Below, one piece after another: positions 1 to 64,000 of a stretch of 64,000 nt of DNA (positions within the stretch are counted from its first letter, which is position 1; each line of letters begins with the position of its first letter). The notes below the pieces were generated by a model. It was not told the origin of the DNA and did no database searches. It saw nothing but the letters and a program-made list of their open reading frames with translations. Both the position numbers and the translations under genes were made by a program. This DNA is from Verrucomicrobium sp. GAS474. Lineage in GTDB: Bacteria > Verrucomicrobiota > Verrucomicrobiia > Methylacidiphilales > GAS474. Location: assembly GCF_900105685.1 (NCBI RefSeq), contig NZ_LT629781.1:620001-684000 (forward strand). Reading direction: 5' to 3'.

Positions 1-1
1 C

Positions 2-250
2 ATCTTGGAATTTTCCCATCCGTGGCCGGTCTTCGCGCCGTTTTATTTCTTTTATCTCCGCCATTTCCTGCCGACTTTGGCCGCGGCTGTCGGTGCGCCG
101 AGGGAGGCTTATACCTACCTCGGGGACTCGATCCGGGCGTTTCCGAGCCAGTCTCGGTTGGCGGCGTTGCTGAAGGAATGCGGCTTTGCGGAGGCGGGGT
201 GGCGGAATCTTACGGGGGGGATTGTGGCGCTGCATCGGGGGCGGAAGTAG
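2..250 (+). CDS. ubiE: Demethylmenaquinone/ubiquinone methyltransferase UbiE/MenG, C-terminal part
   Basis: Only the last ~82 codons lie in the window; the 5' part is upstream. The visible tail LEFSHP, then SIRAFPSQSRL and the ending LTGGIVALHRG matches the C-terminal signature of UbiE/MenG, the SAM-dependent C-methyltransferase that makes menaquinone or ubiquinone from its demethyl precursor (family knowledge). The SAM-binding half is not visible, so activity cannot be judged. The stop codon at 248-250 is followed after 11 bp by repeat copy 1, which reads in the same direction. Confidence 0.85.
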   Translation: MLEFSHPWPVFAPFYFFYLRHFLPTLAAAVGAPREAYTYLGDSIRAFPSQSRLAALLKECGFAEAGWRNLTGGIVALHRGRK

Positions 251-261
251 GGGGGGGAGCT

Positions 262-520
262 GCCCTTCGGGGCTTGCGCGGTCGACCCTGTACAGCTGGA
301 GGCGACCCGCTTTATAGCCCAAGAGGGGCTTTGCCCCTCCTCGAACCTCCCCTTCGGAGGGCCTTAGCTAGGCGGACGCGTTTTGGCGGCGCCTCGTCTC
401 CTAACTGGATTAAAATCGGATGGTTCCGGTACGCCCGAGGGTACGTACTGAAGGGGGAGCAGTACCCATACGCCCAGACTCCTATCGGGAGAGGAACGCT
501 TGGGACGAATCACGCGTCCG
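262..520 (+). repeat. Long intergenic repeat, copy 1 (type A)
   Basis: First of six long copies. Landmarks in order are GCCCTTCGGG, CCCTGTACAGCTGGAGGC, CTTTATAGCCCAAGAGGGGC, a hairpin of GAGGGGC-type arms, CTCCCCTTCGGAGG, GGCGGACGCG, GGCGGCGCCTCGTCTCC, TAAAATC, CGCCCGAGGGTACGT, CGCCCAGACTCCTAT and a terminal ACGCTTGGGA...GCGTCC module. It fills nearly the whole gap between the 3' ends of ubiE and the secreted protein gene. No ribosome-binding site or conserved reading frame was found. It could be a non-autonomous mobile element, a transcribed 3'UTR module, or both. Confidence 0.9.
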
Positions 521-548
521 GGGGCCGGGGAACCGAAGGGGATTCAGC

Positions 549-1436
549 CTACTGCGCGGCTGGCTTCTGGACTTTTGACTGTCCGTCGGAGAGCCGCGTC
601 CGCCGGATCGAGGGGTTTTCCTCGCGCCCGCCGGAGACGTAGATCGCGCCGTCGGAGGCGCTTTCGAGGTGGGGCTGGCTCTCGTTGAGGGAATAGTAGC
701 TGGCCTGGGCCTCGATGTTCCCGTCGACGCCCGCGCGGCTGTAGCGGTAAAGGGAGCTCCCGGCGAGGCTCAGGATGTGGAGATGGCCCTGGTTGTCGAA
801 CTTCGTCACGGGGGTCTCCAGATCGACGATCTCGCCGAGGAGGATGTTGGCGTAGACGGTGTTCAGCGCCTCGTCCTCGACGCGGAGGTAGAGGTCGGTG
901 TTCTTCATCGTCGGGGCGAAGCGGACGAGGGAATAGGTCCGCATGGAGCCCTCGACCGGACGCCGCTCCCGCCACACCGTCTGCCCGGGGACGAGGGTGA
1001 TGAAGAGGGGGCTGGAGAGGTACTCCCGGTCGGCGAGATCGATGACGGCCTGGACCTTGTACCGACCCGTCGCCCGCATCGCGTAGAGCGGCGTGAGGTC
1101 GATCGCCAGCGTCGTCCGCTTTCCGGCGGCGAGGAGGAGGGGCTCCCGGGCGGCCTTCCGGTCCGGGGCGACGACGGAGCCGTCCTCCCGCGTGATGTAG
1201 AAGGAGAGCCACGGCTTCTCCCCGGCGTCGGCGAAGGAGAGATCGAACCCGGCGGCGTTCTCGATGGTCAGCCGGAGGGGGATCGCCTCGTAGAGGAGGT
1301 AATTCATCCGCTCCGTCTCGACGCCGAGCTTCAGCTGGGCGCGGGCCGTCCCCGCCGCGGCGAAGAAGGCGAGGCTCAGAAGGAGCAGGGGAAGGAGGGA
1401 CCCGAGGAGCGGAACGGCGCGGAGGGAAGGACGCAT
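549..1436 (-). CDS. Secreted hypothetical protein
   Basis: A 295-residue protein with a clear Sec signal peptide: Arg near the start, a Leu-rich core at about residues 10-26 and a likely cleavage after TARA near residue 33. The mature part is rich in beta-forming segments, with phrases such as IPLRLTIENAAGFDL and RYKVQAVIDLADREY that resemble an immunoglobulin-like fold of a periplasmic protein. No catalytic motif is visible and no family is recognised. It is transcribed away from the neighbouring RsbU-like gene and its stop lies against repeat copy 1. Function unknown. Confidence 0.75.
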   Translation of the reverse strand: MRPSLRAVPLLGSLLPLLLLSLAFFAAAGTARAQLKLGVETERMNYLLYEAIPLRLTIENAAGFDLSFADAGEKPWLSFYITREDGSVVAPDRKAAREPLLLAAGKRTTLAIDLTPLYAMRATGRYKVQAVIDLADREYLSSPLFITLVPGQTVWRERRPVEGSMRTYSLVRFAPTMKNTDLYLRVEDEALNTVYANILLGEIVDLETPVTKFDNQGHLHILSLAGSSLYRYSRAGVDGNIEAQASYYSLNESQPHLESASDGAIYVSGGREENPSIRRTRLSDGQSKVQKPAAQ

Positions 1437-1602
1437 GGGGTGAGGGCGATCCTAAGGCTTTCCCCCTCCGCAGGAAAGCGCAAACGGAAGACTCGCTTTT
1501 TTCGCGTCGGGAGGAACAATAGGGGAGTCCCGGGGGGGACCGCCTACCGATCTCAACCTCGCCATCACGCGTCCTCCGAGTCCCCCCGAGACCGTCCCGT
1601 CC

Positions 1603-3243
1603 ATGCCCGACACGCCCTCCGCCCTCCCCCGGCCCGTCGTCCTCGTCGTCGACGACGACGAGCCGACGCTCCTCCTCTTTTCCCGCAACCTGACGAAGAT
1701 CGGGTGCGAGGCCCATACCGCCGTCGGCGGGCGGGCCGCCCAGCAGTTCATGCAGGAGCGCGGGACCGCGGGCCTCGACTGCGTCATCACCGACTACCGC
1801 ATGCCCGGCGTCAGCGGCCTCGACCTCCTCCAGTGGATCCAGGACCGGGACGACACGCTGGCGACCATCGTCGTCACCGCCGAGGGGGAGAAATCGCTCA
1901 TCGCCGCCAGCCTCCGCGGCGGGGCCGTCGATTTCCTCGAGAAGCCGGTCTCCCGCGAGCAGCTCGGCAAGTCGATCCGCGCCGCGGCGGAGACGACGAC
2001 GGAGCGCCGCCGCGCGCGGTCGAACGAGGAGGCGATCCGCGAGGTCAGCCGCCTCCAGAGCCACCTCCTCGGCCCCGCCTACTCCCCCGAGCAGCACGGG
2101 CGGCCCCCGGCCGAGATCGTCATCCACACGCGGAGCGACGTCGGCGGCGACTTCTCCACCCACATCCCGACCGACGACGGGCGGCACGTCTTCTTCTGCG
2201 GCGACGTCTCCGGGCACGACCTCAAGGCGGGCTTCGTCTCCGCCTACTTCCAGGGCGTCGTCCGCGCCCTCGCCGCCCAGGGGACGCCGATCAAGGAAAT
2301 CGCCCACACCTTCAACGACATGCTGCTCCGCGAGTGGAGCCGCCCGGCCAGCGACGGCATCGGCGTCGGCTTCTCCCTCGCCTGCACCTTCCTCGTCACC
2401 GATCCGAAGCGGCGGGAATACCTCCTCCACAACTACGGCTTCCCCCCCGCCACGTGGAGCGACGCCGCCGGGCGGCTGACCTCGATCGCCGACCTCCGCC
2501 CGCCCCTCGGCTGGTTCGACGCCCTCGACCCGAACGAGACCCGCCTCCCCCTCGACACCCCCGCCGGCGATCCCGCCCTCCACAGCCTCTGCCTCTACAG
2601 CGACGGCCTGGAGGACCTCGCCGAGGCCCTCGACGTCGACCCCCGCTGCCTCCTCCACCGCCTCCTCAACCCGAAGCTCGAGGTCGAGAACAAGGAGCTG
2701 ATCCGCCGGGGCCACGACGACATCCTCATCCTCCGCACCTCCCCCCCCGACATCGCCGATCCCTTCTTCCCTCTCCTCCTGGAGCACCACGCCGGGGACC
2801 GCGCCGCCGACATCGACCTCCTCCAGAAACGGTGGGAACGGAGCCTCGCCCTTGCCCTCGGCACCCTCCCCAAGGGCCGCCTCGGGGACATCCTCCTCTG
2901 CTGCCGGGAAATGGTCCTCAACGCCATGAAACACGGCTCCCAGGGGCGGAAGGAGAGCCTCAGCTCCCTCCACATCGCCTGGCAGCCCCGGCCCCCCGCC
3001 GCCGCTTCCGGCGCGGCCTCCGCCCCCCTCTCCCCCGCCCGCGAGGGGGGCCGCCTCCGCCTCCGGGTGGAGGACACCGGTGCCGGCCACAACTTCGACA
3101 TCCACCGCCGCATCGAAGAGCTTGATCAATTGCGGGAAAAGCATCTAGGCTTGAGCATGGTCCGCCTTTTGTGCGACCGAATGACCATGGAACGCCAGGG
3201 GGCTATCCTCATCCTCGACTTCGACATCGACCCCACACCCTGA
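1603..3243 (+). CDS. Receiver - PP2C phosphatase - ATPase fusion (RsbU/RsbW type)
   Basis: 546 residues in three parts. Residues ~10-130 are a response-regulator receiver with an acidic DDDE cluster and the phospho-acceptor Asp in ITDYRMPG near 63. Residues ~165-385 are a PP2C/SpoIIE phosphatase with GGDFS and FCGDVSGHD metal-binding motifs. Residues ~405-545 resemble a GHKL ATPase, with MVLNAMKHG (N box) and VEDTGAGHN (G1 box). By family logic a phosphorylated receiver would drive dephosphorylation of an anti-sigma-factor antagonist, and the ATPase domain could be the opposing kinase. The STAS protein starting 1 bp after the stop is the obvious substrate. Phosphatase and kinase-like domains in one chain are less common than separate RsbU and RsbW. 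Confidence 0.9.
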   Translation: MPDTPSALPRPVVLVVDDDEPTLLLFSRNLTKIGCEAHTAVGGRAAQQFMQERGTAGLDCVITDYRMPGVSGLDLLQWIQDRDDTLATIVVTAEGEKSLIAASLRGGAVDFLEKPVSREQLGKSIRAAAETTTERRRARSNEEAIREVSRLQSHLLGPAYSPEQHGRPPAEIVIHTRSDVGGDFSTHIPTDDGRHVFFCGDVSGHDLKAGFVSAYFQGVVRALAAQGTPIKEIAHTFNDMLLREWSRPASDGIGVGFSLACTFLVTDPKRREYLLHNYGFPPATWSDAAGRLTSIADLRPPLGWFDALDPNETRLPLDTPAGDPALHSLCLYSDGLEDLAEALDVDPRCLLHRLLNPKLEVENKELIRRGHDDILILRTSPPDIADPFFPLLLEHHAGDRAADIDLLQKRWERSLALALGTLPKGRLGDILLCCREMVLNAMKHGSQGRKESLSSLHIAWQPRPPAAASGAASAPLSPAREGGRLRLRVEDTGAGHNFDIHRRIEELDQLREKHLGLSMVRLLCDRMTMERQGAILILDFDIDPTP

Positions 3244-3244
3244 C

Positions 3245-3586
3245 ATGGCCTCCATCGTCCACACCCTCGACGCCGAGACGAAGACCCTCCGCATCGAGAT
3301 CGGCAACGACCTCCTGAGCACCACCTTCGACAAGATCGTCGCCGGGCTCGACAGCATCCTCACCAGCGACGAGGTGAAAAAGGGAACCTGGACCCTCCTC
3401 CTCCTCGACCTCACCCAGGCGAAGCTCATCGACTCGATGGGCCTCAACATCATCGTCAGCCTCATCAAGAAGGCCCAGGCCCACCCCGCGAAGATCGCCG
3501 CCCGGATCACCAGCCCGACAATCCACCGGACTTTCCTCTTCACCCGGCTGGAGAAGTACATGGAGATCGAACTGGTCGAGGCGTAG
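3245..3586 (+). CDS. STAS-domain anti-sigma factor antagonist
   Basis: A 113-residue single STAS domain. The segment LLDLTQAKLIDSMGLNIIV carries the usual Asp-Ser phosphorylation site (DSMGL) at the start of the central helix, as in SpoIIAA/RsbV. In such partner-switch systems the unphosphorylated form binds the anti-sigma kinase. The start codon lies one base after the upstream stop, so translation with the RsbU-like fusion is almost certainly coupled. No sigma factor gene is adjacent, so the output is unknown and may be protein-level control rather than a sigma factor. Confidence 0.9.
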   Translation: MASIVHTLDAETKTLRIEIGNDLLSTTFDKIVAGLDSILTSDEVKKGTWTLLLLDLTQAKLIDSMGLNIIVSLIKKAQAHPAKIAARITSPTIHRTFLFTRLEKYMEIELVEA

Positions 3587-3590
3587 GGGG

Positions 3591-3628
3591 GCGCTTGGGA
3601 GAGAGACGCTTGGGAGAACAACGCGTCC
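3591..3628 (+). repeat. Short CGCTTGGGA microrepeat, two units
   Basis: Two adjacent units, GCGCTTGGGAGAG and ACGCTTGGGAGAACAACG, followed by GCGTCC, lie between the STAS stop codon and repeat copy 2. The same unit forms the right-hand end of the long repeats and, in reverse, the tandem array at 18740-18845. It appears to be a module of the repeat family that can multiply on its own. Confidence 0.7.
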
Positions 3629-3648
3629 TCAGCGCCGTCTTTCGGAGA

Positions 3649-3908
3649 GCCCTTCGGGACTTGCGCGGTCAACCCTGTACAGCTGGAGGCGACCCGCTTT
3701 ATAGCCACAGAGGGGCTTCGCCCCTCCGTGACCTCCTGTTCTGAGGGCCTGAACTAGGCGGACGCGCTTGGGCGGCGCCTCGTCTCCGAACTGAATTAAA
3801 ATCCGCTGCTTCCCGGAGCGCCCGAGGGTACGTGCGATAGGGAGAGACGGGGGCAATACGCCCAGACTCCTATTGGGAGAGGGGCGCTTGGCAGATGAGG
3901 CGCGTCCG
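3649..3908 (+). repeat. Long intergenic repeat, copy 2 (type A)
   Basis: Full-length copy with all landmarks of copy 1, from GCCCTTCGGGAC through CTGTACAGCTGGAGGC and CTTTATAGCC to CAGACTCCTATTGGGAG and GGCGCTTGG...GCGTCC. Its central hairpin reads GAGGGGCTTCGCCCCTC. The gap of 426 bp between the STAS gene and acsA consists mainly of this element and the microrepeats. The last ~100 bp (3909-4012) must hold the acsA promoter; I see no strong consensus there. Confidence 0.9.
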
Positions 3909-4012
3909 AGTTTCGCCTCTTCCCTCTCAAATGCGGCCATCGCACTTATCGCACTTGAAGTACGGCCTCAACATTGATAAGGACAGTATCTCTCTTCCCC
4001 CTGATTTACCCT

Positions 4013-5998
4013 ATGCCCACCGCTAAAAAAGCTCCCGCCACGGCGAAAAAAGACGTTATCGCCATCGATTCCGTTCTGAAAGAAACGCGCGTTTTCAAGC
4101 CCTCCCGCAAGCACCTCGGGGAGACGCTGATCAAGGACCTCGCCGCCTACAAGAAGCTCCACAAGCAGTCCCTCTCGAATCCCGAGAGCTTCTGGAAGAA
4201 TCAGGCGAAGAACCTCGCGTGGGTGAAGCCGTTCAAGAAAGTCCTCGAGTGGAAGAGCCCCCATGCGAAGTGGTTCACCGGCGGCAAGATCAACGTCGCC
4301 GCCAACTGCGTCGACCGCCACCTCGAGACCCCCCGCCGCAACCAGGCCGCGATCATCTGGGAAGGCGAGCCCGGCGAAGTCGTCACCCTCACCTACCAGC
4401 AGCTTCACCGCCAGGTCTGCCTCTTCGCCAACGTCCTGAAGAAACACGGCATCGCCGCCGGGGACCGCGTCGTCATCTACCTCCCGATGATCCCCGAGGC
4501 GATCGTCGCCATGCTCGCCTGCGCCCGCATCGGCGCGGTCCACAACGTCGTCTTCGGCGGCTTCAGCTCCGAATCGCTGAAGGACCGGAGCAACGACTCG
4601 GGCGCGAAGCTCATCATCACCGCCGACGGCGGCTACCGCCGCGGCGCGGTCGTCCCGCTGAAGGAGAACGTCGACAAGGCCCTCGCCAACGGCGGCGCCC
4701 CCGGCGTGAAGACCGTCCTCGTCGTCCGCCGCACCGGCCAGCCCGTCACGGTCGAGGCCGGGCGCGACCTCTGGATCCACGAGGAGACGGCGAAGGTCTC
4801 CGACGTCTGCCCCGCCGTCGGCTTCGACAGCGAGCACCCCCTCTTCATCCTCTACACCAGCGGCAGCACCGGGAAGCCGAAGGGGATCCTCCACACCAGC
4901 GCGGGCTACCTCCTCGGCGCGCAGCTGACGACGAAGTACGCCTTCGACCTCCGCCCCGCCGACATCTTCTTCTGCACCGCCGACATCGGCTGGATCACCG
5001 GCCACAGCTACGTCACCTACGGCATCCTCGCCAACGGCGGCACCACCTTCATGTACGAGGGCGCGCCGAACCAGCCGAACCCCGACCGGTTCTGGGAGCT
5101 GATCGCGAAGCACAAGGTGAACATCCTCTACACCGCGCCGACGGCGATCCGCTCCTTCATCAAGTGGGGCGACCACTGGCCCGCGAAGCACGACCTCTCC
5201 TCCCTCCGCATCCTCGGCAGCGTCGGCGAGCCGATCAATCCCGAGGCCTGGGTCTGGTACCACGACAAGATCGGCGGCAAGCGGTGCCCCATCGTCGACA
5301 CCTGGTGGCAGACGGAGACCGGCTCCCACATGATCCTCACCCTCCCCGGCCTCGACATGAAGCCGGGCGGCGCGGGCCTCCCGTTCTTCGGCGTCGATGC
5401 CGCGATCGTCGACGACAACGGCAAGGAAGTGAAGGTCGGCGCGGGCAAGCTCATCCTCCGCCAGCCGTGGCCCTCGATGCTCCGCACCGTCTACGGCGAC
5501 GACCAGCGCTACAAGGACGCCTACTGGGGCGACATCAAGGGCGCGTACACGACCGGCGACGGCGCGCACAAGGACAAGGACGGCTACTTCTGGATCATCG
5601 GCCGCATCGACGACGTCCTGAACGTCGCGGGCCACCGCCTCGGCACCTCCGAGGTGGAGAGCTCCCTCGTCAGCCACCCCCTCGTCGCCGAGGCCGCCGT
5701 CGTCGGCCGCCCCGACGAGCTGAAGGGCCAGGCCGTCGTCGCCTTCGTCACCCTCAAGGGCGGCAACGCCTCCTCCCCCGAGGTCGCCGAGCAGCTCCGC
5801 AAGCACGTCGCCAAGGAGATCGGCCCCATCGCGAAGCCCGACGAGATCCGATTCGCCGACGCCCTCCCGAAGACCCGCAGCGGCAAGATCATGCGCCGCC
5901 TCCTCCGGCAGGTCGCCGCCGGCGACGAGATCAAGGGCGACGTCACGACGCTGGAAGACCTCACCGTCCTGGCGAAGCTGAAGGGGATCGAGGACTAA
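4013..5998 (+). CDS. acsA: Acetyl-CoA synthetase (acetate-CoA ligase, AMP-forming)
   Basis: Activates acetate to acetyl-CoA through acetyl-AMP. The 661 residues match the usual ~650. Family motifs are in order: the phosphate-binding loop [11 protein letters not shown] near 280, [10 protein letters not shown], the WWQTETGS nucleotide-binding motif near 430, and the C-terminal [12 protein letters not shown] with the catalytic Lys (about 625) that is acetylated in homologues. I chose the ATG at 4013 over the in-frame TTG at 3974 because the extra 13 residues are not typical. The N-terminal [11 protein letters not shown] stretch is an unusual basic addition. A strong terminator follows, so it is probably a single-gene unit. 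Confidence 0.95.
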
Positions 5999-6015
5999 GT
6001 CCTCTTCCTTGCGCC

Positions 6016-6049
6016 AAAAACCCCCGGCTCTTCGGAGCCGGGGGTTTTT
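6016..6049 (+). terminator. Rho-independent terminator after acsA
   Basis: AAAAACCCCCGGCTC, loop TTCG, GAGCCGGGGGTTTTT: a perfect GC-rich stem with a T run, 17 bp after the acsA stop. The A run on the other side makes it potentially active in both directions, but no minus-strand gene ends here. Confidence 0.95.
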
Positions 6050-6147
6050 GTGCCGCGAGAGGGGCTCCCTTTTTCCCCAAGCCCCCCCTTGAGTCCCCCC
6101 CAGGTTCTGATACAGTCACTCCCCGTTGCCGCTTCGTCGGCGACACC

Positions 6148-7887
6148 ATGCAAATCGACCCGATCGAAAACGAGTTCCAGAGCGCCCATCCCTGGCGGAC
6201 CCTTGTCCGCCTCTATTGGCCCGAGCGCCGCTCCGTCCTCCTCGTCATCTGCCTCTACGTCGTCAAGGCGAGCGCGATCTGGATCCTCCCGATCGTCACG
6301 GCGAACATCATCGACATCGTCGCCCATCCCGGGCCGAAGGCGGCGGCCTCCCTCTGGATCAACATCACGGTCGGCGCCGTCGCCGTCGTCCAGAACATCC
6401 TCACCCACGTCCTCTGGGCCGACCACCTGAGCCGCTCGATCCGCAACGTCGAGATCCGGCTCCGCTCCGCCCTCGTCCGCCGCTTCCAGACCCTCTCCAT
6501 CGGCTACCACAGCAGCATCGAGAGCGGCGTCCTCCAGACGAAGGTGCTGCGGGACATCGAGTCGGTGGAGCAGCTCGTCCGGGCGATGGCCGACGGCTTC
6601 CTCGGCTCGATCATCAGCATCGTCGTCGCCATCGCCGTGACCGCGGTCCGGATGCCCCTCTTCGTCCCCGTCTTCATGCTCTGCGTCCCGATCATCCTGG
6701 TCACGCGCCGCCTCGTCTCGGCCCGCCTCCAGTCCCACAACGCGGCGATGCGGCGGGAGCTGGAGGCGATGAACTCGATGGTCATCGGGATGATCTCGAT
6801 GATCCCGATCACCCGCGCCCACGCCGTCGAGGAGACCGAGATCGCCAAGGCGACCACCCGCTTCCAGGCCGTCCGGGCCGTCGCCCGCTCCTTCGACCGG
6901 ATCACGGCGTTCTTCGGCGCCTCGATGTGGGTCGTCCTCATGCTCTGCAACCTCAGCGGCATCTCCCTCGCCGCCTACCTCGCCATCCGGGGCGTCGTCC
7001 ACCTCTCGCCGGGGGACATCGCCCTCCTCGCGGGCTACTTCGCCACGATCATGAACTCGGTCCTCGGCCTGGTGAACCTCCTGCCGATCCTCACCCGGGG
7101 CTTCGACGCGCTGGAGAGCATCGGCGAGATCGTCCAGTGCCCCGACATCGAGGAGAATCGCGGGAAGGTCGCCGTCGCCGCCGTGAAGGGGGCCTTCCGC
7201 TTCGAGGGTGTCGGCTTCCATTACCGCGGCGGCGAGGAGAAGCCGGCCCCCGCCCTCGACGGCATCACCCTCGAGATCGCCCCCGGGGAGACCGTCGGCA
7301 TCGTCGGCCCCAGCGGTTCCGGGAAGTCGACCCTCGCCAGCCTCGTCACCGGCTTCCACCGGCCGACCGAGGGGCGGATCGTCCTCGACGGCGTCGACAT
7401 GGCCGGGATCGATTTCCGGACCTTCCGCCGCCACCTCGCCGTCGTCAGCCAGCAGACGATCCTCTTCGACGGCACGGTCCGGGAGAACATCGTCTACGGC
7501 ACCCCCGACGTCACCGACGCGGCGCTCCAGGAGGCCGTCCGCGCCGCCAACGCCTCCGGCTTCGTCGCCGACCTCCCGAAGGGCCTCGACACCCTCCTCG
7601 GCGCGGGCGGCATCCAGCTGAGCGGCGGGCAGCGGCAGCGGCTCTCCATCGCCCGGGCCCTCCTGCGGAACCCGCGCGTCCTGATCCTCGACGAGGCGAC
7701 GAGCGCCCTCGACATCGAGGGCGAGGCCCTGGTCCAGCAGGCCCTGGAGCGGCTGATGAAGGGGCGGACGACCTTCGTCATCGCCCATCGCTCCGGGACG
7801 CTGCGGCACGCGAACCGGATCGTCTTCCTCGAAAAGGGGCGGATCGTCCGGATCGGGACCTTCGCCGACCTGGAAGCGGTCCATTAG
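6148..7887 (+). CDS. ABC exporter, fused permease and ATPase
   Basis: 579 residues in the half-transporter layout. Six membrane segments lie within residues ~25-310, followed by an ATPase from ~345 with Walker A GPSGSGKST, signature LSGGQRQRLS, Walker B VLILDEATSALD and the switch His in VIAHR. Such type-I exporters work as homodimers in the inner membrane, using ATP to export lipids, peptides or drugs; the substrate cannot be read from the sequence. The in-frame open reading extends far upstream across acsA, but the ATG at 6148 follows the acsA terminator and begins a plausible N-terminus (MQIDPIENEF). It stands alone. Confidence 0.93.
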   Translation: MQIDPIENEFQSAHPWRTLVRLYWPERRSVLLVICLYVVKASAIWILPIVTANIIDIVAHPGPKAAASLWINITVGAVAVVQNILTHVLWADHLSRSIRNVEIRLRSALVRRFQTLSIGYHSSIESGVLQTKVLRDIESVEQLVRAMADGFLGSIISIVVAIAVTAVRMPLFVPVFMLCVPIILVTRRLVSARLQSHNAAMRRELEAMNSMVIGMISMIPITRAHAVEETEIAKATTRFQAVRAVARSFDRITAFFGASMWVVLMLCNLSGISLAAYLAIRGVVHLSPGDIALLAGYFATIMNSVLGLVNLLPILTRGFDALESIGEIVQCPDIEENRGKVAVAAVKGAFRFEGVGFHYRGGEEKPAPALDGITLEIAPGETVGIVGPSGSGKSTLASLVTGFHRPTEGRIVLDGVDMAGIDFRTFRRHLAVVSQQTILFDGTVRENIVYGTPDVTDAALQEAVRAANASGFVADLPKGLDTLLGAGGIQLSGGQRQRLSIARALLRNPRVLILDEATSALDIEGEALVQQALERLMKGRTTFVIAHRSGTLRHANRIVFLEKGRIVRIGTFADLEAVH

Positions 7888-7988
7888 CGCCTTCCCCGCC
7901 GCTTTCCGCCCCGCTCCATTCCCCCCGCAATTATATCTGTAGGGATTTCGGGGGAGTGTGGTAAAAGTTCACCCCGCTGTTCCCGCCC

Positions 7989-8282
7989 ATGTCCAAAGAC
8001 TATTACAAGCATCTCGGCCTTCCCCGCACCGCCACCGAGGCGGAGATCAAGTCGGCCTACCGCCGCCTGGCCAATGCCCATCACCCGGACAAGAACGGCG
8101 ATCCGGCCCTCTTCCTCGCGATCAACGAGGCCTACGGCATCCTCGGCGACGCCGCGAAGAAGAAGGCCTACGACGAGAGCCAGAGCGTCGCCCTCGTCAC
8201 GAACCTCGACGAGGTCGCGATGACGGTCATCGAGGACTACTTCAGCCAATTCCAGCAGCCCCCCCACCCCACGCACGAATGA
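7989..8282 (+). CDS. J-domain protein (short DnaJ-like)
   Basis: 97 residues, nearly all J domain: DYYKHLGLPRTATEAEIKSAYRR, the invariant HPD motif in AHHPDKNGD near residue 34, then a final helix YGILGDAAKKKAYD. It lacks the G/F, zinc-finger and C-terminal substrate-binding parts of true DnaJ, so it is probably a specialised co-chaperone that recruits an Hsp70 to one client. Its stop overlaps the next start (ATGA), which points to the following protein as a partner. The C-terminal tail FSQFQQPPHPTHE has no known match. Confidence 0.92.
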   Translation: MSKDYYKHLGLPRTATEAEIKSAYRRLANAHHPDKNGDPALFLAINEAYGILGDAAKKKAYDESQSVALVTNLDEVAMTVIEDYFSQFQQPPHPTHE

Positions 8283-8689
8283 ATTATCAAGAGCAGTTCG
8301 ACCAGATGGTCGAATACGTCGGCAGCTACTTCGCCCGCGAGAAGACCGAGAACATGGCCCGCCGCGAGTTCCTCCGCGAGCGCGAGGAACTCCTCCGCAG
8401 CGTCCCCTCGATCGACGCCGAGACCCTCGGCACGAACCCCTACTACGCCGCCATCGGCTTCCTCGGCTTCATCCGCTTCACCGAGGGGCCGGAGCTGAAG
8501 GACTTCGACATCCTCCCCTCGCCGACGGCCCTCGCCGCGCTGCGCCAATCGGGCGGCGTCACCATGGAGAAGAGCGCCGTCCCCGTCTGGATCTTCCTGG
8601 AGAAGAACCATCCCGACGCCGCCCTCGCCGCCGTCGTCCTCGCCTCGATGGGCCGCAAGAACGAGACGATCAAGAAAGCCCTCAAATAG
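8279..8689 (+). CDS. Hypothetical protein coupled to the J-domain gene
   Basis: 136 residues starting at the ATG that overlaps the J-protein stop codon. Charged and helical at the N-terminus (YQEQFDQMVEYVGSYFAREK, then a Glu/Arg-rich segment), followed by NPYYAAIGFLGFIRF. There is no signal peptide, membrane span or catalytic motif. No family is recognised. The translational overlap suggests one complex or one pathway with the J-domain protein. Confidence 0.8.
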   Translation: MNYQEQFDQMVEYVGSYFAREKTENMARREFLREREELLRSVPSIDAETLGTNPYYAAIGFLGFIRFTEGPELKDFDILPSPTALAALRQSGGVTMEKSAVPVWIFLEKNHPDAALAAVVLASMGRKNETIKKALK

Positions 8690-8743
8690 AGGGTCCCAGG
8701 AATTCCCGCAGCCCCCTCACCCCACCCCGAAGCCCCCCTTCCC

Positions 8744-9490
8744 ATGAGCGATCCCGCCAATCCCAACGCCAGCGCCCTCTACATCCGCACCGTCCTGAAA
8801 TCGTCGGGCGCGAAGGCGACCGAGACCGCCCTGGCCACCATCGGGGCCGACCACGGCGACGAGCAGCTGGCCGTGATCGTCGGGGAGCTGACCCCCGGCG
8901 AGGTCAGCCAGATCCTCAGCGCCTCCGACTACACGAAGCCCTCCATCGCCACCCACTTCATCACCGCCGAGCAGCTCCTCGGCGTCCTGGAGCGGATCGG
9001 CGGCGAGTGGGGCTCGCTGAAGGGATCGACGATCAACGTCCTCGTCTCCCTCCGGCGCGACATCAGCGACCGGCTCCTCCCCGTCGTCCTCCTCGCCGAC
9101 GCCCCGCAGAAGGCCGCCCTCCTCGACGGGCTGCTGAAGAACACCCTCTCGCGGAACCTCATCACCGCCCTCCCCCTCTACGAGACCGAATGCCCGGAGT
9201 TCTTCACCGAATTCGAGCCGAGCGCCGCGCAGCAGGGGACCTGGCAGGAACTCTACGCCGAGATCCACCACCACTCCGCCGCCGAGTTCGACAAGCTGAA
9301 GCGGGCGATCCTCGGCCTCCTCACCAAGCACGGCGAGGGCCCGGGCGAGGAGGACGAAGTCCTCGCCGAGACCAAGGAATCGGAAGCCTTCCTGATGCGC
9401 GCCCTCCAGACCCTCTCCGACCGCGCCGCGAAGATCGTCGAGGCGAATCCCGAGGAGAAGAAGGCCCCCGGCGTCTTCGACCGCTTCTGA
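8744..9490 (+). CDS. Hypothetical protein
   Basis: 248 residues, soluble, mostly helical and acidic. Segments such as YIRTVLKSSGAKATETALATI and ITAEQLLGVLERIGGEW suggest helical repeats. The ending PGVFDRF is a short hydrophobic tail. No known motif is seen. It begins 54 bp after the preceding unknown gene in the same direction. A weak internal resemblance to the next protein exists only in composition. Confidence 0.8.
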   Translation: MSDPANPNASALYIRTVLKSSGAKATETALATIGADHGDEQLAVIVGELTPGEVSQILSASDYTKPSIATHFITAEQLLGVLERIGGEWGSLKGSTINVLVSLRRDISDRLLPVVLLADAPQKAALLDGLLKNTLSRNLITALPLYETECPEFFTEFEPSAAQQGTWQELYAEIHHHSAAEFDKLKRAILGLLTKHGEGPGEEDEVLAETKESEAFLMRALQTLSDRAAKIVEANPEEKKAPGVFDRF

Positions 9491-9513
9491 AAATCACCGC
9501 TTCCCGCCCTCCC

Positions 9514-10467
9514 TTGCCCACCAAGCCTTCCTCCCCGAACGCGAACGCCCTGGCGACGCGCGAGACCGGCCTCCCGGTCACTGTGGCCCTCGACCACGCC
9601 TTCAAGGCGGGGCTGATCCCGGTCACCCTCGCCGCCCTCCGCAAGGAGGAGCTGCGCGACATCGTGAAGGACGCCGCGAAGAAATTCGTCGGCTTCCAGA
9701 ACGTCGAGTCGATCCGCAAGGCGTTGGAGATCGTCCTCGGCATCCTCTCCCTCGCCGTCGCCGCCTCGACGAAGGGGGAGACCGATCCCGAGGCGTGGGC
9801 GCAGTACGTCGCCTCCCACGGCTTCGCCGACCTCGTCGGGAAGGCAATCGGCCTCGTCGACCTGGTCCACCAGGACAAAGACGGCCCGGGCGCGAACTAC
9901 AACTACGTCTTCGAGAACGACAAGCCGACGGCGGCCGTCCGCGACATGCTGCTGAAGTTCGCGGGCGCGCGGACGAAGGACCGCTGGACCGGCTATGCGT
10001 CCTACGTCCACGACCGCGACGTCGCCCACCAGAAGCAGGCCGAGGACCGGCTGATGCGGTGGCTCGTCGCCCGGCTCCTCAACGAGAGCCGCCCGCTCAC
10101 CTCGCTCTATCCGCCGATCGAGGAGGCCGACTCGGCCGACATCGTGATCAACACCCTCCTCTTCCGCCACGCCGCCGACCTCGGCTTCGGCGCCGGCCGG
10201 GAGAAGGCGATCCAGCTCCGCAAGGCCGACTTCCTGGCCGTGCGGAAGAAATACACCGCCGCCCCCGCCGCGTGGAAGAAAGCCGCCGCGAAGCGCTACG
10301 ACACCCTCCTCGCCACGATCCCCGAAACCCTCCTCCCCGGCCTCGGCGACGGCAAGTGGTTCGCCGAAGTCCTGAAGAAAGGCCCCCCCGCCCTGAGCGC
10401 CAAGACCGACATGGTCGAGACCATCGACTCGATCACGGGGATCTATTATTACGACGTCCTGGGGTAG
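9514..10467 (+). CDS. Hypothetical protein
   Basis: 317 residues from a TTG start at 9514, 23 bp after the upstream stop; no in-frame ATG lies near enough, and the TTG gives MPTKPSSPN before the first ordered segment. The protein is helical and soluble: VALDHAFKAGLIPVTLAALRK, then a central VHDRDVAHQKQAEDRLMRW, ending GIYYYDVLG. No family recognised. Last gene of the J-domain cluster; repeat copy B1 begins 14 bp after its stop in the same direction. Confidence 0.78.
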   Translation: MPTKPSSPNANALATRETGLPVTVALDHAFKAGLIPVTLAALRKEELRDIVKDAAKKFVGFQNVESIRKALEIVLGILSLAVAASTKGETDPEAWAQYVASHGFADLVGKAIGLVDLVHQDKDGPGANYNYVFENDKPTAAVRDMLLKFAGARTKDRWTGYASYVHDRDVAHQKQAEDRLMRWLVARLLNESRPLTSLYPPIEEADSADIVINTLLFRHAADLGFGAGREKAIQLRKADFLAVRKKYTAAPAAWKKAAAKRYDTLLATIPETLLPGLGDGKWFAEVLKKGPPALSAKTDMVETIDSITGIYYYDVLG

Positions 10468-10481
10468 CGGGGGGAAGGGCG

Positions 10482-10630
10482 GCCCTTCGGGACGGGGTAC
10501 ATCTCCCTGTACAGGTGGATGCAACCCGCGCGTTTAGAGATGCAAGAGGGGGCTGCGCCCCTCCTGCACCTCCCCCTCGGATAGGCCGTGATGTAGATAA
10601 GGCCCTATCCAAGAGGCATCTCTCCCATCA
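10482..10630 (+). repeat. Short diverged repeat, copy B1 (type B)
   Basis: Begins GCCCTTCGGGACGGGG and keeps the family landmarks CCCTGTACAGGTGGATGC, ACCCGCGCGTTTAGAG and the GAGGGGGCTGCGCCCCTC hairpin. It then diverges from type A, with a new stem GGATAGG/CCTATCC. It lies between convergent genes (the J-cluster and the beta-galactosidase), 14 bp after the former's stop. The remaining ~90 bp to the lacZ stop shows no clear terminator. Confidence 0.75.
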
Positions 10631-10717
10631 GTCCGCTCTACTCCGCTGAATCTAACCTCCTTGAGGGCCGAGGCCTGGGAAGGAGCATCCGAGGAGCAAT
10701 CCTCTCCCCCCGGGGCT

Positions 10718-13999
<3,282 letters not shown>

Positions 14000-14896
14000 A
14001 TGCCTGGAAAAATACAATTCTGGGAAGGCGATATTCAGATCCGGTTGGCGGCGGAGAGCCGCTATTCCTCGGCCCGCACCTTCTATTGGCACCGCCATTC
14101 CTTCTACGAGATCGGCCTCGTCCTGAGCGGCACCTGCACGTGGCGGCTCGGCCCCCGGTCGGGCGCGCGGACGCGGACAGTCGTCTCCGCGGGAGAGGCG
14201 ATCCTCCTCCCGCCCGAGGCGTGGCATGGAGAAGAGATCGCCGCCGGGCAGGAGGCCCGGATCGCCTGGATCGGCTTCGATTGCCCCGCCCCGCCGCCCG
14301 CGTGGATGGGGCGCCCCGTCGCCCTCCGCGACGATGCCGCCGAAATCGCCCAGGCATGCCGCGCCATCTACCGGGAACACAGCCGCCCCGGGAACGGCCC
14401 CCGCATCCGCCTGGCGATCCAGACGCTGCTCCTCCTTACGGCCCGGCAGGCGGAGACCGGAAACGAGGCCGAGGGAGGGCACCCCGCCGGCGGGAACGAA
14501 GCCGGGAGCGGAGAGGCATCGGGGCTCAACCCGCGCCAGCTCCGCTGCGTCGAGGCGGCGGCCCACACCCTCCGGGAGAACCTGACCTCGCGGCTGACGA
14601 TCGCCCAGGTCGCCACCTTCCACTCCCTCTCCCCCGCCCATTTCTCGACCCTCTTCCGCCGCCGCTACGGCACCTCCCCGCGCGCCTTCCTCCGCCGCGC
14701 CCGCGTCGACAAGGCCGAGGCGCTCCTCGCCGCCTCCGACCTCTCGGTCAAGGAAGTCGCCGCCCTCACCGGCTTCGCCGACGCGCCCCACCTGTGCAAG
14801 ACGTTCCGCTCGCTCCGGGCGCGGACCCCGGGGAAGGGGCGTTCTTCGCAAAAGATTCGCGAAGGGCTCCCCCCACCCCCCGCAAGAAATCGTTAG
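14000..14896 (+). CDS. AraC-family transcriptional regulator
   Basis: 298 residues. The N-terminal part is a cupin-like sensor (WHRHSFYEIGLVLSGTC, then EAILLPPEAWH), typical of sugar-sensing AraC regulators. The C-terminal ~100 residues hold the two helix-turn-helix units: SRLTIAQVATFHSLSPAHF and DLSVKEVAALTGFADAPHL. A linker of ~40 residues rich in Gly and Glu separates them. Divergent orientation from lacZ suggests it controls galactoside use. The ATG at 14000 has only a weak purine-rich ribosome site. Ligand unknown. Confidence 0.92.
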   Translation: MPGKIQFWEGDIQIRLAAESRYSSARTFYWHRHSFYEIGLVLSGTCTWRLGPRSGARTRTVVSAGEAILLPPEAWHGEEIAAGQEARIAWIGFDCPAPPPAWMGRPVALRDDAAEIAQACRAIYREHSRPGNGPRIRLAIQTLLLLTARQAETGNEAEGGHPAGGNEAGSGEASGLNPRQLRCVEAAAHTLRENLTSRLTIAQVATFHSLSPAHFSTLFRRRYGTSPRAFLRRARVDKAEALLAASDLSVKEVAALTGFADAPHLCKTFRSLRARTPGKGRSSQKIREGLPPPPARNR

Positions 14897-14956
14897 GAAG
14901 GTCCCCGTTTTGGGTTTAGGTTCCGGTGTGTCCCATCAGTCCTTTTCATCGCAGGC

Positions 14957-15853
14957 ATGAATCTCTTGCCTCCCAAACTCACCGTCCGGGTCGGCTGCTC
15001 CATCCGCTATCAATGCGCGTTGCCGACGCCGATGATCCTCGTCCTCCGGCCCTGGCGGGATGAGAATCAATTCATCCGGCAGGAGCGCTTCTCCGTCAGC
15101 CCCGGCGTCGCCACCCAGGAGTACAACGACATCCACGGGAACCTCGCCTGCCGCACCATCATGCAGCCGGGGGAAAACACCGTCAGCCACGACGCCCTCG
15201 TCGACATCTCCCCGGAGCCCGACAACCTCGGCCACCAGTGGTTCGCCCTCCCCGTCGACCAGCTCCCTACCGACGTCCTCCGCTACATCCTCCCGAGCCG
15301 CTATTGCGACTCGGACAAGCTCCTCGACTTCGCCTGGCAGCAGTTCGGCCAGACCCCGAACGGGATCGACCGGGTCTACGCGATCTGCAACTGGCTCCAC
15401 GCGAACATCGAGTACCGCTGGGGCGGGGGGAGCCCGAACATCTCCGCCTCGGAAGTCATCGCGCAACGCTTCGGCGTCTGCCGGGACTTCGCCCACACCG
15501 GGATCGCCCTCTGCCGCGCCTTCAACATGCCGGCCCGCTACATCGTCGGCCACCTCCCCGACATCGGCCACATCGACCCCGGCACCCCGATGGATTACCA
15601 CGCCTACTTCGAGGTCTACCTCGGCGGCCGGTGGTGCACCTTCGACGCCCGGTTCAACGAGCCCCGGATCGGCCGCATCAAGGTCGCCCAGGGCCTCGAC
15701 GCCGTCGACGGCGCCTTCTCCACCTGCTACGGCCAGGCCATCCTGGCGTGGTTCAACGTCTGGGCCTACCAGGTGAACCCGAACGAAGTCTCGGTCGGCG
15801 ATCCGATCGACCTGAGCAAGCGCCTCGACGGCGACCTCCTCGTGCGGCGCTGA
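14957..15853 (+). CDS. Transglutaminase-like cysteine protease family protein
   Basis: 298 residues. An N-terminal beta domain (Bact_transglu_N type, to ~110) precedes a transglutaminase core. The catalytic triad is visible: Cys in RFGVCRDFAHTG, His in MDYHAYFEVYL and Asp in CTFDARFNEPR. There is no signal peptide, so it is probably cytoplasmic. Such proteins act as peptidases or amidases, often of unknown substrate. It lies after the AraC gene with a 60-bp gap and may be separate. Confidence 0.9.
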   Translation: MNLLPPKLTVRVGCSIRYQCALPTPMILVLRPWRDENQFIRQERFSVSPGVATQEYNDIHGNLACRTIMQPGENTVSHDALVDISPEPDNLGHQWFALPVDQLPTDVLRYILPSRYCDSDKLLDFAWQQFGQTPNGIDRVYAICNWLHANIEYRWGGGSPNISASEVIAQRFGVCRDFAHTGIALCRAFNMPARYIVGHLPDIGHIDPGTPMDYHAYFEVYLGGRWCTFDARFNEPRIGRIKVAQGLDAVDGAFSTCYGQAILAWFNVWAYQVNPNEVSVGDPIDLSKRLDGDLLVRR

Positions 15854-15952
15854 AGCCGCCCCCGGGAGGCCTTGCCCGCCGCGCTCCGAATTGACGCGCC
15901 CCCCGGGGCCTGCCATGCTGAAGCCCGGCCCCAGGCCTTCCCCATTCCCGCC

Positions 15953-16501
15953 ATGAACCCCCGCTTCACCTTCCTCGCCTCCCTCGTCCTCGCCGCCGCC
16001 GCGCTGCGGGTGATCCCCCATCCCGCCAACTTCACCCCCGTCGCCGCCATCGCCCTCTTCGCCGGGGCCCGCTTCGCCGACCGGCGGATGGCCTTCCTCG
16101 TCCCCCTCGCCGCGATGGCCCTCAGCGACCTCGTCCTGAACCTCCGCTCCCCCAACCTCGCCCTCGCCCTGACGATCCTCCCCATCGTCTACGCCGCCTT
16201 CGCCCTCACCGTCGTCCTCGGCTTCCTCCTGCGGGGCCGGTCGAACGCCCTCGCCATCGCCGGGACCGGCGTCCTCGCCTCGGTCCTCTTCTTCGGCGTG
16301 ACGAACCTCGGCGTCTGGGCCGTCGGCGGCATCTACCCGCACACCGCCACGGGCCTCGCCGACTGCTACGCCGCCGCGATTCCCTTCTATCGCAACGGCC
16401 TCCTCGGCACCCTCTTCTTCTCCGCCGTCCTCTTCGGCGGCTTCGCCCTCGCCGAGCGCCGCTTCGAGGGGCTCCGCGAGCCGCGGCCCGTCGCGGCCTA
16501 G
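15953..16501 (+). CDS. Small integral membrane protein (DUF6580 / ECF S-component-like)
   Basis: 182 residues with about five hydrophobic helices. The N-terminal phrase NFTPVAAIALFAGARF and the later IYPHTATGLADCYAAAIPFYRN are characteristic of the DUF6580 family, whose fold resembles the S-components of ECF vitamin transporters. The substrate is unknown. The upstream in-frame extension to 15872 is not typical, so I start at the ATG at 15953. The next gene begins 10 bp after its stop, so the two form an operon. Confidence 0.8.
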   Translation: MNPRFTFLASLVLAAAALRVIPHPANFTPVAAIALFAGARFADRRMAFLVPLAAMALSDLVLNLRSPNLALALTILPIVYAAFALTVVLGFLLRGRSNALAIAGTGVLASVLFFGVTNLGVWAVGGIYPHTATGLADCYAAAIPFYRNGLLGTLFFSAVLFGGFALAERRFEGLREPRPVAA

Positions 16502-16511
16502 GGCTTCCCCC

Positions 16512-17177
16512 ATGTCGGCGGCCGTGCTCTGGACCGGGGGGAAGGACTCGGTCCTCGCCCTTCATGAAGCACGTGCAGCGCGGCAGGCGGGCCAAGCTGA
16601 CGCGGACGCCGTCTCCCTCCTGGTCACCTTCGCCCCGCCGGAAGGGGAGTTCCTCGCCCATCCCCTCCCCGTCCTCGCCGCCCAGGCGGCCTCCCTCGGC
16701 CTTCCCCACCGTGTGGTCCCCATCGAGGGGACCGACTACGCCGCCCGCTACGAGGAAGCCCTGCACGCCCTGCGCGGGGAAGGGATCGCGACCGTCATCA
16801 CCGGCGACATCGCCGAGGTCGGCGGCCAGCCGAACTGGATCGAGGCGCGGTGCCGCGCCCTGCGCGAGGCGGGCCGTCCCGCCCCCGTCCTCCGTCGCCC
16901 CCTCTGGGGGCGCGACCGGGAAGCCCTGCTCCGCGCCCTCCTCGCCGCCCGGTTCGAGGTCCGCTTCTCCCACGTGAAGGCCCCGTGGTTCACCCCGGAG
17001 TGGCACGGCCGCCCGCTCGACGCCGCCGCCGTCGAGGCCCTGAAGGCGATCCGCGCCGATCCCCGCCTCGCCCCGCCCCTCGACCTTTGCGGCGAGGAGG
17101 GCGAGTATCACACCCTCGTCGTCGACGGCCCCGGTTTCGCCCGGCCCGTCGCTTTCCCCTCCCGCGCAGGGACTTGA
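16512..17177 (+). CDS. Dph6-type ATP pyrophosphatase (diphthine-ammonia-ligase-like)
   Basis: 221 residues. The N-terminal PP-loop is WTGGKDSVLAL, and the C-terminal GEEGEYHTLV is the conserved motif of the Dph6/adenine-nucleotide alpha-hydrolase family. The archaeal/eukaryotic enzyme amidates diphthine, but bacteria lack diphthamide, so the bacterial substrate is unknown; a cofactor role such as B12-related amidation is only inference. It sits 10 bp after a putative transporter S-component, which fits salvage or modification of a small molecule. Confidence 0.85.
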   Translation: MSAAVLWTGGKDSVLALHEARAARQAGQADADAVSLLVTFAPPEGEFLAHPLPVLAAQAASLGLPHRVVPIEGTDYAARYEEALHALRGEGIATVITGDIAEVGGQPNWIEARCRALREAGRPAPVLRRPLWGRDREALLRALLAARFEVRFSHVKAPWFTPEWHGRPLDAAAVEALKAIRADPRLAPPLDLCGEEGEYHTLVVDGPGFARPVAFPSRAGT

Positions 17178-17243
17178 CGCCTCCCCGAAAGAGGGCATAC
17201 TTTACTTTCCAATACCGGAAAGAACCGAAAAGCCCTGTCCCCT

Positions 17244-17513
17244 ATGTCGCTCGATACCATGATTGAAGTTGAAGGAAAGATCACCACGATCCTTCCCGGC
17301 ACCATGTTCCGCGTCGAGTTGGACAACGGCCACGTCGTCCTCGCCCACATTTCCGGCAAGATGCGGAAGCACTTCGTCCGCCTCACCCATGGCGACCGCG
17401 TGAAGCTCGAGATGTCCCCCCACGACCTCGACAAGGCGCGCATCCTCTTCCGCCTCGATCGTCCCGTCGACGGCAGCCTCCCCCGCCGCCGCCCGCAGCA
17501 TCGCCGCCGCTAG
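17244..17513 (+). CDS. infA: Translation initiation factor IF-1
   Basis: Binds the 30S A site during initiation. The core [23 protein letters not shown]...[16 protein letters not shown] is the standard OB-fold. The protein is 89 residues, longer than the usual 71-72, because of an added Arg-rich tail (RRRPQHRRR) that could touch rRNA. The core lacks only the first few residues of typical IF-1, with MSLDT in their place. It is not next to ribosomal protein genes, as it often is elsewhere. Confidence 0.93.
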
Positions 17514-17546
17514 GGCCGCGACCCGAGTCCCTCCCCCCTTTCCGCC

Positions 17547-18038
17547 ATGCCGTCCTTCGACGTCGTCTCCGAAGTCAACCAGGACGAGGTGCAGAACGCC
17601 CTCAACCAGGCCAACAAGGAAATCACCACCCGCTTCGACTTCAAGGACGCCGGTGCCGAGATCGTCCAGGAAAAGAACGACATCAAGCTCCGCGCCGTCA
17701 ACGCCTTCAAGTTGAAGGCCCTCGCCGAGATCGTCCTCGGCAAGCTCGCCAAGCGCGGCGTCAGCCTGAAGAACATCGAGCAGAAGGAGCCCGACATCTC
17801 CTCCACCGGCAAGGCCTCCCAGACCCTCGTGATCAAGCAGGGCTTCGAGGGCGACACCGCGAAGATCATCGTCGCCGCCGCGAAGGCGACGAAGCTCAAG
17901 ATCCAGGCCCAGATCCAGGGGACCGACGTCCGCGTCACCGGCAAGAACCGGGACGACCTCCAGGAAGTGATGGCCGCCCTCCGCGCCGGGGTCGACGACT
18001 TCCCCGTCGCCATCGGGTTCAAGAACTTCCGCGACTAG
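17547..18038 (+). CDS. yajQ: YajQ-family nucleotide-binding protein
   Basis: 163 residues, the usual family length, beginning PSFDVVSEVNQDEVQNALN and containing TRFDFKDAGAEI and the ending PVAIGFKNFRD, all diagnostic of YajQ (UPF0234). Members of this family bind cyclic di-GMP in some species and act through a transcription factor partner; whether this one does is not shown. It is 33 bp after infA and 6 bp before the EVE gene, forming a short run. Confidence 0.95.
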   Translation: MPSFDVVSEVNQDEVQNALNQANKEITTRFDFKDAGAEIVQEKNDIKLRAVNAFKLKALAEIVLGKLAKRGVSLKNIEQKEPDISSTGKASQTLVIKQGFEGDTAKIIVAAAKATKLKIQAQIQGTDVRVTGKNRDDLQEVMAALRAGVDDFPVAIGFKNFRD

Positions 18039-18044
18039 ACCGCC

Positions 18045-18452
18045 ATGGCCTCTTGGTTGGTCAAGCAGGAGCCGACGGCCTACGCCTTCGCCACCTTCCA
18101 GAAGGAGAAGGAGACCGAGTGGACCGGCGTCCGCAATTTCCAGGCGCGGAACAACCTCCGCGCCATGAAGAAGGGCGACCGCGTCTTCTACTACCATTCG
18201 GTCGAGGAAAAGCGCGTCGTCGGCCTCGCCACCGTGGCCCGCGAAGCCCACCCCGACACGACGGCGACCGAGGGAGATTGGTCGTGCGTCACCCTCAAGG
18301 CGGGGAAGGCCCTCCCCGAGCCGGTCACGCTGGAAGCGATCAAAGGCGATCCGTTGCTGAAAGAGATCGCGCTCGTGAGGCAGAGCCGCCTCTCCGTGGT
18401 GCCGTTGACGGAGAAGGAAGCGGATCGGTTGGCGAAGCTCGGCGGAATTTGA
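18045..18452 (+). CDS. EVE-domain protein
   Basis: 135 residues covering one EVE domain (PUA-like fold): WLVKQEPTAYAF, WTGVRNFQARNNLRAMKKGDRVFYYHS and VVGLATV are the standard signature. In eukaryotes and prophage contexts EVE domains read modified bases in DNA or RNA. The protein begins 6 bp after yajQ and so is probably co-transcribed. Repeat copy 3 begins 25 bp after its stop in the antisense sense. Confidence 0.92.
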   Translation: MASWLVKQEPTAYAFATFQKEKETEWTGVRNFQARNNLRAMKKGDRVFYYHSVEEKRVVGLATVAREAHPDTTATEGDWSCVTLKAGKALPEPVTLEAIKGDPLLKEIALVRQSRLSVVPLTEKEADRLAKLGGI

Positions 18453-18477
18453 GGGGTCGCGCAGGGGCTTTTTTTCC

Positions 18478-18705
18478 CGATAGGAGTCAGGGCGTATTGG
18501 CCCCGTCTCTCCCTATCGCTCGTACCCTCGGGCGCTCAGGGAAGCAGCGGATTTTAATCCAGTTCGGAGACAAGGCGCCGCCAAAGCGCGTCCGCCTAGT
18601 TAAGGCCCTCCGAAGGGGAGGTTCGAGGAGGGGCGGAGCCCCTCTTGGGCTATAAAGCGGGTCGCCTCCAGCTGTACAGGGTTGACCGCGCAGGTCCCGA
18701 AGGGC
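18478..18705 (-). repeat. Long intergenic repeat, copy 3 (type A, reversed)
   Basis: Reverse copy. Reading the minus strand it starts GCCCTTCGGGACCTGCGC and runs through CTGTACAGCTGGAGGC, CTTTATAGCC, AAGAGGGGCTCCGCCCCTC and TAAAATCCGCTGCTTCC, ending CTGACTCCTATCGGG without the microrepeat module. It is separated from copy 4 by a tandem microrepeat array, the two copies facing each other head to head. Confidence 0.9.
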
Positions 18706-18739
18706 TGCCCCGCTCGGTGGCGTTACCCAGCGTGGGTCT

Positions 18740-18845
18740 CCCAGGCGCTCTGTATCCCTACGCCTCATCTTCCAAGCGTTCTTCTCCCATGCGTTTCGTG
18801 TCCCATACGCCTTATCTCCCAAGCGTTCCTCTCCCATGCGCTTGG
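18740..18845. repeat. Tandem degenerate 14-16 bp repeat array
   Basis: Seven units follow each other: CCCAGGCGCTCTGTAT, CCCTACGCCTCATCTT, CCAAGCGTTCTTCT, CCCATGCGTTTCGTGT, CCCATACGCCTTATCT, CCCAAGCGTTCCTCT and CCCATGCGCTTGG. The unit is the reverse complement of the ACGCTTGGGA module found at the right end of the long repeats. It is not a CRISPR array: there are no unique spacers. A further single forward module (ACGCTTGGGAGACAAGGCG) follows at about 18853. Confidence 0.8.
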
Positions 18846-18902
18846 CAAACGGAACGCTTGGGAGACAAGGCGCACGGGGAAAGGGATCGCGGAACGGGAA
18901 CC

Positions 18903-19129
18903 GCCCTTCGGGACTTGCGCGGTCAACCCGGTACAGCTGGAGGCGATCCGCTTTATAGCCCAAGAGGGGCTTCGCCCCTCCTCGAACCTCCCCTTCGGAG
19001 GGCCTCAACTAGGCGGACGCGCTTTGGCGGCGCCTCGTCTCCTAACTGGATAAAAATCCGCTGCTTCCCTGAGCGCCCGAGGGTACGTGCGATAGGGAGA
19101 GGGCCGCTTGGGAAGAATGATGCGTCCGC
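18903..19129 (+). repeat. Long intergenic repeat, copy 4 (type A, internally shortened)
   Basis: Forward copy starting GCCCTTCGGGACTTGCGC. It lacks the ~35 bp that in copies 1, 2 and 6 lies between GATAGGGAGA and GGGAGAGG (the part holding CAGACTCCTAT), consistent with a deletion between those two similar stretches. Its right end runs into, and supplies the last codons and stop of, the minus-strand TIM-barrel gene. Confidence 0.88.
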
Positions 19130-20049
19130 AGGGCTTCCCAGGTGAGGCGGCTTTTCACCACGTCCTCGACCTTCGTCCGGGGGGAGAGTTCGAGGACTTC
19201 GATGCAGCTTTCGGGCAGCAGGGGGATCAACCGGGGGAAGTCGATTGCCGTTCCTTCGGGCAACAGGGGGCGGTGGTCGTGGTCGGGCGGGGTGCAGTCG
19301 TGGATGTGGCAGCCGAGGAGGCGGGGGCGGCGGCGGGCGAGGGTCTCCGCGTGGTCGTGCCAACCGAGGTAGGCCTTCCGCTGGGCGTGGCCGAAGTCGT
19401 GCCAGTAGCCGACGACCTCGGGCGGGAAATCGGCGAGGCACTGTTCCATTTCGAGCTCGTCGGGGAACTCGCCGTAATCCTCGCGGCACTCGAAGCCGAG
19501 CCGCAATCCCCGCTCCCGCGCGGCGGCGACGACGGTCTCCAGGCAGGGCCGGACGCGGCCGTAGACGGCGTCGAAGGCCTTCCGCCGGGCGACGACGGCG
19601 GAGAGCTTCGCCCGCGTGTAGTCGCGCTTCAGGAAGCGCCCTTCGTCCCAGAGATCGGCCAGCTTCCGGGAGATGCCGTGCCGGGGATCGCGCTCGACGC
19701 GGCCCAGGTGGAGGACGACGGCGGGAGCGCCGACGCGGCAGGCGAAGTCGAGCGTCTCCAGCGTGTATTGGACGGCGAGGGCCCGCTGCCGCGCGCGCGG
19801 GTCGCTGAACTCGAAGGCGTTCGGCGAGGGCCGGGAAACCTCGAGCGGCACGGGGCAGAAATTGTGGACCGAGGAGATGGCGGCGATCCCCTCGCGGACG
19901 GCGTCGAGGATGCCGGGGCAGAGGCTGTAGCGGACGGCGTGGCCGAGCTCGACCCGGGCGAAGCCGAGGGAGGCGGCCTCCGCGAGCATCGCCTTCCCGT
20001 CCCGATGCTTGGAGGCGTTCCATGCGGTGGAAAGGGCGGGGGAGGGCAT
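19042..20049 (-). CDS. Xylose-isomerase-like TIM-barrel protein
   Basis: 335 residues of the sugar phosphate isomerase/epimerase superfamily (AP endonuclease 2 fold). Metal-binding motifs are spread as expected: VVLHLGRVE, LGFECREDYGE, YWHDFGHA and CHIHDC. It is soluble; the substrate is unknown, but such enzymes often isomerise or cleave sugar-like compounds. The ATG at 20049 is preferred because the 45 upstream in-frame residues are Arg-rich and atypical. The last 28 residues (from RTHHSSQAAL to the end) are encoded by repeat copy 4 and probably replace the original C-terminus. Confidence 0.85.
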   Translation of the reverse strand: MPSPALSTAWNASKHRDGKAMLAEAASLGFARVELGHAVRYSLCPGILDAVREGIAAISSVHNFCPVPLEVSRPSPNAFEFSDPRARQRALAVQYTLETLDFACRVGAPAVVLHLGRVERDPRHGISRKLADLWDEGRFLKRDYTRAKLSAVVARRKAFDAVYGRVRPCLETVVAAARERGLRLGFECREDYGEFPDELEMEQCLADFPPEVVGYWHDFGHAQRKAYLGWHDHAETLARRRPRLLGCHIHDCTPPDHDHRPLLPEGTAIDFPRLIPLLPESCIEVLELSPRTKVEDVVKSRLTWEALRTHHSSQAALSLSHVPSGAQGSSGFLSS

Positions 20050-20264
20050 GGGGAGAGGATGCCGGGAGCGAGGCGGCAGATCAATCCTGCGCCGCCTCCG
20101 CCCGCCGGGAATGCAAAATCCCGGGGAAAGCGGGCGGTGCAATGCGAAATGCCTGTTTTCGTTTCGCCCGATTTTCCGGCGCATTTTTCCGATTCCCTTT
20201 CCCGCCCAAGGAGTAACGGCGGGCGGGCCGCCGCTGGCACGGGCGCTGCGCCCCTCCTCGTGAC

Positions 20265-20618
20265 ATGAAATACATCTTCACTCTCGGCGCGCTCGGCCTG
20301 GCGGCGACCCTCTGCATGGCCGATACCGCCTCGACGAACGATCCGGCCAACAGCGCCAACAACCGGAACCAGACGACCACCGCCGCCGACCAGTCGAACG
20401 CGCAAAGCGACGTCGAGCTGACGGCGAAGATCCGCTGGGCCCTGACCAAGGACACCCGCCTCTCGACCGACGCCCAGAATGTGAAAATCATCACGAACCA
20501 GGGCAAGGTCACGCTGCGCGGCGTCGTCGACAGCGCGGCCGAGAAAAAGCGCGTCGCCCATCACGCGGCCAAAATCGCGGGCAAGGCGAACGTCGACAAC
20601 GGCCTCGAAGTCAAATAG
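20265..20618 (+). CDS. Periplasmic BON-domain protein
   Basis: 117 residues with a signal peptide (MKYIFTLGALGLAATLCMA) and a single BON domain: DVELTAKIRWALTKD, VKIITNQGKVTLRGVVDS and the ending ANVDNGLEVK. BON domains bind membranes or phospholipids and often occur in osmotic-stress proteins such as OsmY. A short Asn/Thr-rich linker (residues ~22-45) separates the signal from the domain. It lies 54 bp before a second stress-type gene. The 215-bp leader upstream (20050-20264) shows no clear promoter consensus. Confidence 0.9.
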   Translation: MKYIFTLGALGLAATLCMADTASTNDPANSANNRNQTTTAADQSNAQSDVELTAKIRWALTKDTRLSTDAQNVKIITNQGKVTLRGVVDSAAEKKRVAHHAAKIAGKANVDNGLEVK

Positions 20619-20672
20619 CCGAAGCCGAAAGCCATTCCCTCTCCTCAACCAACCCCATACCCATCCACCATT

Positions 20673-21215
20673 ATGTCCAAATCGTCCGTTTACGCCCTCG
20701 TCGACACCTATCCCCAGGCCGAAGCCATCGTCGACCGCCTCAAGGCCGACAACTTCTCCTACAACGACATCTCGGTCCTCTTCTCCGACAAGGCGGGGAC
20801 CCGCGACTTCGCCCATGAAAAGCACACCAAGGCGCCCGAAGGCGCGGCGACCGGGGCCGTCTCCGGCGGCGTGGTCGGCGGCGTCCTGGGCTGGCTCGTC
20901 GGCATCGGATCGCTCGCCATTCCCGGCGTCGGCCCGCTGATCGCGGCGGGGCCGATCCTGGCCGCCCTCAGCGGCGCGGCGGTCGGTGCCACAGCGGGCG
21001 GCGTCGCCGGCGGCCTCATCGGCCTCGGCATCCCCGAGTACGAAGCGCGCCAGTATGAGGAAAAGATCAAGTCGGGGAGCATCCTGATCTCTGTCCACTC
21101 GGAGAACCGCGACGAGACGAAGCGGGCGAAGAAGATCTTCGAGGAACTCGGCGCGAAGGACATCGCCGTCCGCGACGAGGAATCGGTCTCCAAGAAGGAA
21201 AAGGTCCTTTCCTAA
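20673..21215 (+). CDS. Glycine-zipper membrane protein with YflT/GsiB-like N-terminus
   Basis: 180 residues. The N-terminal ~45 residues (VYALVDTYPQAEAIVDRLKA, ISVLFSD) resemble the general-stress YflT/DUF1269-type alpha/beta unit. The middle (~60-125) is a Gly/Ala-rich pair of hydrophobic helices (VSGGVVGGVLGWLVG, GAAVGATAGGVAGGLIGLG), typical of glycine-zipper membrane segments. The end SILISVHSENRDETKRAKKI repeats the alpha/beta pattern. Probably a stress-induced inner-membrane protein. Co-transcribed with the BON gene and ended by a strong terminator. Confidence 0.8.
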   Translation: MSKSSVYALVDTYPQAEAIVDRLKADNFSYNDISVLFSDKAGTRDFAHEKHTKAPEGAATGAVSGGVVGGVLGWLVGIGSLAIPGVGPLIAAGPILAALSGAAVGATAGGVAGGLIGLGIPEYEARQYEEKIKSGSILISVHSENRDETKRAKKIFEELGAKDIAVRDEESVSKKEKVLS

Positions 21216-21232
21216 AATCGCCCCTCCCAAAG

Positions 21233-21272
21233 AAAAACCCGGCCCTCGCTTGCGCGAGAGGCCGGGTTTTTT
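21233..21272. terminator. Bidirectional rho-independent terminator
   Basis: AAAAACCCGGCC and GGCCGGGTTTTT form a perfect 12-bp outer stem, extended inside by CTCGC/GCGAG around a TTGC loop. With A and T runs on both sides it can end both the plus-strand stress operon and the minus-strand rpsU gene. Confidence 0.95.
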
Positions 21273-21308
21273 GGGAGGTGAACAGTCGTTCGCCTGGACC
21301 GGATGCGA

Positions 21309-21527
21309 TTAAGCGATCGGGGCCGTCGACGAGGGACGGTTCAGGTTGAACGCGCCCCAGAAGTTCAAGCGGGCCTCGCGGGCCTTGCGCTTCTTCTTCT
21401 CGGTGGTGTTCTCGAAGGTACGACGGGTGCGGGCCTCGCGGAGAGTGCCTTCACGGTCGAGCTTCTTCTTCAGACGCCGGAGCGCCTTGTCGATCGATTC
21501 GCCTTTTTTGATGCGGACTTCGGTCAT
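21309..21527 (-). CDS. rpsU: 30S ribosomal protein bS21
   Basis: 72 residues. The pattern VRIKKGESIDKALRRLKKKL, then TRRTFENTTEKKKRKAREA is standard bS21, which binds the 30S platform near the anti-Shine-Dalgarno end of 16S rRNA. The C-terminal part (LNFWGAFNLNRPSSTAPIA) is longer than in many species. A good Shine-Dalgarno (GAGGTG) sits 9-10 bp before the ATG. It shares a terminator with the converging stress operon. Confidence 0.95.
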   Translation of the reverse strand: MTEVRIKKGESIDKALRRLKKKLDREGTLREARTRRTFENTTEKKKRKAREARLNFWGAFNLNRPSSTAPIA

Positions 21528-21556
21528 TGTTAATTCACCTCGCTTCTTTCTTCCTC

Positions 21557-21612
21557 CACCGGAACGGGTTGGTGTCCCGGTGTAGAGGGGGGCGTACCTT
21601 GCAAGAGGTACG
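21557..21612 (-). promoter_or_regulatory. Structured 5' leader of rpsU
   Basis: Two inverted repeats lie 30-85 bp before the rpsU start: CACCGG/CCGGTG around a 14-nt loop (21557-21582), and CGTACCT/AGGTACG around TGCAAG-type loop (21593-21612). In a ribosomal protein leader such hairpins may serve autogenous control, but no known leader family could be assigned. Hairpins by eye only. Confidence 0.45.
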
Positions 21613-21887
21613 GGGAAAGAGTCAAGTACTCGCTCCCGAGAGGGAAAAAAGCAGGGAACTGGTTGTTTCTACCTAGGCCATTGCCGGAATATACTTAATA
21701 CGTGTGATGGAGGCCCTTTTCATTGGCACCGCTCCTCAATCTGTTTTATCTGTACGACGCAATCGGGGAATTATGAGGGGCGATAACTTTTGTGCCGGGA
21801 CGGCCAATCGGGTTTGATAATGGATGAATCGGGGTTCATCCGACCCATCTCTCTTCCTTTTCCCTATTTCATCTTCTTCCTCCATCC
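21613..21887. other. AT-rich intergenic region before the ankyrin gene
   Basis: The divergent gap between rpsU and the ankyrin gene totals 360 bp and is much richer in A/T than the coding DNA. It holds GAATATACTTAATACG and GGGTTTGATAATGG, which look like promoter parts, and a small hairpin GATGAATCGGGGTTCATC about 55 bp before the ankyrin gene. No gene is seen in it. Confidence 0.5.
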
Positions 21888-23087
21888 ATGTCTTCCGCCA
21901 TCCGGGCTTCGGCCGAAAGTTTCTCTGACAGCCTGCTGGAAGTCATTCGCGAGGATAATCCCGAACGGCTGACCACCATCGCCCGGGCCCTGCCGATCCT
22001 CCCGACGGCGATGGTCATCCGCGGAGACGACCTCCTCACCTGGGCGATCCGCAACAACGCGCGGAACTGCATCACCCCGCTCCGCGACCTCGGCTTCTCC
22101 ATGGACCGCCTCAGCCTTCGCGGGGAGAAGCATCCCCTCGAGGAGGCGATGGACATGCACGCCACGCTGGTGCTGGAGCACCTCCTCGAATGCGGCGCCG
22201 ACCCGAACGCCCCGCACACCGTCCACGGCACCATCATGCGCGCCGCCGCCATCACGCGGACCATCGACAGCCTCATCCCCCTCCTCTGCGTCCGGGGCAA
22301 CCCGAGCGTGGCGAGCCCCGACGGCTCCACGCCCCTCCACGCCGCCGTCGCCAACGGCCAGACGCTGAACGTCGAGCAGTTCCTCGACGCCGGGGCCAAC
22401 GTCAACGCCATCGACTTCATCGGGCGGACGCCCCTCCAGGTCGCCATCACCCGCCTCCAGGAATACAACCCGATCGCCACCCTCCTCCTCGACCACGGCG
22501 CGAATCCCCTCATCCCCGACTACGGCGGCCTCACCGCCGTCGAGTTGGCGAAGGTCCGGGGCGACCTCGCCTTCGTCCGCCACCTGGAGGAGCGGGTCGA
22601 CTGGAACGCACTCGTCGCCACGCCGGTCCCCGTCGCCCCCCTGCCGCAGGGCGCGGTGCGGCCCACGGGGGAGACCTTCCGCAAGGACCTCGTCAACGCC
22701 GTGCGGAAGGGGAGCCTCCGCGTGCTGAAGGAGGTCCTCGAGGGCGGCGGCGGCACGTGGTCGGTCTCGCTCCCCGCGGAGCAGGCCCCCTTCCTGCTGG
22801 CGCTCGCGAAGAAGCGGTTCGACCTCGCCGCGCCCCTCCTCGCCGCAAAGCTCGGCGCGAAGGACCGCGATCCGCAGGGCCACAACGCGATCTACTGGCT
22901 CGTCCTCGCGACGACCGAGATGACCCTCCTCCAGCCCTTCCTCAAGGCCCTTCACGAAATCGACTACGCCCTCCACACCGAAGTCGACAAGGACGGCCAG
23001 TCGCAAGTCTTCGCCGCCATGAGCCGCAGCGGCGTCCACAACTCCCGCCAGGTCGAGGCGCTGGTCGATTTCATCCGCCGGTTGTAA
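21888..23087 (+). CDS. Ankyrin-repeat protein
   Basis: 399 residues, no signal peptide. Ankyrin repeats are clearest at residues ~85-240: HLLECGADPNAPHTVHG, GSTPLHAAVANGQTLNVEQF, DAGANVNAIDFIGRTPLQVA and DHGANPLIPDYGG. After ~260 the repeat pattern weakens but continues as helix pairs. Ankyrin proteins bind other proteins; the partner cannot be inferred. It stands alone, with a 75-bp gap to the next gene. Confidence 0.9.
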   Translation: MSSAIRASAESFSDSLLEVIREDNPERLTTIARALPILPTAMVIRGDDLLTWAIRNNARNCITPLRDLGFSMDRLSLRGEKHPLEEAMDMHATLVLEHLLECGADPNAPHTVHGTIMRAAAITRTIDSLIPLLCVRGNPSVASPDGSTPLHAAVANGQTLNVEQFLDAGANVNAIDFIGRTPLQVAITRLQEYNPIATLLLDHGANPLIPDYGGLTAVELAKVRGDLAFVRHLEERVDWNALVATPVPVAPLPQGAVRPTGETFRKDLVNAVRKGSLRVLKEVLEGGGGTWSVSLPAEQAPFLLALAKKRFDLAAPLLAAKLGAKDRDPQGHNAIYWLVLATTEMTLLQPFLKALHEIDYALHTEVDKDGQSQVFAAMSRSGVHNSRQVEALVDFIRRL

Positions 23088-23162
23088 AGGGGAAGCCGGC
23101 CCCGCGGGAAGACCCCCCTCAGGCTGCCTTGCCAAACGACGCGGATTCTCTACCCTGTCCCG

Positions 23163-24206
23163 ATGGATTCCGCCCTTCTCCGCCAACGGCTCGGCCTCGC
23201 CGTCCGCCTCCTGATCTCCGGGGGGATCCTGGCTTACCTCGCCTTCAAGATCAATTGGGCCGACCTCGGTTCCCGCATCGCCGGGGCCGATCCCCTCTGG
23301 CTCCTCCTCGGCTTCGTCCTCATGGGCGTCGCCATCTTCCTCACCGCGTGGCGGTGGAAGATCCTCCTCCGCGTCCAGGACATCGCCCCCGGGATGCGCC
23401 GCGTCCTCGACCTCACGATGATCGGCCAGTTCTTCAACGCCTTCCTCCTCGGCACCACCGGCGGCGACGTGGTGAAGATCTTCTACATTACCCAGGCCGC
23501 GCCGAACCGGAAATCGGGGGCCGGCTTCTCCGTCCTCGCCGACCGCATCATCGGCCTCATCGCCCTCGTCGCCCTCACCCTCGCCCTCACCCTCACCCAC
23601 CGGGCCTACCTCCTCCAGAACCACGCCGCGAAGAAGGCCGTCCTCACCTTCTACCTCATCGCCGCCGCCATCGCCGGGCTCTTCGTCGTCGCCCGCGCCT
23701 TCCCGTGGCTCATGCGCTTCTCGAACTTCAGCGCCTGGGAGAAGAAGGTCCCCTTCCACGACAAGGTGGAGAAGCTCTCCGAGGCCCTCCGCAAGAACAT
23801 CAAGAGCCCCCGCGCGAACGTCGAGACCCTCCTCATCTCCTTCCTCAGCCACGGCCTCAACCTCTACGCCCAATACTGCGTCTTCCAGGCCCTCCACCTC
23901 GCCGTCCCCCTCCTCCTCGCCATCACCGTCACCGGCCTCGTCTACGTCCTCATCGCCATCCCCGTCACCATCGCCGGGCTCGGCGTCCGCGAGGGCCTCT
24001 TCATCCTCTTCCTCGGCTTGGCCCCGTGCCTCATTCCCCGGGAGGGAGCGATCGCCGCCTCGGTCCTCGGCTGGAGCCTCACCCTCGGCTGGAGCCTCGT
24101 CGGCGGCATCTTCCATCTCCGCTACCGGACGCCCGACCACTCCGTCCTGAAGGACGCCAAGGAAGCGCAGGCCGCCGCCCAGGCGGAGGAAACCGCCGCG
24201 CCTTAG
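23163..24206 (+). CDS. LPG-synthase-type flippase-domain membrane protein (UPF0104)
   Basis: 347 residues with about eight membrane helices. WRWKILLRVQDI, the segment FNAFLLGTTGGDVVKIFYI and PVTIAGLGVREGLF are signatures of the lysylphosphatidylglycerol synthase TM (UPF0104) family. The C-terminal aminoacyl-transferase domain of full MprF is absent, so this is the flippase-like part alone, whose role in lipid transfer is inferred. The C-terminus is a short Ala/Glu-rich tail. The next gene starts 15 bp after the stop with GTG, so they are co-transcribed. Confidence 0.88.
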   Translation: MDSALLRQRLGLAVRLLISGGILAYLAFKINWADLGSRIAGADPLWLLLGFVLMGVAIFLTAWRWKILLRVQDIAPGMRRVLDLTMIGQFFNAFLLGTTGGDVVKIFYITQAAPNRKSGAGFSVLADRIIGLIALVALTLALTLTHRAYLLQNHAAKKAVLTFYLIAAAIAGLFVVARAFPWLMRFSNFSAWEKKVPFHDKVEKLSEALRKNIKSPRANVETLLISFLSHGLNLYAQYCVFQALHLAVPLLLAITVTGLVYVLIAIPVTIAGLGVREGLFILFLGLAPCLIPREGAIAASVLGWSLTLGWSLVGGIFHLRYRTPDHSVLKDAKEAQAAAQAEETAAP

Positions 24207-24221
24207 CGCCGCCCCCCGCGC

Positions 24222-25589
24222 GTGAGCCCTTCTCCCGACAGCGCCGGCGCCCCGACGCTTCCCCTGGAGGCAGCCTCCCGCGCCGTCGTCGGGCGGCTCC
24301 AGCAGGCGGGCCACATCGCCTACTTCGCCGGGGGCTGCGTCCGGGACCGCCTCCTGGGCCGCGTCCCGCACGATTACGACGTCGCCACCGACGCCCCGCC
24401 CGAGAAAGTCCAGTCCCTCTTCCCCCGCACCACCGGCCTCGTCGGCAAGGCCTTCGGCGTCATCTGCGTCCTCGAGCGGGGCTGCCAGGTCGAGGTCGCC
24501 ACCTTCCGCCAGGACCTCGACTACGTCGACGGGAGGAGGCCGACCGGCGTCCGCTTCGTCACCGCCGAGGAAGACGCCCAGCGGCGGGACTTCACCGTCA
24601 ACGGCCTCTTCTGCGACCCGGCGAGCGATCCCGCCGCCGACCGCGTCATCGACTACGTCGGGGGACAGGCCGACCTCGCGAAGAAACTCATCCGCGCCAT
24701 CGGCGAACCCCGCGCCCGCTTCGCCGAGGACAAGCTCCGCCTCCTCCGCGCCGTCCGCTTCGCCGTCACCCTCGGCTTCGAAATCGAGGCGAAGACCTGG
24801 GAGGCCGTGCGCGAGGCCGCGGGGGAAATCGCCGTCGTCAGCCCGGAGCGGATCCGCGACGAGCTCGACAAGATCTGGACCGGCCCCGATCCGGCGCGCG
24901 GCCTCGACCTCCTCGACCAATCGGGCCTCCTCGCCGTCGTCCTCCCGGAGCTCGCCGCCCTCCACGGCGTCGAGCAGCCGCCGCAGTTCCACCCCGAGGG
25001 CGACGTCTTCGTCCACACCCGCCTCATGCTCTCCGGGCTGAGGAACGCGCCGCTGCCGCTCGCCCTGTCAGTCCTCTTCCACGACATCGGGAAGCCCCCG
25101 ACCTTCGCCGTCGACGAGACGGGCCGCATCCGCTTCAACGGCCACGAGAGCGTCGGCGCGCGGATGACCGAGAAGGTGATGAAGCGGCTCCGCTACAGCA
25201 ACGAGGCCCTCGAGGCCGTCGTCGCCTGCGTCGCCAATCACATGGCCTTCAAGGACGTTCCGAACATGCGGCTCTCCACGCTGAAGCGTTTCCTCGCCCG
25301 CCCCACCTTCGAGACCGAGATGGAACTCCACCGCCTCGACTGCACCTCGAGCCACGGCCACCTCGACATCTACCGCCTGCTGCAGGAAAAGCTGGCGACC
25401 CTCCCCGCCGAATCGATCGACCCCGATCCGTTGGTCACCGGCCACGACCTCATGGAAGCAACCGGCCTGACCGAGGGAAGACGCCTGGGCCAATTGGTCC
25501 GCCAGATCCGCGAAGCCCAGCTCGACGGGAAGATCGCGAGCAAGGAAGAGGCGCTAGCACTGGCAAAACACCTGCTCGGAAACAGCTAG
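24222..25589 (+). CDS. CCA-adding enzyme / poly(A) polymerase family protein
   Basis: 455 residues from a GTG at 24222. The class II nucleotidyltransferase head has GGCVRDRLLG, then DYDVAT with the catalytic Asp pair, followed by RRDFTVNGLF and the RNA-binding neck RFAEDKLRLLRAVRFA. A C-terminal HD domain carries SVLFHDIGKP and HESVGARM. HD-containing members are usually CCA-adding enzymes with phosphohydrolase activity that complete tRNA 3' ends. Whether it adds CCA or poly(A) cannot be decided by eye. Repeat copy 5 follows 2 bp after its stop. Confidence 0.9.
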   Translation: MSPSPDSAGAPTLPLEAASRAVVGRLQQAGHIAYFAGGCVRDRLLGRVPHDYDVATDAPPEKVQSLFPRTTGLVGKAFGVICVLERGCQVEVATFRQDLDYVDGRRPTGVRFVTAEEDAQRRDFTVNGLFCDPASDPAADRVIDYVGGQADLAKKLIRAIGEPRARFAEDKLRLLRAVRFAVTLGFEIEAKTWEAVREAAGEIAVVSPERIRDELDKIWTGPDPARGLDLLDQSGLLAVVLPELAALHGVEQPPQFHPEGDVFVHTRLMLSGLRNAPLPLALSVLFHDIGKPPTFAVDETGRIRFNGHESVGARMTEKVMKRLRYSNEALEAVVACVANHMAFKDVPNMRLSTLKRFLARPTFETEMELHRLDCTSSHGHLDIYRLLQEKLATLPAESIDPDPLVTGHDLMEATGLTEGRRLGQLVRQIREAQLDGKIASKEEALALAKHLLGNS

Positions 25590-25591
25590 CC

Positions 25592-25835
25592 CCCAAGCGC
25601 CCCTCTCCCGATAGGAGTCAGGGCGTATGGGTACCGTCTCCCCCCGCAATACGTACCCTCGGGCGTACCGGAACCATCCGATTTTAATCCAGTTCGGAGA
25701 CGAGGCGCCGCCAAAGCACGTCCGCCTAGCTAAGGCCCTCCGAAGGGGAGGTTCCAGGAGGGGCAAAGCCCCTCTTGGGCTATAAAGCGGATCGCCTCCA
25801 CCTGTACAGGGTCGACCCCGCCAGCCCCAAAGGGC
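25592..25835 (-). repeat. Long intergenic repeat, copy 5 (type A, reversed)
   Basis: Reverse copy filling almost all of the gap between two converging genes. On the minus strand it begins GCCCTTTGGGGCTGGCGG and contains CTGTACAGGTGGAGGC, CTTTATAGCCCAAGAGGGGC, TAAAATCGGATGGTTCC, CAGGG-type variants of the CTCCTATCGGGAG segment and the GGCGCTTGGGG module. Its left end is 21 bp from the stop codon of the beta-lactamase gene, which reads into it. The TGGTTCCGGTACGCC variant is shared with copy 1. Confidence 0.9.
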
Positions 25836-25856
25836 ACTCCAAAAGACACGCCCCCC

Positions 25857-26630
25857 CTACAACAACCCATTCTCCCGCAAAATCCGCTCCGTCACCTCGC
25901 GCGCATCCGTCCCCAACACCCCCTCCCCGCGCAGCATGCACGCAAACGCATACGTCTTCCCACCCGACTCCACATAACCCACGAACCACCCCAGCGCCTT
26001 GGTCCCCTGATACCCCTGCACCGTGCTTCCCGTCTTCCCGTAGAAGTTCGCCTTCACGGTCATGATCTGCGCCAGCACCCGCCGCGTGTGTTCCTTCAGC
26101 GGCAGCCGTCCCGTCACCACGTCGGCCATCCGCGCGGCCTGCTCGTCGGCGGAGATGAAAAGCGGCTTCACTCCCGCCTTCGGAAGCCAGAATTGGTCGA
26201 GGCCCGACGACATGTCCTGGTCCCCGTAGCCGATCTTCGCCAGCCAGGCGGCCATCCTCTCCTTGCCGATCTTCCGCGCGAGATGCTGATAGGCCGGGAC
26301 GCACGAGAGGGCGAAGGCGCTCCGCACCGTCTGGTCCTGGTTCCACGCCTCGTTCGAGCGGGGCACGCCGTCCCATCTCCAGAACGGGGCGTCGGCTTCG
26401 GTGATGATCCCCTCTTCGAGGCCGATGATCGAGTTCCAGATCTTGAACGTCGAGCAGGGCGGCAACTTCCGCGCGCAGGCGGCCGGATCATGGCGGAGCG
26501 TCTCCCCCGTGGCGCAATCGATCAGGACGAACGCGCCCTCGCGCCCCGCAAATCCGTTATCGACCGAAAACGGGGTGGCGGGAGAAAAAGGGGACGCCAA
26601 CGCGGCGGCGCAAACCAGCGAAAGCAGCAT
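25857..26630 (-). CDS. Class D (OXA-type) beta-lactamase
   Basis: 257 residues with a signal peptide (LLSLVCAAALA), so periplasmic. All class D motifs are present: the acylated Ser in PCSTFKIWN, the SxV motif in ALSCVPAYQ, YGDQD in place of YGN, KTGS and GWFVGYVE. These enzymes open beta-lactam rings, using a carbamylated Lys in STFK. The open reading extends upstream but the ATG at 26630 begins the signal peptide. It starts 5 bp after the stop of an ArsR-type regulator, not a BlaI/BlaR pair. Activity spectrum unknown. Confidence 0.9.
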   Translation of the reverse strand: MLLSLVCAAALASPFSPATPFSVDNGFAGREGAFVLIDCATGETLRHDPAACARKLPPCSTFKIWNSIIGLEEGIITEADAPFWRWDGVPRSNEAWNQDQTVRSAFALSCVPAYQHLARKIGKERMAAWLAKIGYGDQDMSSGLDQFWLPKAGVKPLFISADEQAARMADVVTGRLPLKEHTRRVLAQIMTVKANFYGKTGSTVQGYQGTKALGWFVGYVESGGKTYAFACMLRGEGVLGTDAREVTERILRENGLL

Positions 26631-26635
26631 GGGGA

Positions 26636-26935
26636 CTACTCCTCGGCCCGTTCCTGCGCGTAGGCGCGGAGGATGGCGCGGACCAGGCCGGGGAACCGTT
26701 TCTCCAACTCGGAGGTGCGGAGGGAGTTGTCGCAATCGACGCCGTTCCGCTCGCTGCGGATGAGGCCGGCTTCGCGGAGGATGCGGAAGTGGAGAGAGGT
26801 GGTCGATTTCGGCATCAGCCGCTTCCGCTTTTCCTTGCCTTCCCCCTTCTCCTGCCCGAGCGCGCGGGAGACCGTCTCGGAGCAGTTCATCTTCTCCCCG
26901 TGGTTCACCAGCTCGCGGACGATGGCGAAGCGCAC
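26636..26935 (-). CDS. ArsR-type winged-helix regulator (start uncertain)
   Basis: Homology-like sequence begins before the first standard start: in-frame codons upstream of the GTG at 26935 read SILHALADP, the usual beginning of ArsR-family helix 1, but no ATG, GTG or TTG precedes them back to ~27050. Downstream, FAIVRELVNHGEK, the recognition helix region PKSTTSLHFRILREAGLI and VDCDNSLRTSE fit an ArsR winged helix of ~100-120 residues. It may start at an unusual codon or be damaged. It lies directly before the beta-lactamase and is divergent from the aldo/keto reductase. Confidence 0.75.
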   Translation of the reverse strand: MRFAIVRELVNHGEKMNCSETVSRALGQEKGEGKEKRKRLMPKSTTSLHFRILREAGLIRSERNGVDCDNSLRTSELEKRFPGLVRAILRAYAQERAEE

Positions 26936-27045
26936 CGGATCGGCGAGGGCATGGAGGATGCTCGCGACGGTGACGCTCTCGATTTTGGGATGGTGGTGCG
27001 GTCTGATGAAAGTACGGTATCCTATCCCGCCCCCCGCCGCAAGGC

Positions 27046-27084
27046 TTGACAGCGGATTGGTTCAATGGTTCAATTTTAATGAAC
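27046..27084 (+). promoter_or_regulatory. Promoter and candidate ArsR operator before the reductase gene
   Basis: A perfect -35 box TTGACA (27046-27051) is followed after 17 bp by TTCAAT (27069-27074). Overlapping the latter are the tandem GGTTCAATGGTTCAAT and the inverted repeat GTTCA-ATTTTAA-TGAAC (27068-27084). A dyad over the -10 box, between an ArsR-type gene and its divergent neighbour, is the expected place for a repressor site. Binding is inferred. Confidence 0.6.
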
Positions 27085-27137
27085 TAACAGCAGCACCCCA
27101 TCGAAACCCGACCCACCCCCAAACCCAAAGGATCACC

Positions 27138-28169
27138 ATGGAATACAGACACCTCGGCGGCTCCGGCCTCCGCGTCCCCGTCCTCAGCTTCGGCACCGGC
27201 ACCTTCGGCGGCACCAACGAATTCTTCCAGACCTGGGGGCAGAGCGACGTGGCCGAGGCGACCCGCCTCGTCGACATCTGCCTCGAAGCCGGGCTGAACC
27301 TCTTCGACTCGGCCGACATCTATTCCGACGGCGCCGCCGAGTCGATCCTCGGGAAGGCCGTCGCGGGCCGCCGCGACCAGGTCCTGATCTCGACCAAGGG
27401 GACCTTCCGCGCGGGCGACGGCATCAACGACGTCGGCTCCTCCCGCCACCACCTGATTCGCGCCGTCGAGGGAAGCCTGAAACGGCTCGGCACCGATTAC
27501 ATCGACCTCTACCAGCTCCACGGCTTCGACGCCTCGACGCCGGTCGAGGAGACCCTCTCGACCCTCGACGGCCTCGTGAAAGCGGGGAAGATCCGCTACC
27601 TCGGCGTCTCGAACTTCTCCGGCTGGCACCTGATGAAGTCGTTCGCCGTTTCCGATCGATACGGGTGGTCCCGCTACGTCGCGAACCAGACCTACTACTC
27701 CCTCATCGGGCGGGATTACGAGCACGAGCTGATGCCCCTCGGCCTCGACCAGAAAGTCGGCGCCGTCGTCTGGAGCCCCCTCGGCTGGGGCCGCCTCACC
27801 GGCAAGGTGGGCCGGAACAAGCCGCTCCCCGAGACGAGCCGCCTCAAGTCCGACCTCTCCAACTCGAAGGGGCCGCAGGTCGACAACGAATACCTATACA
27901 AGGTCACCGACGCCCTCGAGGCGCTGAGCGCCGAGACCGGGAAGAGCGTCCCGCAGATCGCCCTGAACTGGCTCCTCCAGCGTCCGACCGTCAGCACCGT
28001 CATCGTCGGCGCGCGCAACGAGGAACAGCTCCGCCAGAACCTCGGGGCCGTCGGCTGGAACCTCACGAAGGAGCAGGTCGCGAGGCTCGACGAAGCGAGC
28101 GTCCTCCCCGCGCCCTATCCCTACTGGCACCAGCACTTCTTCACCGAGCGCAACCCCAAGGCGGTCTAA
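27138..28169 (+). CDS. Aldo/keto reductase
   Basis: 343 residues of a TIM-barrel NADPH-dependent reductase. The catalytic tetrad is readable: Asp and Tyr in FDSADIYSDG, Lys in LISTKGTF and His in YQLHGFD. The C-terminal cofactor part TVSTVIVGARNEEQL is also typical. Start at the ATG at 27138, preceded by a Shine-Dalgarno-like AAAGGATC. It is followed 18 bp later by an MFS exporter gene; together with the ArsR-type regulator this looks like an inducible detoxification unit. Confidence 0.92.
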   Translation: MEYRHLGGSGLRVPVLSFGTGTFGGTNEFFQTWGQSDVAEATRLVDICLEAGLNLFDSADIYSDGAAESILGKAVAGRRDQVLISTKGTFRAGDGINDVGSSRHHLIRAVEGSLKRLGTDYIDLYQLHGFDASTPVEETLSTLDGLVKAGKIRYLGVSNFSGWHLMKSFAVSDRYGWSRYVANQTYYSLIGRDYEHELMPLGLDQKVGAVVWSPLGWGRLTGKVGRNKPLPETSRLKSDLSNSKGPQVDNEYLYKVTDALEALSAETGKSVPQIALNWLLQRPTVSTVIVGARNEEQLRQNLGAVGWNLTKEQVARLDEASVLPAPYPYWHQHFFTERNPKAV

Positions 28170-28187
28170 CCCTCCCTCCAACCAGCC

Positions 28188-29414
28188 ATGTCCGCCAGCC
28201 CCCGCAAGCCGGTCCACACCGGCCTCGCCCTCTTCGCCCTCGCCGCCGCCGCCTTCGGCATCGGGACGACCGAGTTCGTCATCATGGGCCTCCTTCCCGA
28301 GGTCGCCGACGACCTCCGCATCTCGATCCCGAAGGCCGGGACGCTGATCTCGGCCTACGCGATGGGCGTCGCCCTCGGGGGGCCGCTCCTGGTGCTGGCG
28401 GCGAGTTCCCTCCGCCTCCCGAAGAAGGGGACGCTGGCGAGCCTCATGCTCCTCTTCATCCTCGGGAACGTCGCCTGCGCCGTCGCCTCCGACTACCGCC
28501 TCCTCATGGCGGCGCGGATCGTCACCTCGCTCTGCCACGCCTCGTTCTTCGGCATCGGGGCCGTCGTCGCCGCCGACCTCGCCGCGCCGGAGAAGCGGGG
28601 CCAGGCCATCGCCCTCATGTTCAGCGGCCTCACCATCGCGAACATCGTCGGCGTCCCCCTCGGCACCCTCCTCGGCCAGGCCGAGGGATGGCGGGCGACG
28701 TTCTGGGCCGTCGCCGCCATCGGCCTCGTCGCCTGCGCCGCCGTCGCCCTCTGGGTTCCCCACCTCGCGCGGGAAAAGGGGGAGGGCTGGAAGGGCGAGG
28801 TGGCGAGCCTCCGGCTCCCCGCCGTCCTCTCCGCGCTCGTCACCAGCGTCCTCGCCTCGACGAGCATGTTCGCCCTCTTCACCTACATCGCGCCCTACCT
28901 CCGCGAGGTCACCGGGATCGCCCCGGGCCACGTCGGCTGGGTGTTGCTCCTCTGCGGCGTCGGGATCACGGCGGGGAACCTCGCCGGGGCCCGCCTCGCC
29001 GATTGGCGGCTCCTCCCCTCGCTCCTCGGGGCCTTCCTCGCCCTCGTCGGCGGGCTGGCGCTCTTCGGCGCGGGAGGCCGGAACGTCCTCACCGCGATCC
29101 CGCTCCTCTGCCTCTGGGGATTCCTGTCGTTCGCGGTCTGCACCATGCTCCAGGCCCGCGTCGTGAACAAGGCGGCCGAGGCGGGCGGAGGCAACCTCGC
29201 CTCGACCCTCAACATCGGCGCCTTCAACTTCGGCAACGCCCTCGGCGCGGCCCTCGGCGGGGCGGTCCTCGACCACGGCCACCCGCTCGCCGCGATCCCG
29301 TGGGTGGCGATCATTCCCGCGCTGGCCGGGGCGGCGATCACGCTGGCGTTCCTCCGGATCGAGAGCCCCCGCGCCGCGGCACCGGTTATTCGGGCGTCGG
29401 GCTGCCTCGATTAG
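28188..29414 (+). CDS. MFS exporter (AraJ/arabinose efflux-like)
   Basis: 408 residues with twelve predicted membrane helices. The start LFALAAAAFGIGTTEFVIMGLLPEVADDL is the hallmark of the AraJ/YdhP/NepI drug-proton antiporters of the inner membrane. Later segments include GQAIALMFSGLTIANIVGVPLG and NIGAFNFGNALGAALGG. Substrate unknown; location after an aldo/keto reductase suggests export of a xenobiotic or reduced product. It ends 12 bp before the stop of the converging chemoreceptor gene. Confidence 0.92.
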   Translation: MSASPRKPVHTGLALFALAAAAFGIGTTEFVIMGLLPEVADDLRISIPKAGTLISAYAMGVALGGPLLVLAASSLRLPKKGTLASLMLLFILGNVACAVASDYRLLMAARIVTSLCHASFFGIGAVVAADLAAPEKRGQAIALMFSGLTIANIVGVPLGTLLGQAEGWRATFWAVAAIGLVACAAVALWVPHLAREKGEGWKGEVASLRLPAVLSALVTSVLASTSMFALFTYIAPYLREVTGIAPGHVGWVLLLCGVGITAGNLAGARLADWRLLPSLLGAFLALVGGLALFGAGGRNVLTAIPLLCLWGFLSFAVCTMLQARVVNKAAEAGGGNLASTLNIGAFNFGNALGAALGGAVLDHGHPLAAIPWVAIIPALAGAAITLAFLRIESPRAAAPVIRASGCLD

Positions 29415-29426
29415 GGAAGGATCCCC

Positions 29427-31040
29427 CTACTCCGAACGGAACGCCGTCCGCAGCGCGGGCCGGACGGGGCGGACGGGCTGGGCGGCGGCCATCGGGATCG
29501 ACCCCGGAATCGCCACGCCCGTCGCTTCCGCGTGGCCGCCGACCAGGCGGGTGAGGATGCCGACGGCGGAGCGGAGCTCGGTCGATTGGGCGCTCAGCTC
29601 CTCGGCGGCGGCGGCGCTCTCCTCGGCCCCGGCGGCGTTGCCCTGCGTGACCTGGTCCATCTGGGAGACCGCGAAATTGATCTGGTCGATGCCGGCGGTC
29701 TGCTCCTTCGAGGCCGTCGCGATCGTCCCGATCAGGGTGTCGACCTGCCGCACCTTGCCGACGATCCCCTCGAGGCTCTCGCGGACCGTCCGGCTCTTCG
29801 CGGCGATCTCGGCGACCTGCGCCGTGACCCGCTCGTTGACTGCGACGCCGCGCTCGCTCCGGGTGACCGATTCCTCGATCATCCGGGCGGTCTCCTTCGC
29901 CGCGTCGGCGCTTCGCTTCGCGAGGGAGCGGACCTCCTCGGCGACGACGGCGAACCCGGCGCCCGATTCCCCGGCGCGGGCCGCCTCGACGGCGGCGTTC
30001 AGGGCCAGGATGTTCGTCTGGAACGCGATTTCGTCGATCGTCTTGATGATCTTCGAGACGTCTCCGCTCGACTTCTGGATATCGGAGATCGCCGCCGCCA
30101 TCTCGACGCTCGCGGCCTCGATCGAGGTCGTCGCCTTCTCCATCTCGGCGGTGCGGACGACGCCGTCCTCGGCGGCGGCGCGGGCCTCGCCGGAAAGATG
30201 CTGCGCCTGGACCGCGCCCTCGGCGTTGCGCTTCGTCATGCTGCCGACCTCCTCGAGGGAGGCGCTCGTCTCCTCGAGGGAGGCGGCCTGCTGGCTCGCC
30301 CGCTCGGCCATCATCTGGCTCCCGGAGGAGACCTGCCCCGCCGCCGAGACGATCTCGTGCGAGCCGTGCTCCAGCATCTGCGAGACCTCACAGAGCGCCG
30401 CATTCAGCGAACGGGAAATCACGACTGCCAGGGTGATCCCCGCCACCAGGGCGAGGAGGGAAACGCCGAGGAGGATTTGGAGACCGGAGGCGATCAGGCG
30501 ATTACTTGTCTCGGAATACGCATGACTCTGCGCGAGCTGGTGATCGAACATCTGCTGGATTTTCACTCCCAGGGCGATCCTCAACGGAATCACCTCTCGA
30601 ACATTCAATTCAAAGGCCTCGGCCTTCTTCTCGGCCCGGCTCAATTCCAAGACCTTTTCCCGTCCCGCATTGTAGATGCGCCGGGCCGCGTCATATTCGG
30701 CCAGGTCTTTCCTCTCTTCGTAGCTCAGGGAGGTTTTGGCGAATTCAGCTTCCAACGCCTCGCCCCGTTCCTTGATATCGATCAGCTTCTTGTCCTGGAC
30801 CGCCATCAATTCCGGCGTCGGCAAGAGGAGATGGGTCAGCACCGCCGCCACCCGTTCCCCTTGCAGCGCCTCGATCTTCGCCACAAAGACCAAGCCGGGA
30901 ATAGCGTCGTCATCCACCTTGTGGACCGACGACTTGATGTTGAGGAGAAGGTTGAACGAAGCACCCGCCAAGAACACGAGGAGGAGCAGCACGACCGAGA
31001 AGCCGAAGGCGATCCGTTTTTGTAGGGTCCAGTTTTTCAT
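29427..31040 (-). CDS. Methyl-accepting chemotaxis protein
   Basis: 537 residues. A membrane helix at ~10-30 leads to a periplasmic four-helix-bundle sensor (30-190), a second helix at ~190-215 and a cytoplasmic signalling rod. The hairpin tip [20 protein letters not shown] and [20 protein letters not shown] is the CheA/CheW-binding core. A HAMP unit is short or degenerate. There is no C-terminal CheR-docking pentapeptide. The ATG at 31038-31040 ([10 protein letters not shown]) is chosen over an upstream start. Ligand unknown. A fragment of a second copy lies just upstream. Confidence 0.92.
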
Positions 31041-31228
31041 GACTGGAGAGTCGCATCGCCCATGCCACATCGATCCCCGCGCGACGCCCTACTCTGGAAG
31101 CTGAGTAGATATAGGGCTCCGAGCAGCCGAACTCTTATCCCCTCAGCCCGCCCCGATGATCAATCCCTGATCACCCGCTGATCACTTCCCGACCAGTCAC
31201 CCTGTCACGCGATCACGATCGGGAGCGG

Positions 31229-31397
31229 GGTCGCCTGCCGCACCTTGCCGACGATTCATCGAGACTCTGGCGGACCGGCTCTTCGCGGCCCGGATGCCGA
31301 GGAGAAGCTGGAACGAGGCCCCTGCGAGAAAGACCAAGAGGAACAGCACGATCGAGAAGCCGAAAACAATCCGCTTTTGCAAAGCCCAGCTCTTCAT
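31229..31397 (-). pseudogene. Remnant of a second chemoreceptor gene
   Basis: The first ~27 codons (MKSWALQKRIVFGFS, FLAGASFQLLLGIRA) closely match the start of the neighbouring receptor. They are joined directly to sequence corresponding to its signalling domain (around 29731-29795; shared CTGCCGCACCTTGCCGACGA and GGCTCTTCGCGG), out of frame. The 1.3 kb between these points is missing. This is an internally deleted duplicate. The surrounding gap (31041-31228 and 31398-31556) holds no other gene; TGATCA-containing short repeats occur near 31155-31185. Confidence 0.85.
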
Positions 31398-31556
31398 GTA
31401 ACCGAATGACACTCATCTTGAACTGTGTTGTTTTCCACACATTGCAACCCTAAGAAAACAACGTACCCCGCCATCCCCGAAGACCGATTCCATCGGCCTC
31501 CTGGCGTTAAACGCATTTGCAAAATCTTCCGGCCCCGCATCCCAGAGCCAGACGGC

Positions 31557-32837
31557 TCACCGCAGATCGCGGACGCAGCGGACGTAGTTTTCGATCCGTT
31601 GCAAGGCCATTCCCTTCGGCAACTTGGCCGGGTCCCCTTCCTTCGGATCGGCCCGTCGGCTCCCGGCCCCGTCGACGTCGAGGAGGCGGAGATTCGTCGT
31701 CGAGCCGGGCGGCTTGCCGACGTAGCCGAGGGCGCGTCCGAAGGCGACGGTGAGGGCCGCATCGGAGCGCGGTCCGGCCGCCGTCTGGATCGTCCGCGTC
31801 GTGCTCGTCCAGTAGGCGGGGAAATCGGGATTTCCCGCCTCGTTCAGGACCGGACTGACGTCGAAGAGCGGGTCGATCGCCGCCCCGGCATGGTCGGCCG
31901 GATCGGCGACGTCGGGGGCGCGGGTGTAATCGACGAGGCTTTGCAGCTCCTTCGCGCTCGGCAGCCGCCACCGGACGAGGCCGTGGAGGGAGAGGGTCTC
32001 CGCATATTGCAGGGCCGCCTCCCAGCCCATCGCCTTGCCGCTGTCGCCCTTCTGCCACATCAGACCGGTGGCGAGGTCGCTCACCGTCCCGTCCTGGTTG
32101 TCGACGAAGCGGTTCGTCCCGTAGCCGGGATTGCCGCGGACGTAGCGGACGAAGGCCTTCTTCGCCAGTTCCCGCGCCGCGATCCCCATCCCGTTCGGGT
32201 CATAGCCGCCCTTGCCCGGCGGCGGTCCAGAGGGATCGACGCCGTAGCCCTGGAGGCGGCCCGTCGCGAAGTCGATCCCGAAGGCCGTCCGGCGGCCCTC
32301 CATCGTCGTCGCCGCATAGGGCGTCGCCGACCAGAACGGGGCCTCGCCGATCTTCTCCCCCTTCAGCACGTCGCCGTAGGAGAGGTCGAAGAAACGGGGA
32401 TCGAGGAACGGCTTCGCGCCGACCGCGGAGGTCGCCCCCGGCTTCGGCTCAATCCCGACGAAGAGGAGGATCGAATCGAGTTCCTTGACCGTCGGCAGCC
32501 GCCAATCGGCATAGCCGCCGAGGGCCTGCTTGTCGAACGCGGCGACCGAGGCCGCCGCCTCGTCCCACGTCATCTTCCGGCCCGGCGTCTTCTGCCACAT
32601 CAGGCCGGTCACCGCGTCGGTGACCGTCCCGTCCTTGTTGTCGACGTAGGCCGGGGAGTTGCGCCGGTATTGGGCGTCCTGCCCGTAGAACCGCTCCTCC
32701 CGTTCCGGCGGCGCGATCGCGGCCTGGGCGTCGTAGCATTCCGTCTGCCCCGTATCGACGACGGGATAGGGCACCGCCCCCTGCGCCAGGCCGCAGGCGA
32801 ACCAGGCGATTCCGGCGAGGGCGAGCGAGGTTTTCAT
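31557..32837 (-). CDS. Secreted DUF1566 (Lcl C-terminal) domain protein
   Basis: 426 residues with a signal peptide (MKTSLALAGIAWFACGLAQG). Two DUF1566 units follow: DNKDGTVTDAVTGLMWQKT ... YADWRLPTVKELDSIL, and DNQDGTVSDLATGLMWQKG ... VRWRLPSAKELQSLV. Each ends with a region containing FWSATPY or YWTSTTR and the final YVRCVRD. Function of the domain is unknown; it occurs in bacterial surface and lipoproteins. The ATG at 32837 is preferred to a longer in-frame extension. It overlaps no neighbour but lies 8 bp after the nitroreductase stop, same strand. Confidence 0.88.
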   Translation of the reverse strand: MKTSLALAGIAWFACGLAQGAVPYPVVDTGQTECYDAQAAIAPPEREERFYGQDAQYRRNSPAYVDNKDGTVTDAVTGLMWQKTPGRKMTWDEAAASVAAFDKQALGGYADWRLPTVKELDSILLFVGIEPKPGATSAVGAKPFLDPRFFDLSYGDVLKGEKIGEAPFWSATPYAATTMEGRRTAFGIDFATGRLQGYGVDPSGPPPGKGGYDPNGMGIAARELAKKAFVRYVRGNPGYGTNRFVDNQDGTVSDLATGLMWQKGDSGKAMGWEAALQYAETLSLHGLVRWRLPSAKELQSLVDYTRAPDVADPADHAGAAIDPLFDVSPVLNEAGNPDFPAYWTSTTRTIQTAAGPRSDAALTVAFGRALGYVGKPPGSTTNLRLLDVDGAGSRRADPKEGDPAKLPKGMALQRIENYVRCVRDLR

Positions 32838-32845
32838 GGGGCCGG

Positions 32846-33430
32846 TCAGCGATGGAATGTCACCCGCTCGTCGAGGGGGACCCGCGCCGAGGTTGCCGCG
32901 ATCCCCGGCTTCGGATAGCCGAGGTAGACCATCCCGAGGGGGAGGTGATGGGCGTCGAGCCCCAGCCACGCCGCGAACTCGGGCGCGCAGGCCGCCGGGG
33001 GCGTCGCCCAGAAGGAGCCGAGGCCGTGGCCGTGGGCGGAGAGCATCAGGTTCTGGACCGCGCACGCGGCCGCCTCGATCTCCTCCCGTTCGGAAATCTT
33101 CCGCGTCGCCTCGGGCTCGACGTAGGCGAGGACGGCCACCGCGACCGGGGCCGTCAGCGCCGCGCCCCGCATCTTCTCCCGCTTCTCCGCCTTCGCGGGC
33201 GATTCGGGAACGATCCGGTCGTGGATCGAGACCAGCCCCTCGGCCAGCCGCGCCCGGGCCGCGCCCGCGAACACGTGAAACCGCCACGGCTGCGTCAGCC
33301 CGTGGGTCGGGGCCCAATGGGCGTCCTCAAGGATTTCCCGCAGAAGCGCTTCCGAAACCTCGCGGGAAGGGTCCATCTGGGGGGGCTTGACGGTGCGCCG
33401 GGTACGGTAGGGCGGGCTCGCGGGAGTCAT
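32846..33430 (-). CDS. Nitroreductase-family FMN oxidoreductase
   Basis: 194 residues from the ATG at 33430. RTRRTVKPPQMD is the FMN-binding start, followed by DAHWAPTHGLTQPWRFHVF and the late GLGSFWATPP and GMVYLGYPKP. These are the hallmarks of the compact nitroreductase fold (NfnB/RutE-like), which uses NAD(P)H to reduce nitro groups or other acceptors as a homodimer. Substrate unknown. Upstream of and probably co-transcribed with the DUF1566 gene. Confidence 0.88.
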   Translation of the reverse strand: MTPASPPYRTRRTVKPPQMDPSREVSEALLREILEDAHWAPTHGLTQPWRFHVFAGAARARLAEGLVSIHDRIVPESPAKAEKREKMRGAALTAPVAVAVLAYVEPEATRKISEREEIEAAACAVQNLMLSAHGHGLGSFWATPPAACAPEFAAWLGLDAHHLPLGMVYLGYPKPGIAATSARVPLDERVTFHR

Positions 33431-33491
33431 CGTCAAATCATGGCAGAAGACCCTTCCCCAGCCCAAGAAAATCGGCTATCCCGTACCCACC

Positions 33492-35474
33492 ATGGCCACC
33501 CCCACCGCCACCTCCCTTCTCTCCTCCATCCAGGAACCCCTCGCCGCCGCGCAGAAGGAGGGCTCCCTCCTCGCCTCGACCGTCGAGAACATCGTCCGCG
33601 TCGTCCAGTCGCCGGAGAGCACCGGGGTCGACCTCGCCTCGGTCGGCGAGCTCGTCGCCGCGAAGGAATGGGCCGAGCTGAACGACCGCTTCTTCAAGGC
33701 CCTCGCCTTCGGCACCGGCGGCATCCGGGGCCGGACGATCTGCAAGAAAGTGACGAAGGCCGAGCAGGGGAGCGGCGGCCCCGACGCCGTCACCGCCGCC
33801 CCGCCCGAACATCCCGGCACCGGCACCAACGTCATGAACCGGGCCAACCTCGGCCGCGCCGCCCTCGGCCTCGGCCTCTACCTGCGGAAGGCCTTTCCCG
33901 GGAAGACGAGCAAGGTCGTCATCGCCCACGACACGCGCCACTACTCCCGCTCCTTCGCCGAACTCGCCGCCGAGAAGCTCCGCTACCTCGGCCACGACGT
34001 CCTCCTCTTCGCCGAGGAACGCTCCACCCCGCAGCTCTCCTTCTCCGTCCGCCACTACAAGGCGCAGGCCGGCATCGTCATCTCGGCGAGCCACAACCCG
34101 CCCCCGGACAACGGCTTCAAGGCCTACTTCCAGGACGGCGCGCAGCTCGTCGAGCCCGACGCCTCCGGGGTCATCGCCGAGGTCAACGCCCTCGCCTCGG
34201 GCCAGCTCGCCGCCTCGGAGATCGGCGCGCCGCAGCTCGGCACCCTCACGATCCTCGGCCCCGAGGCCGACGACGACTACATCGAGGCGCTGAAGACCGC
34301 CCTCGTCATCGAGCCGGAGATCTTCGCCAAGGCCCACAACCTGAAGATCGTCTACACCTCCCTCCACGGCACCGGGATCAAGATCATCCCCCCGCTCTTC
34401 GACGAGGTCGGCCTCCACTACACCGTCGTCGACGCCCAGCGCCAGGGCGACGGCCGCTTCCCCACCGTGAAGTCGCCGAATCCCGAGGAGAGCGCCGCCC
34501 TCGCCCTCGCCATCGCCCAGGCCCGCGCCGAATCGGCCGACCTCGTCATCGCCACCGATCCCGACGACGACCGGATGGGCGCCGCCATCCGCGACGCGCA
34601 GGGGGAATACCAGGTCATCACCGGGAACATGATCGGCTCGATCCTCGCCTTCTACCGGATCGACCGCCTCTTCGCCCAGGGCATCCTCACCCCGGCGAAC
34701 AAGGGCCGCGCCGCCCTCATCAAGACCTTCGTCACCACCGACCTCCAGAAGGCGATGGCCGAGGCCTACGGCATCAAGCACGTCGAGACCCTCACCGGTT
34801 TCAAGTACATCGGCGAGAAACTCCGCCAGTACGAGCAGGCGACCGGCGCGAAGGATTACGACGCCCTCCCCTTCGCCCGGCGCCGCGCCCTCCAGCTGGA
34901 GAAGGGGACCTTCTTCCTCTTCGGCGGGGAGGAAAGCTACGGCTACTCCGGCGGCGACTACGTCCGGGACAAGGACGGCAACGCCGCCTCCCTCATGCTC
35001 GCCGAGGCCGCCGCCTGGGCGAAGAGCAAGGGGCAGACCCTCCTCGACTACCTCGACGCCATCTACCTCCGCTTCGGCTACTACACGGAAAAGCTCGGCA
35101 CCCTCACTTTCGAGGGAGCCAAGGGCGCGGCCCAGATCCAGGCCCTCCTCGCCTCCTACCGCGCCACGCCGCCCGTCGCCTTCCTCGGCCACCAGGTGAT
35201 CCGCGTCGACGACTTCGGGAAGCAGGATTTCAAGGACGTCGACGGCAATCCGATCCCGAAGGAGACCATGCTGATCTTCCATCTCTCCGACGGCGGCCGC
35301 ATGGCCGTCCGCGGCTCCGGCACCGAGCCGAAGATCAAGTTCTACTTCTTCGCCAACGGCAAGGCCGCCGACGCTCCCGCCCTCGCCGCCCTGAAGAAGG
35401 AACGCCGCGCCGCCCTCGACGCCTGGTGGGAAGAGGTCCAGGCCGACGTGAAGAAGCGGGTCGAGGGAGTCTGA
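33492..35474 (+). CDS. Phosphoglucomutase/phosphomannomutase
   Basis: 660 residues, close to the long bacterial PGM-type enzymes. All four family motifs are visible: phospho-Ser loop VISASHNPPPDNG (Ser near 198), Mg-binding ATDPDDDRMG (~354), sugar-binding FGGEESYGYSGGD and phosphate-binding SGTEPKIKFY near 610. It interconverts hexose 1- and 6-phosphates in the cytoplasm. Compared with E. coli Pgm it has an N-terminal addition and an insertion (VTKAEQGSGGPDAVTAAPPE, ~90-115). It stands alone. Confidence 0.93.
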   Translation: MATPTATSLLSSIQEPLAAAQKEGSLLASTVENIVRVVQSPESTGVDLASVGELVAAKEWAELNDRFFKALAFGTGGIRGRTICKKVTKAEQGSGGPDAVTAAPPEHPGTGTNVMNRANLGRAALGLGLYLRKAFPGKTSKVVIAHDTRHYSRSFAELAAEKLRYLGHDVLLFAEERSTPQLSFSVRHYKAQAGIVISASHNPPPDNGFKAYFQDGAQLVEPDASGVIAEVNALASGQLAASEIGAPQLGTLTILGPEADDDYIEALKTALVIEPEIFAKAHNLKIVYTSLHGTGIKIIPPLFDEVGLHYTVVDAQRQGDGRFPTVKSPNPEESAALALAIAQARAESADLVIATDPDDDRMGAAIRDAQGEYQVITGNMIGSILAFYRIDRLFAQGILTPANKGRAALIKTFVTTDLQKAMAEAYGIKHVETLTGFKYIGEKLRQYEQATGAKDYDALPFARRRALQLEKGTFFLFGGEESYGYSGGDYVRDKDGNAASLMLAEAAAWAKSKGQTLLDYLDAIYLRFGYYTEKLGTLTFEGAKGAAQIQALLASYRATPPVAFLGHQVIRVDDFGKQDFKDVDGNPIPKETMLIFHLSDGGRMAVRGSGTEPKIKFYFFANGKAADAPALAALKKERRAALDAWWEEVQADVKKRVEGV

Positions 35475-35554
35475 CGCCCCACGCGTCGCGCCTCGGGCGG
35501 CGGAAGAATGCCGCCGCCCGTTTGCGGAACCGGGACATGGGTGTAGGCTTACCC

Positions 35555-36151
35555 ATGTCCGACACCATCGCCACCGTCCGCCAAGTCCTCGTCGACCAGC
35601 TGAAGGATCTCTACAGCGCCGAGACCCAGATCACCAAGGCCCTGCCGAAGCTCGCGAAAGCCGCCTCCGCGCCCGCGCTCAGGAAGGGATTCCTCCTCCA
35701 CCTCGAACAGACGAAAAAGCACGTCTCCCGGATCGAAACGATCTGCGCCGCCCTCGACGAGAAGCCGACGGGCAAGAAGTGCGCGGCGACCGCCGGCCTC
35801 GTCGAGGAAGGGCAGGACGCCATCGACGAGGAGGCGACGCCCGAGGCGAAGGATCTCCTCCTCATCGCGGCGGCGCAGCGGGTGGAACATTACGAGATCG
35901 CCGCCTACACCAGTGCCATCGCCCTCGCCCAGGCCCTCGGATTGAAGACGGCGGCGGCGACCCTCTCCGCGACGCTGAAGGAAGAGGCGGCGACCGACAA
36001 GAAACTCGCCGCGGCGAACAAGCCCGCCCTCGCCCTCGCCGTGAAGAGCGCCAAGGAAGATGCCGCGCTCGGGAAGTCGCCGACGAAAAAAACCTTCGTC
36101 CGCACCGCCCGCCGCCTCGCCAAGAAGGTTTCCTTTAAAGCTCCCGTCTAA
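35555..36151 (+). CDS. DUF892 (YciE/YciF) ferritin-like protein
   Basis: 198 residues. VDQLKDLYSAETQITKALPKLA, then TKKHVSRIETICAAL and RVEHYEIAAYTSAIALAQ match the DUF892/YciF family, a ferritin-like four-helix bundle with likely di-iron ligands (Glu, His, Glu-xx-His). It is induced by stress in enterobacteria. The C-terminal tail KKTFVRTARRLAKKVSFK is basic and unlike the core. The candidate structured RNA begins about 15 bp after its stop on the same strand. Confidence 0.9.
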   Translation: MSDTIATVRQVLVDQLKDLYSAETQITKALPKLAKAASAPALRKGFLLHLEQTKKHVSRIETICAALDEKPTGKKCAATAGLVEEGQDAIDEEATPEAKDLLLIAAAQRVEHYEIAAYTSAIALAQALGLKTAAATLSATLKEEAATDKKLAAANKPALALAVKSAKEDAALGKSPTKKTFVRTARRLAKKVSFKAPV

Positions 36152-36171
36152 GACCAATCGACATTCAGGAC

Positions 36172-36294
36172 CAGGCCGCGCCGGAGGAGCTAAGCTCCTA
36201 GGCGTGCCTGAATGGCACGGGGACGCGATGCGGCCTGAACGCCCTCAAGGAGCGAAACCCAACGAGGGAGAACCTTTAGAAACACCGCGTCCCC
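36172..36294 (+). ncRNA. Structured RNA resembling HEARO / omega RNA
   Basis: Several perfect stems are packed into 123 nt. CAGGCCGC (36172-36179) pairs with GCGGCCTG (36230-36237) and encloses two hairpins: AGGAGCT-A-AGCTCCT (36185-36199) and CGTGCC-TGAAT-GGCACG (36203-36219). Next comes CCCTC/GAGGG (36242-36246 with 36264-36268). GGGGACGCG (36219-36227) can pair with CGCGTCCCC (36286-36294), which crosses the closing stem and so forms a pseudoknot. An ATGA follows at 36297-36300. This resembles HEARO RNAs, the omega guide RNAs of IscB nucleases, as I remember them: a hairpin-rich scaffold, a pseudoknot and an ATGA/GTGA boundary. No iscB lies in the window. The family name is a hypothesis; the structure itself is strong. 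On this model any guide lies just 5' of the scaffold. Confidence 0.6.
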
Positions 36295-36322
36295 CGATGA
36301 ATGCAGATGGGCCCTAAGCCTG

Positions 36323-36766
36323 TTAAGCATTTTGAGAGGCCGACGGAGAAAGGAAGGCGTCGACGCGGCCTTCCTCCAGGCTCTGCATCAGGGAGGCGAG
36401 CTTCTCCGCGGTGACCGGCTTCACGAGATAGGAATTGCAGCCGAGCGTCCGGGCCATCTGGATGTCGGCCTCCTGCTGGGAGGAGGAGAGGACGACGACC
36501 TTCACGTCGGCGAGCGGCGGCTGCTGGCGGATCCACCGGAGGACATCGAAGCCCATGATGTAGGGGAGCTTCAGGTCGAGGAGGACGAGGAAGGGCAAGG
36601 GATAGCGTTCCCGGTCGGCGTAGGCGCCGGAGTAGGAAAGGTAGTCGAGGGCCTGCTGGCCGTCGACGGCGACCTGGACCGGGATGGTGATCCCGGCGGC
36701 CTTGAGCGCCCGCTTGAGGAAAAAGACATCATCTTCGGTGTCTTCGACCACGAGGATATGCTTCAT
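36323..36766 (-). CDS. Single-domain response regulator (Rcp1/CheY-like)
   Basis: 147 residues, one receiver domain. ILVVEDTEDDVFFLKRALK, the phospho-acceptor in LLDLKLPYIMGFDVL, SSSQQEADI and the YLVKPV Lys are all present. The PYIMG loop and the EDxEDD start are typical of the Rcp1 type that partners phytochrome-like and CheR/CheB-linked kinases. No output domain. Last gene of the five-gene signalling operon, 18 bp after the receiver-kinase stop. It may relay phosphate or act by protein binding. Confidence 0.93.
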   Translation of the reverse strand: MKHILVVEDTEDDVFFLKRALKAAGITIPVQVAVDGQQALDYLSYSGAYADRERYPLPFLVLLDLKLPYIMGFDVLRWIRQQPPLADVKVVVLSSSQQEADIQMARTLGCNSYLVKPVTAEKLASLMQSLEEGRVDAFLSPSASQNA

Positions 36767-36783
36767 ACGTGTACCTTACGCCT

Positions 36784-37971
36784 TTATGCCCGGGGAAGGC
36801 GAAGCCAAAAGCGGCTTCCCTTTCCGAGTTCCGATTCGACGCCGATCTTGCCGCCCATCCGCTCGGCGGCTTTCCTGACGATGCTGAGGCCGATGCCGGT
36901 CCCCGCGTAGGTCTCGGGCGAGTGGACCTTCACGAAGATGCCGAAGATCCGCTCCAGGTCGCGCGGGGCGATGCCGATGCCGTTGTCGGCGAACCAGACG
37001 ACGACGTCGTTCCCCTCGCGCTCCGCCCGGATCGCGACCTCCGGCTTCCGGTCGGGAGGGGTGAACTTGATCGCGTTGCCGAGGAGGTTCGCGATGCACT
37101 GCGTGAGACTCGCCTCGTTGCCCCGGACCGGCGGCAGCTCGCCCTCGATCCGGATCGCGGCGTCGGCGACCTGCATCCCCGGATATTGCTCGATGATGTC
37201 GCGGATCAGCCGGTCGAGGTCGACCGGCTGGAGCGGGAGCGGGCCGCTCGAGAGGCGGCTGTAATTCAGGATGTCCTGGATCAGGCTGTCGAGGCGGCGG
37301 GCGCCGGAGCTGATCTTCTTGAGGTAGGCCTGGTGCTCGGGGGTGAGGCCGTCGCAGGCCTCCTGGGTCAGGATGTCGGCGTAGCCCTGCATCGCGCGGA
37401 GCGGCGCGCGCATGTCGTGGGAGATGCTGTAGGAATAGCTTTCGAGCTCGGTGACGGTTTCCTGGAGCTTCGCCGTCCGCTCGAGGAGCGCCGTGTTCTT
37501 CTGCTCCAGCTCGGCGTTGAGCTTGGAGATCTCCGAGGCGGCGCGGGTCCGCTCCTCGACCTGCTCCTGGAGGCGGATCCGGGCCTGGGCGAGCTCGATG
37601 AAGACCTCGACCTTGGCGCAGAGCACGTCGGTCAGGATCGGCTTCATGAGGTAGTCGACCGCCCCGGCCGAGTACCCCTTGAACATCATCTCGTCGGTCT
37701 TGACCATGCCGGTCAGGAAGATGATCGGGATGTGGCGCGACCGCTCCCGCTCGCGGATCAGCGTCGCCGTCTCGATGCCGTTCATCCCCGCCATCTGGAC
37801 GTCGAGGAGGATGACGGCGAAGTCCTGGTTCAGCACCTGCCGCAGCGCGGCCTCGCCGGAATCGGCCCGGATCACGTTCTGGCCGAGGGCCTCCAACGTG
37901 ACTTCGAGGGCGAGGAGGTTCGATTCCTCGTCGTCGACGATGAGGATGTTGACCCGGGGCTCGCCCTTCAC
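36784..37971 (-). CDS. Receiver - histidine kinase fusion
   Basis: 395 residues. An N-terminal receiver (~8-125; NILIVDDEESN, Asp in ILLDVQMAGMNG, YLMKPI) is linked through a coiled coil (~125-175) to a HisKA domain (His in YSISHDMRAPLRAM) and an HATPase_c domain (LLGNAIKFTPP, FADNGIGIAP, GTGIGLSIV). There is no membrane span, so it is cytoplasmic; its receiver probably takes phosphate from the large hybrid kinase. Start overlaps the cheB stop by 4 bp, showing translational coupling. Confidence 0.92.
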   Translation of the reverse strand: MKGEPRVNILIVDDEESNLLALEVTLEALGQNVIRADSGEAALRQVLNQDFAVILLDVQMAGMNGIETATLIRERERSRHIPIIFLTGMVKTDEMMFKGYSAGAVDYLMKPILTDVLCAKVEVFIELAQARIRLQEQVEERTRAASEISKLNAELEQKNTALLERTAKLQETVTELESYSYSISHDMRAPLRAMQGYADILTQEACDGLTPEHQAYLKKISSGARRLDSLIQDILNYSRLSSGPLPLQPVDLDRLIRDIIEQYPGMQVADAAIRIEGELPPVRGNEASLTQCIANLLGNAIKFTPPDRKPEVAIRAEREGNDVVVWFADNGIGIAPRDLERIFGIFVKVHSPETYAGTGIGLSIVRKAAERMGGKIGVESELGKGSRFWLRLPRA

Positions 37972-38549
37972 GGGGTTCCCTCCTGCCGGGCCATGGTCAG
38001 CTCGACCAGCAGCGCGGCGATCTCCCCGATCGGGCGGACGAGGGCCGCCTTCACGGCGCGGAGCGCGGCGTCGGGCATGATCGGGCAGCGGGCGGTGGCG
38101 GGGTCCTCGACGATCACGATGCCACCGCGCCGCTCGATGGCCGCCGCGCCGCGCGCCCCGTCGGAACTCGCGCCGGTCAGGACGACGCCGATGACCCCCG
38201 GCCCGTAGGCGTCGGCGGCCGACTCGAAGAGGACGTCGATCGAGGGCCGGGCGAAGTTGACCGCCTCGTCGGTCGAGAGGCTGAGGTGCTCTTCCTCGAC
38301 CAGCAGGTGGTAATTCGCCGGGGCGAGCCAGACGCGGCCCCGCGCGGGCGGGCGGGGGATCGGCTCCTTGTCGACCACCTCGTCGACGGGGAGGGCGACG
38401 CCGGTCCTCAGGACCTCGAGGAGGGTCTCGTTGTCCTCCTTCTGCCGGTGGAGGACGACCGCGATCGTCCCGGGGAACGTCGCCGGCAGGCCCCGCAGGA
38501 CCTCCATCACCGCCTTCATGCCTCCCAGGGATCCGCCGATGACGATCAT
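37968..38549 (-). CDS. CheB-type protein-glutamate methylesterase, receiver-less
   Basis: 193 residues holding only the catalytic domain. The Ser-His-Asp triad is in MIVIGGSLGGM, AVVLHRQK and TGASSDGARG. Classical CheB has an N-terminal receiver that controls it; here the receiver is missing, so activity may be controlled by a separate receiver encoded in the operon. CheB removes methyl groups or amides from chemoreceptors. The start and stop each overlap the adjacent genes by 4 bp. Confidence 0.92.
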   Translation of the reverse strand: MIVIGGSLGGMKAVMEVLRGLPATFPGTIAVVLHRQKEDNETLLEVLRTGVALPVDEVVDKEPIPRPPARGRVWLAPANYHLLVEEEHLSLSTDEAVNFARPSIDVLFESAADAYGPGVIGVVLTGASSDGARGAAAIERRGGIVIVEDPATARCPIMPDAALRAVKAALVRPIGEIAALLVELTMARQEGTP

Positions 38550-39394
38550 GCGATCTTCCGGTAAAGCCGTTCCTTCGTGGAGACAGGCTCGTAGCAGTCC
38601 TCCTGGGAGGAGAAGCGGAGGCTCTCGCTCCGCCCCAGCCCCAGGTAGCCGAGGGTCGCCAGGCTCTCGGTGAAGAGCGTGTGGACGCGGTCCTGCAGGG
38701 TGCGGTTGAAATAGATCATCACGTTGCGGCAGGAGATGACGTGGAACTCGTTGAACGAGGCGTCGGAGGCGAGGTTGTGGGCGGCGAAGACGACGTTGTC
38801 CCGGAGGAAGGGGCGGAAGATCGCGTACTCGCTGTCGGCCGTGTAGTAGTCGACGAACTCCTCCTTCCCGCCCGCGGCCTGGTAGTTGCGGGTGTATTCC
38901 TGCATCGAGGAGAGGGGGAAGATGCCCGAACGGGCGCGCTCGATCACGACGTCGCTGATGTCGGTGGCGTAGATGCGGCACCGGTCGTAGAGCCCCTCCT
39001 CGTGGAGGAGGATGGCGAGGGAGTAGACCTCCTCCCCCGTCGAGCACCCGGCGACCCAGAAGCGGAGAAAGGGATAGGTCTTCAGGATCGGGACGACCTG
39101 CTGGCGGAAGAGGAGGTGGAACTGCGGGTCCCGGAACATGGCGGTGACGTGGACGGTGAGCGCCACCACGAGGCGGCCCAGGGCGGCGGGATCGGCGGCG
39201 ACCCGGGCCCGCAGCTCGGCCAGCGTGATCTCCCCCTCCATGAAGGCCTGCCGCTTCGCCCGCCGCTTCAGCGAGGAGAAGGCGTAGTCCCGGAAGTCGT
39301 AGCCCGACTGCTCGTAGATCGTCGCCACGAGGGCCCGCAGGATCGGGAGCTCGGGGTCGAGGCTGATCTCCGGGGAGGAGGAGGCCGTTTTCAT
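38546..39394 (-). CDS. CheR-type protein-glutamate methyltransferase
   Basis: 282 residues from the ATG at 39394. An N-terminal helical domain (YDFRDYAFSSLKRRAKRQ) precedes the SAM-binding domain: FLRFWVAGCSTGEEVYSLAI, YATDISDVVIERAR and VISCRNVMIYFNR. These match CheR, which methylates receptor Glu residues. It forms a pair with cheB. No chemoreceptor, CheA or CheW lies in this operon; the only receptor in the window is 7 kb away and lacks the docking pentapeptide. A 78-bp gap separates it from the hybrid kinase gene upstream. Confidence 0.93.
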   Translation of the reverse strand: MKTASSSPEISLDPELPILRALVATIYEQSGYDFRDYAFSSLKRRAKRQAFMEGEITLAELRARVAADPAALGRLVVALTVHVTAMFRDPQFHLLFRQQVVPILKTYPFLRFWVAGCSTGEEVYSLAILLHEEGLYDRCRIYATDISDVVIERARSGIFPLSSMQEYTRNYQAAGGKEEFVDYYTADSEYAIFRPFLRDNVVFAAHNLASDASFNEFHVISCRNVMIYFNRTLQDRVHTLFTESLATLGYLGLGRSESLRFSSQEDCYEPVSTKERLYRKIA

Positions 39395-39472
39395 GGGGAG
39401 AACGTCGACGCAATCGGGGGGCGGCGCAAGGCAGATCATCGGGGGGCGGCGGACAATCGGCGACGAGGCTCC

Positions 39473-42400
39473 CTACCGATAGAGCCAGACCCGCAGGAGC
39501 GACTTGAGTTTCTCGATGTCGACCGGCTTGGTGATGTAGTCGGAGGCTCCCGCCTGGAGGCACTTCTCGCGGTCCCCGGGCATCGCCTTGGCGGTGACCG
39601 AGATGATCGGGATGCGGCGGAACCGCTCCATCTTGCGGATCCGGCGGATCGCCTCGAAGCCGTCCATCCCCGGCATCATCACGTCCATGAGGACGATCTC
39701 GGTCTCGGGATCGGCCGCAAGGATGTCGATGCCCTCCTGGCCGCTCTCGGCGTACTTCACCACCATCTTCGCCGCCTCGAGCGCCGAGGTGAGGGCGAAG
39801 ATGTTCCGCACGTCGTCGTCGACGACGAGAACCTTGCGGCCCGCGATGACGGAGTCGTTCTTCTGCACCTGCTCGATCATGTGGCGGGCGGCCTCGGGGA
39901 GGCGGGTCTGGACGCGGTGGAGGAAGAGGGCGGTTTCGTCGAGGAGCCGCTCGGGCGAGCGGACGTTCTTGATGACGATCGACTCGGCGACGCGGCGCAG
40001 GTCGGTCTCCTCCTTCCGCGTCAGCTCCTTCCCGGTGTAGACGATGACGGGCGGGGCGGCGGCGCCGTACTTCTCCTGCACCTGGCGGATGAAGTCGATC
40101 CCCGCCATGTCGGGGAGGCCGAGGTCGATCACCATGCAGTCGAAGTGGACCGCGTCGAGCGCCTTGAAGGCCTCGGCGGCGGTGCCGACCGCCGTGGTCT
40201 TCACGTCGCCGTTGCCGATCAGCTCGACCATGCTCTGCCGCTGCGTCTCGTTGTCCTCGACGATGAGGAGGTTCTTCACGGGCCGCTCGACGAAGTCGAG
40301 GGTCCGGCTGAAGGCCGCCTGGAGGAGCTCCCGCGTGACGGGCTTCTGGGAATAGGAGACCGCGCCGAGGCGGAGGCTCCGCTCCCGGCCCTCGTCGACG
40401 GAGATGATGTGGATCGGGATGTGGCGGGTCTTCGGGTCGTGCTTGAGCTGGTCGAGGACGATCCAGCCCTCGCTGTCGGGGAGGTGGAGGTCGAGGGTGA
40501 TCGCCGTCGGGACGACCTGCCGGGCCATCGCGATGCCCTGCTCGACCGAGGGGGCGACGACGGCCTTGAAGTTCTTCTCCCGCGCGAAGTCGACCATGAT
40601 CGAGGCGAAGTTGCGGTCGTCCTCGATGATGAGGAGGATGCGGTCGCCGGGCGCGAGGTTGCCGCGATCATCCTCGACGTCGGAGGGGAGGCTCAGCGCG
40701 TTCGGGGCGCTTCCGGCCGCCTCCTGCGACCCGGTCTGGGCGGAATGGGCCGACGACGGAGACGCCTGGCTCGCCGCGGCGCGCCGCTCGCGGGGCGCGG
40801 GGGAGAGGGGGACCTTCAGCTCCGCCGGGCCGGCGAGCGGGAGGTAGAGGGTGAAGGCGCTGCCCGCTTCGGGGGCGCTCTTCAGCTCGAGCGAGCCGCC
40901 GAGCTGCCACGCCAGTTCCCGGCTGATGGAGAGGCCGAGGCCGGTGCCGCCGTACTTCCGGTTCGTCCCCGCCTCGCCCTGGCGGAACGCCTCGAAGATC
41001 ATCTGCTGCTTCTCCTCGGAGACGCCGATGCCGGTGTCCTTCACCGTGAAGCCGACGACCGTGCCGACCCGGTCGAGCCGCTCGTTCGGGACGCGCCAGC
41101 CGCCCTCGACCGGGCCGATGACGAGGTCGACGGAGCCGTGCGGGGTGAACTTGAAGGCGTTGGAAAGGAGGTTCTTGACGATCTGCTCCAGCCGCCGGAC
41201 GTCGGTGCGGATCGTCTCCGGCGCGCCGGGGGCGATCTCCGCGCGGAAGGCGAGGCCCTTCGACTCGGCGACGTGCCGGAAGGTGTGCTCGACGAAGCGT
41301 TGGAGGTCGGCGAGGGGCATGTCGACGATCTCGAGCTCGACCATCCCCGACTCGATCTTCGAGAGGTCGAGGATGTCGTTGATCAGCTGGAGGAGGTCGT
41401 TGCCGGAGGAGTGGATCGTCTTCGCGTACTGGACCTGCTTCTCGGTCAGGTTCTCGCCGCCGTTGTCGGCGAGCATCTTCGAGAGGATCAGGAGGCTGTT
41501 GAGCGGCGTGCGGAGCTCGTGCGACATGTTCGCGAGGAAGTCCGACTTGTACTTCGAGGTCTGGGCCAGTTCCTGGGCCTTCTCCTCGATCGACTCGCGG
41601 GCCTGCTCGATCTCGCGGTTGATCTTCTCCATCTGCTTCTTCTGCTCGGCCAGGAGGTTGACCTTCTCCTCCATCTCCTCGTTGGTCTGCTGCATCTCCT
41701 CGTTGGTCTGCTCGAGCTCCTCGTTCGTCTGCTTGAGCTCTTCCTGCTGTTCCTGGAGCTGCATCTCGGAGGCCTGGAGGCGCTCGGTCTGCTCCTCCAG
41801 CGCCATGTTCTTCTCGCTCAATTCCTCCTGGTTCCGCTTCAGGTCGAGGGAAAGGGCCTGCGATTCCTTCAGCAGCGCCTCGGTCCGGGTCATCGCCTCG
41901 ATCAGGTTGAGGACGACGCCGAAGCTCTCGGCGAACTGGTCGAGGAAATCGAGCTGGACGGGGGTCAGCGGATGGAGGGTCGCCAACTCGATCACCGCCT
42001 TCGTCCGCCCCTCGTAGACGGCGGGCTGGACGACGATCTGCCGGGGCTTTGCCTCGCCGAGGACCGAGTTGATCTTCAGGTAGTTTTCGGGGATCGGGTC
42101 GAGGACGACGCGCCGCCGGTCGACCGCCGCCTGGCCGGCGAGGCCCTGCCCCTTCCGCAGGCGGGGGGCCGGGTTGTCGTGGGCGTAGCCGGCCTGGAAC
42201 CGGAGGCCGCCGTCGCCCTCCCCCTCGGGAGCCGCCTCGGCGAGGTAGAGGACGAGGTGGCGGGCATCGAGGAGCGCGGCCAGTTCGGCGAGGACTTTCT
42301 GGCAGACGGCCTCGACGTCGCGCTGGCCCTGGAAGACCTGGGAGAACTTCGTCAGCCCGGTCTTGAGCCAATCCTTGTCGCCGAGGATCCGCTGGCGTTC

Positions 42401-43168
42401 CTCGACCTGGATCGCCATCCGGTTGAACAATCCGGCGAGGTCGCCGACCTCGTCCTTCGTGTTGACGTTGACGCGGTGGCCGTAGTCGCCGCCGCCGATC
42501 TTCGACGCGCCGAGGCCGAGGAGGCGGAGGGGATTCGTGATGCTCCGCGAGACGAGCCAGCCGGCGATGCCGACGAGGACGAAGGCGAGCAGGGTCCCGT
42601 AGGTGATGACGTTGAAGGTCAGGGTTTCGGTCGCCGCGGCGCGGGCCTGCCGCTGGGCCAGGAGGTTTTCCTCTTCCTGACTCATCTCGGCGACGAGGCT
42701 GTCGAGCTGCTCCGACATCGTCTTGCTTTCCCTGGCCACGACGTCCATCCGGGGATCGGAGGCGGCCACCTTCAGGTCGTGGAGCCGGGTCAACTGGAGG
42801 AGGCCGTCGAGACGGGCGGAGGTCAGCGGCTCGAATTGGTCGAGGCGGGCAACCTGGTGGGGATTGTCGCTCGTCAGGGTGCGCAGGGTGCGGATGCGGG
42901 AGTGGAGATCGCCCCGGGCCTTTTCGACGCTCTCCTTGAAGGCGGGATCGGGCGTGTTCAGGTAGGCCTGGGCCCGGTTCTCGGCCTTCATCAGGTCGAG
43001 CATCGTCCCATCGAGCTCCTTCTCGACCTGGAGGGTGTGGGTGACCCACCCCGCGTCTTCCTCCACCTGGCGGAGGTTCCAGTAAAGGGTCATCCCGATC
43101 AGGATGAGGGCGCTCATGGCGGCCGAGAAGCCGAGCGCGATTTTCTGGCCGATCGATAGGTTCATCAT
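39473..43168 (-). CDS. Large hybrid histidine kinase with three receivers
   Basis: 1231 residues. Order: membrane helix ~10-30, CHASE3-like periplasmic helical domain (to ~185), second helix ~190-215, HAMP, GAF (~290-430), long coiled coil rich in Glu/Gln (~430-540), HisKA (His in ANMSHELRTPLNSL, ~549), HATPase_c (NAFKFTPHG, VKDTGIGVSE, GTGLGLSIS), then three receivers starting near 843, 966 and 1111. Each has its phospho-acceptor Asp: ITLDLHLPDS, MVIDLGLPDM and VLMDVMMPGM. It is the sensor of the operon; the signal is unknown. Three receivers suggest branched phosphorelay or phosphate sinking. Confidence 0.93.
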   Translation of the reverse strand: MMNLSIGQKIALGFSAAMSALILIGMTLYWNLRQVEEDAGWVTHTLQVEKELDGTMLDLMKAENRAQAYLNTPDPAFKESVEKARGDLHSRIRTLRTLTSDNPHQVARLDQFEPLTSARLDGLLQLTRLHDLKVAASDPRMDVVARESKTMSEQLDSLVAEMSQEEENLLAQRQARAAATETLTFNVITYGTLLAFVLVGIAGWLVSRSITNPLRLLGLGASKIGGGDYGHRVNVNTKDEVGDLAGLFNRMAIQVEERQRILGDKDWLKTGLTKFSQVFQGQRDVEAVCQKVLAELAALLDARHLVLYLAEAAPEGEGDGGLRFQAGYAHDNPAPRLRKGQGLAGQAAVDRRRVVLDPIPENYLKINSVLGEAKPRQIVVQPAVYEGRTKAVIELATLHPLTPVQLDFLDQFAESFGVVLNLIEAMTRTEALLKESQALSLDLKRNQEELSEKNMALEEQTERLQASEMQLQEQQEELKQTNEELEQTNEEMQQTNEEMEEKVNLLAEQKKQMEKINREIEQARESIEEKAQELAQTSKYKSDFLANMSHELRTPLNSLLILSKMLADNGGENLTEKQVQYAKTIHSSGNDLLQLINDILDLSKIESGMVELEIVDMPLADLQRFVEHTFRHVAESKGLAFRAEIAPGAPETIRTDVRRLEQIVKNLLSNAFKFTPHGSVDLVIGPVEGGWRVPNERLDRVGTVVGFTVKDTGIGVSEEKQQMIFEAFRQGEAGTNRKYGGTGLGLSISRELAWQLGGSLELKSAPEAGSAFTLYLPLAGPAELKVPLSPAPRERRAAASQASPSSAHSAQTGSQEAAGSAPNALSLPSDVEDDRGNLAPGDRILLIIEDDRNFASIMVDFAREKNFKAVVAPSVEQGIAMARQVVPTAITLDLHLPDSEGWIVLDQLKHDPKTRHIPIHIISVDEGRERSLRLGAVSYSQKPVTRELLQAAFSRTLDFVERPVKNLLIVEDNETQRQSMVELIGNGDVKTTAVGTAAEAFKALDAVHFDCMVIDLGLPDMAGIDFIRQVQEKYGAAAPPVIVYTGKELTRKEETDLRRVAESIVIKNVRSPERLLDETALFLHRVQTRLPEAARHMIEQVQKNDSVIAGRKVLVVDDDVRNIFALTSALEAAKMVVKYAESGQEGIDILAADPETEIVLMDVMMPGMDGFEAIRRIRKMERFRRIPIISVTAKAMPGDREKCLQAGASDYITKPVDIEKLKSLLRVWLYR

Positions 43169-43273
43169 GTCAGAGAAACGACTAAAATAGGGCGGTTAAT
43201 AAGGTCAATGCTTTAGGAGTTGAAGGAAAACCGTCAAGTCTTTCTCCACCGAAGGCGCTTACTCTACCGCATT

Positions 43274-43297
43274 CCCGTTTTTACGCAAAAAAACGGG
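43274..43297. terminator. Possible weak stem-loop terminator
   Basis: CCCGTTTTT and AAAAACGGG form a stem around ACGCAA between the hybrid kinase start and the phosphatase stop. It would serve the minus-strand phosphatase gene, but no T run follows the stem, so it is a weak candidate. Confidence 0.35.
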
Positions 43298-43328
43298 TGA
43301 AAAAAGCCGCTCGCCCGGGGAGGGAGGC

Positions 43329-44024
43329 TTACGCTCCGCCGGTCTCGCCCCACCAGGCGGAGAGGCGGTTCGCCGGGACAGCGGGGATCGCCAGCCCCGT
43401 CTCGGTGTAGTGGGAGGTGTCGTTGAAGAGGGTGAGGCGGGCGCGCGTGGCGTCCTTGAAGTCGACGACGTTCAGGGCGGCGGGGCTTTGGTCGAGGTTG
43501 TCCCGGTAGCGTCGCGGATCGAAGCCGAGGAGGGTGCTCAGGAGGAGGCGGATCGTCGCCTTGTGGGAGGCGACGATGACCCGCCCGCCGGGATTCGAGC
43601 GGACGATCTCGATGAGGGCCGGAAGGGCGCGGGCCGTCACCTGGAGCCCGCTCTCGCCCCCTTCGGGAGCGAAGGTGAAGGGGTCCTTCTCCCACTCGGC
43701 GGCCTCTTCCGGGAAGCGTTCGTCGACCTCCTTCCGCGTCAGCTCCTCCCAGCGGCCGTGGGAGATCTCGCGCAGGCCGTCGCGCGGCTCGACGGGGAGG
43801 GCGTGGGGAGCGGCGAGGATGCGGGCCGTCTCCATCGTCCGGTCGAGGGGCGAGGCGTAGACGCGGGTGATCTTCTCCCCCGAAAGCCGCCGCGCCAACC
43901 GGGCCACCTGCCCCCGCCCCTCATCGGAGAGCGGAACATTGATCGATCCGGCAAAACGATCCTCGGCAGCAAGACGAGTAGCTCCGTGGCGAATGAGATA
44001 GATACGGGTGAATTCGGAAGACAT
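43329..44024 (-). CDS. Histidine phosphatase (phosphoglycerate mutase-like)
   Basis: 231 residues. The catalytic RHG motif is in IYLIRHGATRLA, with the second Arg in YASPLDRTMETA, the proton-donor Glu in GLREISHGRWEEL and the second His in VIVASHKATIRLL. This is the two-His branch, small cofactor-independent phosphatases such as alpha-ribazole phosphatase (CobC) or GpmB-like enzymes. Substrate unknown. It stands alone on the minus strand after a gap. Confidence 0.9.
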   Translation of the reverse strand: MSSEFTRIYLIRHGATRLAAEDRFAGSINVPLSDEGRGQVARLARRLSGEKITRVYASPLDRTMETARILAAPHALPVEPRDGLREISHGRWEELTRKEVDERFPEEAAEWEKDPFTFAPEGGESGLQVTARALPALIEIVRSNPGGRVIVASHKATIRLLLSTLLGFDPRRYRDNLDQSPAALNVVDFKDATRARLTLFNDTSHYTETGLAIPAVPANRLSAWWGETGGA

Positions 44025-44166
44025 GCACTATTTTACACCCTTTCTCCCAGCCTTTGGAAGCGTAGTTCCTCCCAAGCGGACAGGGGATCTAGCGGACGCG
44101 CTCTACCCGAAGCGGACGGCCTAATGCGGTACCGCTCCAAATAGTTCAGGCCTATCAGAGGGGGAC

Positions 44167-44304
44167 TGCCGTCGCGGTAGCGACACTCGTTTCCCAGGGG
44201 AGACTAACTTGCAGGGCCGGGAGGCAAGTGCAGGAGGGGCGCAATGCCGTCGCGATAGCGACACTCGTTCTCAGGGGAAACTAACTCGCATGGCCGGGGG
44301 GCAA
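44167..44304 (+). repeat. Pair of ~60-bp direct repeats with GTCGC hairpins
   Basis: Two copies (44167-44227 and 44245-44304) share TGCCGTCGCGGTAGCGACAC / TGCCGTCGCGATAGCGACAC, then CAGGGGA-ACTAACT and GGCCGGG-GGCAA. Each holds a small perfect hairpin GTCGC-GGTA/GATA-GCGAC. The mismatch lies in the loop, so the stem is kept. They are directly next to the type B repeat and may be part of it. The rest of the 397-bp gap holds no gene. Confidence 0.8.
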
Positions 44305-44373
44305 CCCCTCTTGCATCTTTAAACGCGCGTCCGGCCTCCACCTGTACAGGGTCTGTACCCCGTCCCGAAGGGC
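44297..44373 (-). repeat. Short diverged repeat, copy B2 (type B, reversed)
   Basis: On the minus strand it reads GCCCTTCGGGACGGGGTACA, CCCTGTACAGGTGGAGGC, GCGCGTTTAAAGATGCAAG and AGGGG. The GGACGGGGTAC and GATGCAAGAGGGG features are shared with copy B1 but not with type A. It lies before the cupin gene, not after a gene reading into it, so it is an exception to the 3'-end pattern. Confidence 0.72.
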
Positions 44374-44421
44374 GCTCTCCATAACTTCGCGCCCCCTTGT
44401 CCCCCCTGCTATAATCCCCCC

Positions 44422-44817
44422 ATGGACATCCACCCTCCCGGCTCCCGCCCCTCCACCCCAGGCCCCGCCGATTACTTCACCGGCACCGTCCGGATCGATC
44501 CCCTCTTCCAGGCCCCGGCCCCGGCGCGGGTGATCGGCGCCAGCGTCACCTTCGAGCCCGGCGCCCGGACGGCCTGGCACACCCATCCCCTCGGCCAAAC
44601 CCTGATCGTGACCGCGGGCTGCGGCCAGGCGCAGCGGTGGGGCGGCCCCGTCGAGACCCTCCGCCCCGGCGACGTCGTCTGGTTCCCGCCGGGCGAGAAG
44701 CATTGGCACGGCGCGACGGCGACGACCGCCCTCACCCATATCGCGATCCAGGAACATCTCGACGGCAAGCCGGTCGACTGGCTCGAAAAAGTCAGCGACG
44801 CGCAATACGGCGGCTGA
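44422..44817 (+). CDS. Cupin-domain protein
   Basis: 131 residues, one cupin barrel. Metal ligands are in the standard order: [19 protein letters not shown] (two His and a Gln-type position) and [13 protein letters not shown]. It resembles small quercetin-dioxygenase-like or carboxymuconolactone-associated cupins. Substrate unknown. Its last 26 bases overlap the 3' end of the converging LysR gene, which suggests the LysR protein does not simply read through it; they may form a regulatory pair. Confidence 0.88.
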
Positions 44818-45682
44818 AGACTTCCGCCCGCTTCGTGAGGAGGTCGAGGAAAGTGACGGACGGCTCCCGCAGCGTCCCGCGCCAGAACGCGGCGACGACG
44901 ATGTCGGGGAAATCCTTCAGCGGAAGGACGCGGACTCCCGGCGGCAGCTTCGCCTGCGGCACCCGGACGGAGAGGCCGACCCCCATGCCGTGCGACACGT
45001 AATTGGCGACCAGCTCGACGCCGTTCGCCTCGATCGCCGTCGGCCAGGAGGCCCCCCGGCGGAGGAGCTCGGCGGCGAAGTGCCGCGTCAGGATCTCGTT
45101 GCCGGGGAGGGCCACGAGGGGGGCCCGCGCCTCGCCCGTCCAGAACGCCTCGGCCCGCTTCACCCGCGCGAATGAGGGCGGGACGAGGAGGACCATCGGC
45201 AGGCGGATGAGGTCGCGGGAGGCGAAGCGCTCGGGGAGCGAGGTCTCGCGGACTGTCACGGCGAGGTCGGCCTCGCCCTCGTCGAGGAGGGCGATCGCCT
45301 CCGCCTGGTTCCGCTCGTAGAGCCGGGCCTTGAGGCCGGGGAAACGGCGCATGAGGGCCTGCAGCAGCTCGGGCATGTGGTCCTTCAGCACCTCCCCGAG
45401 GGCGACGAGGCGGAGCTGGTGGGAGAACTCCCCGCGCAGGACGGGGCCGAGGTCGGCGACCCGCTCGAAGAACGGCGCGATCTCGGCGAAGAGCCGCCCG
45501 CCCGCCGGGGTGAGGTGGAACGGCTTCCGCTGGAACAGGACGAGGCCGAGTTCCTTCTCCAGCGTGAGGATCTGGGCGCTGACCGCCGGCTGCTGGACCC
45601 CGTAGGGGATGACGGCGCAGGCGCGGGAGATCCCTCCCGCCTTCGCGACGTAGTAGAAGAGTTCGAGGTGGTGAAGGTTCAT
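44792..45682 (-). CDS. LysR-family transcriptional regulator
   Basis: 296 residues. The N-terminal helix-turn-helix is [38 protein letters not shown] and the wing [11 protein letters not shown]. The effector-binding domain follows from ~90. LysR proteins usually control a divergent neighbour; here the divergent gene is the DUF2339 membrane protein, only 89 bp away, so that is the likely target, although the cupin is also a candidate. Ligand unknown. Confidence 0.92.
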
Positions 45683-45771
45683 TGATTCGATCGATGTACT
45701 ACAAAAAATTATCGATTAGGTAAATCCCCCATTCTTCGCCTATAAAAAGAAAAAACCCGCCCCCCCACGCC

Positions 45772-47811
45772 ATGAATGATCCCCGCATTGATGCACTCCG
45801 CGACGAACAGCACCGGCTCCGCCTCCAGGTCGACACCCTCGGGATGCGGATCGAGTCCCTGGCCCGGGAACGCGCGGAGGAAGGGGAGCCGATCGCCGCC
45901 TCCTATGAGGCTGTTCCGGTTCTTCCCCCGGCTCCTGCCTTTACCGACGCGCCCACGCCGACACCCCAGCCTGCACCGAAAGAAAGCGATCCGTTCGAGC
46001 TCCACCTCGGCCGGGTCTGGCTCGTCCGGATCGGGATCGGGATGTTGCTGACCGGCCTCGTCTTCCTGGCGAGCTTCACCTACCAGCATCTCGTCGCCTA
46101 CGTCACCCCGCTGGGCCGGGCGGCGGCGCTCTTCGCGGCGAGCCTCGCGCTCGGCGGCCTCGGGCTCTGGCTCGAGAAGAGCCGGGAGACCCTCCGCTAT
46201 TACGGGCGGGTCTTGGCGGCGGGGGGCCTCGCGGGCGGCTACTACGCGCTCTACGCCTCCCATTACGTGACCGAACTCCGCTGGATCGAGGGCGGCCTCG
46301 CCTCGAACCTCGTGCTCCTCGCCTGGGCCGCCGTCATCATCGGCGTCGCCTGCTGGCGGCGGGCGGAGACGCTCGGCGTCGCGGCGGTCGCCCTCGCCTA
46401 CTACACCTCGTTCCTCGGGCCCGACCCCGCCTACACCCACGTCTCCAACCTCATCCTGAGCGGCGCGGCGATCTTCCTCACCCTCCGCTACGGCTGGAAG
46501 TCGGCCTCCTACGCCGCCCTCGCGGGGACGTACAGCCTCCATGCGATTGCCCTGGCCTCGGCGGGATCGGGCCACGCGACGGGCGATCTCCTCTTTCTCT
46601 CCGGCGACTGGCTCGTCTTCACCCTCGGCCTCCTCTCCCCGTGGCCCCGGATGGCGGCCTGGGGAGCGGCGGAGCGCCTCACGTTCCTGACGTTGAACAA
46701 CGCCCTCTTCCTCCTCCTCGGCGCCCTGACGCTGCCGGGGAGCGGAAGCGCCTCGTTCGACGCCGCCTTTCCGCCCTTCGCCATCGGCTTCGGCCTCCTC
46801 CTTGCCGCCACCGCCTTCCTCTCCCGCGCCCTCCGCCCCGGCGAGGCGGCGCAGGAAACGGCCTTCTTCATCCAGGGCCTCCTCGTCGCCACCCTCGGCT
46901 GGATCAGCCGCTGGCACGGGACCGACGGCGCGCTGCTCCTCGGCATCGAGGGGGCGCTCCTCCTCTCCGGTTCCGTCTGGCGCTATCACGCCCCGCTCCG
47001 CGCCCTCTCCCACCTCGCGGCCCTCGCCGCTTTCTTCTGGGCCGCGATCGGATGGGCGCTCGATCTCGCGCCCTCGGACACCACGCCGCTCCTCCTCATG
47101 GCCCTCTTCGCCGGGGAGGCCGGGTGCCTCGCCCGGCTCCGCAAGGAGGCGGAGGAAGACGACTGGGGCGCGGCCCACTTCGCCGTCCTCGCCGCGTTCC
47201 TCTACCTGTTCTGGATCTGGAAGCGGGTTCCCGTCGACCACCAGTTCTGGGTCCTCGCCGCCAGCGGCGCGGCGGTCTACGCCTTCCAGTTCGGACGGCC
47301 CGCCCGCTTCGTGAACTGGGTGGCGATGGTCTTCTGGGGCCTCGCCGCCGCCCTCTTCGTCTTCGTCTACGGCGAAGCGGAGCGGACCTTCTGGGCGAAC
47401 GGCCTCGCGCTGGCCGCCCTCTTCGCCCTGGAGCAGGCGGCGATCCGCCGCGTGCCTTCCGCCTTCCTTTCCCGCGAGGGGCAGGGCCTCTGGCTCTCCC
47501 TCGCGTTGGCGGGCGGCGCGCTCTTCCTCGGCGACGTGGCCGACCTGCGCCAGCCCGAGTGGTCGATGACCCTCGTCTGGGCCGGGATCGCCGGGACCTA
47601 CTTCGCCCTCGGCCTCCTCTGCCGGGAGCGCCTCGCCCGCTGGGCGGGCCTCGTCCTCCTCGCCCTCGCCCTGGGCCGGGTCCTCTGCGTCGATGTCTGG
47701 GAACTCGGCACCCTCAGCCGCATCCTCACCTTCCTCGGCCTCGGCGGACTCCTCCTCGCCCTCGGCTTCGTCTACAACCGCTATCAGGAGACGTTCCGGA
47801 AATGGCTCTAA
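45772..47811 (+). CDS. DUF2339 polytopic membrane protein
   Basis: 679 residues. A soluble N-terminus with a helical segment (RIDALRDEQHRLRLQVDTLG) and a Pro-rich linker leads to a membrane part with about 20 or more helices from ~85 to the end. FELHLGRVWLVRIGIGMLL and VLAAGGLAGGYYALYASHYV are typical of DUF2339. The family has no proven function; it has been suggested to act in the envelope. It is divergent from a LysR regulator. Confidence 0.9.
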   Translation: MNDPRIDALRDEQHRLRLQVDTLGMRIESLARERAEEGEPIAASYEAVPVLPPAPAFTDAPTPTPQPAPKESDPFELHLGRVWLVRIGIGMLLTGLVFLASFTYQHLVAYVTPLGRAAALFAASLALGGLGLWLEKSRETLRYYGRVLAAGGLAGGYYALYASHYVTELRWIEGGLASNLVLLAWAAVIIGVACWRRAETLGVAAVALAYYTSFLGPDPAYTHVSNLILSGAAIFLTLRYGWKSASYAALAGTYSLHAIALASAGSGHATGDLLFLSGDWLVFTLGLLSPWPRMAAWGAAERLTFLTLNNALFLLLGALTLPGSGSASFDAAFPPFAIGFGLLLAATAFLSRALRPGEAAQETAFFIQGLLVATLGWISRWHGTDGALLLGIEGALLLSGSVWRYHAPLRALSHLAALAAFFWAAIGWALDLAPSDTTPLLLMALFAGEAGCLARLRKEAEEDDWGAAHFAVLAAFLYLFWIWKRVPVDHQFWVLAASGAAVYAFQFGRPARFVNWVAMVFWGLAAALFVFVYGEAERTFWANGLALAALFALEQAAIRRVPSAFLSREGQGLWLSLALAGGALFLGDVADLRQPEWSMTLVWAGIAGTYFALGLLCRERLARWAGLVLLALALGRVLCVDVWELGTLSRILTFLGLGGLLLALGFVYNRYQETFRKWL

Positions 47812-47857
47812 AAGGGAGGTTCCCAAACCCTTTTTTACACATTTTCATCACATAACC

Positions 47858-47881
47858 GGGAGATTTTGTTTTGCGTAATTC
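47858..47881 (+). promoter_or_regulatory. Upstream motif shared by both HDOD genes
   Basis: The sequence GGGAGATTTTGTTTTGCG followed by TAATTC is matched upstream of the second HDOD gene by GGGAGTTAATGTTTTGCG plus AATTC at 51971-51993. Conservation outside the coding region points to a shared promoter or regulator site. No known binding motif is recognised. Confidence 0.65.
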
Positions 47882-47922
47882 GTTGTGAAAGATTGACTTG
47901 CAAACAAATCGGAACCCTCCAT

Positions 47923-47948
47923 CTTTTCCTCCTCGAAAGGAGGAAAAG
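47923..47948 (+). promoter_or_regulatory. Hairpin burying the Shine-Dalgarno sequence of HDOD gene 1
   Basis: CTTTTCCTCC pairs perfectly with GGAGGAAAAG around the loop TCGAAA. The ribosome site GGAGG (47939-47943) lies inside the stem, 8 bp before the ATG at 47952. Translation should therefore need the hairpin to open, for example by temperature, a protein or a small RNA. The second HDOD gene has no equal hairpin. Confidence 0.75.
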
Positions 47949-47951
47949 ACC

Positions 47952-48941
47952 ATGCGCCCCACCCCGAATTCAGCGAATCCGACGAACCCGAAAAACCTGG
48001 AAAAGACGGCCGAGATCCGTCGGCGGCTCTACCCGCAAGGACAGGGCGCGGTCGAGACCGACCTCGAGGCGCGCCTCCTCCGCTTCATCGAGAGGGAGGG
48101 CGATGTCCTCCCCGCCGCCGAGTCGGCCCTCGGCCAGCTCGGCCGCCAGCTTTACCGGGACGAGGTCGCCCTCGACCGCTGCATCGACATCATCGCGACC
48201 GACGCCTCCCTCACCCACCTCGTCCTCCGCGCGGCGAACATCGCCGCCCTCGGCAGCCGCAAGTTCACGATCCCCTACGCCGTGATGTTCCTCGGCCTCG
48301 CCCGCCTCCGCGTCCTCTTCGGCGTCGAGGTCCTCCGCCGGATGAACGGGGACCGCCTCTCCGCCGATTGGGTCCCGTTCTGGGAACGGAGCCTCTTCTC
48401 GGCCCGCCTCCTCGAGCGGCTCGCCTCCTACTACCATCCGATCGACGGGACCGAGTATCTGGCCGGCCTCCTCCACGACGCCTCGTGGCCGACGGTCGTC
48501 ACCTTCTTCCGCAAGGAATACTCGATCTTCTTCGACCGCGCCGACGCCCTCTTCCCGCTGGAGAAGACCCTCTTCGGCACCTCCCACGCGGCGATCTCCG
48601 CCGCGATGTGCGTCCGCTCCGGCCTCCCCGTCCACGTCGTCGAGGCCATCGCCCGGCATCACGACGCGGCCCTGCCCGAGAGGGCGACGATCACGAACCT
48701 CCGCTACAACGGCCCCTTCCTCGGCGTCCTCCTCCAGCTCACCGACGACATCGCCGACGCCTGCGGCTTCCCCTCCGACCGCCCCGCCGGGAGCGACGAC
48801 GGGAAGACGATGGACGACGTCCTCGCCTCCCCCCGGGTCGCCTGGATCAACGCCTTCGGCTGGCATCCCGACCTGAACACGATGGCCCAGGACGAGCTCC
48901 TCCAGGTCCGCAAGGTCGGCCTCCTCCTCCAGGCGTCCTAG
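47952..48941 (+). CDS. HDOD-domain signalling protein 1
   Basis: 329 residues, one HDOD domain (HD-related output domain). THLVLRAANIAALGSRKFTI, PYAVMFLGLARLRVLFG, YLAGLLHDASWPTVV and IARHHDAAL are the conserved blocks. Most residues are identical to those of the gene at 52090. HDOD proteins act in signalling and do not normally hydrolyse nucleotides. The N-terminal ~15 residues are Asn/Pro-rich and unlike the second copy. I start at the ATG at 47952 because the Shine-Dalgarno is directly before it. Confidence 0.9.
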   Translation: MRPTPNSANPTNPKNLEKTAEIRRRLYPQGQGAVETDLEARLLRFIEREGDVLPAAESALGQLGRQLYRDEVALDRCIDIIATDASLTHLVLRAANIAALGSRKFTIPYAVMFLGLARLRVLFGVEVLRRMNGDRLSADWVPFWERSLFSARLLERLASYYHPIDGTEYLAGLLHDASWPTVVTFFRKEYSIFFDRADALFPLEKTLFGTSHAAISAAMCVRSGLPVHVVEAIARHHDAALPERATITNLRYNGPFLGVLLQLTDDIADACGFPSDRPAGSDDGKTMDDVLASPRVAWINAFGWHPDLNTMAQDELLQVRKVGLLLQAS

Positions 48942-49035
48942 GCCAAGCCTGGGCCTGCACCCGCGGTAGAAGCGCGGGGATGGATTGATTTCCGGCGGAA
49001 AGACTGCGAACCTGCCCGGCTCTCCCCCCGCCGCC

Positions 49036-50601
49036 ATGTCCCTCTCGTCCGCCTCCCCCACGCTGGAAGAATTGAAAGCCGCCGCCGCGGTCCTCGAAAA
49101 GGCGGCGGCGAACCGCGCCGTGCTGAGCCAGCTTTCCGACGAGGAACGGAACCGGTTCCTCCAGGCGGCGGGCGACGTCTTCTGCCCCGACGTCGGCGAG
49201 CGGCGGCAGCTGGTCCGGGCGAAGGCCCGCCAGCGCAAGGCGGAGAAGATCGAGCGCGACCAGTCGAAGCTCCACCAGACCGGCATCCGCAAGCTCCGCC
49301 GCGAGGCCGTCTTCGTCACCCCCAATGTCTACCCCCCCCTCGCCTTCGAGCAGCACGAGGTGACCGGCGATCCGGCGCTCGAATTCCGCGAAGTCGTCGA
49401 GCCGCAGAACTGCTACATCTGCAAGAAGGACTACTCGACCCTCCACCATTTCTACGACCAGCTCTGCCCCGCGTGCGCCGAGCTGAACTGGCTGAAGCGG
49501 ACCGAGAGCGCCGACCTCCGGGGCCGCGTCGCCCTCCTCACCGGGGGCCGGGTGAAGATCGGCTACCAGGCCGGGATCAAGCTCCTCCGCGCCGGGGTCC
49601 ACCTCGTCGTCACCACCCGCTTCCCGCGCGACTCGGCGGTCCGCTACGCCGCGGAGCCCGACTTCGCCGAATGGGGCCACCGGCTCGAGATCATCGGCCT
49701 CGACCTCCGCCACACGCCGAGCGTCGAGGCCTTCTGCCGCCACATGACGGCGAACCACGCGCGCCTCGACTTCATCGTCAACAACGCCTGCCAGACCGTC
49801 CGCCGCCCGCCCGACTTCTACGAGCACATGATGGCCCGGGAGAACGGCCCCCTCCACGACCTCCCCGAGGCGACCCGCAAGCTCCTCGGCACCTACGAGG
49901 GATTGCGCGGCTACCACATGCTTCCCGAAGGCCAGGGAGCCGCCGGAACCGTCGGAGCGGGGACGTCCTCCCCCGCCTCCTCGCCCCTCGCGGGGATCAC
50001 CCACGCGGCGGCCCTCTCCCAGGTCTCGCTCCTGCCGGAGGAACTCGCCGCGCAGAAGGACCTCTTCCCCCAGGGCCGCCTCGACCAGGACCTCCAGCAG
50101 GTCGACCTCCGGGAAAAGAACTCGTGGCGGCTCATGATGGCCGAGGTCCCCTCGGTCGAGCTCCTCGAGGTGCAGCTCATCAACGCCATCGCCCCCTTCA
50201 TCCTCAACGCCCGGCTGAAGCCGCTGATGCTCCGCACCCCGGGCCGGGACAAGCACATCGTCAACGTCTCCGCCGTCGAGGGGCAGTTCTACCGGAAGTT
50301 CAAGACCACCCGCCATCCCCACACCAACATGGCGAAGGCGGCCCTGAACATGATGACCCGCACCGCCGCCGCCGATTACCACGCCGACGGCATCCACATG
50401 AACGCCGTCGACACCGGCTGGGTGACCGACGAGGACCCCGTCCAGATCGCCGAGCGGAAGACCCAGGAACACCGCTTCCACCCTCCCCTCGACATCGTCG
50501 ACGGCGCGGCCCGGATCGTCGACCCGATCATCGACGGGATCAACACCGGCACCCACATCTGGGGCAAGTTCCTGAAGGATTATCGGTCGACCGATTGGTA
50601 A
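49036..50601 (+). CDS. SDR-family protein with a zinc ribbon
   Basis: 521 residues. A helical N-terminus (to ~115) is followed by a zinc-ribbon-like CYICKKDYS ... CPACAELN (~135-160), then an SDR Rossmann fold: [30 protein letters not shown] and [13 protein letters not shown]. The catalytic Tyr of the YxxxK motif is replaced: [13 protein letters not shown] has Thr at that position while the Lys is kept. Activity as a normal dehydrogenase is doubtful. The insertion from ~300 to 370 is long and Gln/Leu-rich. The 3' end of the gene is duplicated at 51871-51940. Confidence 0.82.
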
Positions 50602-50607
50602 ACGGCC
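50538..50607 (+). repeat. 70-bp direct repeat, left copy (3' end of the SDR gene)
   Basis: Covers the last 21 codons, the stop and 6 bp more of the SDR gene. The right copy at 51871-51940 has a single difference (TTAT versus TTAC). Together they bracket the low-GC acyltransferase gene. Weaker similarity continues leftward at the right copy (ATCGTCGA then CCG), showing that it derives from this gene. Confidence 0.93.
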
Positions 50608-50611
50608 GAAG

Positions 50612-51766
50612 CTATATTTCAGGCGGTGGGGGGAACTGAAACGGGACAGGCGGGCACAGCGACCTTTTTGCTGCATTCAAAATCGGCAGGGAATAATAGC
50701 GATAGACCAGGACGGCCAACCCCAAGCTGCCGAAACCCGGGATGACGCTGTAAATTAAAAAGCGGAACACACTGCTGGAGGCATGACCTGCATAAGAGAA
50801 AATGGTGTGCAGCAAATACCATTCGTAGCTGACCACCCCCAAGCCGACCATCGTCCAGGAATTCAAAAAAGCATGCCAAGGACGCCCTGAACCGAGAGAG
50901 GAAAAAAGAAGGAAAAAGCACGATAGGCCGATGGCCGGAGGGAACCAAAATGAGGTGGTGTAAGCCTTGATCACAGACTCATACTTCTCGACCTCGACAG
51001 CGAGGCCGGCATATCCAAAGCCCACAATAAGAGCGGAAAGTCCGGCGACACCGATGCAAAAAAGAAGGTCGGCATGCTTCTTGAGCGTCTTTGAGGGAAC
51101 CGAAAGATCAAGATAGGCGAAAGCGATTCCCCAGGCGAAGTATTGAAAGAAGGAGAGAGTTCCCAGCCATGAGCCGCTTGGCAGGGAAAATTTCAGGGAG
51201 AGGATTTTTACGGCGGGAGCAAAAAGCCAGAATCCGAGGAGGAGCGCCGAGACGGTTTGCGCGACGGTCAGCCTGCGACATAGAAAAAAGGCGAGGGGAA
51301 GCAAAAGATAGAACCAAGCCTCGACACCGAGCGTCCAAAGAACGGCGAGGAGCGGGTTTTCAGTCGGGGCTATCGTGTAATAGAAAAAGGCTTCCTGGGA
51401 GATGCGACGAAACAGATCGCCTCCATTTCCCATGAGACAGGCCGAGGCGGCCGCCAACGCGATCGCCAGATAGCAGGGAGGAATGATTTTGAAAACGCGC
51501 CGCACGGCATAGCCTTTCAGCCCTACCGAGCGCCCTTCGATCTTCGCCTTGAGAAAGGGCCGGCTGATCAGCAGGCCGGACAGTACGAAGAAGATATCGA
51601 CTCCCATCCATCCGCTCCGAAGCAAGAGAGCGGGAGCGAAGAGGACCCCATGCGTGCAGCTCCGAAAGGCGAGAAGATGATTAAAGACCACCAGGAGAAT
51701 CGCCACACCCCGAAGGCCGTCCACGGAACGGTAATGGGAGTCGGCGCGGAGAGTGGAAGGGGTCAT
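50612..51766 (-). CDS. Acyltransferase-3 family membrane protein (OafA/YrhL type)
   Basis: 384 residues from the ATG at 51766, with about ten membrane helices. The signature start SVDGLRGVAILLVVFNH, then FFVLSGLLISRPFLKAK and the central FYYTIAPTENPLLAVLWTLG identify acyltransferase-3 (inner-membrane transfer of acetyl or other acyl groups to cell-surface sugars). Base composition is clearly lower in GC than in all neighbours and codon use differs, so recent horizontal gain is likely. It converges with the SDR gene, stopping 10 bp from it. Acceptor unknown. Confidence 0.9.
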   Translation of the reverse strand: MTPSTLRADSHYRSVDGLRGVAILLVVFNHLLAFRSCTHGVLFAPALLLRSGWMGVDIFFVLSGLLISRPFLKAKIEGRSVGLKGYAVRRVFKIIPPCYLAIALAAASACLMGNGGDLFRRISQEAFFYYTIAPTENPLLAVLWTLGVEAWFYLLLPLAFFLCRRLTVAQTVSALLLGFWLFAPAVKILSLKFSLPSGSWLGTLSFFQYFAWGIAFAYLDLSVPSKTLKKHADLLFCIGVAGLSALIVGFGYAGLAVEVEKYESVIKAYTTSFWFPPAIGLSCFFLLFSSLGSGRPWHAFLNSWTMVGLGVVSYEWYLLHTIFSYAGHASSSVFRFLIYSVIPGFGSLGLAVLVYRYYSLPILNAAKRSLCPPVPFQFPPPPEI

Positions 51767-51870
51767 TATGGGTGCCTCTTTTATACATAAGCTAAAAGAG
51801 CCTTGAATATATAAAATCCGTAAACCTAGCTCGAATGGATCCGGGAAATCCGAAATCGTCGATCCGTCAA

Positions 51871-51940
51871 GATCAACACCGGCACCCACATCTGGGGCAA
51901 GTTCCTGAAGGATTACCGGTCGACCGATTGGTAAACGGCC
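51871..51940 (+). repeat. 70-bp direct repeat, right copy
   Basis: Second copy of the SDR gene end (starts GATCAACACCGGCACCCACA, ends GGTAAACGGCC). It lies upstream of HDOD gene 2 and has no start codon or upstream coding part, so it is a relict. The stretch 51767-51870 is AT-rich with TATATAAAATCC. The rest of the 323-bp gap up to 52089 holds the shared motif and leader of HDOD 2. Confidence 0.93.
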
Positions 51941-51970
51941 CCTCTACCCCCCTGGGTCTAGGTAGAAAAA

Positions 51971-52089
51971 GGGAGTTAATGTTTTGCGAATTCCATCGAC
52001 GTAGGTTACCGTTATAAGCGGATCATGAGGGTCCGCGCGGCGCAGGGAGGGATTTCCCGGGATGCCGCAGCCACCCATAAGGAGGACCC
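51971..52089 (+). promoter_or_regulatory. Upstream region and leader of HDOD gene 2
   Basis: Starts with the motif shared with HDOD gene 1 (GGGAG...TGTTTTGCG). A TATAAG box lies at 52012. Near the gene, GGGTCC (52029-52034) can pair with GGACCC (52084-52089) right before the ATG, and GGGA/TCCC lies between. The ribosome site AAGGAGG is only partly covered. So a structured leader is likely here too, but weaker than at gene 1. Confidence 0.5.
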
Positions 52090-53043
52090 ATGAGCACCAT
52101 CACCCTAGAACAGGCCGCCACGATCCAGAACCGTCTCTTCCCCGACGGAGCGGTTCCCAACGATCTCGAACAGCGCCTTCTCCGCTTCGTCCAGACGGAA
52201 GGCGATGTCCTTCCCGCCGCCGACTCGGCCCTCAGTAATCTGGGCCGCCAGCTTTACCGCGACGACGTCTCCCTCGACCGCTGCAACGACATCATCTCGA
52301 CCGACGCGGCCCTCACCCACCTCGTCCTCCGGGCCGCGAACATCGCCGCCCTCGGCAGCCGCCACTTCACGATCCCCTACGCCGTGATGTTCCTCGGCCT
52401 CGCCCGCCTCCGCGTCCTCTTCGGCGTCGAGGTCCTCCGCCGGATGAACGCGAACCGACTCGGCGGGGACTGGATCCCGTTCTGGGAGCGGAACCTCTTC
52501 GTCGCCCGGATGGTCGAGCGGCTCGCCTCCTACTACCATCCCGTCGACGGGACCGAATACCTCGCCGGCCTCCTCCACGACGCCTCGTGGCCGACGGTCG
52601 TCACCTTCTTCAAGCGGGAATACGGAGTCTTCTTCGACCAGTCGGACGCCCTCTTCCCGCTCGAAAAGGAGGTCTTCGGCACTACCCATGCGGCGATCTC
52701 CGCCGCCATGTGCGTCCGCTCCGGCCTCCCGCCCCACGTCGTCGATGCCGTCGCCCGGCACCACGACGCGACCCTCCCGGACAAGACCAAAATCACGAAC
52801 CTCCGCTACAACGGCCCCTTCCTCGGCGTCCTCCTCCAGCTCACCGACGAGATCGCCGACGCCTGCGGCTTCCCCTCGGCCACCGACCGCGTCGGCGGCA
52901 ACCGGAAGATGGAGGACGTCCTCCACTCCCCGCGCGCGATCTGGATCGCCTCCTTCGGCCGCCATCCCGAGCTCAACGCCATCGCGCAGGAGGAGCTCCA
53001 GCAGGTCCGCCGCGTCGGGCAGCTCTTCCAGGCGGGGGAATAA
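52090..53043 (+). CDS. HDOD-domain signalling protein 2
   Basis: 317 residues, paralogue of the gene at 47952: the same HDOD blocks (THLVLRAANIAALGSRHFTI, YLAGLLHDASWPTVV, VARHHDATLP) and same C-terminal region to QVRRVGQLFQ. Differences cluster at the N-terminus and at the ~GFPS loop. Shine-Dalgarno AAGGAGG lies directly before the ATG. The two copies probably answer to related signals. Confidence 0.92.
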   Translation: MSTITLEQAATIQNRLFPDGAVPNDLEQRLLRFVQTEGDVLPAADSALSNLGRQLYRDDVSLDRCNDIISTDAALTHLVLRAANIAALGSRHFTIPYAVMFLGLARLRVLFGVEVLRRMNANRLGGDWIPFWERNLFVARMVERLASYYHPVDGTEYLAGLLHDASWPTVVTFFKREYGVFFDQSDALFPLEKEVFGTTHAAISAAMCVRSGLPPHVVDAVARHHDATLPDKTKITNLRYNGPFLGVLLQLTDEIADACGFPSATDRVGGNRKMEDVLHSPRAIWIASFGRHPELNAIAQEELQQVRRVGQLFQAGE

Positions 53044-53052
53044 GGATCGCCG

Positions 53053-54204
53053 TCAGCTCACCCGCTGGATGTGGCTCCAGGAGGAGCCGCCCTTCAGCAC
53101 GCCCTCGACCAGGCCCTGCCTCGCGCTGAAGGTCAGCTCGAGGAGGAAATCGGGCTGGGCCGGGAGGAAGCGGCGGATCTTGAAGGTCTCCGTCATCCGG
53201 TTCGCGAAGACGATTTCCGCCGAGGCCGTCGACGCGCCCTCATGGGGCCGCTTCGGAAGAAAGGGGAGGAGAAGGCGGAGCGGGCCGGTCCCGACGGGGA
53301 GCGGCGGCGCGGGAGGGAACGGCAGCCCCGCCGCCCACCGCATCCCCTGAAGGGGATGGAGCGGAACGGGTCCCGCCTGCCAGAGGAGCGCGGGGAGACT
53401 CGCACGGGTCCCCAGCCGTCCTTCCTCGAAGCGGAGGGGCTGGAAGCACCCCTTTCTCAGCCGGAACCGGAGCGAGGCCGCGCCGTGCTTCGAGCGGGAG
53501 ATCCAGAGCGAGTCCCCTCCGCCGCACCGATGGAAATCGAGCGCCTCCCGCCATGTCCCCTCCGAGGTGTGGAACGCGTAGAGGGGCGGGGGGCCCCCCG
53601 GCGCGGGACGGAAGCAGGCCTCCATCCAGGCCGTCCGCGCACAATTGGAAAGAAGGTCGCCGGGGGCCGGGCACCCTTCCTCGTGATAGTGCCAGGCCTC
53701 GTTCGTCTTCGTCCCCGGCTCTCCCTCCCCCCGGCGATGGCTCCGATAGCCGCCCATCCGGAACGGGACGGCGTTCCACCGGCCCTCCCGCTCCTCCTCC
53801 ATCCACATCACGAGGCGGGGACGGAAGGAGCGGAGGTGGCCGAGGAGTTCCCCGCCCTTCACCGAGGCCCCCCGCTCGACCGCCAGATCGCGTCGCCGGA
53901 ACGGGAAGAGGCGGACCCGGCGTCCGAGGGGGAGGTCGAGGAGGAGCGCGACGGTCCCGGCCTCGCCCGTCTCGTCGAGGGGGAGGACCCCCGCGATCCG
54001 CCCCGCCGCCGGGGCGTAGACCGGGACGCCGCAGGGCCGGGGCCAGATCGCCTCGAAGCCGAGCCCCTTCTCCCCCTTCCGGCCCGGGACCACCTTCCAC
54101 TCCCCGTCGAAGGGAGGAGCGAGCACCACGGAGACGACCCCGGCACCGGCCTCGGACTCGGACTCCATGCGACTCTCGGGATTCAGCGCAGGCATCACAG
54201 ACAT
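53053..54204 (-). CDS. Hypothetical protein with degenerate LytM-like fold
   Basis: 383 residues. The segment RPCGVPVYAPAAGRIAGVLP and later GASVKGGELLGHL resemble the beta-barrel core of M23/LytM peptidases, but the HxH metal motif is missing, so no peptidase activity is expected. The C-terminal half (from ~200) is beta-rich with FHTSEGTWREALDFHRCGG. No signal peptide is clear. The start at 54204 (MSVMPALN) could also be the second ATG at 54195. A 62-residue gene lies 8 bp upstream on the same strand. Confidence 0.7.
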   Translation of the reverse strand: MSVMPALNPESRMESESEAGAGVVSVVLAPPFDGEWKVVPGRKGEKGLGFEAIWPRPCGVPVYAPAAGRIAGVLPLDETGEAGTVALLLDLPLGRRVRLFPFRRRDLAVERGASVKGGELLGHLRSFRPRLVMWMEEEREGRWNAVPFRMGGYRSHRRGEGEPGTKTNEAWHYHEEGCPAPGDLLSNCARTAWMEACFRPAPGGPPPLYAFHTSEGTWREALDFHRCGGGDSLWISRSKHGAASLRFRLRKGCFQPLRFEEGRLGTRASLPALLWQAGPVPLHPLQGMRWAAGLPFPPAPPLPVGTGPLRLLLPFLPKRPHEGASTASAEIVFANRMTETFKIRRFLPAQPDFLLELTFSARQGLVEGVLKGGSSWSHIQRVS

Positions 54205-54212
54205 CACAGGCT

Positions 54213-54401
54213 CTAGTGGGAGAGCGCGAGGTGAAGCTCCTTCAGGACGGAGAGGAGTTCGCCGAGCGAGGCGCCCTCTTCCTTCCCCCGCTCCGGCGTC
54301 TCGAACGCGGCGGAAAAGGCGCGGGGCAGGTTGCGGACGACGCGGGGAGAGAGAGCCGGAAGGACCGGAAGGGCGGCGGCGGTCGGAAGCGACGTGTTCA
54401 T
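54213..54401 (-). CDS. Small hypothetical protein (62 residues)
   Basis: A short open reading frame on the minus strand, directly upstream of the degenerate LytM-like gene and probably co-transcribed. It starts MNTSLPTAAALPVLPALSP and ends LSVLKELHLALSH. The last part is helical (GELLSVLKELHLAL). No match known. It is supported by position and by the 8-bp gap only. Confidence 0.55.
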   Translation of the reverse strand: MNTSLPTAAALPVLPALSPRVVRNLPRAFSAAFETPERGKEEGASLGELLSVLKELHLALSH

Positions 54402-54576
54402 GGCGGCACGATGAGCCCGATTCCCTCCGCCTTCGAGGCGGGGGGGACGAAATCGGGCCGCGAAGGGACGAAAACCGGAAAACGGGGGACGGGCCGGGCA
54501 GGGGCGAAAAAAGCGCCCTCCCGCCCCGAAAATCGGCTTGTTCCGGCCGCGCCGAAGGGAGAGATTGGCCTCCACG

Positions 54577-55776
54577 ATGCGCGACGATTTCCCTCCTGCC
54601 GGAACCGGTCCCTCGCCTGCGGGGACCGTTCCGGAGCCCCCCTCCGTCCTCGCCGTCGCCGGGGCCGCCTTCGTCGTCTTCTGGCTCCTCCTCCTCGTCC
54701 TCTTCGCCGCGCCGCCCGTCTTCTTTTTCAGCGCCTCGTGGGCCGGGGCCTTCCGGGGCTCGCTGATCCTCTGGCTCCCGTGGATGATCGTCAGCCCGGC
54801 GATGCTCGCCGCCGCCCACCTCCTGCCGCCCCGCTTCGGGAAGGGCTCGGGACCGGGGCAGTGGCTCCTCTTCCTCGGCGGCCACCTCGCCGTCTGCGTC
54901 GCGCTGATGTTCGCCGCCGGATGGCTGATGATCCACATCCTGCCGAAGCCGCCCCACGCCGAGCATCGGCCGCCCCCGCCGCAGGAGGATCAGTACGCCG
55001 CCGACGGCACGAACATCGGCCGCCCCACCCGGGTCGACCGGGTCGTGATGGACCACTTCCTCCAGGGCGTCCCGATCTCGGTCCCGCTCTACGTCGCCTC
55101 GCTCCTCCTCGTCTCGGTCCTCGCCTCCCACCGTCGCGCCCTCCGCCGGGAGCAGCGGACCGCCGAGCTCGAACAGCAGCTCTCCCAGGCGCGGCTCGAC
55201 GCCCTCCGCGCCCAGCTCCACCCCCACTTCCTCTTCAACACCCTCAACGTCCTCGCGGAGCAGATCCACACCGCGCCCGACCAGGCGGAGGAGATCGTCC
55301 TGAGCCTCGGCAACCTCCTCCGCGCCGCCCTCGACACCCGGAACAAGACCCGCATCCCGCTCCGGCAGGAGGCGCAGCTCGCCCGCGATTACCTCGGCAT
55401 CCAGAAGATCCGCCACGGCAGGCGGCTCCGCGTCGAGGAGGAGATCCCGGCGGAGACCCTCTCCTGCGCCGTCCCGCCGCTGATCCTCCAGCCCCTCCTC
55501 GAGAACGCGGTGAAGTACGCCGTGGAGGAATGTCCCGGCGAGGCGGTGATCCGCTTCCGCGCCAGCCGGATCGAGGAACGCCTCGTCGTCGAGATCGAGG
55601 ACAGCGGCGCCGACCTCGGCCCCCGCTCGCGGAGCGGGCACGGCATCGGCATCGAGAACGTCCGCACCCGCCTGGAGGCCTCCTACCCGGGCCTCCCCGT
55701 CCGCTTCGACCTCCTGCCGAACCGCTTCGGCGGCATTACCGCTCGGATCGAGATCCCCGTCGTCTCCGCCCTATGA
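54577..55776 (+). CDS. LytS-type sensor histidine kinase
   Basis: 399 residues from the ATG at 54577. Four to five membrane helices within ~30-190 are followed by a coiled coil and the His_kinase domain, whose motif LRAQLHPHFLFNTLNVLAEQ carries the phospho-accepting His. The HATPase part has PLLENAVKYAVEE and GHGIGIENVRTRLE. Kinases of this class (LytS, YehU, AgrC-like) pair with LytTR regulators, and the next gene is one. Signal unknown. Confidence 0.92.
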   Translation: MRDDFPPAGTGPSPAGTVPEPPSVLAVAGAAFVVFWLLLLVLFAAPPVFFFSASWAGAFRGSLILWLPWMIVSPAMLAAAHLLPPRFGKGSGPGQWLLFLGGHLAVCVALMFAAGWLMIHILPKPPHAEHRPPPPQEDQYAADGTNIGRPTRVDRVVMDHFLQGVPISVPLYVASLLLVSVLASHRRALRREQRTAELEQQLSQARLDALRAQLHPHFLFNTLNVLAEQIHTAPDQAEEIVLSLGNLLRAALDTRNKTRIPLRQEAQLARDYLGIQKIRHGRRLRVEEEIPAETLSCAVPPLILQPLLENAVKYAVEECPGEAVIRFRASRIEERLVVEIEDSGADLGPRSRSGHGIGIENVRTRLEASYPGLPVRFDLLPNRFGGITARIEIPVVSAL

Positions 55777-56582
55777 GTTCCTCCGATTCCCATTCCGCCC
55801 CGCTCAAGATCGTGATCGTCGACGACGAGGAACCGGCGCGGCTCCGGTTGAAACGCTTCCTCGAGGGGGAGCCGGGGATCGAGGTCGCCGCCCTCTGCCA
55901 GGACGGCGAGGAGGCGATCGAGGCCGTCGTGAACCACCGGCCCGACCTCCTCTTCCTCGACATCCGCATGCCGGGCCTCGACGGCTTCACGGTCCTCCGC
56001 TCGCTCCCGGCCGAGTTCCGCCCGCTCACGGTCTTCGTCACCGCGTTCGACGAATACGCCGTCCGCGCCTTCGAGGCCCACGCGGTCGATTACCTGCTGA
56101 AGCCGTTTTCCAAGCAGCGCCTCGGCGAGAGCCTCGCCCGGGTCCGCGCCCTCGTCGCCGCGAGGAAGCAGGGGGAGATGGCGAGGCAGCTCGACCGCCT
56201 CCTCCAGGCCCTCCCCGCGCCGCCGGAGGAGGGCGAGAAGAAAGAGAAGGCCGCCTACCCCCAGCGCCTCACCGTGAAGGACGGCCCCCGGATCGCCGTC
56301 GTCCCGATGGAGGAAATCGTCTGCTTCCTCGCCGAGGGGAATTACATCGAGGTCTGCTGCGCCGACGGGCGGAAGCTCCTTCTCCGGGAGACGATGGTGA
56401 GCCTCGAGGCGCGGCTCGATCCGGCGCGGTTCTTCCGCGCCAGCCGTTCGGCCCTCATCCACCTCGCCCACCTGCGCGAGATCCGCACCGAGGGGAAGAG
56501 CCCCTCGCTCCTCCTCCTCGCGAACGGGGAGAAGGTGACCCTCACCGCCCCGCTGGAGCAGCTGCAGGAGCGGCTCCAGTAG
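55773..56582 (+). CDS. LytTR-family response regulator
   Basis: 269 residues. A receiver (IVIVDDEEPARLRLKRFLE, Asp in LLFLDIRMPGLDG, YLLKPF) is followed by a Lys/Glu-rich linker (~150) and a LytTR DNA-binding domain (ILRVEAEGN-like: VCFLAEGNYIEVCCADGRKLL, FFRASRSALIHLAHLREI). Its start overlaps the kinase stop (ATGA), so the two form a coupled two-component system. Targets are unknown; no direct repeat of the LytTR type was identified nearby. Confidence 0.93.
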   Translation: MSSSDSHSAPLKIVIVDDEEPARLRLKRFLEGEPGIEVAALCQDGEEAIEAVVNHRPDLLFLDIRMPGLDGFTVLRSLPAEFRPLTVFVTAFDEYAVRAFEAHAVDYLLKPFSKQRLGESLARVRALVAARKQGEMARQLDRLLQALPAPPEEGEKKEKAAYPQRLTVKDGPRIAVVPMEEIVCFLAEGNYIEVCCADGRKLLLRETMVSLEARLDPARFFRASRSALIHLAHLREIRTEGKSPSLLLLANGEKVTLTAPLEQLQERLQ

Positions 56583-56619
56583 GGCGGAAGGAAGGGCGCG
56601 AAAAAGCCCAGTCCGAGGC

Positions 56620-57240
56620 CTAGGCCTTCGCCGCCGCGGCGACCTGTTCCCGGATCGGGGCGAGGTAGGCGGTGCGGTCGATCTTGCCGTAGTTCACGTC
56701 GTTGACGCCGTCGGCGACGATGAACTCGACGTCGGTGATCCCGATGAAGCCGAGGATGCCGCGGAGGTAGGGCTCCTGGAAGTTGTAGGCGGCGTACGGG
56801 GTCCCGGCGCGGAAGACGCTCCCGCTCGCGGTGATGATCGTCACCTTCTTCCCCTTCACGAGCCCCTCGAGGCCGTTCGCCCCGAAGCCGAAGGTCCGGC
56901 CGACGCGGACGATCTGGTCGATCCACGCCTTGAAGACGGCGGGGATCGAGAGGTTGTACATCGGGATGCCGAAGACGTAGCGGTCGGCGGCATGGATCTC
57001 GGCGATCAGCTCGCTCGAGAACGCGAGGGCGGCCGTGTCGGCGGCGGTCGGCTCCGGGGCGAAGGCGGCGGCGATCCACGCCTCGTCGACGAAGGGCGGG
57101 GGCTGGTGGCCGAGGTCGCGGGAAATCACCTTCTCGCCCGGATGGGCGGCTTTCCACGCCGCGACGAAGTCGTGGGTGAGGCTGCGGGTGATGGAACGTT
57201 CGCCGCGCGGGCTGGCATCGATGTGAAGGAGGGTGCTCAT
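56620..57240 (-). CDS. azoR: FMN-dependent NADH-azoreductase
   Basis: 206 residues from the ATG at 57240. LHIDASPRGERSITRSLT and VFGIPMYNLSIPAVFKAWID are the FMN-binding motifs of AzoR/YwbO-like flavodoxin-fold azoreductases; SGSVFRAGTPYAAYNFQEPY forms the flavin-contact region. It reduces azo dyes and quinones with NAD(P)H. A perfect palindrome lies 14 bp upstream of the start and probably controls it. Confidence 0.92.
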   Translation of the reverse strand: MSTLLHIDASPRGERSITRSLTHDFVAAWKAAHPGEKVISRDLGHQPPPFVDEAWIAAAFAPEPTAADTAALAFSSELIAEIHAADRYVFGIPMYNLSIPAVFKAWIDQIVRVGRTFGFGANGLEGLVKGKKVTIITASGSVFRAGTPYAAYNFQEPYLRGILGFIGITDVEFIVADGVNDVNYGKIDRTAYLAPIREQVAAAAKA

Positions 57241-57253
57241 TGCCCCACCATTA

Positions 57254-57269
57254 AACAACATATGTTGTT
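57254..57269. promoter_or_regulatory. Palindromic operator before azoR
   Basis: AACAACATATGTTGTT is a perfect 16-bp palindrome, 14 bp before the azoR start codon. Such a site is typical of MarR/HxlR-type redox regulators. No regulator gene of that kind lies in the window. Confidence 0.7.
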
Positions 57270-57308
57270 AAGTCAACACCCATCGTCCAGGCCGCGCTTC
57301 CTCCTCCT

Positions 57309-58070
57309 TTAGACCCCCGCCGCAGCGCAGCGGCGCAGGTGGGCGGCCCCGGCGCGGCAGATCTCGATGGCCCCTTCGCCCTCGTACTCGAAGACGACCG
57401 GCCAGCCCTTTTCCCGGGCGAGGGCGACGATGGGGACGAAGTCGATGTCGCCGAGGTCGGCCCGCACCTCGACCTTCTCGGCGAGGCGGATCTGCTTCGC
57501 ATGGACGAGGCCGATCCGGTCGGCGTTCTGCCGGAGGAAGGCGAGCGGGTCCTTCCCGACGCGGGCGACCCAGAAGGTGTCGACCTCGAAGCGGACCGCC
57601 GCCGGATCGGTCTCCTTCAGGAGGATGTCGTAGCCGGTCAGGCCGTCGCCCGTGCCGAGATCGGCGAACTCGAAATCGTGGTTGTGGTAGTAGAGCTCGG
57701 CCCCGTGGGAGCGGAGCGTCGCCCCGGCGCGGTTCAGCCGCTCCGCCAGCTTGCGATAGCCCTCGGGCGACCGCTCCTTCTCGTCGAGCCACGGTACGAC
57801 GTAGCGGCGGTTCCCGAGCGCGCCCTGGAAGGCCATCTGCTCGGAGAGGTTCTCGAAGAGATCGCCGAGGTGGGCCCCGATGACCTGGAGGCCGGTCTCG
57901 GCGAGGAGGGCGCGCCATTTTTCGAGCGGCCAGCCGTAGGTCCCGGCGGTTTCGATCCCGTCGAAGCCGAGGGCGCGGACCTGCCGCAGGGTTCCCTCCG
58001 CGTCGGTTTCGCATTCGCGGCGGAGGCTCCAAAGCTGGAGGCCGAGGGGGTGGGCGAGAGGGGAGGTCAT
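57309..58070 (-). CDS. Sugar phosphate isomerase/epimerase (TIM barrel)
   Basis: 253 residues of the xylose-isomerase-like TIM-barrel superfamily. Metal-binding residues are readable: GFDGIETAGTYGW, IGAHLGDLFE, ELYYHNHDFEF, RFEVDTFWV, LVHAKQIR and PVVFEYEGEG. Substrate unknown; relatives often degrade sugars or inositol. The start at 58070 is the first good ATG. It lies 56 bp downstream of the macB stop on the same strand. Confidence 0.9.
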   Translation of the reverse strand: MTSPLAHPLGLQLWSLRRECETDAEGTLRQVRALGFDGIETAGTYGWPLEKWRALLAETGLQVIGAHLGDLFENLSEQMAFQGALGNRRYVVPWLDEKERSPEGYRKLAERLNRAGATLRSHGAELYYHNHDFEFADLGTGDGLTGYDILLKETDPAAVRFEVDTFWVARVGKDPLAFLRQNADRIGLVHAKQIRLAEKVEVRADLGDIDFVPIVALAREKGWPVVFEYEGEGAIEICRAGAAHLRRCAAAGV

Positions 58071-58126
58071 GGTGTTTTTGGGGGTTCGGGTTTTCTGCGG
58101 TTTCCGGTCGAAAGGGTCGATGGCTC

Positions 58127-60121
58127 CTACTCCTGCCGGAGGGCCGTGATCGGGTCGAGCCGCGCGGCGCGGACCGCGGGCCAGTAGCCGAAGCCGACGC
58201 CGACGCCGACGGAGAAGCCGCACGAGAGGAAGATCGAGAGGAAGGTGGGGATGAGGAGGGCGCCCTGGAAGTAGCCGACGATGAGGGTGACGCCGGTCCC
58301 CGCCGCGATGCCGAGGCCGCCGCCGATGAGGCAGAGGGCGACCGACTCGATCAGGAACTGGAGCCGGATGTCGCGGCCCCGCGCGCCGAGGGCCTTGCGG
58401 AGGCCGATCTCCCGGGTCCGCTCGGTGACGGTGATGAGCATCGTGTTCATGATGCCGATGCCGCCGACGACGAGGGAGATCGCGGCGACGCTGGCGAGCA
58501 TCGCCGAGAGGGTGTTCGTCACCGCCCGCAGCGTCTGGGCGACGCCCGACATGTCGATGACGCGGTAGCTGTCGCTGAGGACGCCGGGGATGTGGGGCCA
58601 CTCCCGTGTCAGTTCCGTCAGCTCGTGCTGGGCCTCCTCGAGGTCGTCGGGGGAGGCCGTCGTCGTGTCGATCCAGTCGACGTAGCGGCGGCCCAGGACG
58701 CGGAACATCGCCGTCTGCAGCGGGAGGACGATCCGGTCGTCGAGATCGTTCGACCCGTCGGCCCCCTTCGGCGGGAGGACGCCGATGACGCGAAAGGGGA
58801 TGTGGTTGATGAGGATCGTCTCCCCGACCGGGTTCCGCTTCCCGTCGGTCCCGAAGAGGCCGGCGAGGACGGTGGTCCCGAGGAGGGCGACGCGGGCCCG
58901 CTGGAGGCACTCGTCCTCGGTGAAGAAGCGGCCGTAGGTCGGCTTCGCGTTGAAGATCTCCTGATAGCCGGGCATCGCGCCCCGGGCCGAGGTGAAGACG
59001 TTGTTCGAGCCGTAGACGGCCTGGACGTTCCCGCTGACGCCGCCGGTGACGGCGGTGATCGTCGGGATCCGTTTCTGGATCTCGTACATCTCGGCGAGGG
59101 TCATCCGGGTGACGGCCCCGGGAGCCATGCGGACGCCGCCGGTCTGCTGCGGGTTCGCGAAGACGGTGAGGCGGTTCGAGCCGAGGGTGGCGATCTGCTG
59201 GCCGACCGAGTTCTGCGCCGCGTTCCCGAGGGCGAGCATGACGATGACCGCGCCGACGCCGATGATGATGCCGAGGGCGGAGAGGGCGGCCCGGAGCTTG
59301 TTTCCCCAGAGGCTGCGGAAGGCCTGCTGGAGGCCGGTGAAGAAGAGGTGCCAGCGGTGGAGCTGGGGCGGCGCGTCGGCCGGGGCGGCGGGGGCGATCG
59401 CCCCGGCGACGGAGGCGGCGGGCGGACCGGCGGGAGTGGAGGCCGGGCGGCGGACATCCTCGACCATGAGGCCGTCGTGCATCCGGATCGTCCGGTCGGC
59501 CATCGCGGCGATCGAGGGCTCGTGGGTGACGAGGATGATGGTGAGCCCCTCGGCGTGGAGGGCGCGGAAGAGGGCCATGATCTCGGCCCCGCTCTTCGAG
59601 TCGAGGTTCCCCGTCGGCTCGTCGGCGAGGATGAGGGTCGGGCGGCGGACGAGGGCGCGGGCGATGGCGACGCGCTGCTGCTGGCCGCCGGAGAGCTCGT
59701 TCGGCTTGTGGTGGCCCCGGTGGCCGATGCCGACGTGGTCGAGGAGGACGTTCGGATCGGCGGGCGGCCGCTGGCCCTGGCCGCCCTTGGCGTAGATGAG
59801 GGGGAGGGCGACGTTCTCCTCGGCGGTGATCCGCTTCAGGAGGTGGAACTGCTGGAAGACGAAGCCGATGGTCTCCGAGCGGAGGCGGGAGAGATCGTCG
59901 TCGGAGAGCCCCGCCGTGTCCTTCCCCGCGATGCGGAGGACGCCCTCGCTGGGGCGGTCGAGGAGGCCGAGGATCTGGAGGAGGGTCGACTTGCCCGAGC
60001 CCGAGGTCCCGATGATCGAGACGAATTCCCCCTCCCCGATCGTCAACGAAACCCCCTTCAGGGCCGAGACGACGGTCTCCCCCATGAGGTACGATTTGCA
60101 GACGTTTTCGAGGACGATCAT
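58127..60121 (-). CDS. macB: MacB-type ABC transporter (ATPase-permease fusion)
   Basis: 664 residues. The ATPase has Walker A GTSGSGKST, signature LSGGQQQRVAIARAL and Walker B LILADEPTGNLDS. A linker rich in Ala/Pro (~220-260) leads to a membrane helix, a large periplasmic domain and three C-terminal helices (LVVGGIGIMNTMLITVTERT is the FtsX-type motif). With MacA and TolC it drives tripartite efflux of macrolides, toxins or peptides. Start at 60121 is the first ATG after the adapter gene. Confidence 0.95.
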   Translation of the reverse strand: MIVLENVCKSYLMGETVVSALKGVSLTIGEGEFVSIIGTSGSGKSTLLQILGLLDRPSEGVLRIAGKDTAGLSDDDLSRLRSETIGFVFQQFHLLKRITAEENVALPLIYAKGGQGQRPPADPNVLLDHVGIGHRGHHKPNELSGGQQQRVAIARALVRRPTLILADEPTGNLDSKSGAEIMALFRALHAEGLTIILVTHEPSIAAMADRTIRMHDGLMVEDVRRPASTPAGPPAASVAGAIAPAAPADAPPQLHRWHLFFTGLQQAFRSLWGNKLRAALSALGIIIGVGAVIVMLALGNAAQNSVGQQIATLGSNRLTVFANPQQTGGVRMAPGAVTRMTLAEMYEIQKRIPTITAVTGGVSGNVQAVYGSNNVFTSARGAMPGYQEIFNAKPTYGRFFTEDECLQRARVALLGTTVLAGLFGTDGKRNPVGETILINHIPFRVIGVLPPKGADGSNDLDDRIVLPLQTAMFRVLGRRYVDWIDTTTASPDDLEEAQHELTELTREWPHIPGVLSDSYRVIDMSGVAQTLRAVTNTLSAMLASVAAISLVVGGIGIMNTMLITVTERTREIGLRKALGARGRDIRLQFLIESVALCLIGGGLGIAAGTGVTLIVGYFQGALLIPTFLSIFLSCGFSVGVGVGFGYWPAVRAARLDPITALRQE

Positions 60122-60135
60122 GGGCGGGCGGGAGC

Positions 60136-61158
60136 CTACTTCTTCTTGTCTTTGTCCTTGTCCTGGTCCTTCTTCTTTCCGCCGGGCGCGAGGAAGGAGA
60201 AGCCGCCCTTCTTGGCCCGCTGCAGGGCGAAGGCGCGGCGGGCGATCCAATCGCCCTCGTCGAGGCCGGAGACGACTTCGGTGAACTGCCCGTTCGTCGC
60301 GCCGACCTCGATCTTGCGGAGGATCGGGGTCTCCCCCTTGCCGGGGACGACGAGGACCTCGTTCTCGGGCGTCAGCGCGTCGGTCGGGACCTGGAGGACG
60401 TCCTTGCGGTCGGAGACGATGAGGAAGACGTTGGCGCTGACGCCGCTCCGGATGAGGGTCGGCGTCTCGGTGAGGAAGATGTTCACGAGGTAGGTCGTGA
60501 CGTTGTTCACGATGGTCGCGTCGTAGGCGATGTCGTGGACGGTCCCCTTCAGCACCATGTCGGGGAAGCTGTCGAACGTGATCTCGACCTCCTGCCCGAC
60601 CCAGACGCTCTTCAGGTCGGTCTCGTCGACGTTCGACTGGACGATGAGGTGGTCGGACATCGTGAAGACGGCCTGCGCCGCCTGGACGACCTGGCCGGGG
60701 ACGACGGCCGTCGAGATGATCCGCCCGTCGAGGGGGGCGATGAGGGGAGCGGGCTTGAAGACGTCGTCCCAGAACGCGATCTCCTTGCCCCCCGCCGCCC
60801 GCGCCGCGTCCATGAGGGCAGCCCGGTTCGTCGAGCTGATCCAGCCCAGGATCTGCCCCTGCTTCACGAGGTCGCCGTTGAGGACGGCGACCGAGTCGAT
60901 CCGGCCCGCGATCGGCGGCGTGACGTTGAGCCGGTGCTCCGGCTGGATGATCGCCCCCTCGCGTAGGGTGACCCTCATCGGCGCGCGCCCCGCCTGGAGG
61001 TACTCGTAGGCCTCGCCGCCGGAGACGAGGCCGCCCGGACGGAAGAGGAAGAAGAGGACGACCGCCGCGATGAGGACGACGCCCCCGACCGCCGCGAGGA
61101 CGAGCGGGTTTTTCCACGGGATCGCGCGGAGCCGGGCAAGGGGGGAGGGAAGATTCAT
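60136..61158 (-). CDS. macA: MacA-type periplasmic adapter (HlyD family)
   Basis: 340 residues with one N-terminal membrane helix (~15-37). EGAIIQPEHRLNVTPPIAGR, KQGQILGWI and the lipoyl half PLIAPLDGRIISTAVVPGQ are standard for membrane fusion proteins. A long Lys/Asp tail (KKKDQDKDKDKKK) replaces the usual end. Compared with E. coli MacA the coiled-coil hairpin is short. It lies 14 bp upstream of macB, forming the export complex. Export substrate unknown. Confidence 0.92.
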   Translation of the reverse strand: MNLPSPLARLRAIPWKNPLVLAAVGGVVLIAAVVLFFLFRPGGLVSGGEAYEYLQAGRAPMRVTLREGAIIQPEHRLNVTPPIAGRIDSVAVLNGDLVKQGQILGWISSTNRAALMDAARAAGGKEIAFWDDVFKPAPLIAPLDGRIISTAVVPGQVVQAAQAVFTMSDHLIVQSNVDETDLKSVWVGQEVEITFDSFPDMVLKGTVHDIAYDATIVNNVTTYLVNIFLTETPTLIRSGVSANVFLIVSDRKDVLQVPTDALTPENEVLVVPGKGETPILRKIEVGATNGQFTEVVSGLDEGDWIARRAFALQRAKKGGFSFLAPGGKKKDQDKDKDKKK

Positions 61159-61192
61159 GGGAGGGAGAGGAACGATGGAGGGGGGGATGGGT

Positions 61193-62551
61193 CTAGGGAA
61201 TCGCGCCGAGGCCGCGCGCCTGCTCCCACGAGGCCTCGGAGAGGACGGCGTCCCGCCGGGCGGCGAGGGCGCTCTTCTTCTGGCCGACGTAGGTGTCGAC
61301 GATGGAGTTGAAATCCTGGAAAGTCATGAGGCCGTTCTTGTAGCGGGCCTCGGCGATGCGGTAGCGGAGGACGTTCGCGTCGAGGATCTCCTGCTGGATG
61401 CGGACGTTGTCCCGCGCGTTGAGGAAGTTCGTGTAGCTCTGCGCGAGGGTCATCGCCGCCTGGTTCGTCCCCGAGGCGAGGAGGGCGAGGGTCTGCCGGA
61501 AGGAGGCCGTCGCCGCCTTCACGTTGAAGTAGGTCTGCCCGCCGTTGAAGATCGGGTAGGAGGCGTTGAGCCCCGCCGACCAGCCGTTGACCTCGGCGGG
61601 GAAATCGCTCCCCGTCCGCCCCCCGCTGACCCCGGCGGTGATCGTCGGATACCAGCCGCTCGTCGCCTGGGTGATCCCGGCGGCGGCGGCATCGACGGAG
61701 GCCTTCTGCTGGTAGTAGGCGGGCGTCGTCACCGCCAGCTTGTCGAACTCGGGCTGCTTCCCGTCGGGCCCCTCGGAGGGAGGCGCGGTGGTGAGGAGCT
61801 CCCCCGAGGCGGTGACCGGGGCGGGGAGGATCTTCCCGATGGCGGTGCCGAGCTGCCGCCCGGAGAGGACGTAGACGCGGCGGGCCTGCTCGAGGTCGTT
61901 CACCGACTTGTCGTAATTGGCCTGGCTGAGCAGCATCGCCCCCTTGTCTTCCTGGCCCCCCTCGTAGAGCCGCTGGACGAGGAGGGCGGCGCTCTTGCGG
62001 ATCTCGATCACGTCGTCGCTGATGTCGAGGAGCTCCTGGGCGTAGAGCAGCTGGGCAAAGGAGCTCTTCAGGCTGTAGCTCGTCGCCGCCTTCTGCGCGT
62101 TGAGATTCGCGAAGGCAAGGGCGAGCTGGGCCTTCCCCTGCTCGATGTTTCCCTTCGTCGCGAAGCCGTCGAAGATCGTCTGCGTGAGGGAAAGCTGCTC
62201 CTGGTAGGCCGTCGCGTAATTCTGCGTCGAGGAAGGACCGGGACCGACATAACTCCGGTTGTCGCCGAAGGAGATCCGCATCTGCGGGTAGAGCGTCGAG
62301 TAGGCCCCGCGCCGCACCGCATCGCTATTGAGCACCGCCTCGCGGGCCGCCTGGAGATCGGTGCTGTTCTGCGCGGCAAGGCGGATGCAATCGGCCCACG
62401 TGAGAGAGGAAGACGTCGCGGCAGGCGCGGAGACCGCCGAGGCAGGCGAGGCCGCAGGAGGCGTTTCTTCCGAGAAGAGAGAGGAGGAAAGAGAAAAGAG
62501 GACCGCCAACCCCATTGCGAGGAAGAGAGTCTCCTTCCGCATTACATTCAT
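61193..62551 (-). CDS. TolC-family outer membrane efflux protein
   Basis: 452 residues with a signal peptide (TLFLAMGLAVLFSLSSSLFS). Two OEP repeats are seen: SLTWADCIRLAAQNSTDLQA, and after ~250 a second half with FPAEVNGWSAGLNASYPIFN. Tandem helical segments (NLEQAR-type) form the periplasmic tunnel. First gene of the three-gene efflux operon (TolC-MacA-MacB). The start could be at 62551 or 62542. An AT-rich region precedes it. Confidence 0.92.
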   Translation of the reverse strand: MNVMRKETLFLAMGLAVLFSLSSSLFSEETPPAASPASAVSAPAATSSSLTWADCIRLAAQNSTDLQAAREAVLNSDAVRRGAYSTLYPQMRISFGDNRSYVGPGPSSTQNYATAYQEQLSLTQTIFDGFATKGNIEQGKAQLALAFANLNAQKAATSYSLKSSFAQLLYAQELLDISDDVIEIRKSAALLVQRLYEGGQEDKGAMLLSQANYDKSVNDLEQARRVYVLSGRQLGTAIGKILPAPVTASGELLTTAPPSEGPDGKQPEFDKLAVTTPAYYQQKASVDAAAAGITQATSGWYPTITAGVSGGRTGSDFPAEVNGWSAGLNASYPIFNGGQTYFNVKAATASFRQTLALLASGTNQAAMTLAQSYTNFLNARDNVRIQQEILDANVLRYRIAEARYKNGLMTFQDFNSIVDTYVGQKKSALAARRDAVLSEASWEQARGLGAIP

Positions 62552-62764
62552 ACATTCACTCCGGAAAAGAGGTGTTACTCAATTAAACGCCCCATTGGAA
62601 GACGAAAGCGCCCTCGGGCAGTTTTTATGGGGGGGAGGAGTTGCGCTATCACGCAGGCCATCACCCCGCCTTGAACCTCTTCCATAAGAGTACGGTAGGG
62701 GAAACGGCTACCTCCAGCCCAAGGCTCGGCTCCTTCGGAGAGAGGCACGCTTCCATCGATACAT
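62552..62764. other. Intergenic region before the TolC gene
   Basis: The 465-bp gap between the TolC start and the chromate transporter stop holds repeat copy 6 and this stretch. It contains ACTCAATTAAACG (possible promoter region of the efflux operon), a GGTAG/CTACC hairpin and a CTCC-TTCG-GGAG stem. No gene was found in it. Confidence 0.5.
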
Positions 62765-62995
62765 CTCCCAATAGGAGTCTGGGCGTCTTGGCCCCGTCTC
62801 CCCCTATCGCTCGTACCCTCGGACGCTCAGGGAAGCAGCCGATTTAATCCAGTGAGGAGACGAGGCGCCGCCAAAGCGCGTCCGCCTAGTTCAGGCCCTC
62901 CGAAGGGGAGGTTCCAGGAGGGGCAAAGCCCCTCTTGGGCTATAAAGCGGATCGCCTCCAGCTGTACCGGGTCGACCCCGCCAGCCCCAACGGGC
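62765..62995 (-). repeat. Long intergenic repeat, copy 6 (type A, reversed)
   Basis: Reverse copy. On the minus strand it begins GCCCGTTGGGGCTGGCGG, then CCGGTACAGCTGGAGGC, CTTTATAGCCCAAGAGGGGC, CTCCCCTTCGGAGG and the CAGACTCCTATTGGGAG end. The GGGCTGGCGGGGTCGACCC variant is shared with copy 5. Its left end is 22 bp from the stop codon of the chromate transporter gene reading into it. Confidence 0.9.
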
Positions 62996-63016
62996 CGCCC
63001 CTCCCCGCAAAACCCC

Positions 63017-63544
63017 TCACCGCCCCACCCCAAACCACCCCACCCCCGCCCCGAACGCCAGCAGCACGAGCGGATGAACCTTCGTTTTCACCGCGAGCAA
63101 CGCGCTGACTCCGGTAATGAACGCAAAACCCGGGCTGGTCGCCGCTCCCTTCACGATCAGGACGGCGCTGGCGGCGACGAAGCCGACGGTGACGGGGACG
63201 AGGCCCTCCTGGACCCGCCGCCGCCAGGGGCGGTCGCGGAAGCGGTGCCACAGATGGAGGGTGGCAAGGGCGAGGGCCGCCGTCGGGATGAAGGCGGCGA
63301 GCGCGGCGACGAGAGCCCCGGGGCCTCCCGCGACACTCCAGCCGACCAGGACGACGATCATCATGTTCGGCCCCGGCGCGGTCTGGGCGAGGGCGAAGAG
63401 GGCGCCGAAATCGTGGGCCGTCATCCAGTGATGGACGTCGACGACCTGCCGCTCCATCTCGGGCAGGATCGTATTCCCGCCGCCGAAGGCGAGGAGGCCG
63501 AGGTGGCCGAAGAGGAGCGCGAGAGAACCGAGGAGGGCCGTCAT
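63017..63544 (-). CDS. Chromate transporter family protein, C-terminal half
   Basis: 175 residues, five to six membrane helices. FGHLGLLAFGGGNTILPEMER and the motif FALAQTAPGPNMMIVVLVGW identify the short-chain ChrA family, which works as pairs of half-length proteins. Start at 63544 overlaps the stop of the second half gene by 4 bp, so they are coupled. Exports chromate or another anion in homologues; not proven here. Confidence 0.9.
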   Translation of the reverse strand: MTALLGSLALLFGHLGLLAFGGGNTILPEMERQVVDVHHWMTAHDFGALFALAQTAPGPNMMIVVLVGWSVAGGPGALVAALAAFIPTAALALATLHLWHRFRDRPWRRRVQEGLVPVTVGFVAASAVLIVKGAATSPGFAFITGVSALLAVKTKVHPLVLLAFGAGVGWFGVGR

Positions 63545-63999
63545 GGGGTGGGGAGGCCTTTCCCCGTCTCTTTTCTTTCCCGCCACCACGCCGCCGCGAT
63601 GCCGAGGGGGATCAGCGCCGGGAGCGTCGCGGCGAGGGGGAAGCGGAAGACCGCGAGGGCCATGAGGCCGATGAGGGCGACGCCGATCGCCGGCGGCTTC
63701 CCCCGCAGGGGCCGGGCGAGTTTCACCGCCATCGAGACGAGGAGCCCCGCCGCCGCGGCCGCGAGGCCGGCGAAGAGGTGACGGACGCGGGGATCGTCCT
63801 TGTAGTGCGCATAGACCGTCGCGAAGCCGATTGCGATGAGGGAGGGAACGGCCAGCAGCCCCAGGAGGGAGGCCGCCGCCCCGCGTACGCCCCGGAAGCG
63901 GAAGCCGATGGCGGCGGAGAGATTGACGATGTTCCCGCCGGGCAGGAACTGGCAGAGGCCGAGGAGGTCGACGAACTCGGCCCCCGTCAGCCAGCGCCG
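63541..63999 (-). CDS. Chromate transporter family protein, N-terminal half (partial)
   Basis: Incomplete: the 5' end is beyond the window edge. The 152 visible residues include ELVDLLGLCQFLPGG-type sequence (FVDLLGLCQFLPGGNIVNLS) and AIGFRFRGVRGA, typical of short-chain ChrA. Helices continue to ~135, followed by a basic tail. Overlaps the second half gene by 4 bp. Confidence 0.85.
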   Translation of the reverse strand, partial: RRWLTGAEFVDLLGLCQFLPGGNIVNLSAAIGFRFRGVRGAAASLLGLLAVPSLIAIGFATVYAHYKDDPRVRHLFAGLAAAAAGLLVSMAVKLARPLRGKPPAIGVALIGLMALAVFRFPLAATLPALIPLGIAAAWWRERKETGKGLPTP

Positions 64000-64000
64000 T

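Follow-up and report, generated by a model that had tools for sequence, protein, structure and literature searches.

The ERIC/IRU, Correia/NEMIS, RUP and other MITE-like repeats are palindromic, intergenic sequences of about 100-250 bp that are often transcribed. According to the accessible part of one study, REPs are distributed at gene 3' ends, between convergent and unidirectional genes, form head-head and tail-tail heterodimers, in some cases supply a TAG stop codon, and are also known in a verrucomicrobium, Opitutus terrae (PMC3733652). Their evolution by gene conversion is an old suggestion, going by the title of a 1988 review cited there (PMC3733652). REPINs, in the accessible part of a second study, are non-autonomous sequences that persist as a population within one genome, modelled as mutation classes around a master sequence (PMC8049555).

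Eight copies of a repeat were found within a 64-kb window of the genome of Verrucomicrobium sp. GAS474 (C1:620001-684000; the window is the whole stretch of 64,000 nucleotides analysed, with 67.5% G+C, in a genome made of a single contig of 3,763,444 bases). In a collection of named genomes, the nearest relatives of its CCA-adding enzyme, at best about 60% identical, come mainly from Methylacidiphilales and other Verrucomicrobiota, which places GAS474 in or next to that order. The family works like REP/BIME repeats: as in the GTAG and CGTC families covered by that partial account, its palindromic copies are dispersed between genes, lie at gene 3' ends with a preference for convergent and tandem sites, and form inverted heterodimers. 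However, the family did not qualify as a GTAG/CGTC REP, as its unit is about 210-300 bp long with several hairpins, whereas a REP is a single stem-loop of 20-40 bp, and by eye no conserved GTAG or CGTC tag was present at either end of the GAS474 consensus (a CGTC occurs inside the element and a GTAG inside family I of G002, a congeneric genome). Further differences were that no Y1/RAYT gene was detected in the GAS474 genome, unlike in GTAG-type REPs, and that the copies are near linkage equilibrium. REPINs, so far as that second account goes, are alike in being a persistent intragenomic population of non-autonomous sequences, but the present family has no evident master, few private mutations, free reassortment and no RAYT.

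The ERIC/IRU, Correia/NEMIS, RUP and other MITE-like repeats are similar in length, palindromic nature and intergenic position, although neither terminal inverted repeats nor target duplications were shown in the GAS474 copies. Intrinsic terminators also place stable GC hairpins behind stop codons, but the copies have no T tract, occur in both orientations and in some cases lie behind true terminators. Rfam gave no matches in the window at gathering score, and lenient searches of two copies gave sub-threshold hits or none, and on this basis a known RNA family was rejected. In the limited open-access literature, some of it accessible in part, we found no description of this family, nor of linkage equilibrium in such repeats.

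Copies in the window and their fold

The eight copies, and the hairpin H2 of the first of them, were located as follows.

251..504, plus strand: copy 1, A type, at a convergent site; its G-rich leader touches the ubiE stop (TAG at 248-250, then a G run), and the collinear site is empty in G001, a genome of the same genus
319..343, plus strand: hairpin H2 of copy 1, basal pairs followed by the stem GAGGGGC/GCCCCTC; the basal pairs covary across subfamilies
3649..3891, plus strand: copy 2, A2 type, tandem-sense, 3' of the STAS gene (3245-3586)
10482..10690, plus strand: copy B1, B type, between the convergent gene 9514-10467 (plus) and a GH2 beta-galactosidase gene at 10718-13876 (minus)
18475..18705, minus strand: copy 3, A type, tail towards an EVE-domain gene (18045-18452), head-to-head with copy 4
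18903..19101, plus strand: copy 4, A type with a truncated tail, running into the 3' end of gene 19042-20049 (minus)
25606..25835, minus strand: copy 5, A type, between the convergent CCA-adding enzyme gene 24222-25589 (plus) and a transpeptidase/beta-lactamase-like gene from 25857 (minus)
44050..44373, minus strand: copy 7, B type, at a divergent site, with a second short repeat inserted twice in its H2 region
62764..62995, minus strand: copy 6, A type, tandem-sense, 3' of the chromate transporter gene (63017-63544, minus)

The unit, about 210-300 bp long, is non-coding and palindrome-rich and contains several hairpins. From its head it consists of a hairpin CCC-UUCG-GGG, the block CCTGTACAGSTGGAGGC, the hairpin H2 (GAGGGGC/GCCCCTC), middle hairpins and a tail with CTCCTATTGGGAG. 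The head decamer (GCCCTTCGGG) was uninformative by itself (20 matches at up to one mismatch vs 21.5 expected); the non-random part is the full repeat of 200-250 bp behind it, window copies being up to 95% alike over 199 nt.

A preliminary description of this DNA had placed the GCCCTTCGGG end, or a variant of it, 11-62 bp past a stop codon in five of the eight copies, and all five distances were correct: the stop and the head lie at 250 and 262 for ubiE, 3586 and 3649 for STAS, 10467 and 10482 for gene 9514-10467 and, on the minus strand, 25857 and 25835 for the transpeptidase/beta-lactamase-like gene and 63017 and 62995 for the chromate transporter. Pfam backed the STAS, transpeptidase/beta-lactamase-like and chromate transporter assignments and gave no match for gene 9514-10467; ubiE is putative. 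Copy B1 reaches further than position 10630, to about 10690.

The fold was assessed on an alignment of 29 head-to-H2 segments (six A copies of the window, six C and 11 B copies lying outside it in the GAS474 genome, and six of G002 family I). All three basal pairs of H2 were changed on both sides across subfamilies, with pairing in 97.6% of cells, and RNAalifold recovered the same hairpin. Over the whole proposed structure, 84.0% of cells paired vs 77.8% in shuffles, and the covariation score was 0.152 vs 0.067, a level that none of 500 shuffles reached. Pairs with double changes were about as many in this alignment as in shuffles (6 vs 5.6), and a proposed P1 stem was rejected because it failed across subfamilies (65% of cells paired). 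Single-sequence folding of two copies was not unusual against shuffles either (z of -0.73 and -1.19), so the structural claim rests on covariation of one hairpin: H2 is kept by compensatory changes.

Other repeats were seen in the window. The inserts in the H2 region of copy 7 lie within 44100-44330 and belong to another short repeat (GGCCATGCGAGTTAG...CGCGACGGCA); similar inserts are present in B copies at loci L054 and L061. The spacer 18706-18902 and other head-to-head spacers contain runs of a small repeat around CGCTTGGGAG / CGCATGGGAG (48 and 16 matches in 637 kb). A 300-nt direct repeat, 89% identical (48045-48344 and 52147-52446), and a 70-nt repeat, 99% identical (50538-50607 and 51871-51940), are both unrelated to the gene-end family.

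Placement and orientation across the genome

Pattern searches of the whole genome gave 111 A/C matches, 34 B matches and two further C variants, about 147 copies, whereas control patterns read backward gave one match for A/C and none for B. The 146 copies that were located, with one of the 111 A/C matches left out, comprised 67 A, 21 A2 and 24 C copies (112 of A/C type) and 34 B copies. Genes were called only around copies, in about 2.6 kb of DNA on either side of each, with a home-made caller based on codon scores; in its training DNA, the window plus margins, it called 65 genes (86% coding).

None of the 146 copy anchors fell inside a called gene. Of the 126 intergenic regions that the copies occupied, 107 held a single copy, 18 held two and one held three; 62 of the regions were convergent, 55 tandem and 9 divergent. 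A circular chromosome has as many convergent as divergent gene pairs, so 62 vs 9 (p = 7e-11) means strongly non-random placement. Convergent intergenic regions without a copy were tiny (median 24 nt). Tandem copies lay near the upstream stop codon either way round (median 36.5 nt with the head facing it, 38 nt with the tail) and at medians of 178 and 97 nt, respectively, from the next start. The placement rule is therefore 'behind a gene, away from starts', and not head towards the gene.

The central claim of the preliminary description, a fixed orientation towards the upstream gene, was wrong. Three of its five supporting copies (1, B1 and 5) lie between convergent genes and only copies 2 and 6 are tandem-sense; the remaining three copies of the window are copies 3 and 4 (18475-18705 and 18903-19101), which stand head-to-head between convergent genes, and copy 7 (44050-44373), which lies between divergent genes. 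Since a convergent copy has both ends facing stop codons, orientation can be judged only at tandem sites, and a rule that can be reused for other repeats is to examine orientation bias there alone, because convergent sites satisfy it by construction. Single-copy regions were convergent in 55 cases, tandem sense in 22, tandem antisense in 23 and divergent in seven. The preliminary description had itself named equal numbers of both orientations across the genome as the outcome that would speak against it, and at the informative sites the two were equal (22 vs 23; binomial p = 1.0, 95% CI 0.34-0.64). When all copies were scored by their nearest genes, 30 were sense and 35 antisense (p = 0.62). 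What stood of the original observation was the placement, which is ordinary for REP-like repeats, together with the conclusion that either targeted insertion or selection must act, as gene 3' ends are far favoured over starts; the argument from orientation fails, and with it goes the tempting functional reading as a one-way 3'UTR element.

Among neighbouring copies, 17 of 20 pairs were inverted and mostly heterotypic, a mosaic of modules in inverted order like that of BIMEs, which recurs in G002, where families I and II are often joined tail to tail as I+II composites. Nine pairs were head-to-head, with gaps of 95-246 nt, and eight tail-to-tail, with gaps of 10-115 nt, every one of the latter joining a B copy with an A or C copy.

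Copies were scarce at 2.25-3.25 Mb (6 of 146 vs 38.8 expected, p = 1e-12), a region that adjoins the switch in GC skew near 3.1-3.25 Mb. Gene context does not account for this scarcity, which counts against an explanation by tolerance of insertions. An orientation bias relative to replication is not claimed, since 83-86 of the 146 copies ran along the putative leading strand, with p between 0.04 and 0.12 depending on the origin chosen.

Junctions with stop codons and competing explanations

The sequence TAGGGG was present at the stop in 35 of the 57 heads lying within 40 nt of a stop codon, compared with 3 of 47 tails at that distance (p = 2e-9) and 8 of 329 unoccupied gene ends (p = 5e-27). 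The 40 nt upstream of the head were equally G-rich (50% G) with or without a gene reading into it; heads far from genes thus show that the G-rich leader, roughly AAGGGGGCGCG..., is part of the element. In gene-facing copies the junction is with the stop codon itself, an abutment of head and stop tighter than tolerance alone would predict, which is a further observation against tolerance as the explanation.

Between the same anchors, ubiE and its convergent neighbour, which are collinear in GAS474 and G001, are separated by about 380 nt in the former and about 100 in the latter, an empty site. The ubiE stop lies at the same place as in G002 and one codon earlier than in G001 (RK* in GAS474 and G002, RKG* in G001). 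The last codons and stop of gene 19042-20049 (window 19042-19101) are read from the truncated copy 4 (18903-19101), and the gene is without the final codons of its G002 orthologue, which ends differently. The two ends of the element are unlike in sequence by eye, and no target duplication was resolved at the one collinear empty site, that of ubiE.

The explanation we favour, at a probability of roughly 0.7, is a dispersed repeat of the REP/BIME kind that persists behind stop codons, where its insertion does least harm, with orientation neutral. Insertions at such places would spare coding sequence, starts and promoters, and most of them would lie between convergent genes, and selection against other sites, not the specificity of an enzyme, would make the placement. 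The copies would have been spread by a putative trans-acting machinery, and would be reshuffled by ectopic recombination, either gene conversion or template switching; the lack of a transposase candidate, Y1_Tnp being absent, counts against this explanation. Copies at 3' ends would be transcribed in both orientations and would add stable hairpins to mRNA 3' ends, where they may tune mRNA decay; as no common orientation exists, such tuning cannot explain one-way pointing.

The closest competitor, possible but clearly less probable, is that a putative enzyme sets the element at gene 3' ends, where the 5' end of the element (about AAGGGGGCGCG) is joined to the stop codon or inside it. The excess of TAGGGG at close heads over unoccupied gene ends fits this, as do the last codons and stop that gene 19042-20049 took from the element and the small size of empty convergent regions, when convergent regions are the most occupied. 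However, tails lie as near to stops as heads do and close tails are without the TAGGGG junction, the same G-rich leader is found at heads far from genes, so the motif is the element's own, and no target-site duplication was demonstrated. We consider it rather unlikely that copies are kept by selection for a 3'-end function that is itself neutral to orientation, with hairpins on both strands blocking read-through or exonucleases between convergent genes. Convergent sites make up 62 of the 71 occupied sites that are convergent or divergent, H2 pairing is kept by double changes and sites are partly common to G002, but the EVE and CCA gene ends in G001 abut their convergent neighbours without any detected copy (a gap of 4 nt and an overlap of 7 nt in the gene calls), 55 tandem and nine divergent regions are occupied too, and the element occurs in only 2 of 62 genomes of the order.

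Far less probable is a 3'UTR element that works in one orientation only, ending or stabilising the sense transcript, with its GCCCTTCGGG end necessarily facing the gene. Five of the eight window copies fit it, and so does the difference in TAGGGG abutment between close heads and close tails; the even split at single-copy tandem sites does not. The one-way role in ending transcripts that had been put forward was further weakened, since no terminator-like site was found inside the copies of window 1-19900, T5 or A5 runs on either strand were confined to 9 of the 146 copies, ordinary hairpin-plus-T-tract terminators already precede several of the head-facing copies, and no copy was detected in G001. 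Intrinsic termination was rejected because neither strand of the elements fits, with no T tract after a GC hairpin in the transcribed orientation, and a terminator that acts in one orientation is unlikely. Counted up to 60 nt from the stop, T5 runs were somewhat rarer when a copy followed (17 of 179 vs 17 of 104, p = 0.09), and the hairpins may modestly affect 3' ends whichever way a copy points. Chance or an artefact of gene calling, which might be feared from a home-made caller applied only around copies, is barely credible given the backward-read controls and the convergent excess.

Linkage among copies and relatives in other genomes

Linkage among the 112 A/C copies, measured over 43 biallelic columns, decayed from a mean r2 of 0.48 at 1-4 nt to 0.14 at 5-14, 0.07 at 15-29, 0.04 at 30-99 and 0.02 beyond, and a looser set of 68 columns gave the same decay. 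Nine blocks, eight of them multi-base, showed all four combinations in 32 of 36 block pairs, with 66 haplotypes in the 112 copies; as multi-base variants are hard to produce twice by point mutation, this speaks for reassortment. Over 172 columns, 72 of the 112 copies had no private base, while two had 13 and 33, and the mean pairwise difference was 24.5 columns (about 14%). Columns 66/67 and 87, the two sides of H2, stayed completely associated despite the general decay: the pair 67-87 was A-U in 72 copies and C-G in 40 with no exception, and the loop between was reassorted.

Beyond about 15 nt, therefore, the A/C copies are near linkage equilibrium and form a freely recombining intragenomic population. 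Such free reshuffling does not hold for every subfamily. In the 21 copies of the B1 subfamily linkage persists, with a mean r2 of about 0.3-0.5 at distances up to 100 nt, whereas 26 copies of G002 family II lose it, and since both received the same treatment the decay is not an artefact of the method. From these patterns we infer frequent ectopic exchange among copies, by conversion, template switching or exchange before insertion. Exchange restricted to neighbours was rejected, as identity did not fall with distance (0.865 under 2 kb vs 0.871 beyond 500 kb). More speculatively, and with considerable doubt on our part, the A/C copies could be a sexual-like population with a dedicated short-tract process that reassorts sites 15 nt apart between scattered copies, either template switching during copying through an RNA or ssDNA intermediate or ectopic conversion at very high frequency. 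Pairing in H2 would then be selected because the fold is read by the machinery for copying or insertion, and stop codons would be where new copies are joined. Swapping of pieces between copies is rarely documented for such repeats, and the linkage result makes the old gene-conversion idea for REPs measurable. With its stop-codon junctions and near linkage equilibrium, the family itself deserves more attention than the original observation.

In DNA and covariance-model searches of 60 and 62 genomes of the order, the element was found only in GAS474 and G002, with no copy detected in G001 (95% complete). Outside the order, a comparison of 80 named loci (645 kb) gave one weak match to copies. A phage or plasmid origin was set aside, as two exact patterns had no match in viral contigs and one A copy had none in plasmids. 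A RAYT/Y1 transposase was likewise rejected as the mobiliser because PF01797 (Y1_Tnp) was absent from the GAS474 genome at E <= 0.001, while five of the 14 control genomes contained it. Since GAS474 carries more than a hundred copies and a congeneric genome has many, the family is suited to finding a mobiliser other than RAYT.

Sites were compared through the G002 genes that lie near copies of family I or II. Of these 104 genes, 15 had orthologues within the sampled GAS474 DNA at minimum values of 60% identity and 50% cover. When the G002 gene had a copy at its 3' end, six of seven orthologues were occupied in GAS474, compared with none of the eight others (p = 0.0014, in a sample enriched for occupied sites). 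The end facing the gene agreed in two of the six common sites. This result hints at sites that are shared or were hit repeatedly, without proving it, and could mean function at set sites.

Rearrangement at copies is not claimed: by eye, in window 17-28.5 kb and at L092, the neighbours mostly differ in G001 and G002, but a divergent junction free of copies was also broken, and at ubiE the junction has stayed intact in G001. As a separate observation, gene neighbourhoods at occupied junctions often differ among GAS474, G001 and G002 (L304-L317, L324-L334), which might reflect recombination between copies.

Follow-up and report, generated by a model that had tools for sequence, protein, structure and literature searches.

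In a genome in which two paralogous HDOD-domain genes lie only a few kilobases apart, one of them, HDOD1, carries its Shine-Dalgarno (SD) sequence inside a perfect inverted repeat immediately ahead of its start codon, and the locus raises the question of what such a stem does to the translation of the gene behind it. The original prediction was that translation of HDOD1 is conditional (for example, through an RNA thermometer, a protein or a small RNA). We examined this prediction computationally in the window (the whole stretch of 64,000 nucleotides analysed, corresponding to positions 620001-684000 of a 3.76-Mb genome in a single contig), in a larger sample of the same genome and in other genomes.

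Structure of the HDOD1 leader

The elements of the locus, in window coordinates, are as follows.

47810-47836, plus strand: terminator-like AAAAGGG...CCCTTTTTT, 3' of the upstream DUF2339 gene (by eye)
47867-47881, plus strand: TGTTTTGCGTAATTC, upstream element in common with HDOD2, possibly a promoter or operator (genome pattern search, local alignment)
47922-47933, plus strand: 5' stem arm, TCTTTTCCTCCT, which mimics the anti-SD (sequence, perfect stem search, fold)
47934-47937, plus strand: CGAA loop, the GAA of which lengthens the match to the 16S tail (sequence, fold, 16S comparison)
47935-47943, plus strand: SD sequence, GAAAGGAGG, 9 nt complementary to the organism's own 16S 3' tail (duplex -15.8 kcal/mol)
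47938-47949, plus strand: 3' arm of the stem, AGGAGGAAAAGA, containing the SD core (sequence, fold, perfect stem search)
47952-48941, plus strand: HDOD1 coding sequence, 329 amino acids, ATG start (open reading frame; PF08668, E 2.5e-22)
51980-51993, plus strand: TGTTTTGCGAATTC, the same upstream element 5' of HDOD2 (genome pattern search, local alignment)
52090-53043, plus strand: HDOD2, paralogue with an open SD, 76% amino acid identity (open reading frame, Pfam, comparison)

The hairpin originally described, CTTTTCCTCC-TCGAAA-GGAGGAAAAG (47923-47948, a single occurrence in the window even when up to three mismatches are allowed), was a perfect stem of 10 bp ending 3 bp before the ATG; it is present and had been slightly understated. 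One extra pair forms at either end, giving 12 perfect pairs around a 4-nt CGAA loop (47922-47949, by perfect stem search and by folding), and the spacing of 3 is true of the 10-bp stem, whereas the full stem is followed by CC and then the ATG (47952-47954), a gap of 2 nt. The SD core (GGAGG) lies entirely within the 3' arm, and its pairing in a local stem so near the start codon is the arrangement of SD-occluding translational hairpins. The fold of positions 47895-47990 has a z score of -3.07 (0 of 200 shuffled sequences were equally stable). For the stem, the predicted energy goes from -20.4 kcal/mol at 25°C through -16.9 at 37°C to -10.1 at 60°C. The predicted probability of the stem is approximately 0.97 under each of 10 assumed mRNA 5' ends, and folding from these 10 ends revealed no competing structure.

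Other readings of the repeat were considered and set aside. A terminator was rejected, given that a T-run after the stem is absent on both strands and that the terminator scan reports none there. Starts further upstream, at TTG codons in frame (47898) and in another frame (47866), which would take ribosomes through the stem, are not favoured, with no SD visible by eye at either; the 100 bases upstream of the HDOD1 ATG have a G+C content of 42%. Owing to its symmetry, the element gives the minus strand an SD and an ATG as well (AGGAGGAAAAG-ATG, the ATG at 47922-47920), and this ATG opens a frame of 24 amino acids ending in the intergenic region; this frame has no Pfam match, and the antisense reading is probably a by-product of the palindrome.

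Upstream of the leader, a terminator-like element follows the DUF2339 gene, and HDOD1 therefore probably has its own transcript. The automated terminator scan did not report this element (its 11-nt loop is outside the scan range), and the promoter scan found no sigma-70-like promoter for HDOD1. The sequence TGTTTTGCG(T)AATTC occurs upstream of both HDOD genes and at no further place in the genome, by a pattern that was itself derived from those two sites; shuffled sequences aligned equally well in 26 of 2000 cases, which lends modest support to a shared upstream element. Its extended form, GGGAG(A/T)T..TGTTTTGCG(T)AATTC (47859-47881 and approximately 51971-51993), is perhaps a common promoter or operator; the remaining leader sequence differs between the two genes. 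The region between the paralogues also contains a 70-bp direct repeat (50538-50607 and 51871-51940, 69/70 identical) flanking a minus-strand acyltransferase gene (50612-51769). The repeat consists of the 3' end of a short-chain dehydrogenase gene, of which a second copy lies immediately 5' of HDOD2, an arrangement that suggests insertion of the acyltransferase segment between two copies.

HDOD1 and HDOD2 are 84.8% identical in DNA over 880 bp (dN 0.159, dS 0.297; NG86), and the closest homologue that we found, in another genome (G002), has 59.1% and 60.5% identity to HDOD1 and HDOD2, respectively. A contig scan also gave one distant locus (L041, 26% identity), which was left aside. That the paralogue lacks the stem was confirmed: HDOD2 has AAGGAGG and no such hairpin, and neither its leader nor that of the G002 homologue is out of the ordinary. 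The most parsimonious history is that HDOD1 probably gained the hairpin after the duplication, the leaders aligning too poorly for proof. HDOD1 is intact, is evolving no faster than HDOD2 (21 unique changes in HDOD1, 17 in HDOD2) and is not decaying; it is therefore probably expressed. The HDOD domain is described, in a Pseudomonas fluorescens paper (PMC6543031), as HD-GYP-like without phosphodiesterase activity, its mechanistic role not being established.

Rarity of the stem within and beyond the genome

We compared the HDOD1 stem with a 464-kb sample (the window plus 20 stretches of the same genome), in which 287 starts were picked by a home-made seeded gene finder whose seven seeds include HDOD1 and HDOD2. 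An SD match of at least 4 nt was found at 107 of these starts and not at the other 180, and SD use thus looks sparse in this genome, as far as home-made starts can indicate. Occlusion of the SD, as originally proposed, is well supported by this comparison: the cost of freeing the SD at HDOD1 (17.0 kcal/mol) is the highest among the 107 SD-bearing starts (median 3.5), the second highest, 15.3 kcal/mol, belonging to a GTG start that is itself doubtful.

Perfect stems of at least 12 bp with loops of 3-10 nt occur 12 times in the sample, and 10 of them are terminator-like by eye (A/T-run arms), the exceptions being a stem in L063 and that of HDOD1. In first-order Markov sequence matched for composition, five such stems appeared in 5 x 464 kb. 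The sole longer perfect hairpin of the window (6015-6050; 16 bp, TTCG loop, A-run and T-run arms) resembles a bidirectional terminator. When the DNA upstream of the 107 SD-bearing starts was shuffled with the SD held fixed, a stem of at least 12 bp covered the SD in 3 of 214,000 trials, a rate of 1.4e-5 per start, or 0.0015 expected among the 107 sampled starts. Extended to the approximately 870-1250 SD starts per genome (our own extrapolation), the chance expectation is about 0.01-0.02 (0.012-0.018). The stem is thus unusual, yet not beyond chance.

We also searched the genome for further locked SDs, using patterns that fix the SD core, such that locked sites of another form would escape. The pattern CCTCCN{3,10}GGAGGN{4,11}ATG matched 40 places, and among the 30 loci measured no stem exceeded 7 bp except the HDOD1 palindrome, which was matched on both strands. 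CTCCTN{3,10}AGGAGN{4,11}ATG matched 24 places, all measured, and added a 10-bp stem at a start of toxin-antitoxin-like type and an 8-bp stem within a long open frame; TCCTTN{3,10}AAGGAN{4,11}ATG matched three places, with stems of 5 or 6 bp. An earlier, wider locked-SD pattern gave 138 places (54 in the control); among the 100 of these that were listed, those recurring among the 40 above were taken further. The pattern CCTCCTN{3,8}AGGAGG gave 28 sites (24 in the control). On the three own-genome patterns we rejected a regulon of locked SDs, and we likewise rejected a dispersed repeat, for which the only good genome match is at the locus itself. A near-exact stem pattern before an ATG was found in 1 of 190 genomes, the organism's own; since no relative with the hairpin was found among the other 189, and the stem is absent from both G002 and HDOD2, there is neither conservation nor covariation to support it.

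Two side observations came from these searches. The 10-bp stem just mentioned is a second perfect SD hairpin of the genome (-13.4 kcal/mol) and possibly an autoregulatory operator; it lies in L133 at approximately 1497-1522 (genome positions approximately 1898573-1898594), where a Phd/YefM-like gene starts on the minus strand and a PIN-like gene comes next, the Pfam match of each being below cut-off. In addition, CTCCTATTGGGAGA... together with ...GAGAGGAGCG.TTGGA recurs in several intergenic-looking places as a dispersed repeat (L126 and L136, in each with the match near the middle, and L043, approximately 2630-2670, minus strand).

Predicted output and competing explanations

The organism's own 16S gene ends GGATCACCTCCTTTCT, and the HDOD1 SD matches the reference used in the search over 8 nt, more than at any other of the 287 sampled starts. 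We scored starts with a simplified equilibrium model resembling the RBS calculator (E. coli-type parameters and home-made starts, so that only the direction of a difference is to be trusted). By this model HDOD1 scores +3.0 kcal/mol, rank 49 of 287 (median 7.1), and -11.0 kcal/mol when the 5' arm is held unpaired; HDOD2, at -7.4 kcal/mol, ranks first of the 287. The usual slope of the RBS calculator is 0.45 per kcal/mol, and if the model energies were converted in this way then the output of HDOD1 would be roughly 100-fold below that of HDOD2. In the model, therefore, the stem would offset most of an over-strong SD, leaving a start that is middling to good and well below that of HDOD2; the model likewise predicts that, by the standards of its own genome, HDOD1 is not locked, because its SD is exceptionally strong.

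Our preferred explanation, to which we give a little less than an even chance, is that the hairpin is a cis-acting, constitutive translational brake on an over-strong SD. The local 12-bp stem would fold once the leader is transcribed, keeping the SD of HDOD1 closed, and the 30S subunit would initiate only by winning the SD back, aided by the pairing of 9 nt with the 16S tail (-15.8 kcal/mol, against -16.9 for the stem). Output would be low to moderate, mostly independent of temperature and below that of HDOD2, and the brake, having probably arisen in HDOD1 after the duplication, would have let the dosage of the two copies diverge. This account presupposes a transcript that extends over the 5' arm, folding of the stem inside the cell, lower translation as a result, and selection for the stem. 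Against it weigh the absence of the stem from HDOD2, G002 and the other genomes searched, the negative promoter scan, the rank of 49 in the model, by which the brake need not matter, and the genome-wide chance expectation, which is not negligible. If the brake is real, then two intact duplicates with a common upstream DNA element would differ by a brake on the mRNA, a simple route to dosage divergence between duplicated genes.

Of the alternatives, melting upon heating is the least probable: the SD does lie in a stem just 5' of the start codon, as in known thermometers, but the predicted mean unpaired fraction of GGAGG rises from 0.0002 at 37°C to no more than 0.0009 at 60°C (more than 99.9% paired), so that the stem would stay closed far above any plausible growth temperature. 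A thermometer of the ROSE-like, fourU or another class would be expected to melt within the growth range and to pair the SD imperfectly, with mismatches and non-canonical pairs, whereas the HDOD1 stem has 12 perfect pairs and is predicted to be closed at 60°C and above. In the window there were no Rfam matches at the gathering score, and the two chance-level matches in 47800-48100, far under their gathering scores, are not to thermometers. We rejected the thermometer on the predicted melting together with a published effect (PMC3669281) in which perfect SD pairing abolished thermometer activity at both temperatures. A different kind of conditional switch, closed by default and opened by a small RNA, a protein, RNA processing or a standby-bound ribosome with S1, such that HDOD1 would be made only in some state, we consider unlikely, although less so. 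The model predicts a large dynamic range for it (14 kcal/mol between open and closed stem), and the tisB mRNA (PMC7708055) is a precedent in which a distant standby site and S1 give access to a sequestered ribosome site; against it, we found no opener, alternative fold or Rfam family, and the share of the upstream leader that is predicted to be unpaired varies from 0.41 to 1.00 with the assumed 5' end. Very improbable, in our judgement, is opening by the ribosome itself, in which the 30S tail would nucleate on the loop GAA and displace its 5'-arm mimic (CCUCCU). The SD-16S duplex (-15.8 kcal/mol) nearly equals the stem, which allows this reading, but nucleation on a loop of only 4 nt would be sterically tight; if it were true, then output would track how many 30S subunits are free, making HDOD1 a gauge of idle ribosomes.

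The repeat may also be a neutral palindrome, arisen by chance or by one-step template switching in replication and having little or no fitness effect; we hold this, too, to be unlikely, at about the level of the conditional switch. Its presence in a single genome, its absence from HDOD2 and G002, and the chance expectation given above all fit, but the SD-opening cost is the highest in the sample, and some effect is to be expected when the SD of an intact gene is strongly closed. Alternatively, and with distinctly lower probability, the inverted repeat may be a transcription factor site that overlaps the SD incidentally. A perfect inverted repeat immediately 5' of a gene is what such an operator would look like, and the 10-bp SD stem at the Phd-like/PIN pair in L133 (Pfam matches below cut-off) adds some weight; operons of the Phd-like/PIN type are commonly autoregulated at palindromes. 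Against an operator, no regulator can be named, HDOD2 lacks the palindrome, the centre of symmetry is unusually near the start codon and the palindrome is single-copy in the genome (a single site being compatible with an operator). HDOD is not known to be a DNA-binding domain.

Relation to known regulatory hairpins

The HDOD1 leader shares features with several described systems. Like the operator palindromes of autoregulated operons it is a perfect inverted repeat at a gene start, but it comes without a regulator or a second site. With the tisB mRNA it shares a sequestered ribosome site downstream of a leader; tisB needs a single-stranded standby site approximately 100 nt upstream together with 5' structure (PMC7708055), no counterpart of either being known for HDOD1. 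The ROSE-like thermometers of Pseudomonas (PMC3669281) are likewise short leader hairpins with the SD inside and the AUG unpaired; their sensing hairpins, however, have imperfect stems of -4.1 to -7.6 kcal/mol, whereas the HDOD1 stem is perfect, has -16.9 kcal/mol and is predicted not to melt. A perfect SD hairpin should thus not be taken for a thermometer by default. The leader also resembles SD-occluding stem-loops in general, in which the SD is paired in a local stem and output is expected to drop with stability, following the rule of de Smit and van Duin (quoted in PMC3669281 and PMC3936740) that greater stem stability lowers initiation. Occlusion of the SD by a stem is a textbook mechanism, of which HDOD1 would be an unusually perfect and so far solitary case: its stem is far stabler than occlusion would need, and its unusually long SD partly compensates.

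Follow-up and report, generated by a model that had tools for sequence, protein, structure and literature searches.

The window, i.e., the whole 64-kb stretch of DNA analysed, contains an SDR gene whose 3′ end (the tail) is present in two copies. The SDR protein has 538 aa, a long N-terminal extension and an adh_short domain (PF00106). An insert with an acyltransferase gene lies between the two tails, and an HDOD gene follows. The features of the locus are as follows:

48985–50601, + strand: SDR gene, the intact host gene of the insertion site (ORF; adh_short PF00106; orthologs)
50538–50607, + strand: left tail copy, 64 nt of the SDR 3′ end including the stop codon, plus 6 nt (direct repeat, 69/70)
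50608–51870, no strand: inserted cassette, 1,263 nt, 53.8% GC (between both tails; lowest-GC stretch)
50612–51766, − strand: acyltransferase gene, the cargo (Acyl_transf_3, 384 aa; PF01757; single copy; GC3 0.64)
51871–51940, + strand: right tail copy, outside its gene, with a weak extension to about 51855 (direct repeat)
52090–53043, + strand: HDOD gene (PF08668)

The direct repeat (50538–50607 and 51871–51940) is 70 nt long and identical at 69 of 70 positions (98.6%, one mismatch), which excludes a chance origin. Its left copy comprises the final 64 nt of the SDR ORF, including the stop codon, and 6 nt past the stop; on the right, the repeat thus ends essentially at the SDR stop codon. The right copy features a weak additional match, ATCGTCGAtCCG, with a 7-nt gap, and the SDR-derived part then amounts to about 86 nt. 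No further copy of the 70-nt repeat exists anywhere in the 3.76-Mb single-contig genome of the window (G000). The initial annotation had placed the acyltransferase gene between two such repeats and had described the SDR gene as kept intact by the left copy; both statements were borne out, the ORF 48985–50601 running through this copy. The low GC-content that it had noted was likewise confirmed by a composition check: the 1,263 nt insert (50608–51870) has 53.8% GC compared with 67.5% for the window, and sits in the lowest-GC stretch of the latter.

No tRNA or known RNA target was found at the insertion site. ARAGORN reported a tRNA-Ser (cga) at 54993–55070 on the minus strand, inside a histidine-kinase-like ORF (54538–55776), and this call is probably false. 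Another repeat in the window, of 69 nt and 84% identity (29736–29804 and 31227–31289), duplicates a segment from inside the minus-strand gene 29427–31070 (methyl-accepting/HAMP-like by reading), with the copy at 31227–31289 positioned about 150 bp upstream of the start of that gene. Two clearly similar HDOD genes, 47898–48941 and 52090–53043, flank the SDR–acyltransferase block. A tandem duplication of an HDOD–SDR block was considered and rejected: the flanking HDOD genes have clearly diverged, in contrast to the tails with their 99% identity, and the gene order does not fit. The HDOD gene at 52090–53043 would be the neighbour that the SDR gene meets at an empty site.

The acyltransferase belongs to Acyl_transf_3 (PF01757, E 1.5e-20). 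The GC3 of its gene is 0.64, compared with 0.86–0.96 in the other genes measured. The window genome contains no close paralog, and no relatives with more than 40% identity were found among 387 genomes of the phylum, where the best match showed 31% identity over the full length and 40% over a part. Among the plasmid matches listed, identity was below 32%. PADLOC gave no defence-gene hit for either the acyltransferase or the SDR. The 98.6% identity of the tails and the low GC-content argue for a foreign island, which by its tail identity would have arrived recently. The refuting condition named in the initial annotation, one island shared by all relatives at a single position and with equal base composition, does not hold: in no other fetched SDR locus does the acyltransferase gene lie beside the SDR gene, and the phylum search gave no relative above the 40% identity stated.

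A full-length ortholog of the SDR was found in none of 59 relatives of the window genome, and the SDR tail is present in 142 of 320 genomes of another order of the phylum. The search of species genomes provided 80 SDR orthologs with identities of 72–82%; viral contigs contained no SDR. Neither acyltransferase nor HDOD genes adjoin the SDR gene in any of the other fetched loci, so no empty site in the window's own lineage was found. Altogether, 157 SDR-bearing stretches with 117 distinct tails were read, and tail copies were sought with a profile of the 120-nt SDR tail. In locus L068, a 45-nt internal piece of the SDR gene (9037–9081) has a second copy 1.5 kb downstream of this gene.

The same layout, consisting of an intact SDR gene, a small insert and a second copy of the last ~50–110 nt of SDR ending at the stop codon, recurs in several families with varied cargo. 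A second tail downstream of an intact SDR gene is present in L043, L048, L049, L071 (three copies), L098, L161, L170 and the window, and in L058 it has decayed. The inserts are about 0.5–2.2 kb long, and nearly all the occurrences outside the window come from MAGs. Most of the recognisable cargo in the other cassettes consists of toxin–antitoxin pairs. HicA/HicB was assigned by Pfam in L049 and by similarity in L043, L161, L058 and L159, and Pfam also revealed VapB with a PIN toxin and DUF433 with a PIN_10/DUF5615 protein in L071. The DUF433 pair is found in L170 as well. L048 carries a Y1 transposase (Y1_Tnp, by Pfam), and unknown proteins are encoded in L098 and L071. The cargo occurs in both orientations.

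Behind the SDR gene and its tail, locus L071 harbors an array of three cassettes, each closed by a further tail: first VapBC, then a 255-aa gene, whose tail has an internal deletion, and finally the DUF433 pair. This pair, third in the array, is the first cassette in L170 (read as reverse complement), with 84% identity over 700 nt; the same cassette thus occurs at different array positions. The HicAB cassettes have a common cargo–tail junction. Since their divergence is similar to that of the SDR bodies, the HicAB cassettes of that genus may have been inherited vertically, with losses. In L089, what appears to be the first ~45 nt of a HicAB cassette directly follows the SDR stop codon, as a decayed cassette. 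Downstream of SDR in L071, L047, L197 and L203, there is a conserved stretch, approximately CTTTGGCTTGATAAACGGTTTGGACAGGAGCAAAGTC in gene direction. Stretches of this kind lie upstream of unrelated minus-strand genes (the ankyrin-like gene and the 255-aa gene); a common promoter or a further cassette boundary are candidate readings.

The two edges of the tail copies behave differently. In eight pairs of left and right tails, the mean identity drops from 0.92 in the last ten bases of the gene to 0.31 in the ten bases past the stop codon, and on the left side, it declines between about −60 and −110. Hence, the tails have a near-fixed right edge, at the stop codon, and a variable left one. The copies end 0 to ~25 nt beyond the SDR stop codon: in the HicAB cassettes, about 22 nt more look related, and in the window, 6 nt. 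The left edges lie ~51–110 nt from the end, and one isolated copy is longer.

The comparison of loci revealed both states of the site. In L047, L197, L203 and L182, an ankyrin-repeat-like gene (by reading) directly follows the SDR gene, and in L161 a HicAB cassette and a second tail separate the two. The L161 flank past the right tail matches the SDR flanks of L047, L197, L203 and L182 with z-scores of 15.6, 10.0, 10.2 and 5.1, respectively, compared with 2.5 or less for the flank past the left tail. Judged by these scores, the four loci correspond to the empty site and L161 to the occupied one. The initial annotation had suggested a search for an empty SDR–HDOD junction in relatives; in the empty sites found here, SDR is joined directly to the ankyrin-repeat-like gene. 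In L170, an ankyrin-repeat-like gene also follows the second tail, and the immediate flank has diverged (z 1.7–3.5). Contig breaks at the SDR stop codon (G690, G692 and L050) were discarded as a sign of strain polymorphism, because contig ends just upstream of SDR looked about equally frequent.

As a control, 1.33 Mb of fetched loci was searched for direct repeats comparable in size and spacing, which gave 39 pairs, duplicate loci being counted. The non-SDR pairs inspected were REP-like sequences, repeats within genes or unrelated duplications, and none of the inspected repeats represented another gene end duplicated behind a small insert. Within this control, the idea that gene ends in general become duplicated in this way was rejected. 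SDR tails were also found far from the SDR gene in G570 (L260), G674 (three: L261, L264 and L265) and G684 (L262); behind the L265 tail, the flank resembles the one usually found after SDR.

The origin of the second tail seems to differ between loci. Where the SDR of L073 and that of its own host differ, the last tail of L071, that of the third cassette, agrees with L073 at 10 sites and with the host at 0, a count uncorrected for the choice of the best match. This 10:0 ratio suggests that cassettes can bring their own tail from one species to another. The tails of L170, L161 and L048 lean toward a foreign SDR as that of L071 does, again uncorrected for this choice; among all the tails, the preference is clear in only one case. 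For the window, L098, L043 and L049, the SDR of the same locus is at least as near to the right tail as the foreign one, so the host's own tail may have been copied there. This suggests that a host can also supply the tail itself, or that gene conversion can homogenise it.

As the initial annotation had stated, no integrase of the IntI/Xer kind is encoded in the 64-kb window. A search of the SDR flanks for IntI-like genes found none near any occurrence. A scar of the phage-attachment type is consequently not supported, no recombinase having been found near any occurrence in this search for the IntI/Xer kind. G000 contains only three tyrosine recombinases, none of them adjacent to the site. The integron integrase profile TIGR02249 gave no match over the cut-off in G000 (complete), G644, G661, G673, G686 and G678. 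An integron would be expected to have attC core sites (RYYYAAC ... GTTRRRY), and the core GTTRRRY was found in 0 of 136 tails. Six strands of the tails were folded, and the z-scores of −1.2 to +1.5 point to no special fold. A classical integron was rejected on these three grounds. The Y1 transposase in the cargo of L048 led us to consider a Y1/IS200-type mechanism (IS200/IS605 or REP-associated); the Y1 transposase profile (PF01797) had no match in G000, G477, G646 and G686, and its absence from G000 speaks against such a mechanism.

Taken together, the island probably represents a single cassette at a modular insertion site that is used recurrently, namely the 3′ end of a conserved SDR gene of Verrucomicrobiota. 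There is strong support for the integration or recombination at a gene end sparing its target that the initial annotation had proposed: other species show it at this very gene end with different cargo, and the empty site serves as a control. The term “scar” describes a real gene-end structure, but in the sense of an isolated single event it proved too narrow, the island being one occupant of a recurrent site. Phage or glycan change, suggested as a driver, finds no support: the other recognisable cargo is mostly toxin–antitoxin, and nothing ties the site to surface glycans.

The loci compared demonstrate the architecture, its recurrence with different cargo, the array, the presence of one cassette at different array positions, the empty and occupied states and the specificity for this one gene end. 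From this architecture, we infer the mobility of cassettes as tail-carrying units, as well as the direction of their movement and the enzyme involved. A cassette would be one gene or a two-gene operon with the last ~50–110 nt of SDR at its downstream end, and the model starts from cassettes that already possess this tail. They would move as circles or linear DNA, and joining at the tail would produce the order SDR, intact tail, cargo, tail copy and old neighbour. Since this joining would leave SDR with an intact tail, the host gene would never be broken. Repeated events would lead to arrays, and recombination between tails could remove a cassette, returning the site to its empty state. Tail–tail recombination is favoured for both gain and loss because the tail homology (50–110 nt) is the common denominator. 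Homology of 50–110 nt is enough for RecA-type recombination. Integration would most likely be of this homologous type, over 50–110 bp, with a recombinase acting in trans as an alternative to the RecA-type step. It is conceivable, and we propose it tentatively, that these loci represent an integrase-free cassette system new to science, in which the cargo (mainly toxin–antitoxin) carries a gene end as a recombination site, travels between species and builds arrays while the host gene stays unbroken. No earlier description of this specific arrangement was found in the open-access literature searched.

The site could also be explained by insertion with long target duplication, where each operon would have entered once, the host SDR tail being copied (e.g., during staggered-break repair), and no tail-carrying mobile cassette would exist. 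The right tail of the window, nearest to its own SDR (99% identical), and the varying tail lengths are consistent with this, and PMC3031569 and PMC1643837 present the pattern as known for Helicobacter restriction genes, which are addiction modules as toxin–antitoxin pairs are. Nevertheless, we regard it as unlikely, given the repeated use of a single gene end in several families, the arrays, the same cassette at different positions, the right edge near-fixed at the stop codon and the foreign-like third tail of L071. The near-fixed edge, together with the arrays and cassette sharing, would suit a trans-acting recombinase that uses the SDR tail as an attachment site and joins at the stop codon in an integron-like manner, and many of these SDR genomes do carry integron integrases. 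Such site-specific recombination is quite improbable, however, as IntI is below the cut-off or absent in G000 and several array genomes, none of the 136 tails has an attC core, the tails show no special fold, G000 lacks a Y1 transposase and the flanks lack an IntI-like gene. A larger integrative element (ICE/IME or prophage), once deprived of its integrase, would also leave behind a gene-end target kept whole, low GC-content and direct repeats. A remnant of this kind is very improbable, since all the inserts with both tails are tiny, they contain no mobility genes save one Y1 transposase, and the fetched loci include no integrase-bearing element at the SDR end.

The preferred reading, a recurrent insertion site occupied by tail-ended cassettes, bears on an old open question, that of how small addiction modules or single genes move with no transposase or integrase of their own. 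The SDR site offers natural replicates: one gene end has received varied cargo, exists empty as well as occupied, and bears an array. Should cassettes bring the gene end along as their homology arm, ordinary homologous recombination would suffice for integron-like arrays, and similar sites could then be found via repeated 3′ ends of genes.

Several known systems share some of these features. SCC elements integrate at the 3′ end of rlmH, and CIMEs and IMEs (the latter reviewed in PMC5704250) do so at gene ends. Integration at a 3′ end that spares the gene, as well as tandem accretion, is common to them and the SDR site. However, those elements are much longer and contain ccr or integrase genes or derive from elements that do, whereas the inserts described here are ~0.5–2.2 kb long and have no recombinase. 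Integron arrays, including the integrase-free CALIN, also feature one-gene or toxin–antitoxin cassettes in a row, an attC-sized repeat after each and a near-fixed edge, and an array of cassettes each ending in a tail is present in L071, with one cassette common to L170. In contrast to them, the repeat here comes from the coding end of a protein-coding gene and is devoid of attC core sites and special fold, the cargo can lie in either orientation, and an integron integrase is absent from the window genome. Nobusato et al. 2000, cited by PMC3031569 and PMC1643837, is the source for insertion with long target duplication, described there as producing duplications that are long and variable. The likeness lies in long direct repeats of host sequence around a small insert, which is a gene or an operon and in many cases an addiction module; such a repeat around a small insert and an empty site in a relative (for L161) are both present here. 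The SDR site differs in that a single gene end is reused across several families, that an array exists and that one cassette is common to different array positions.
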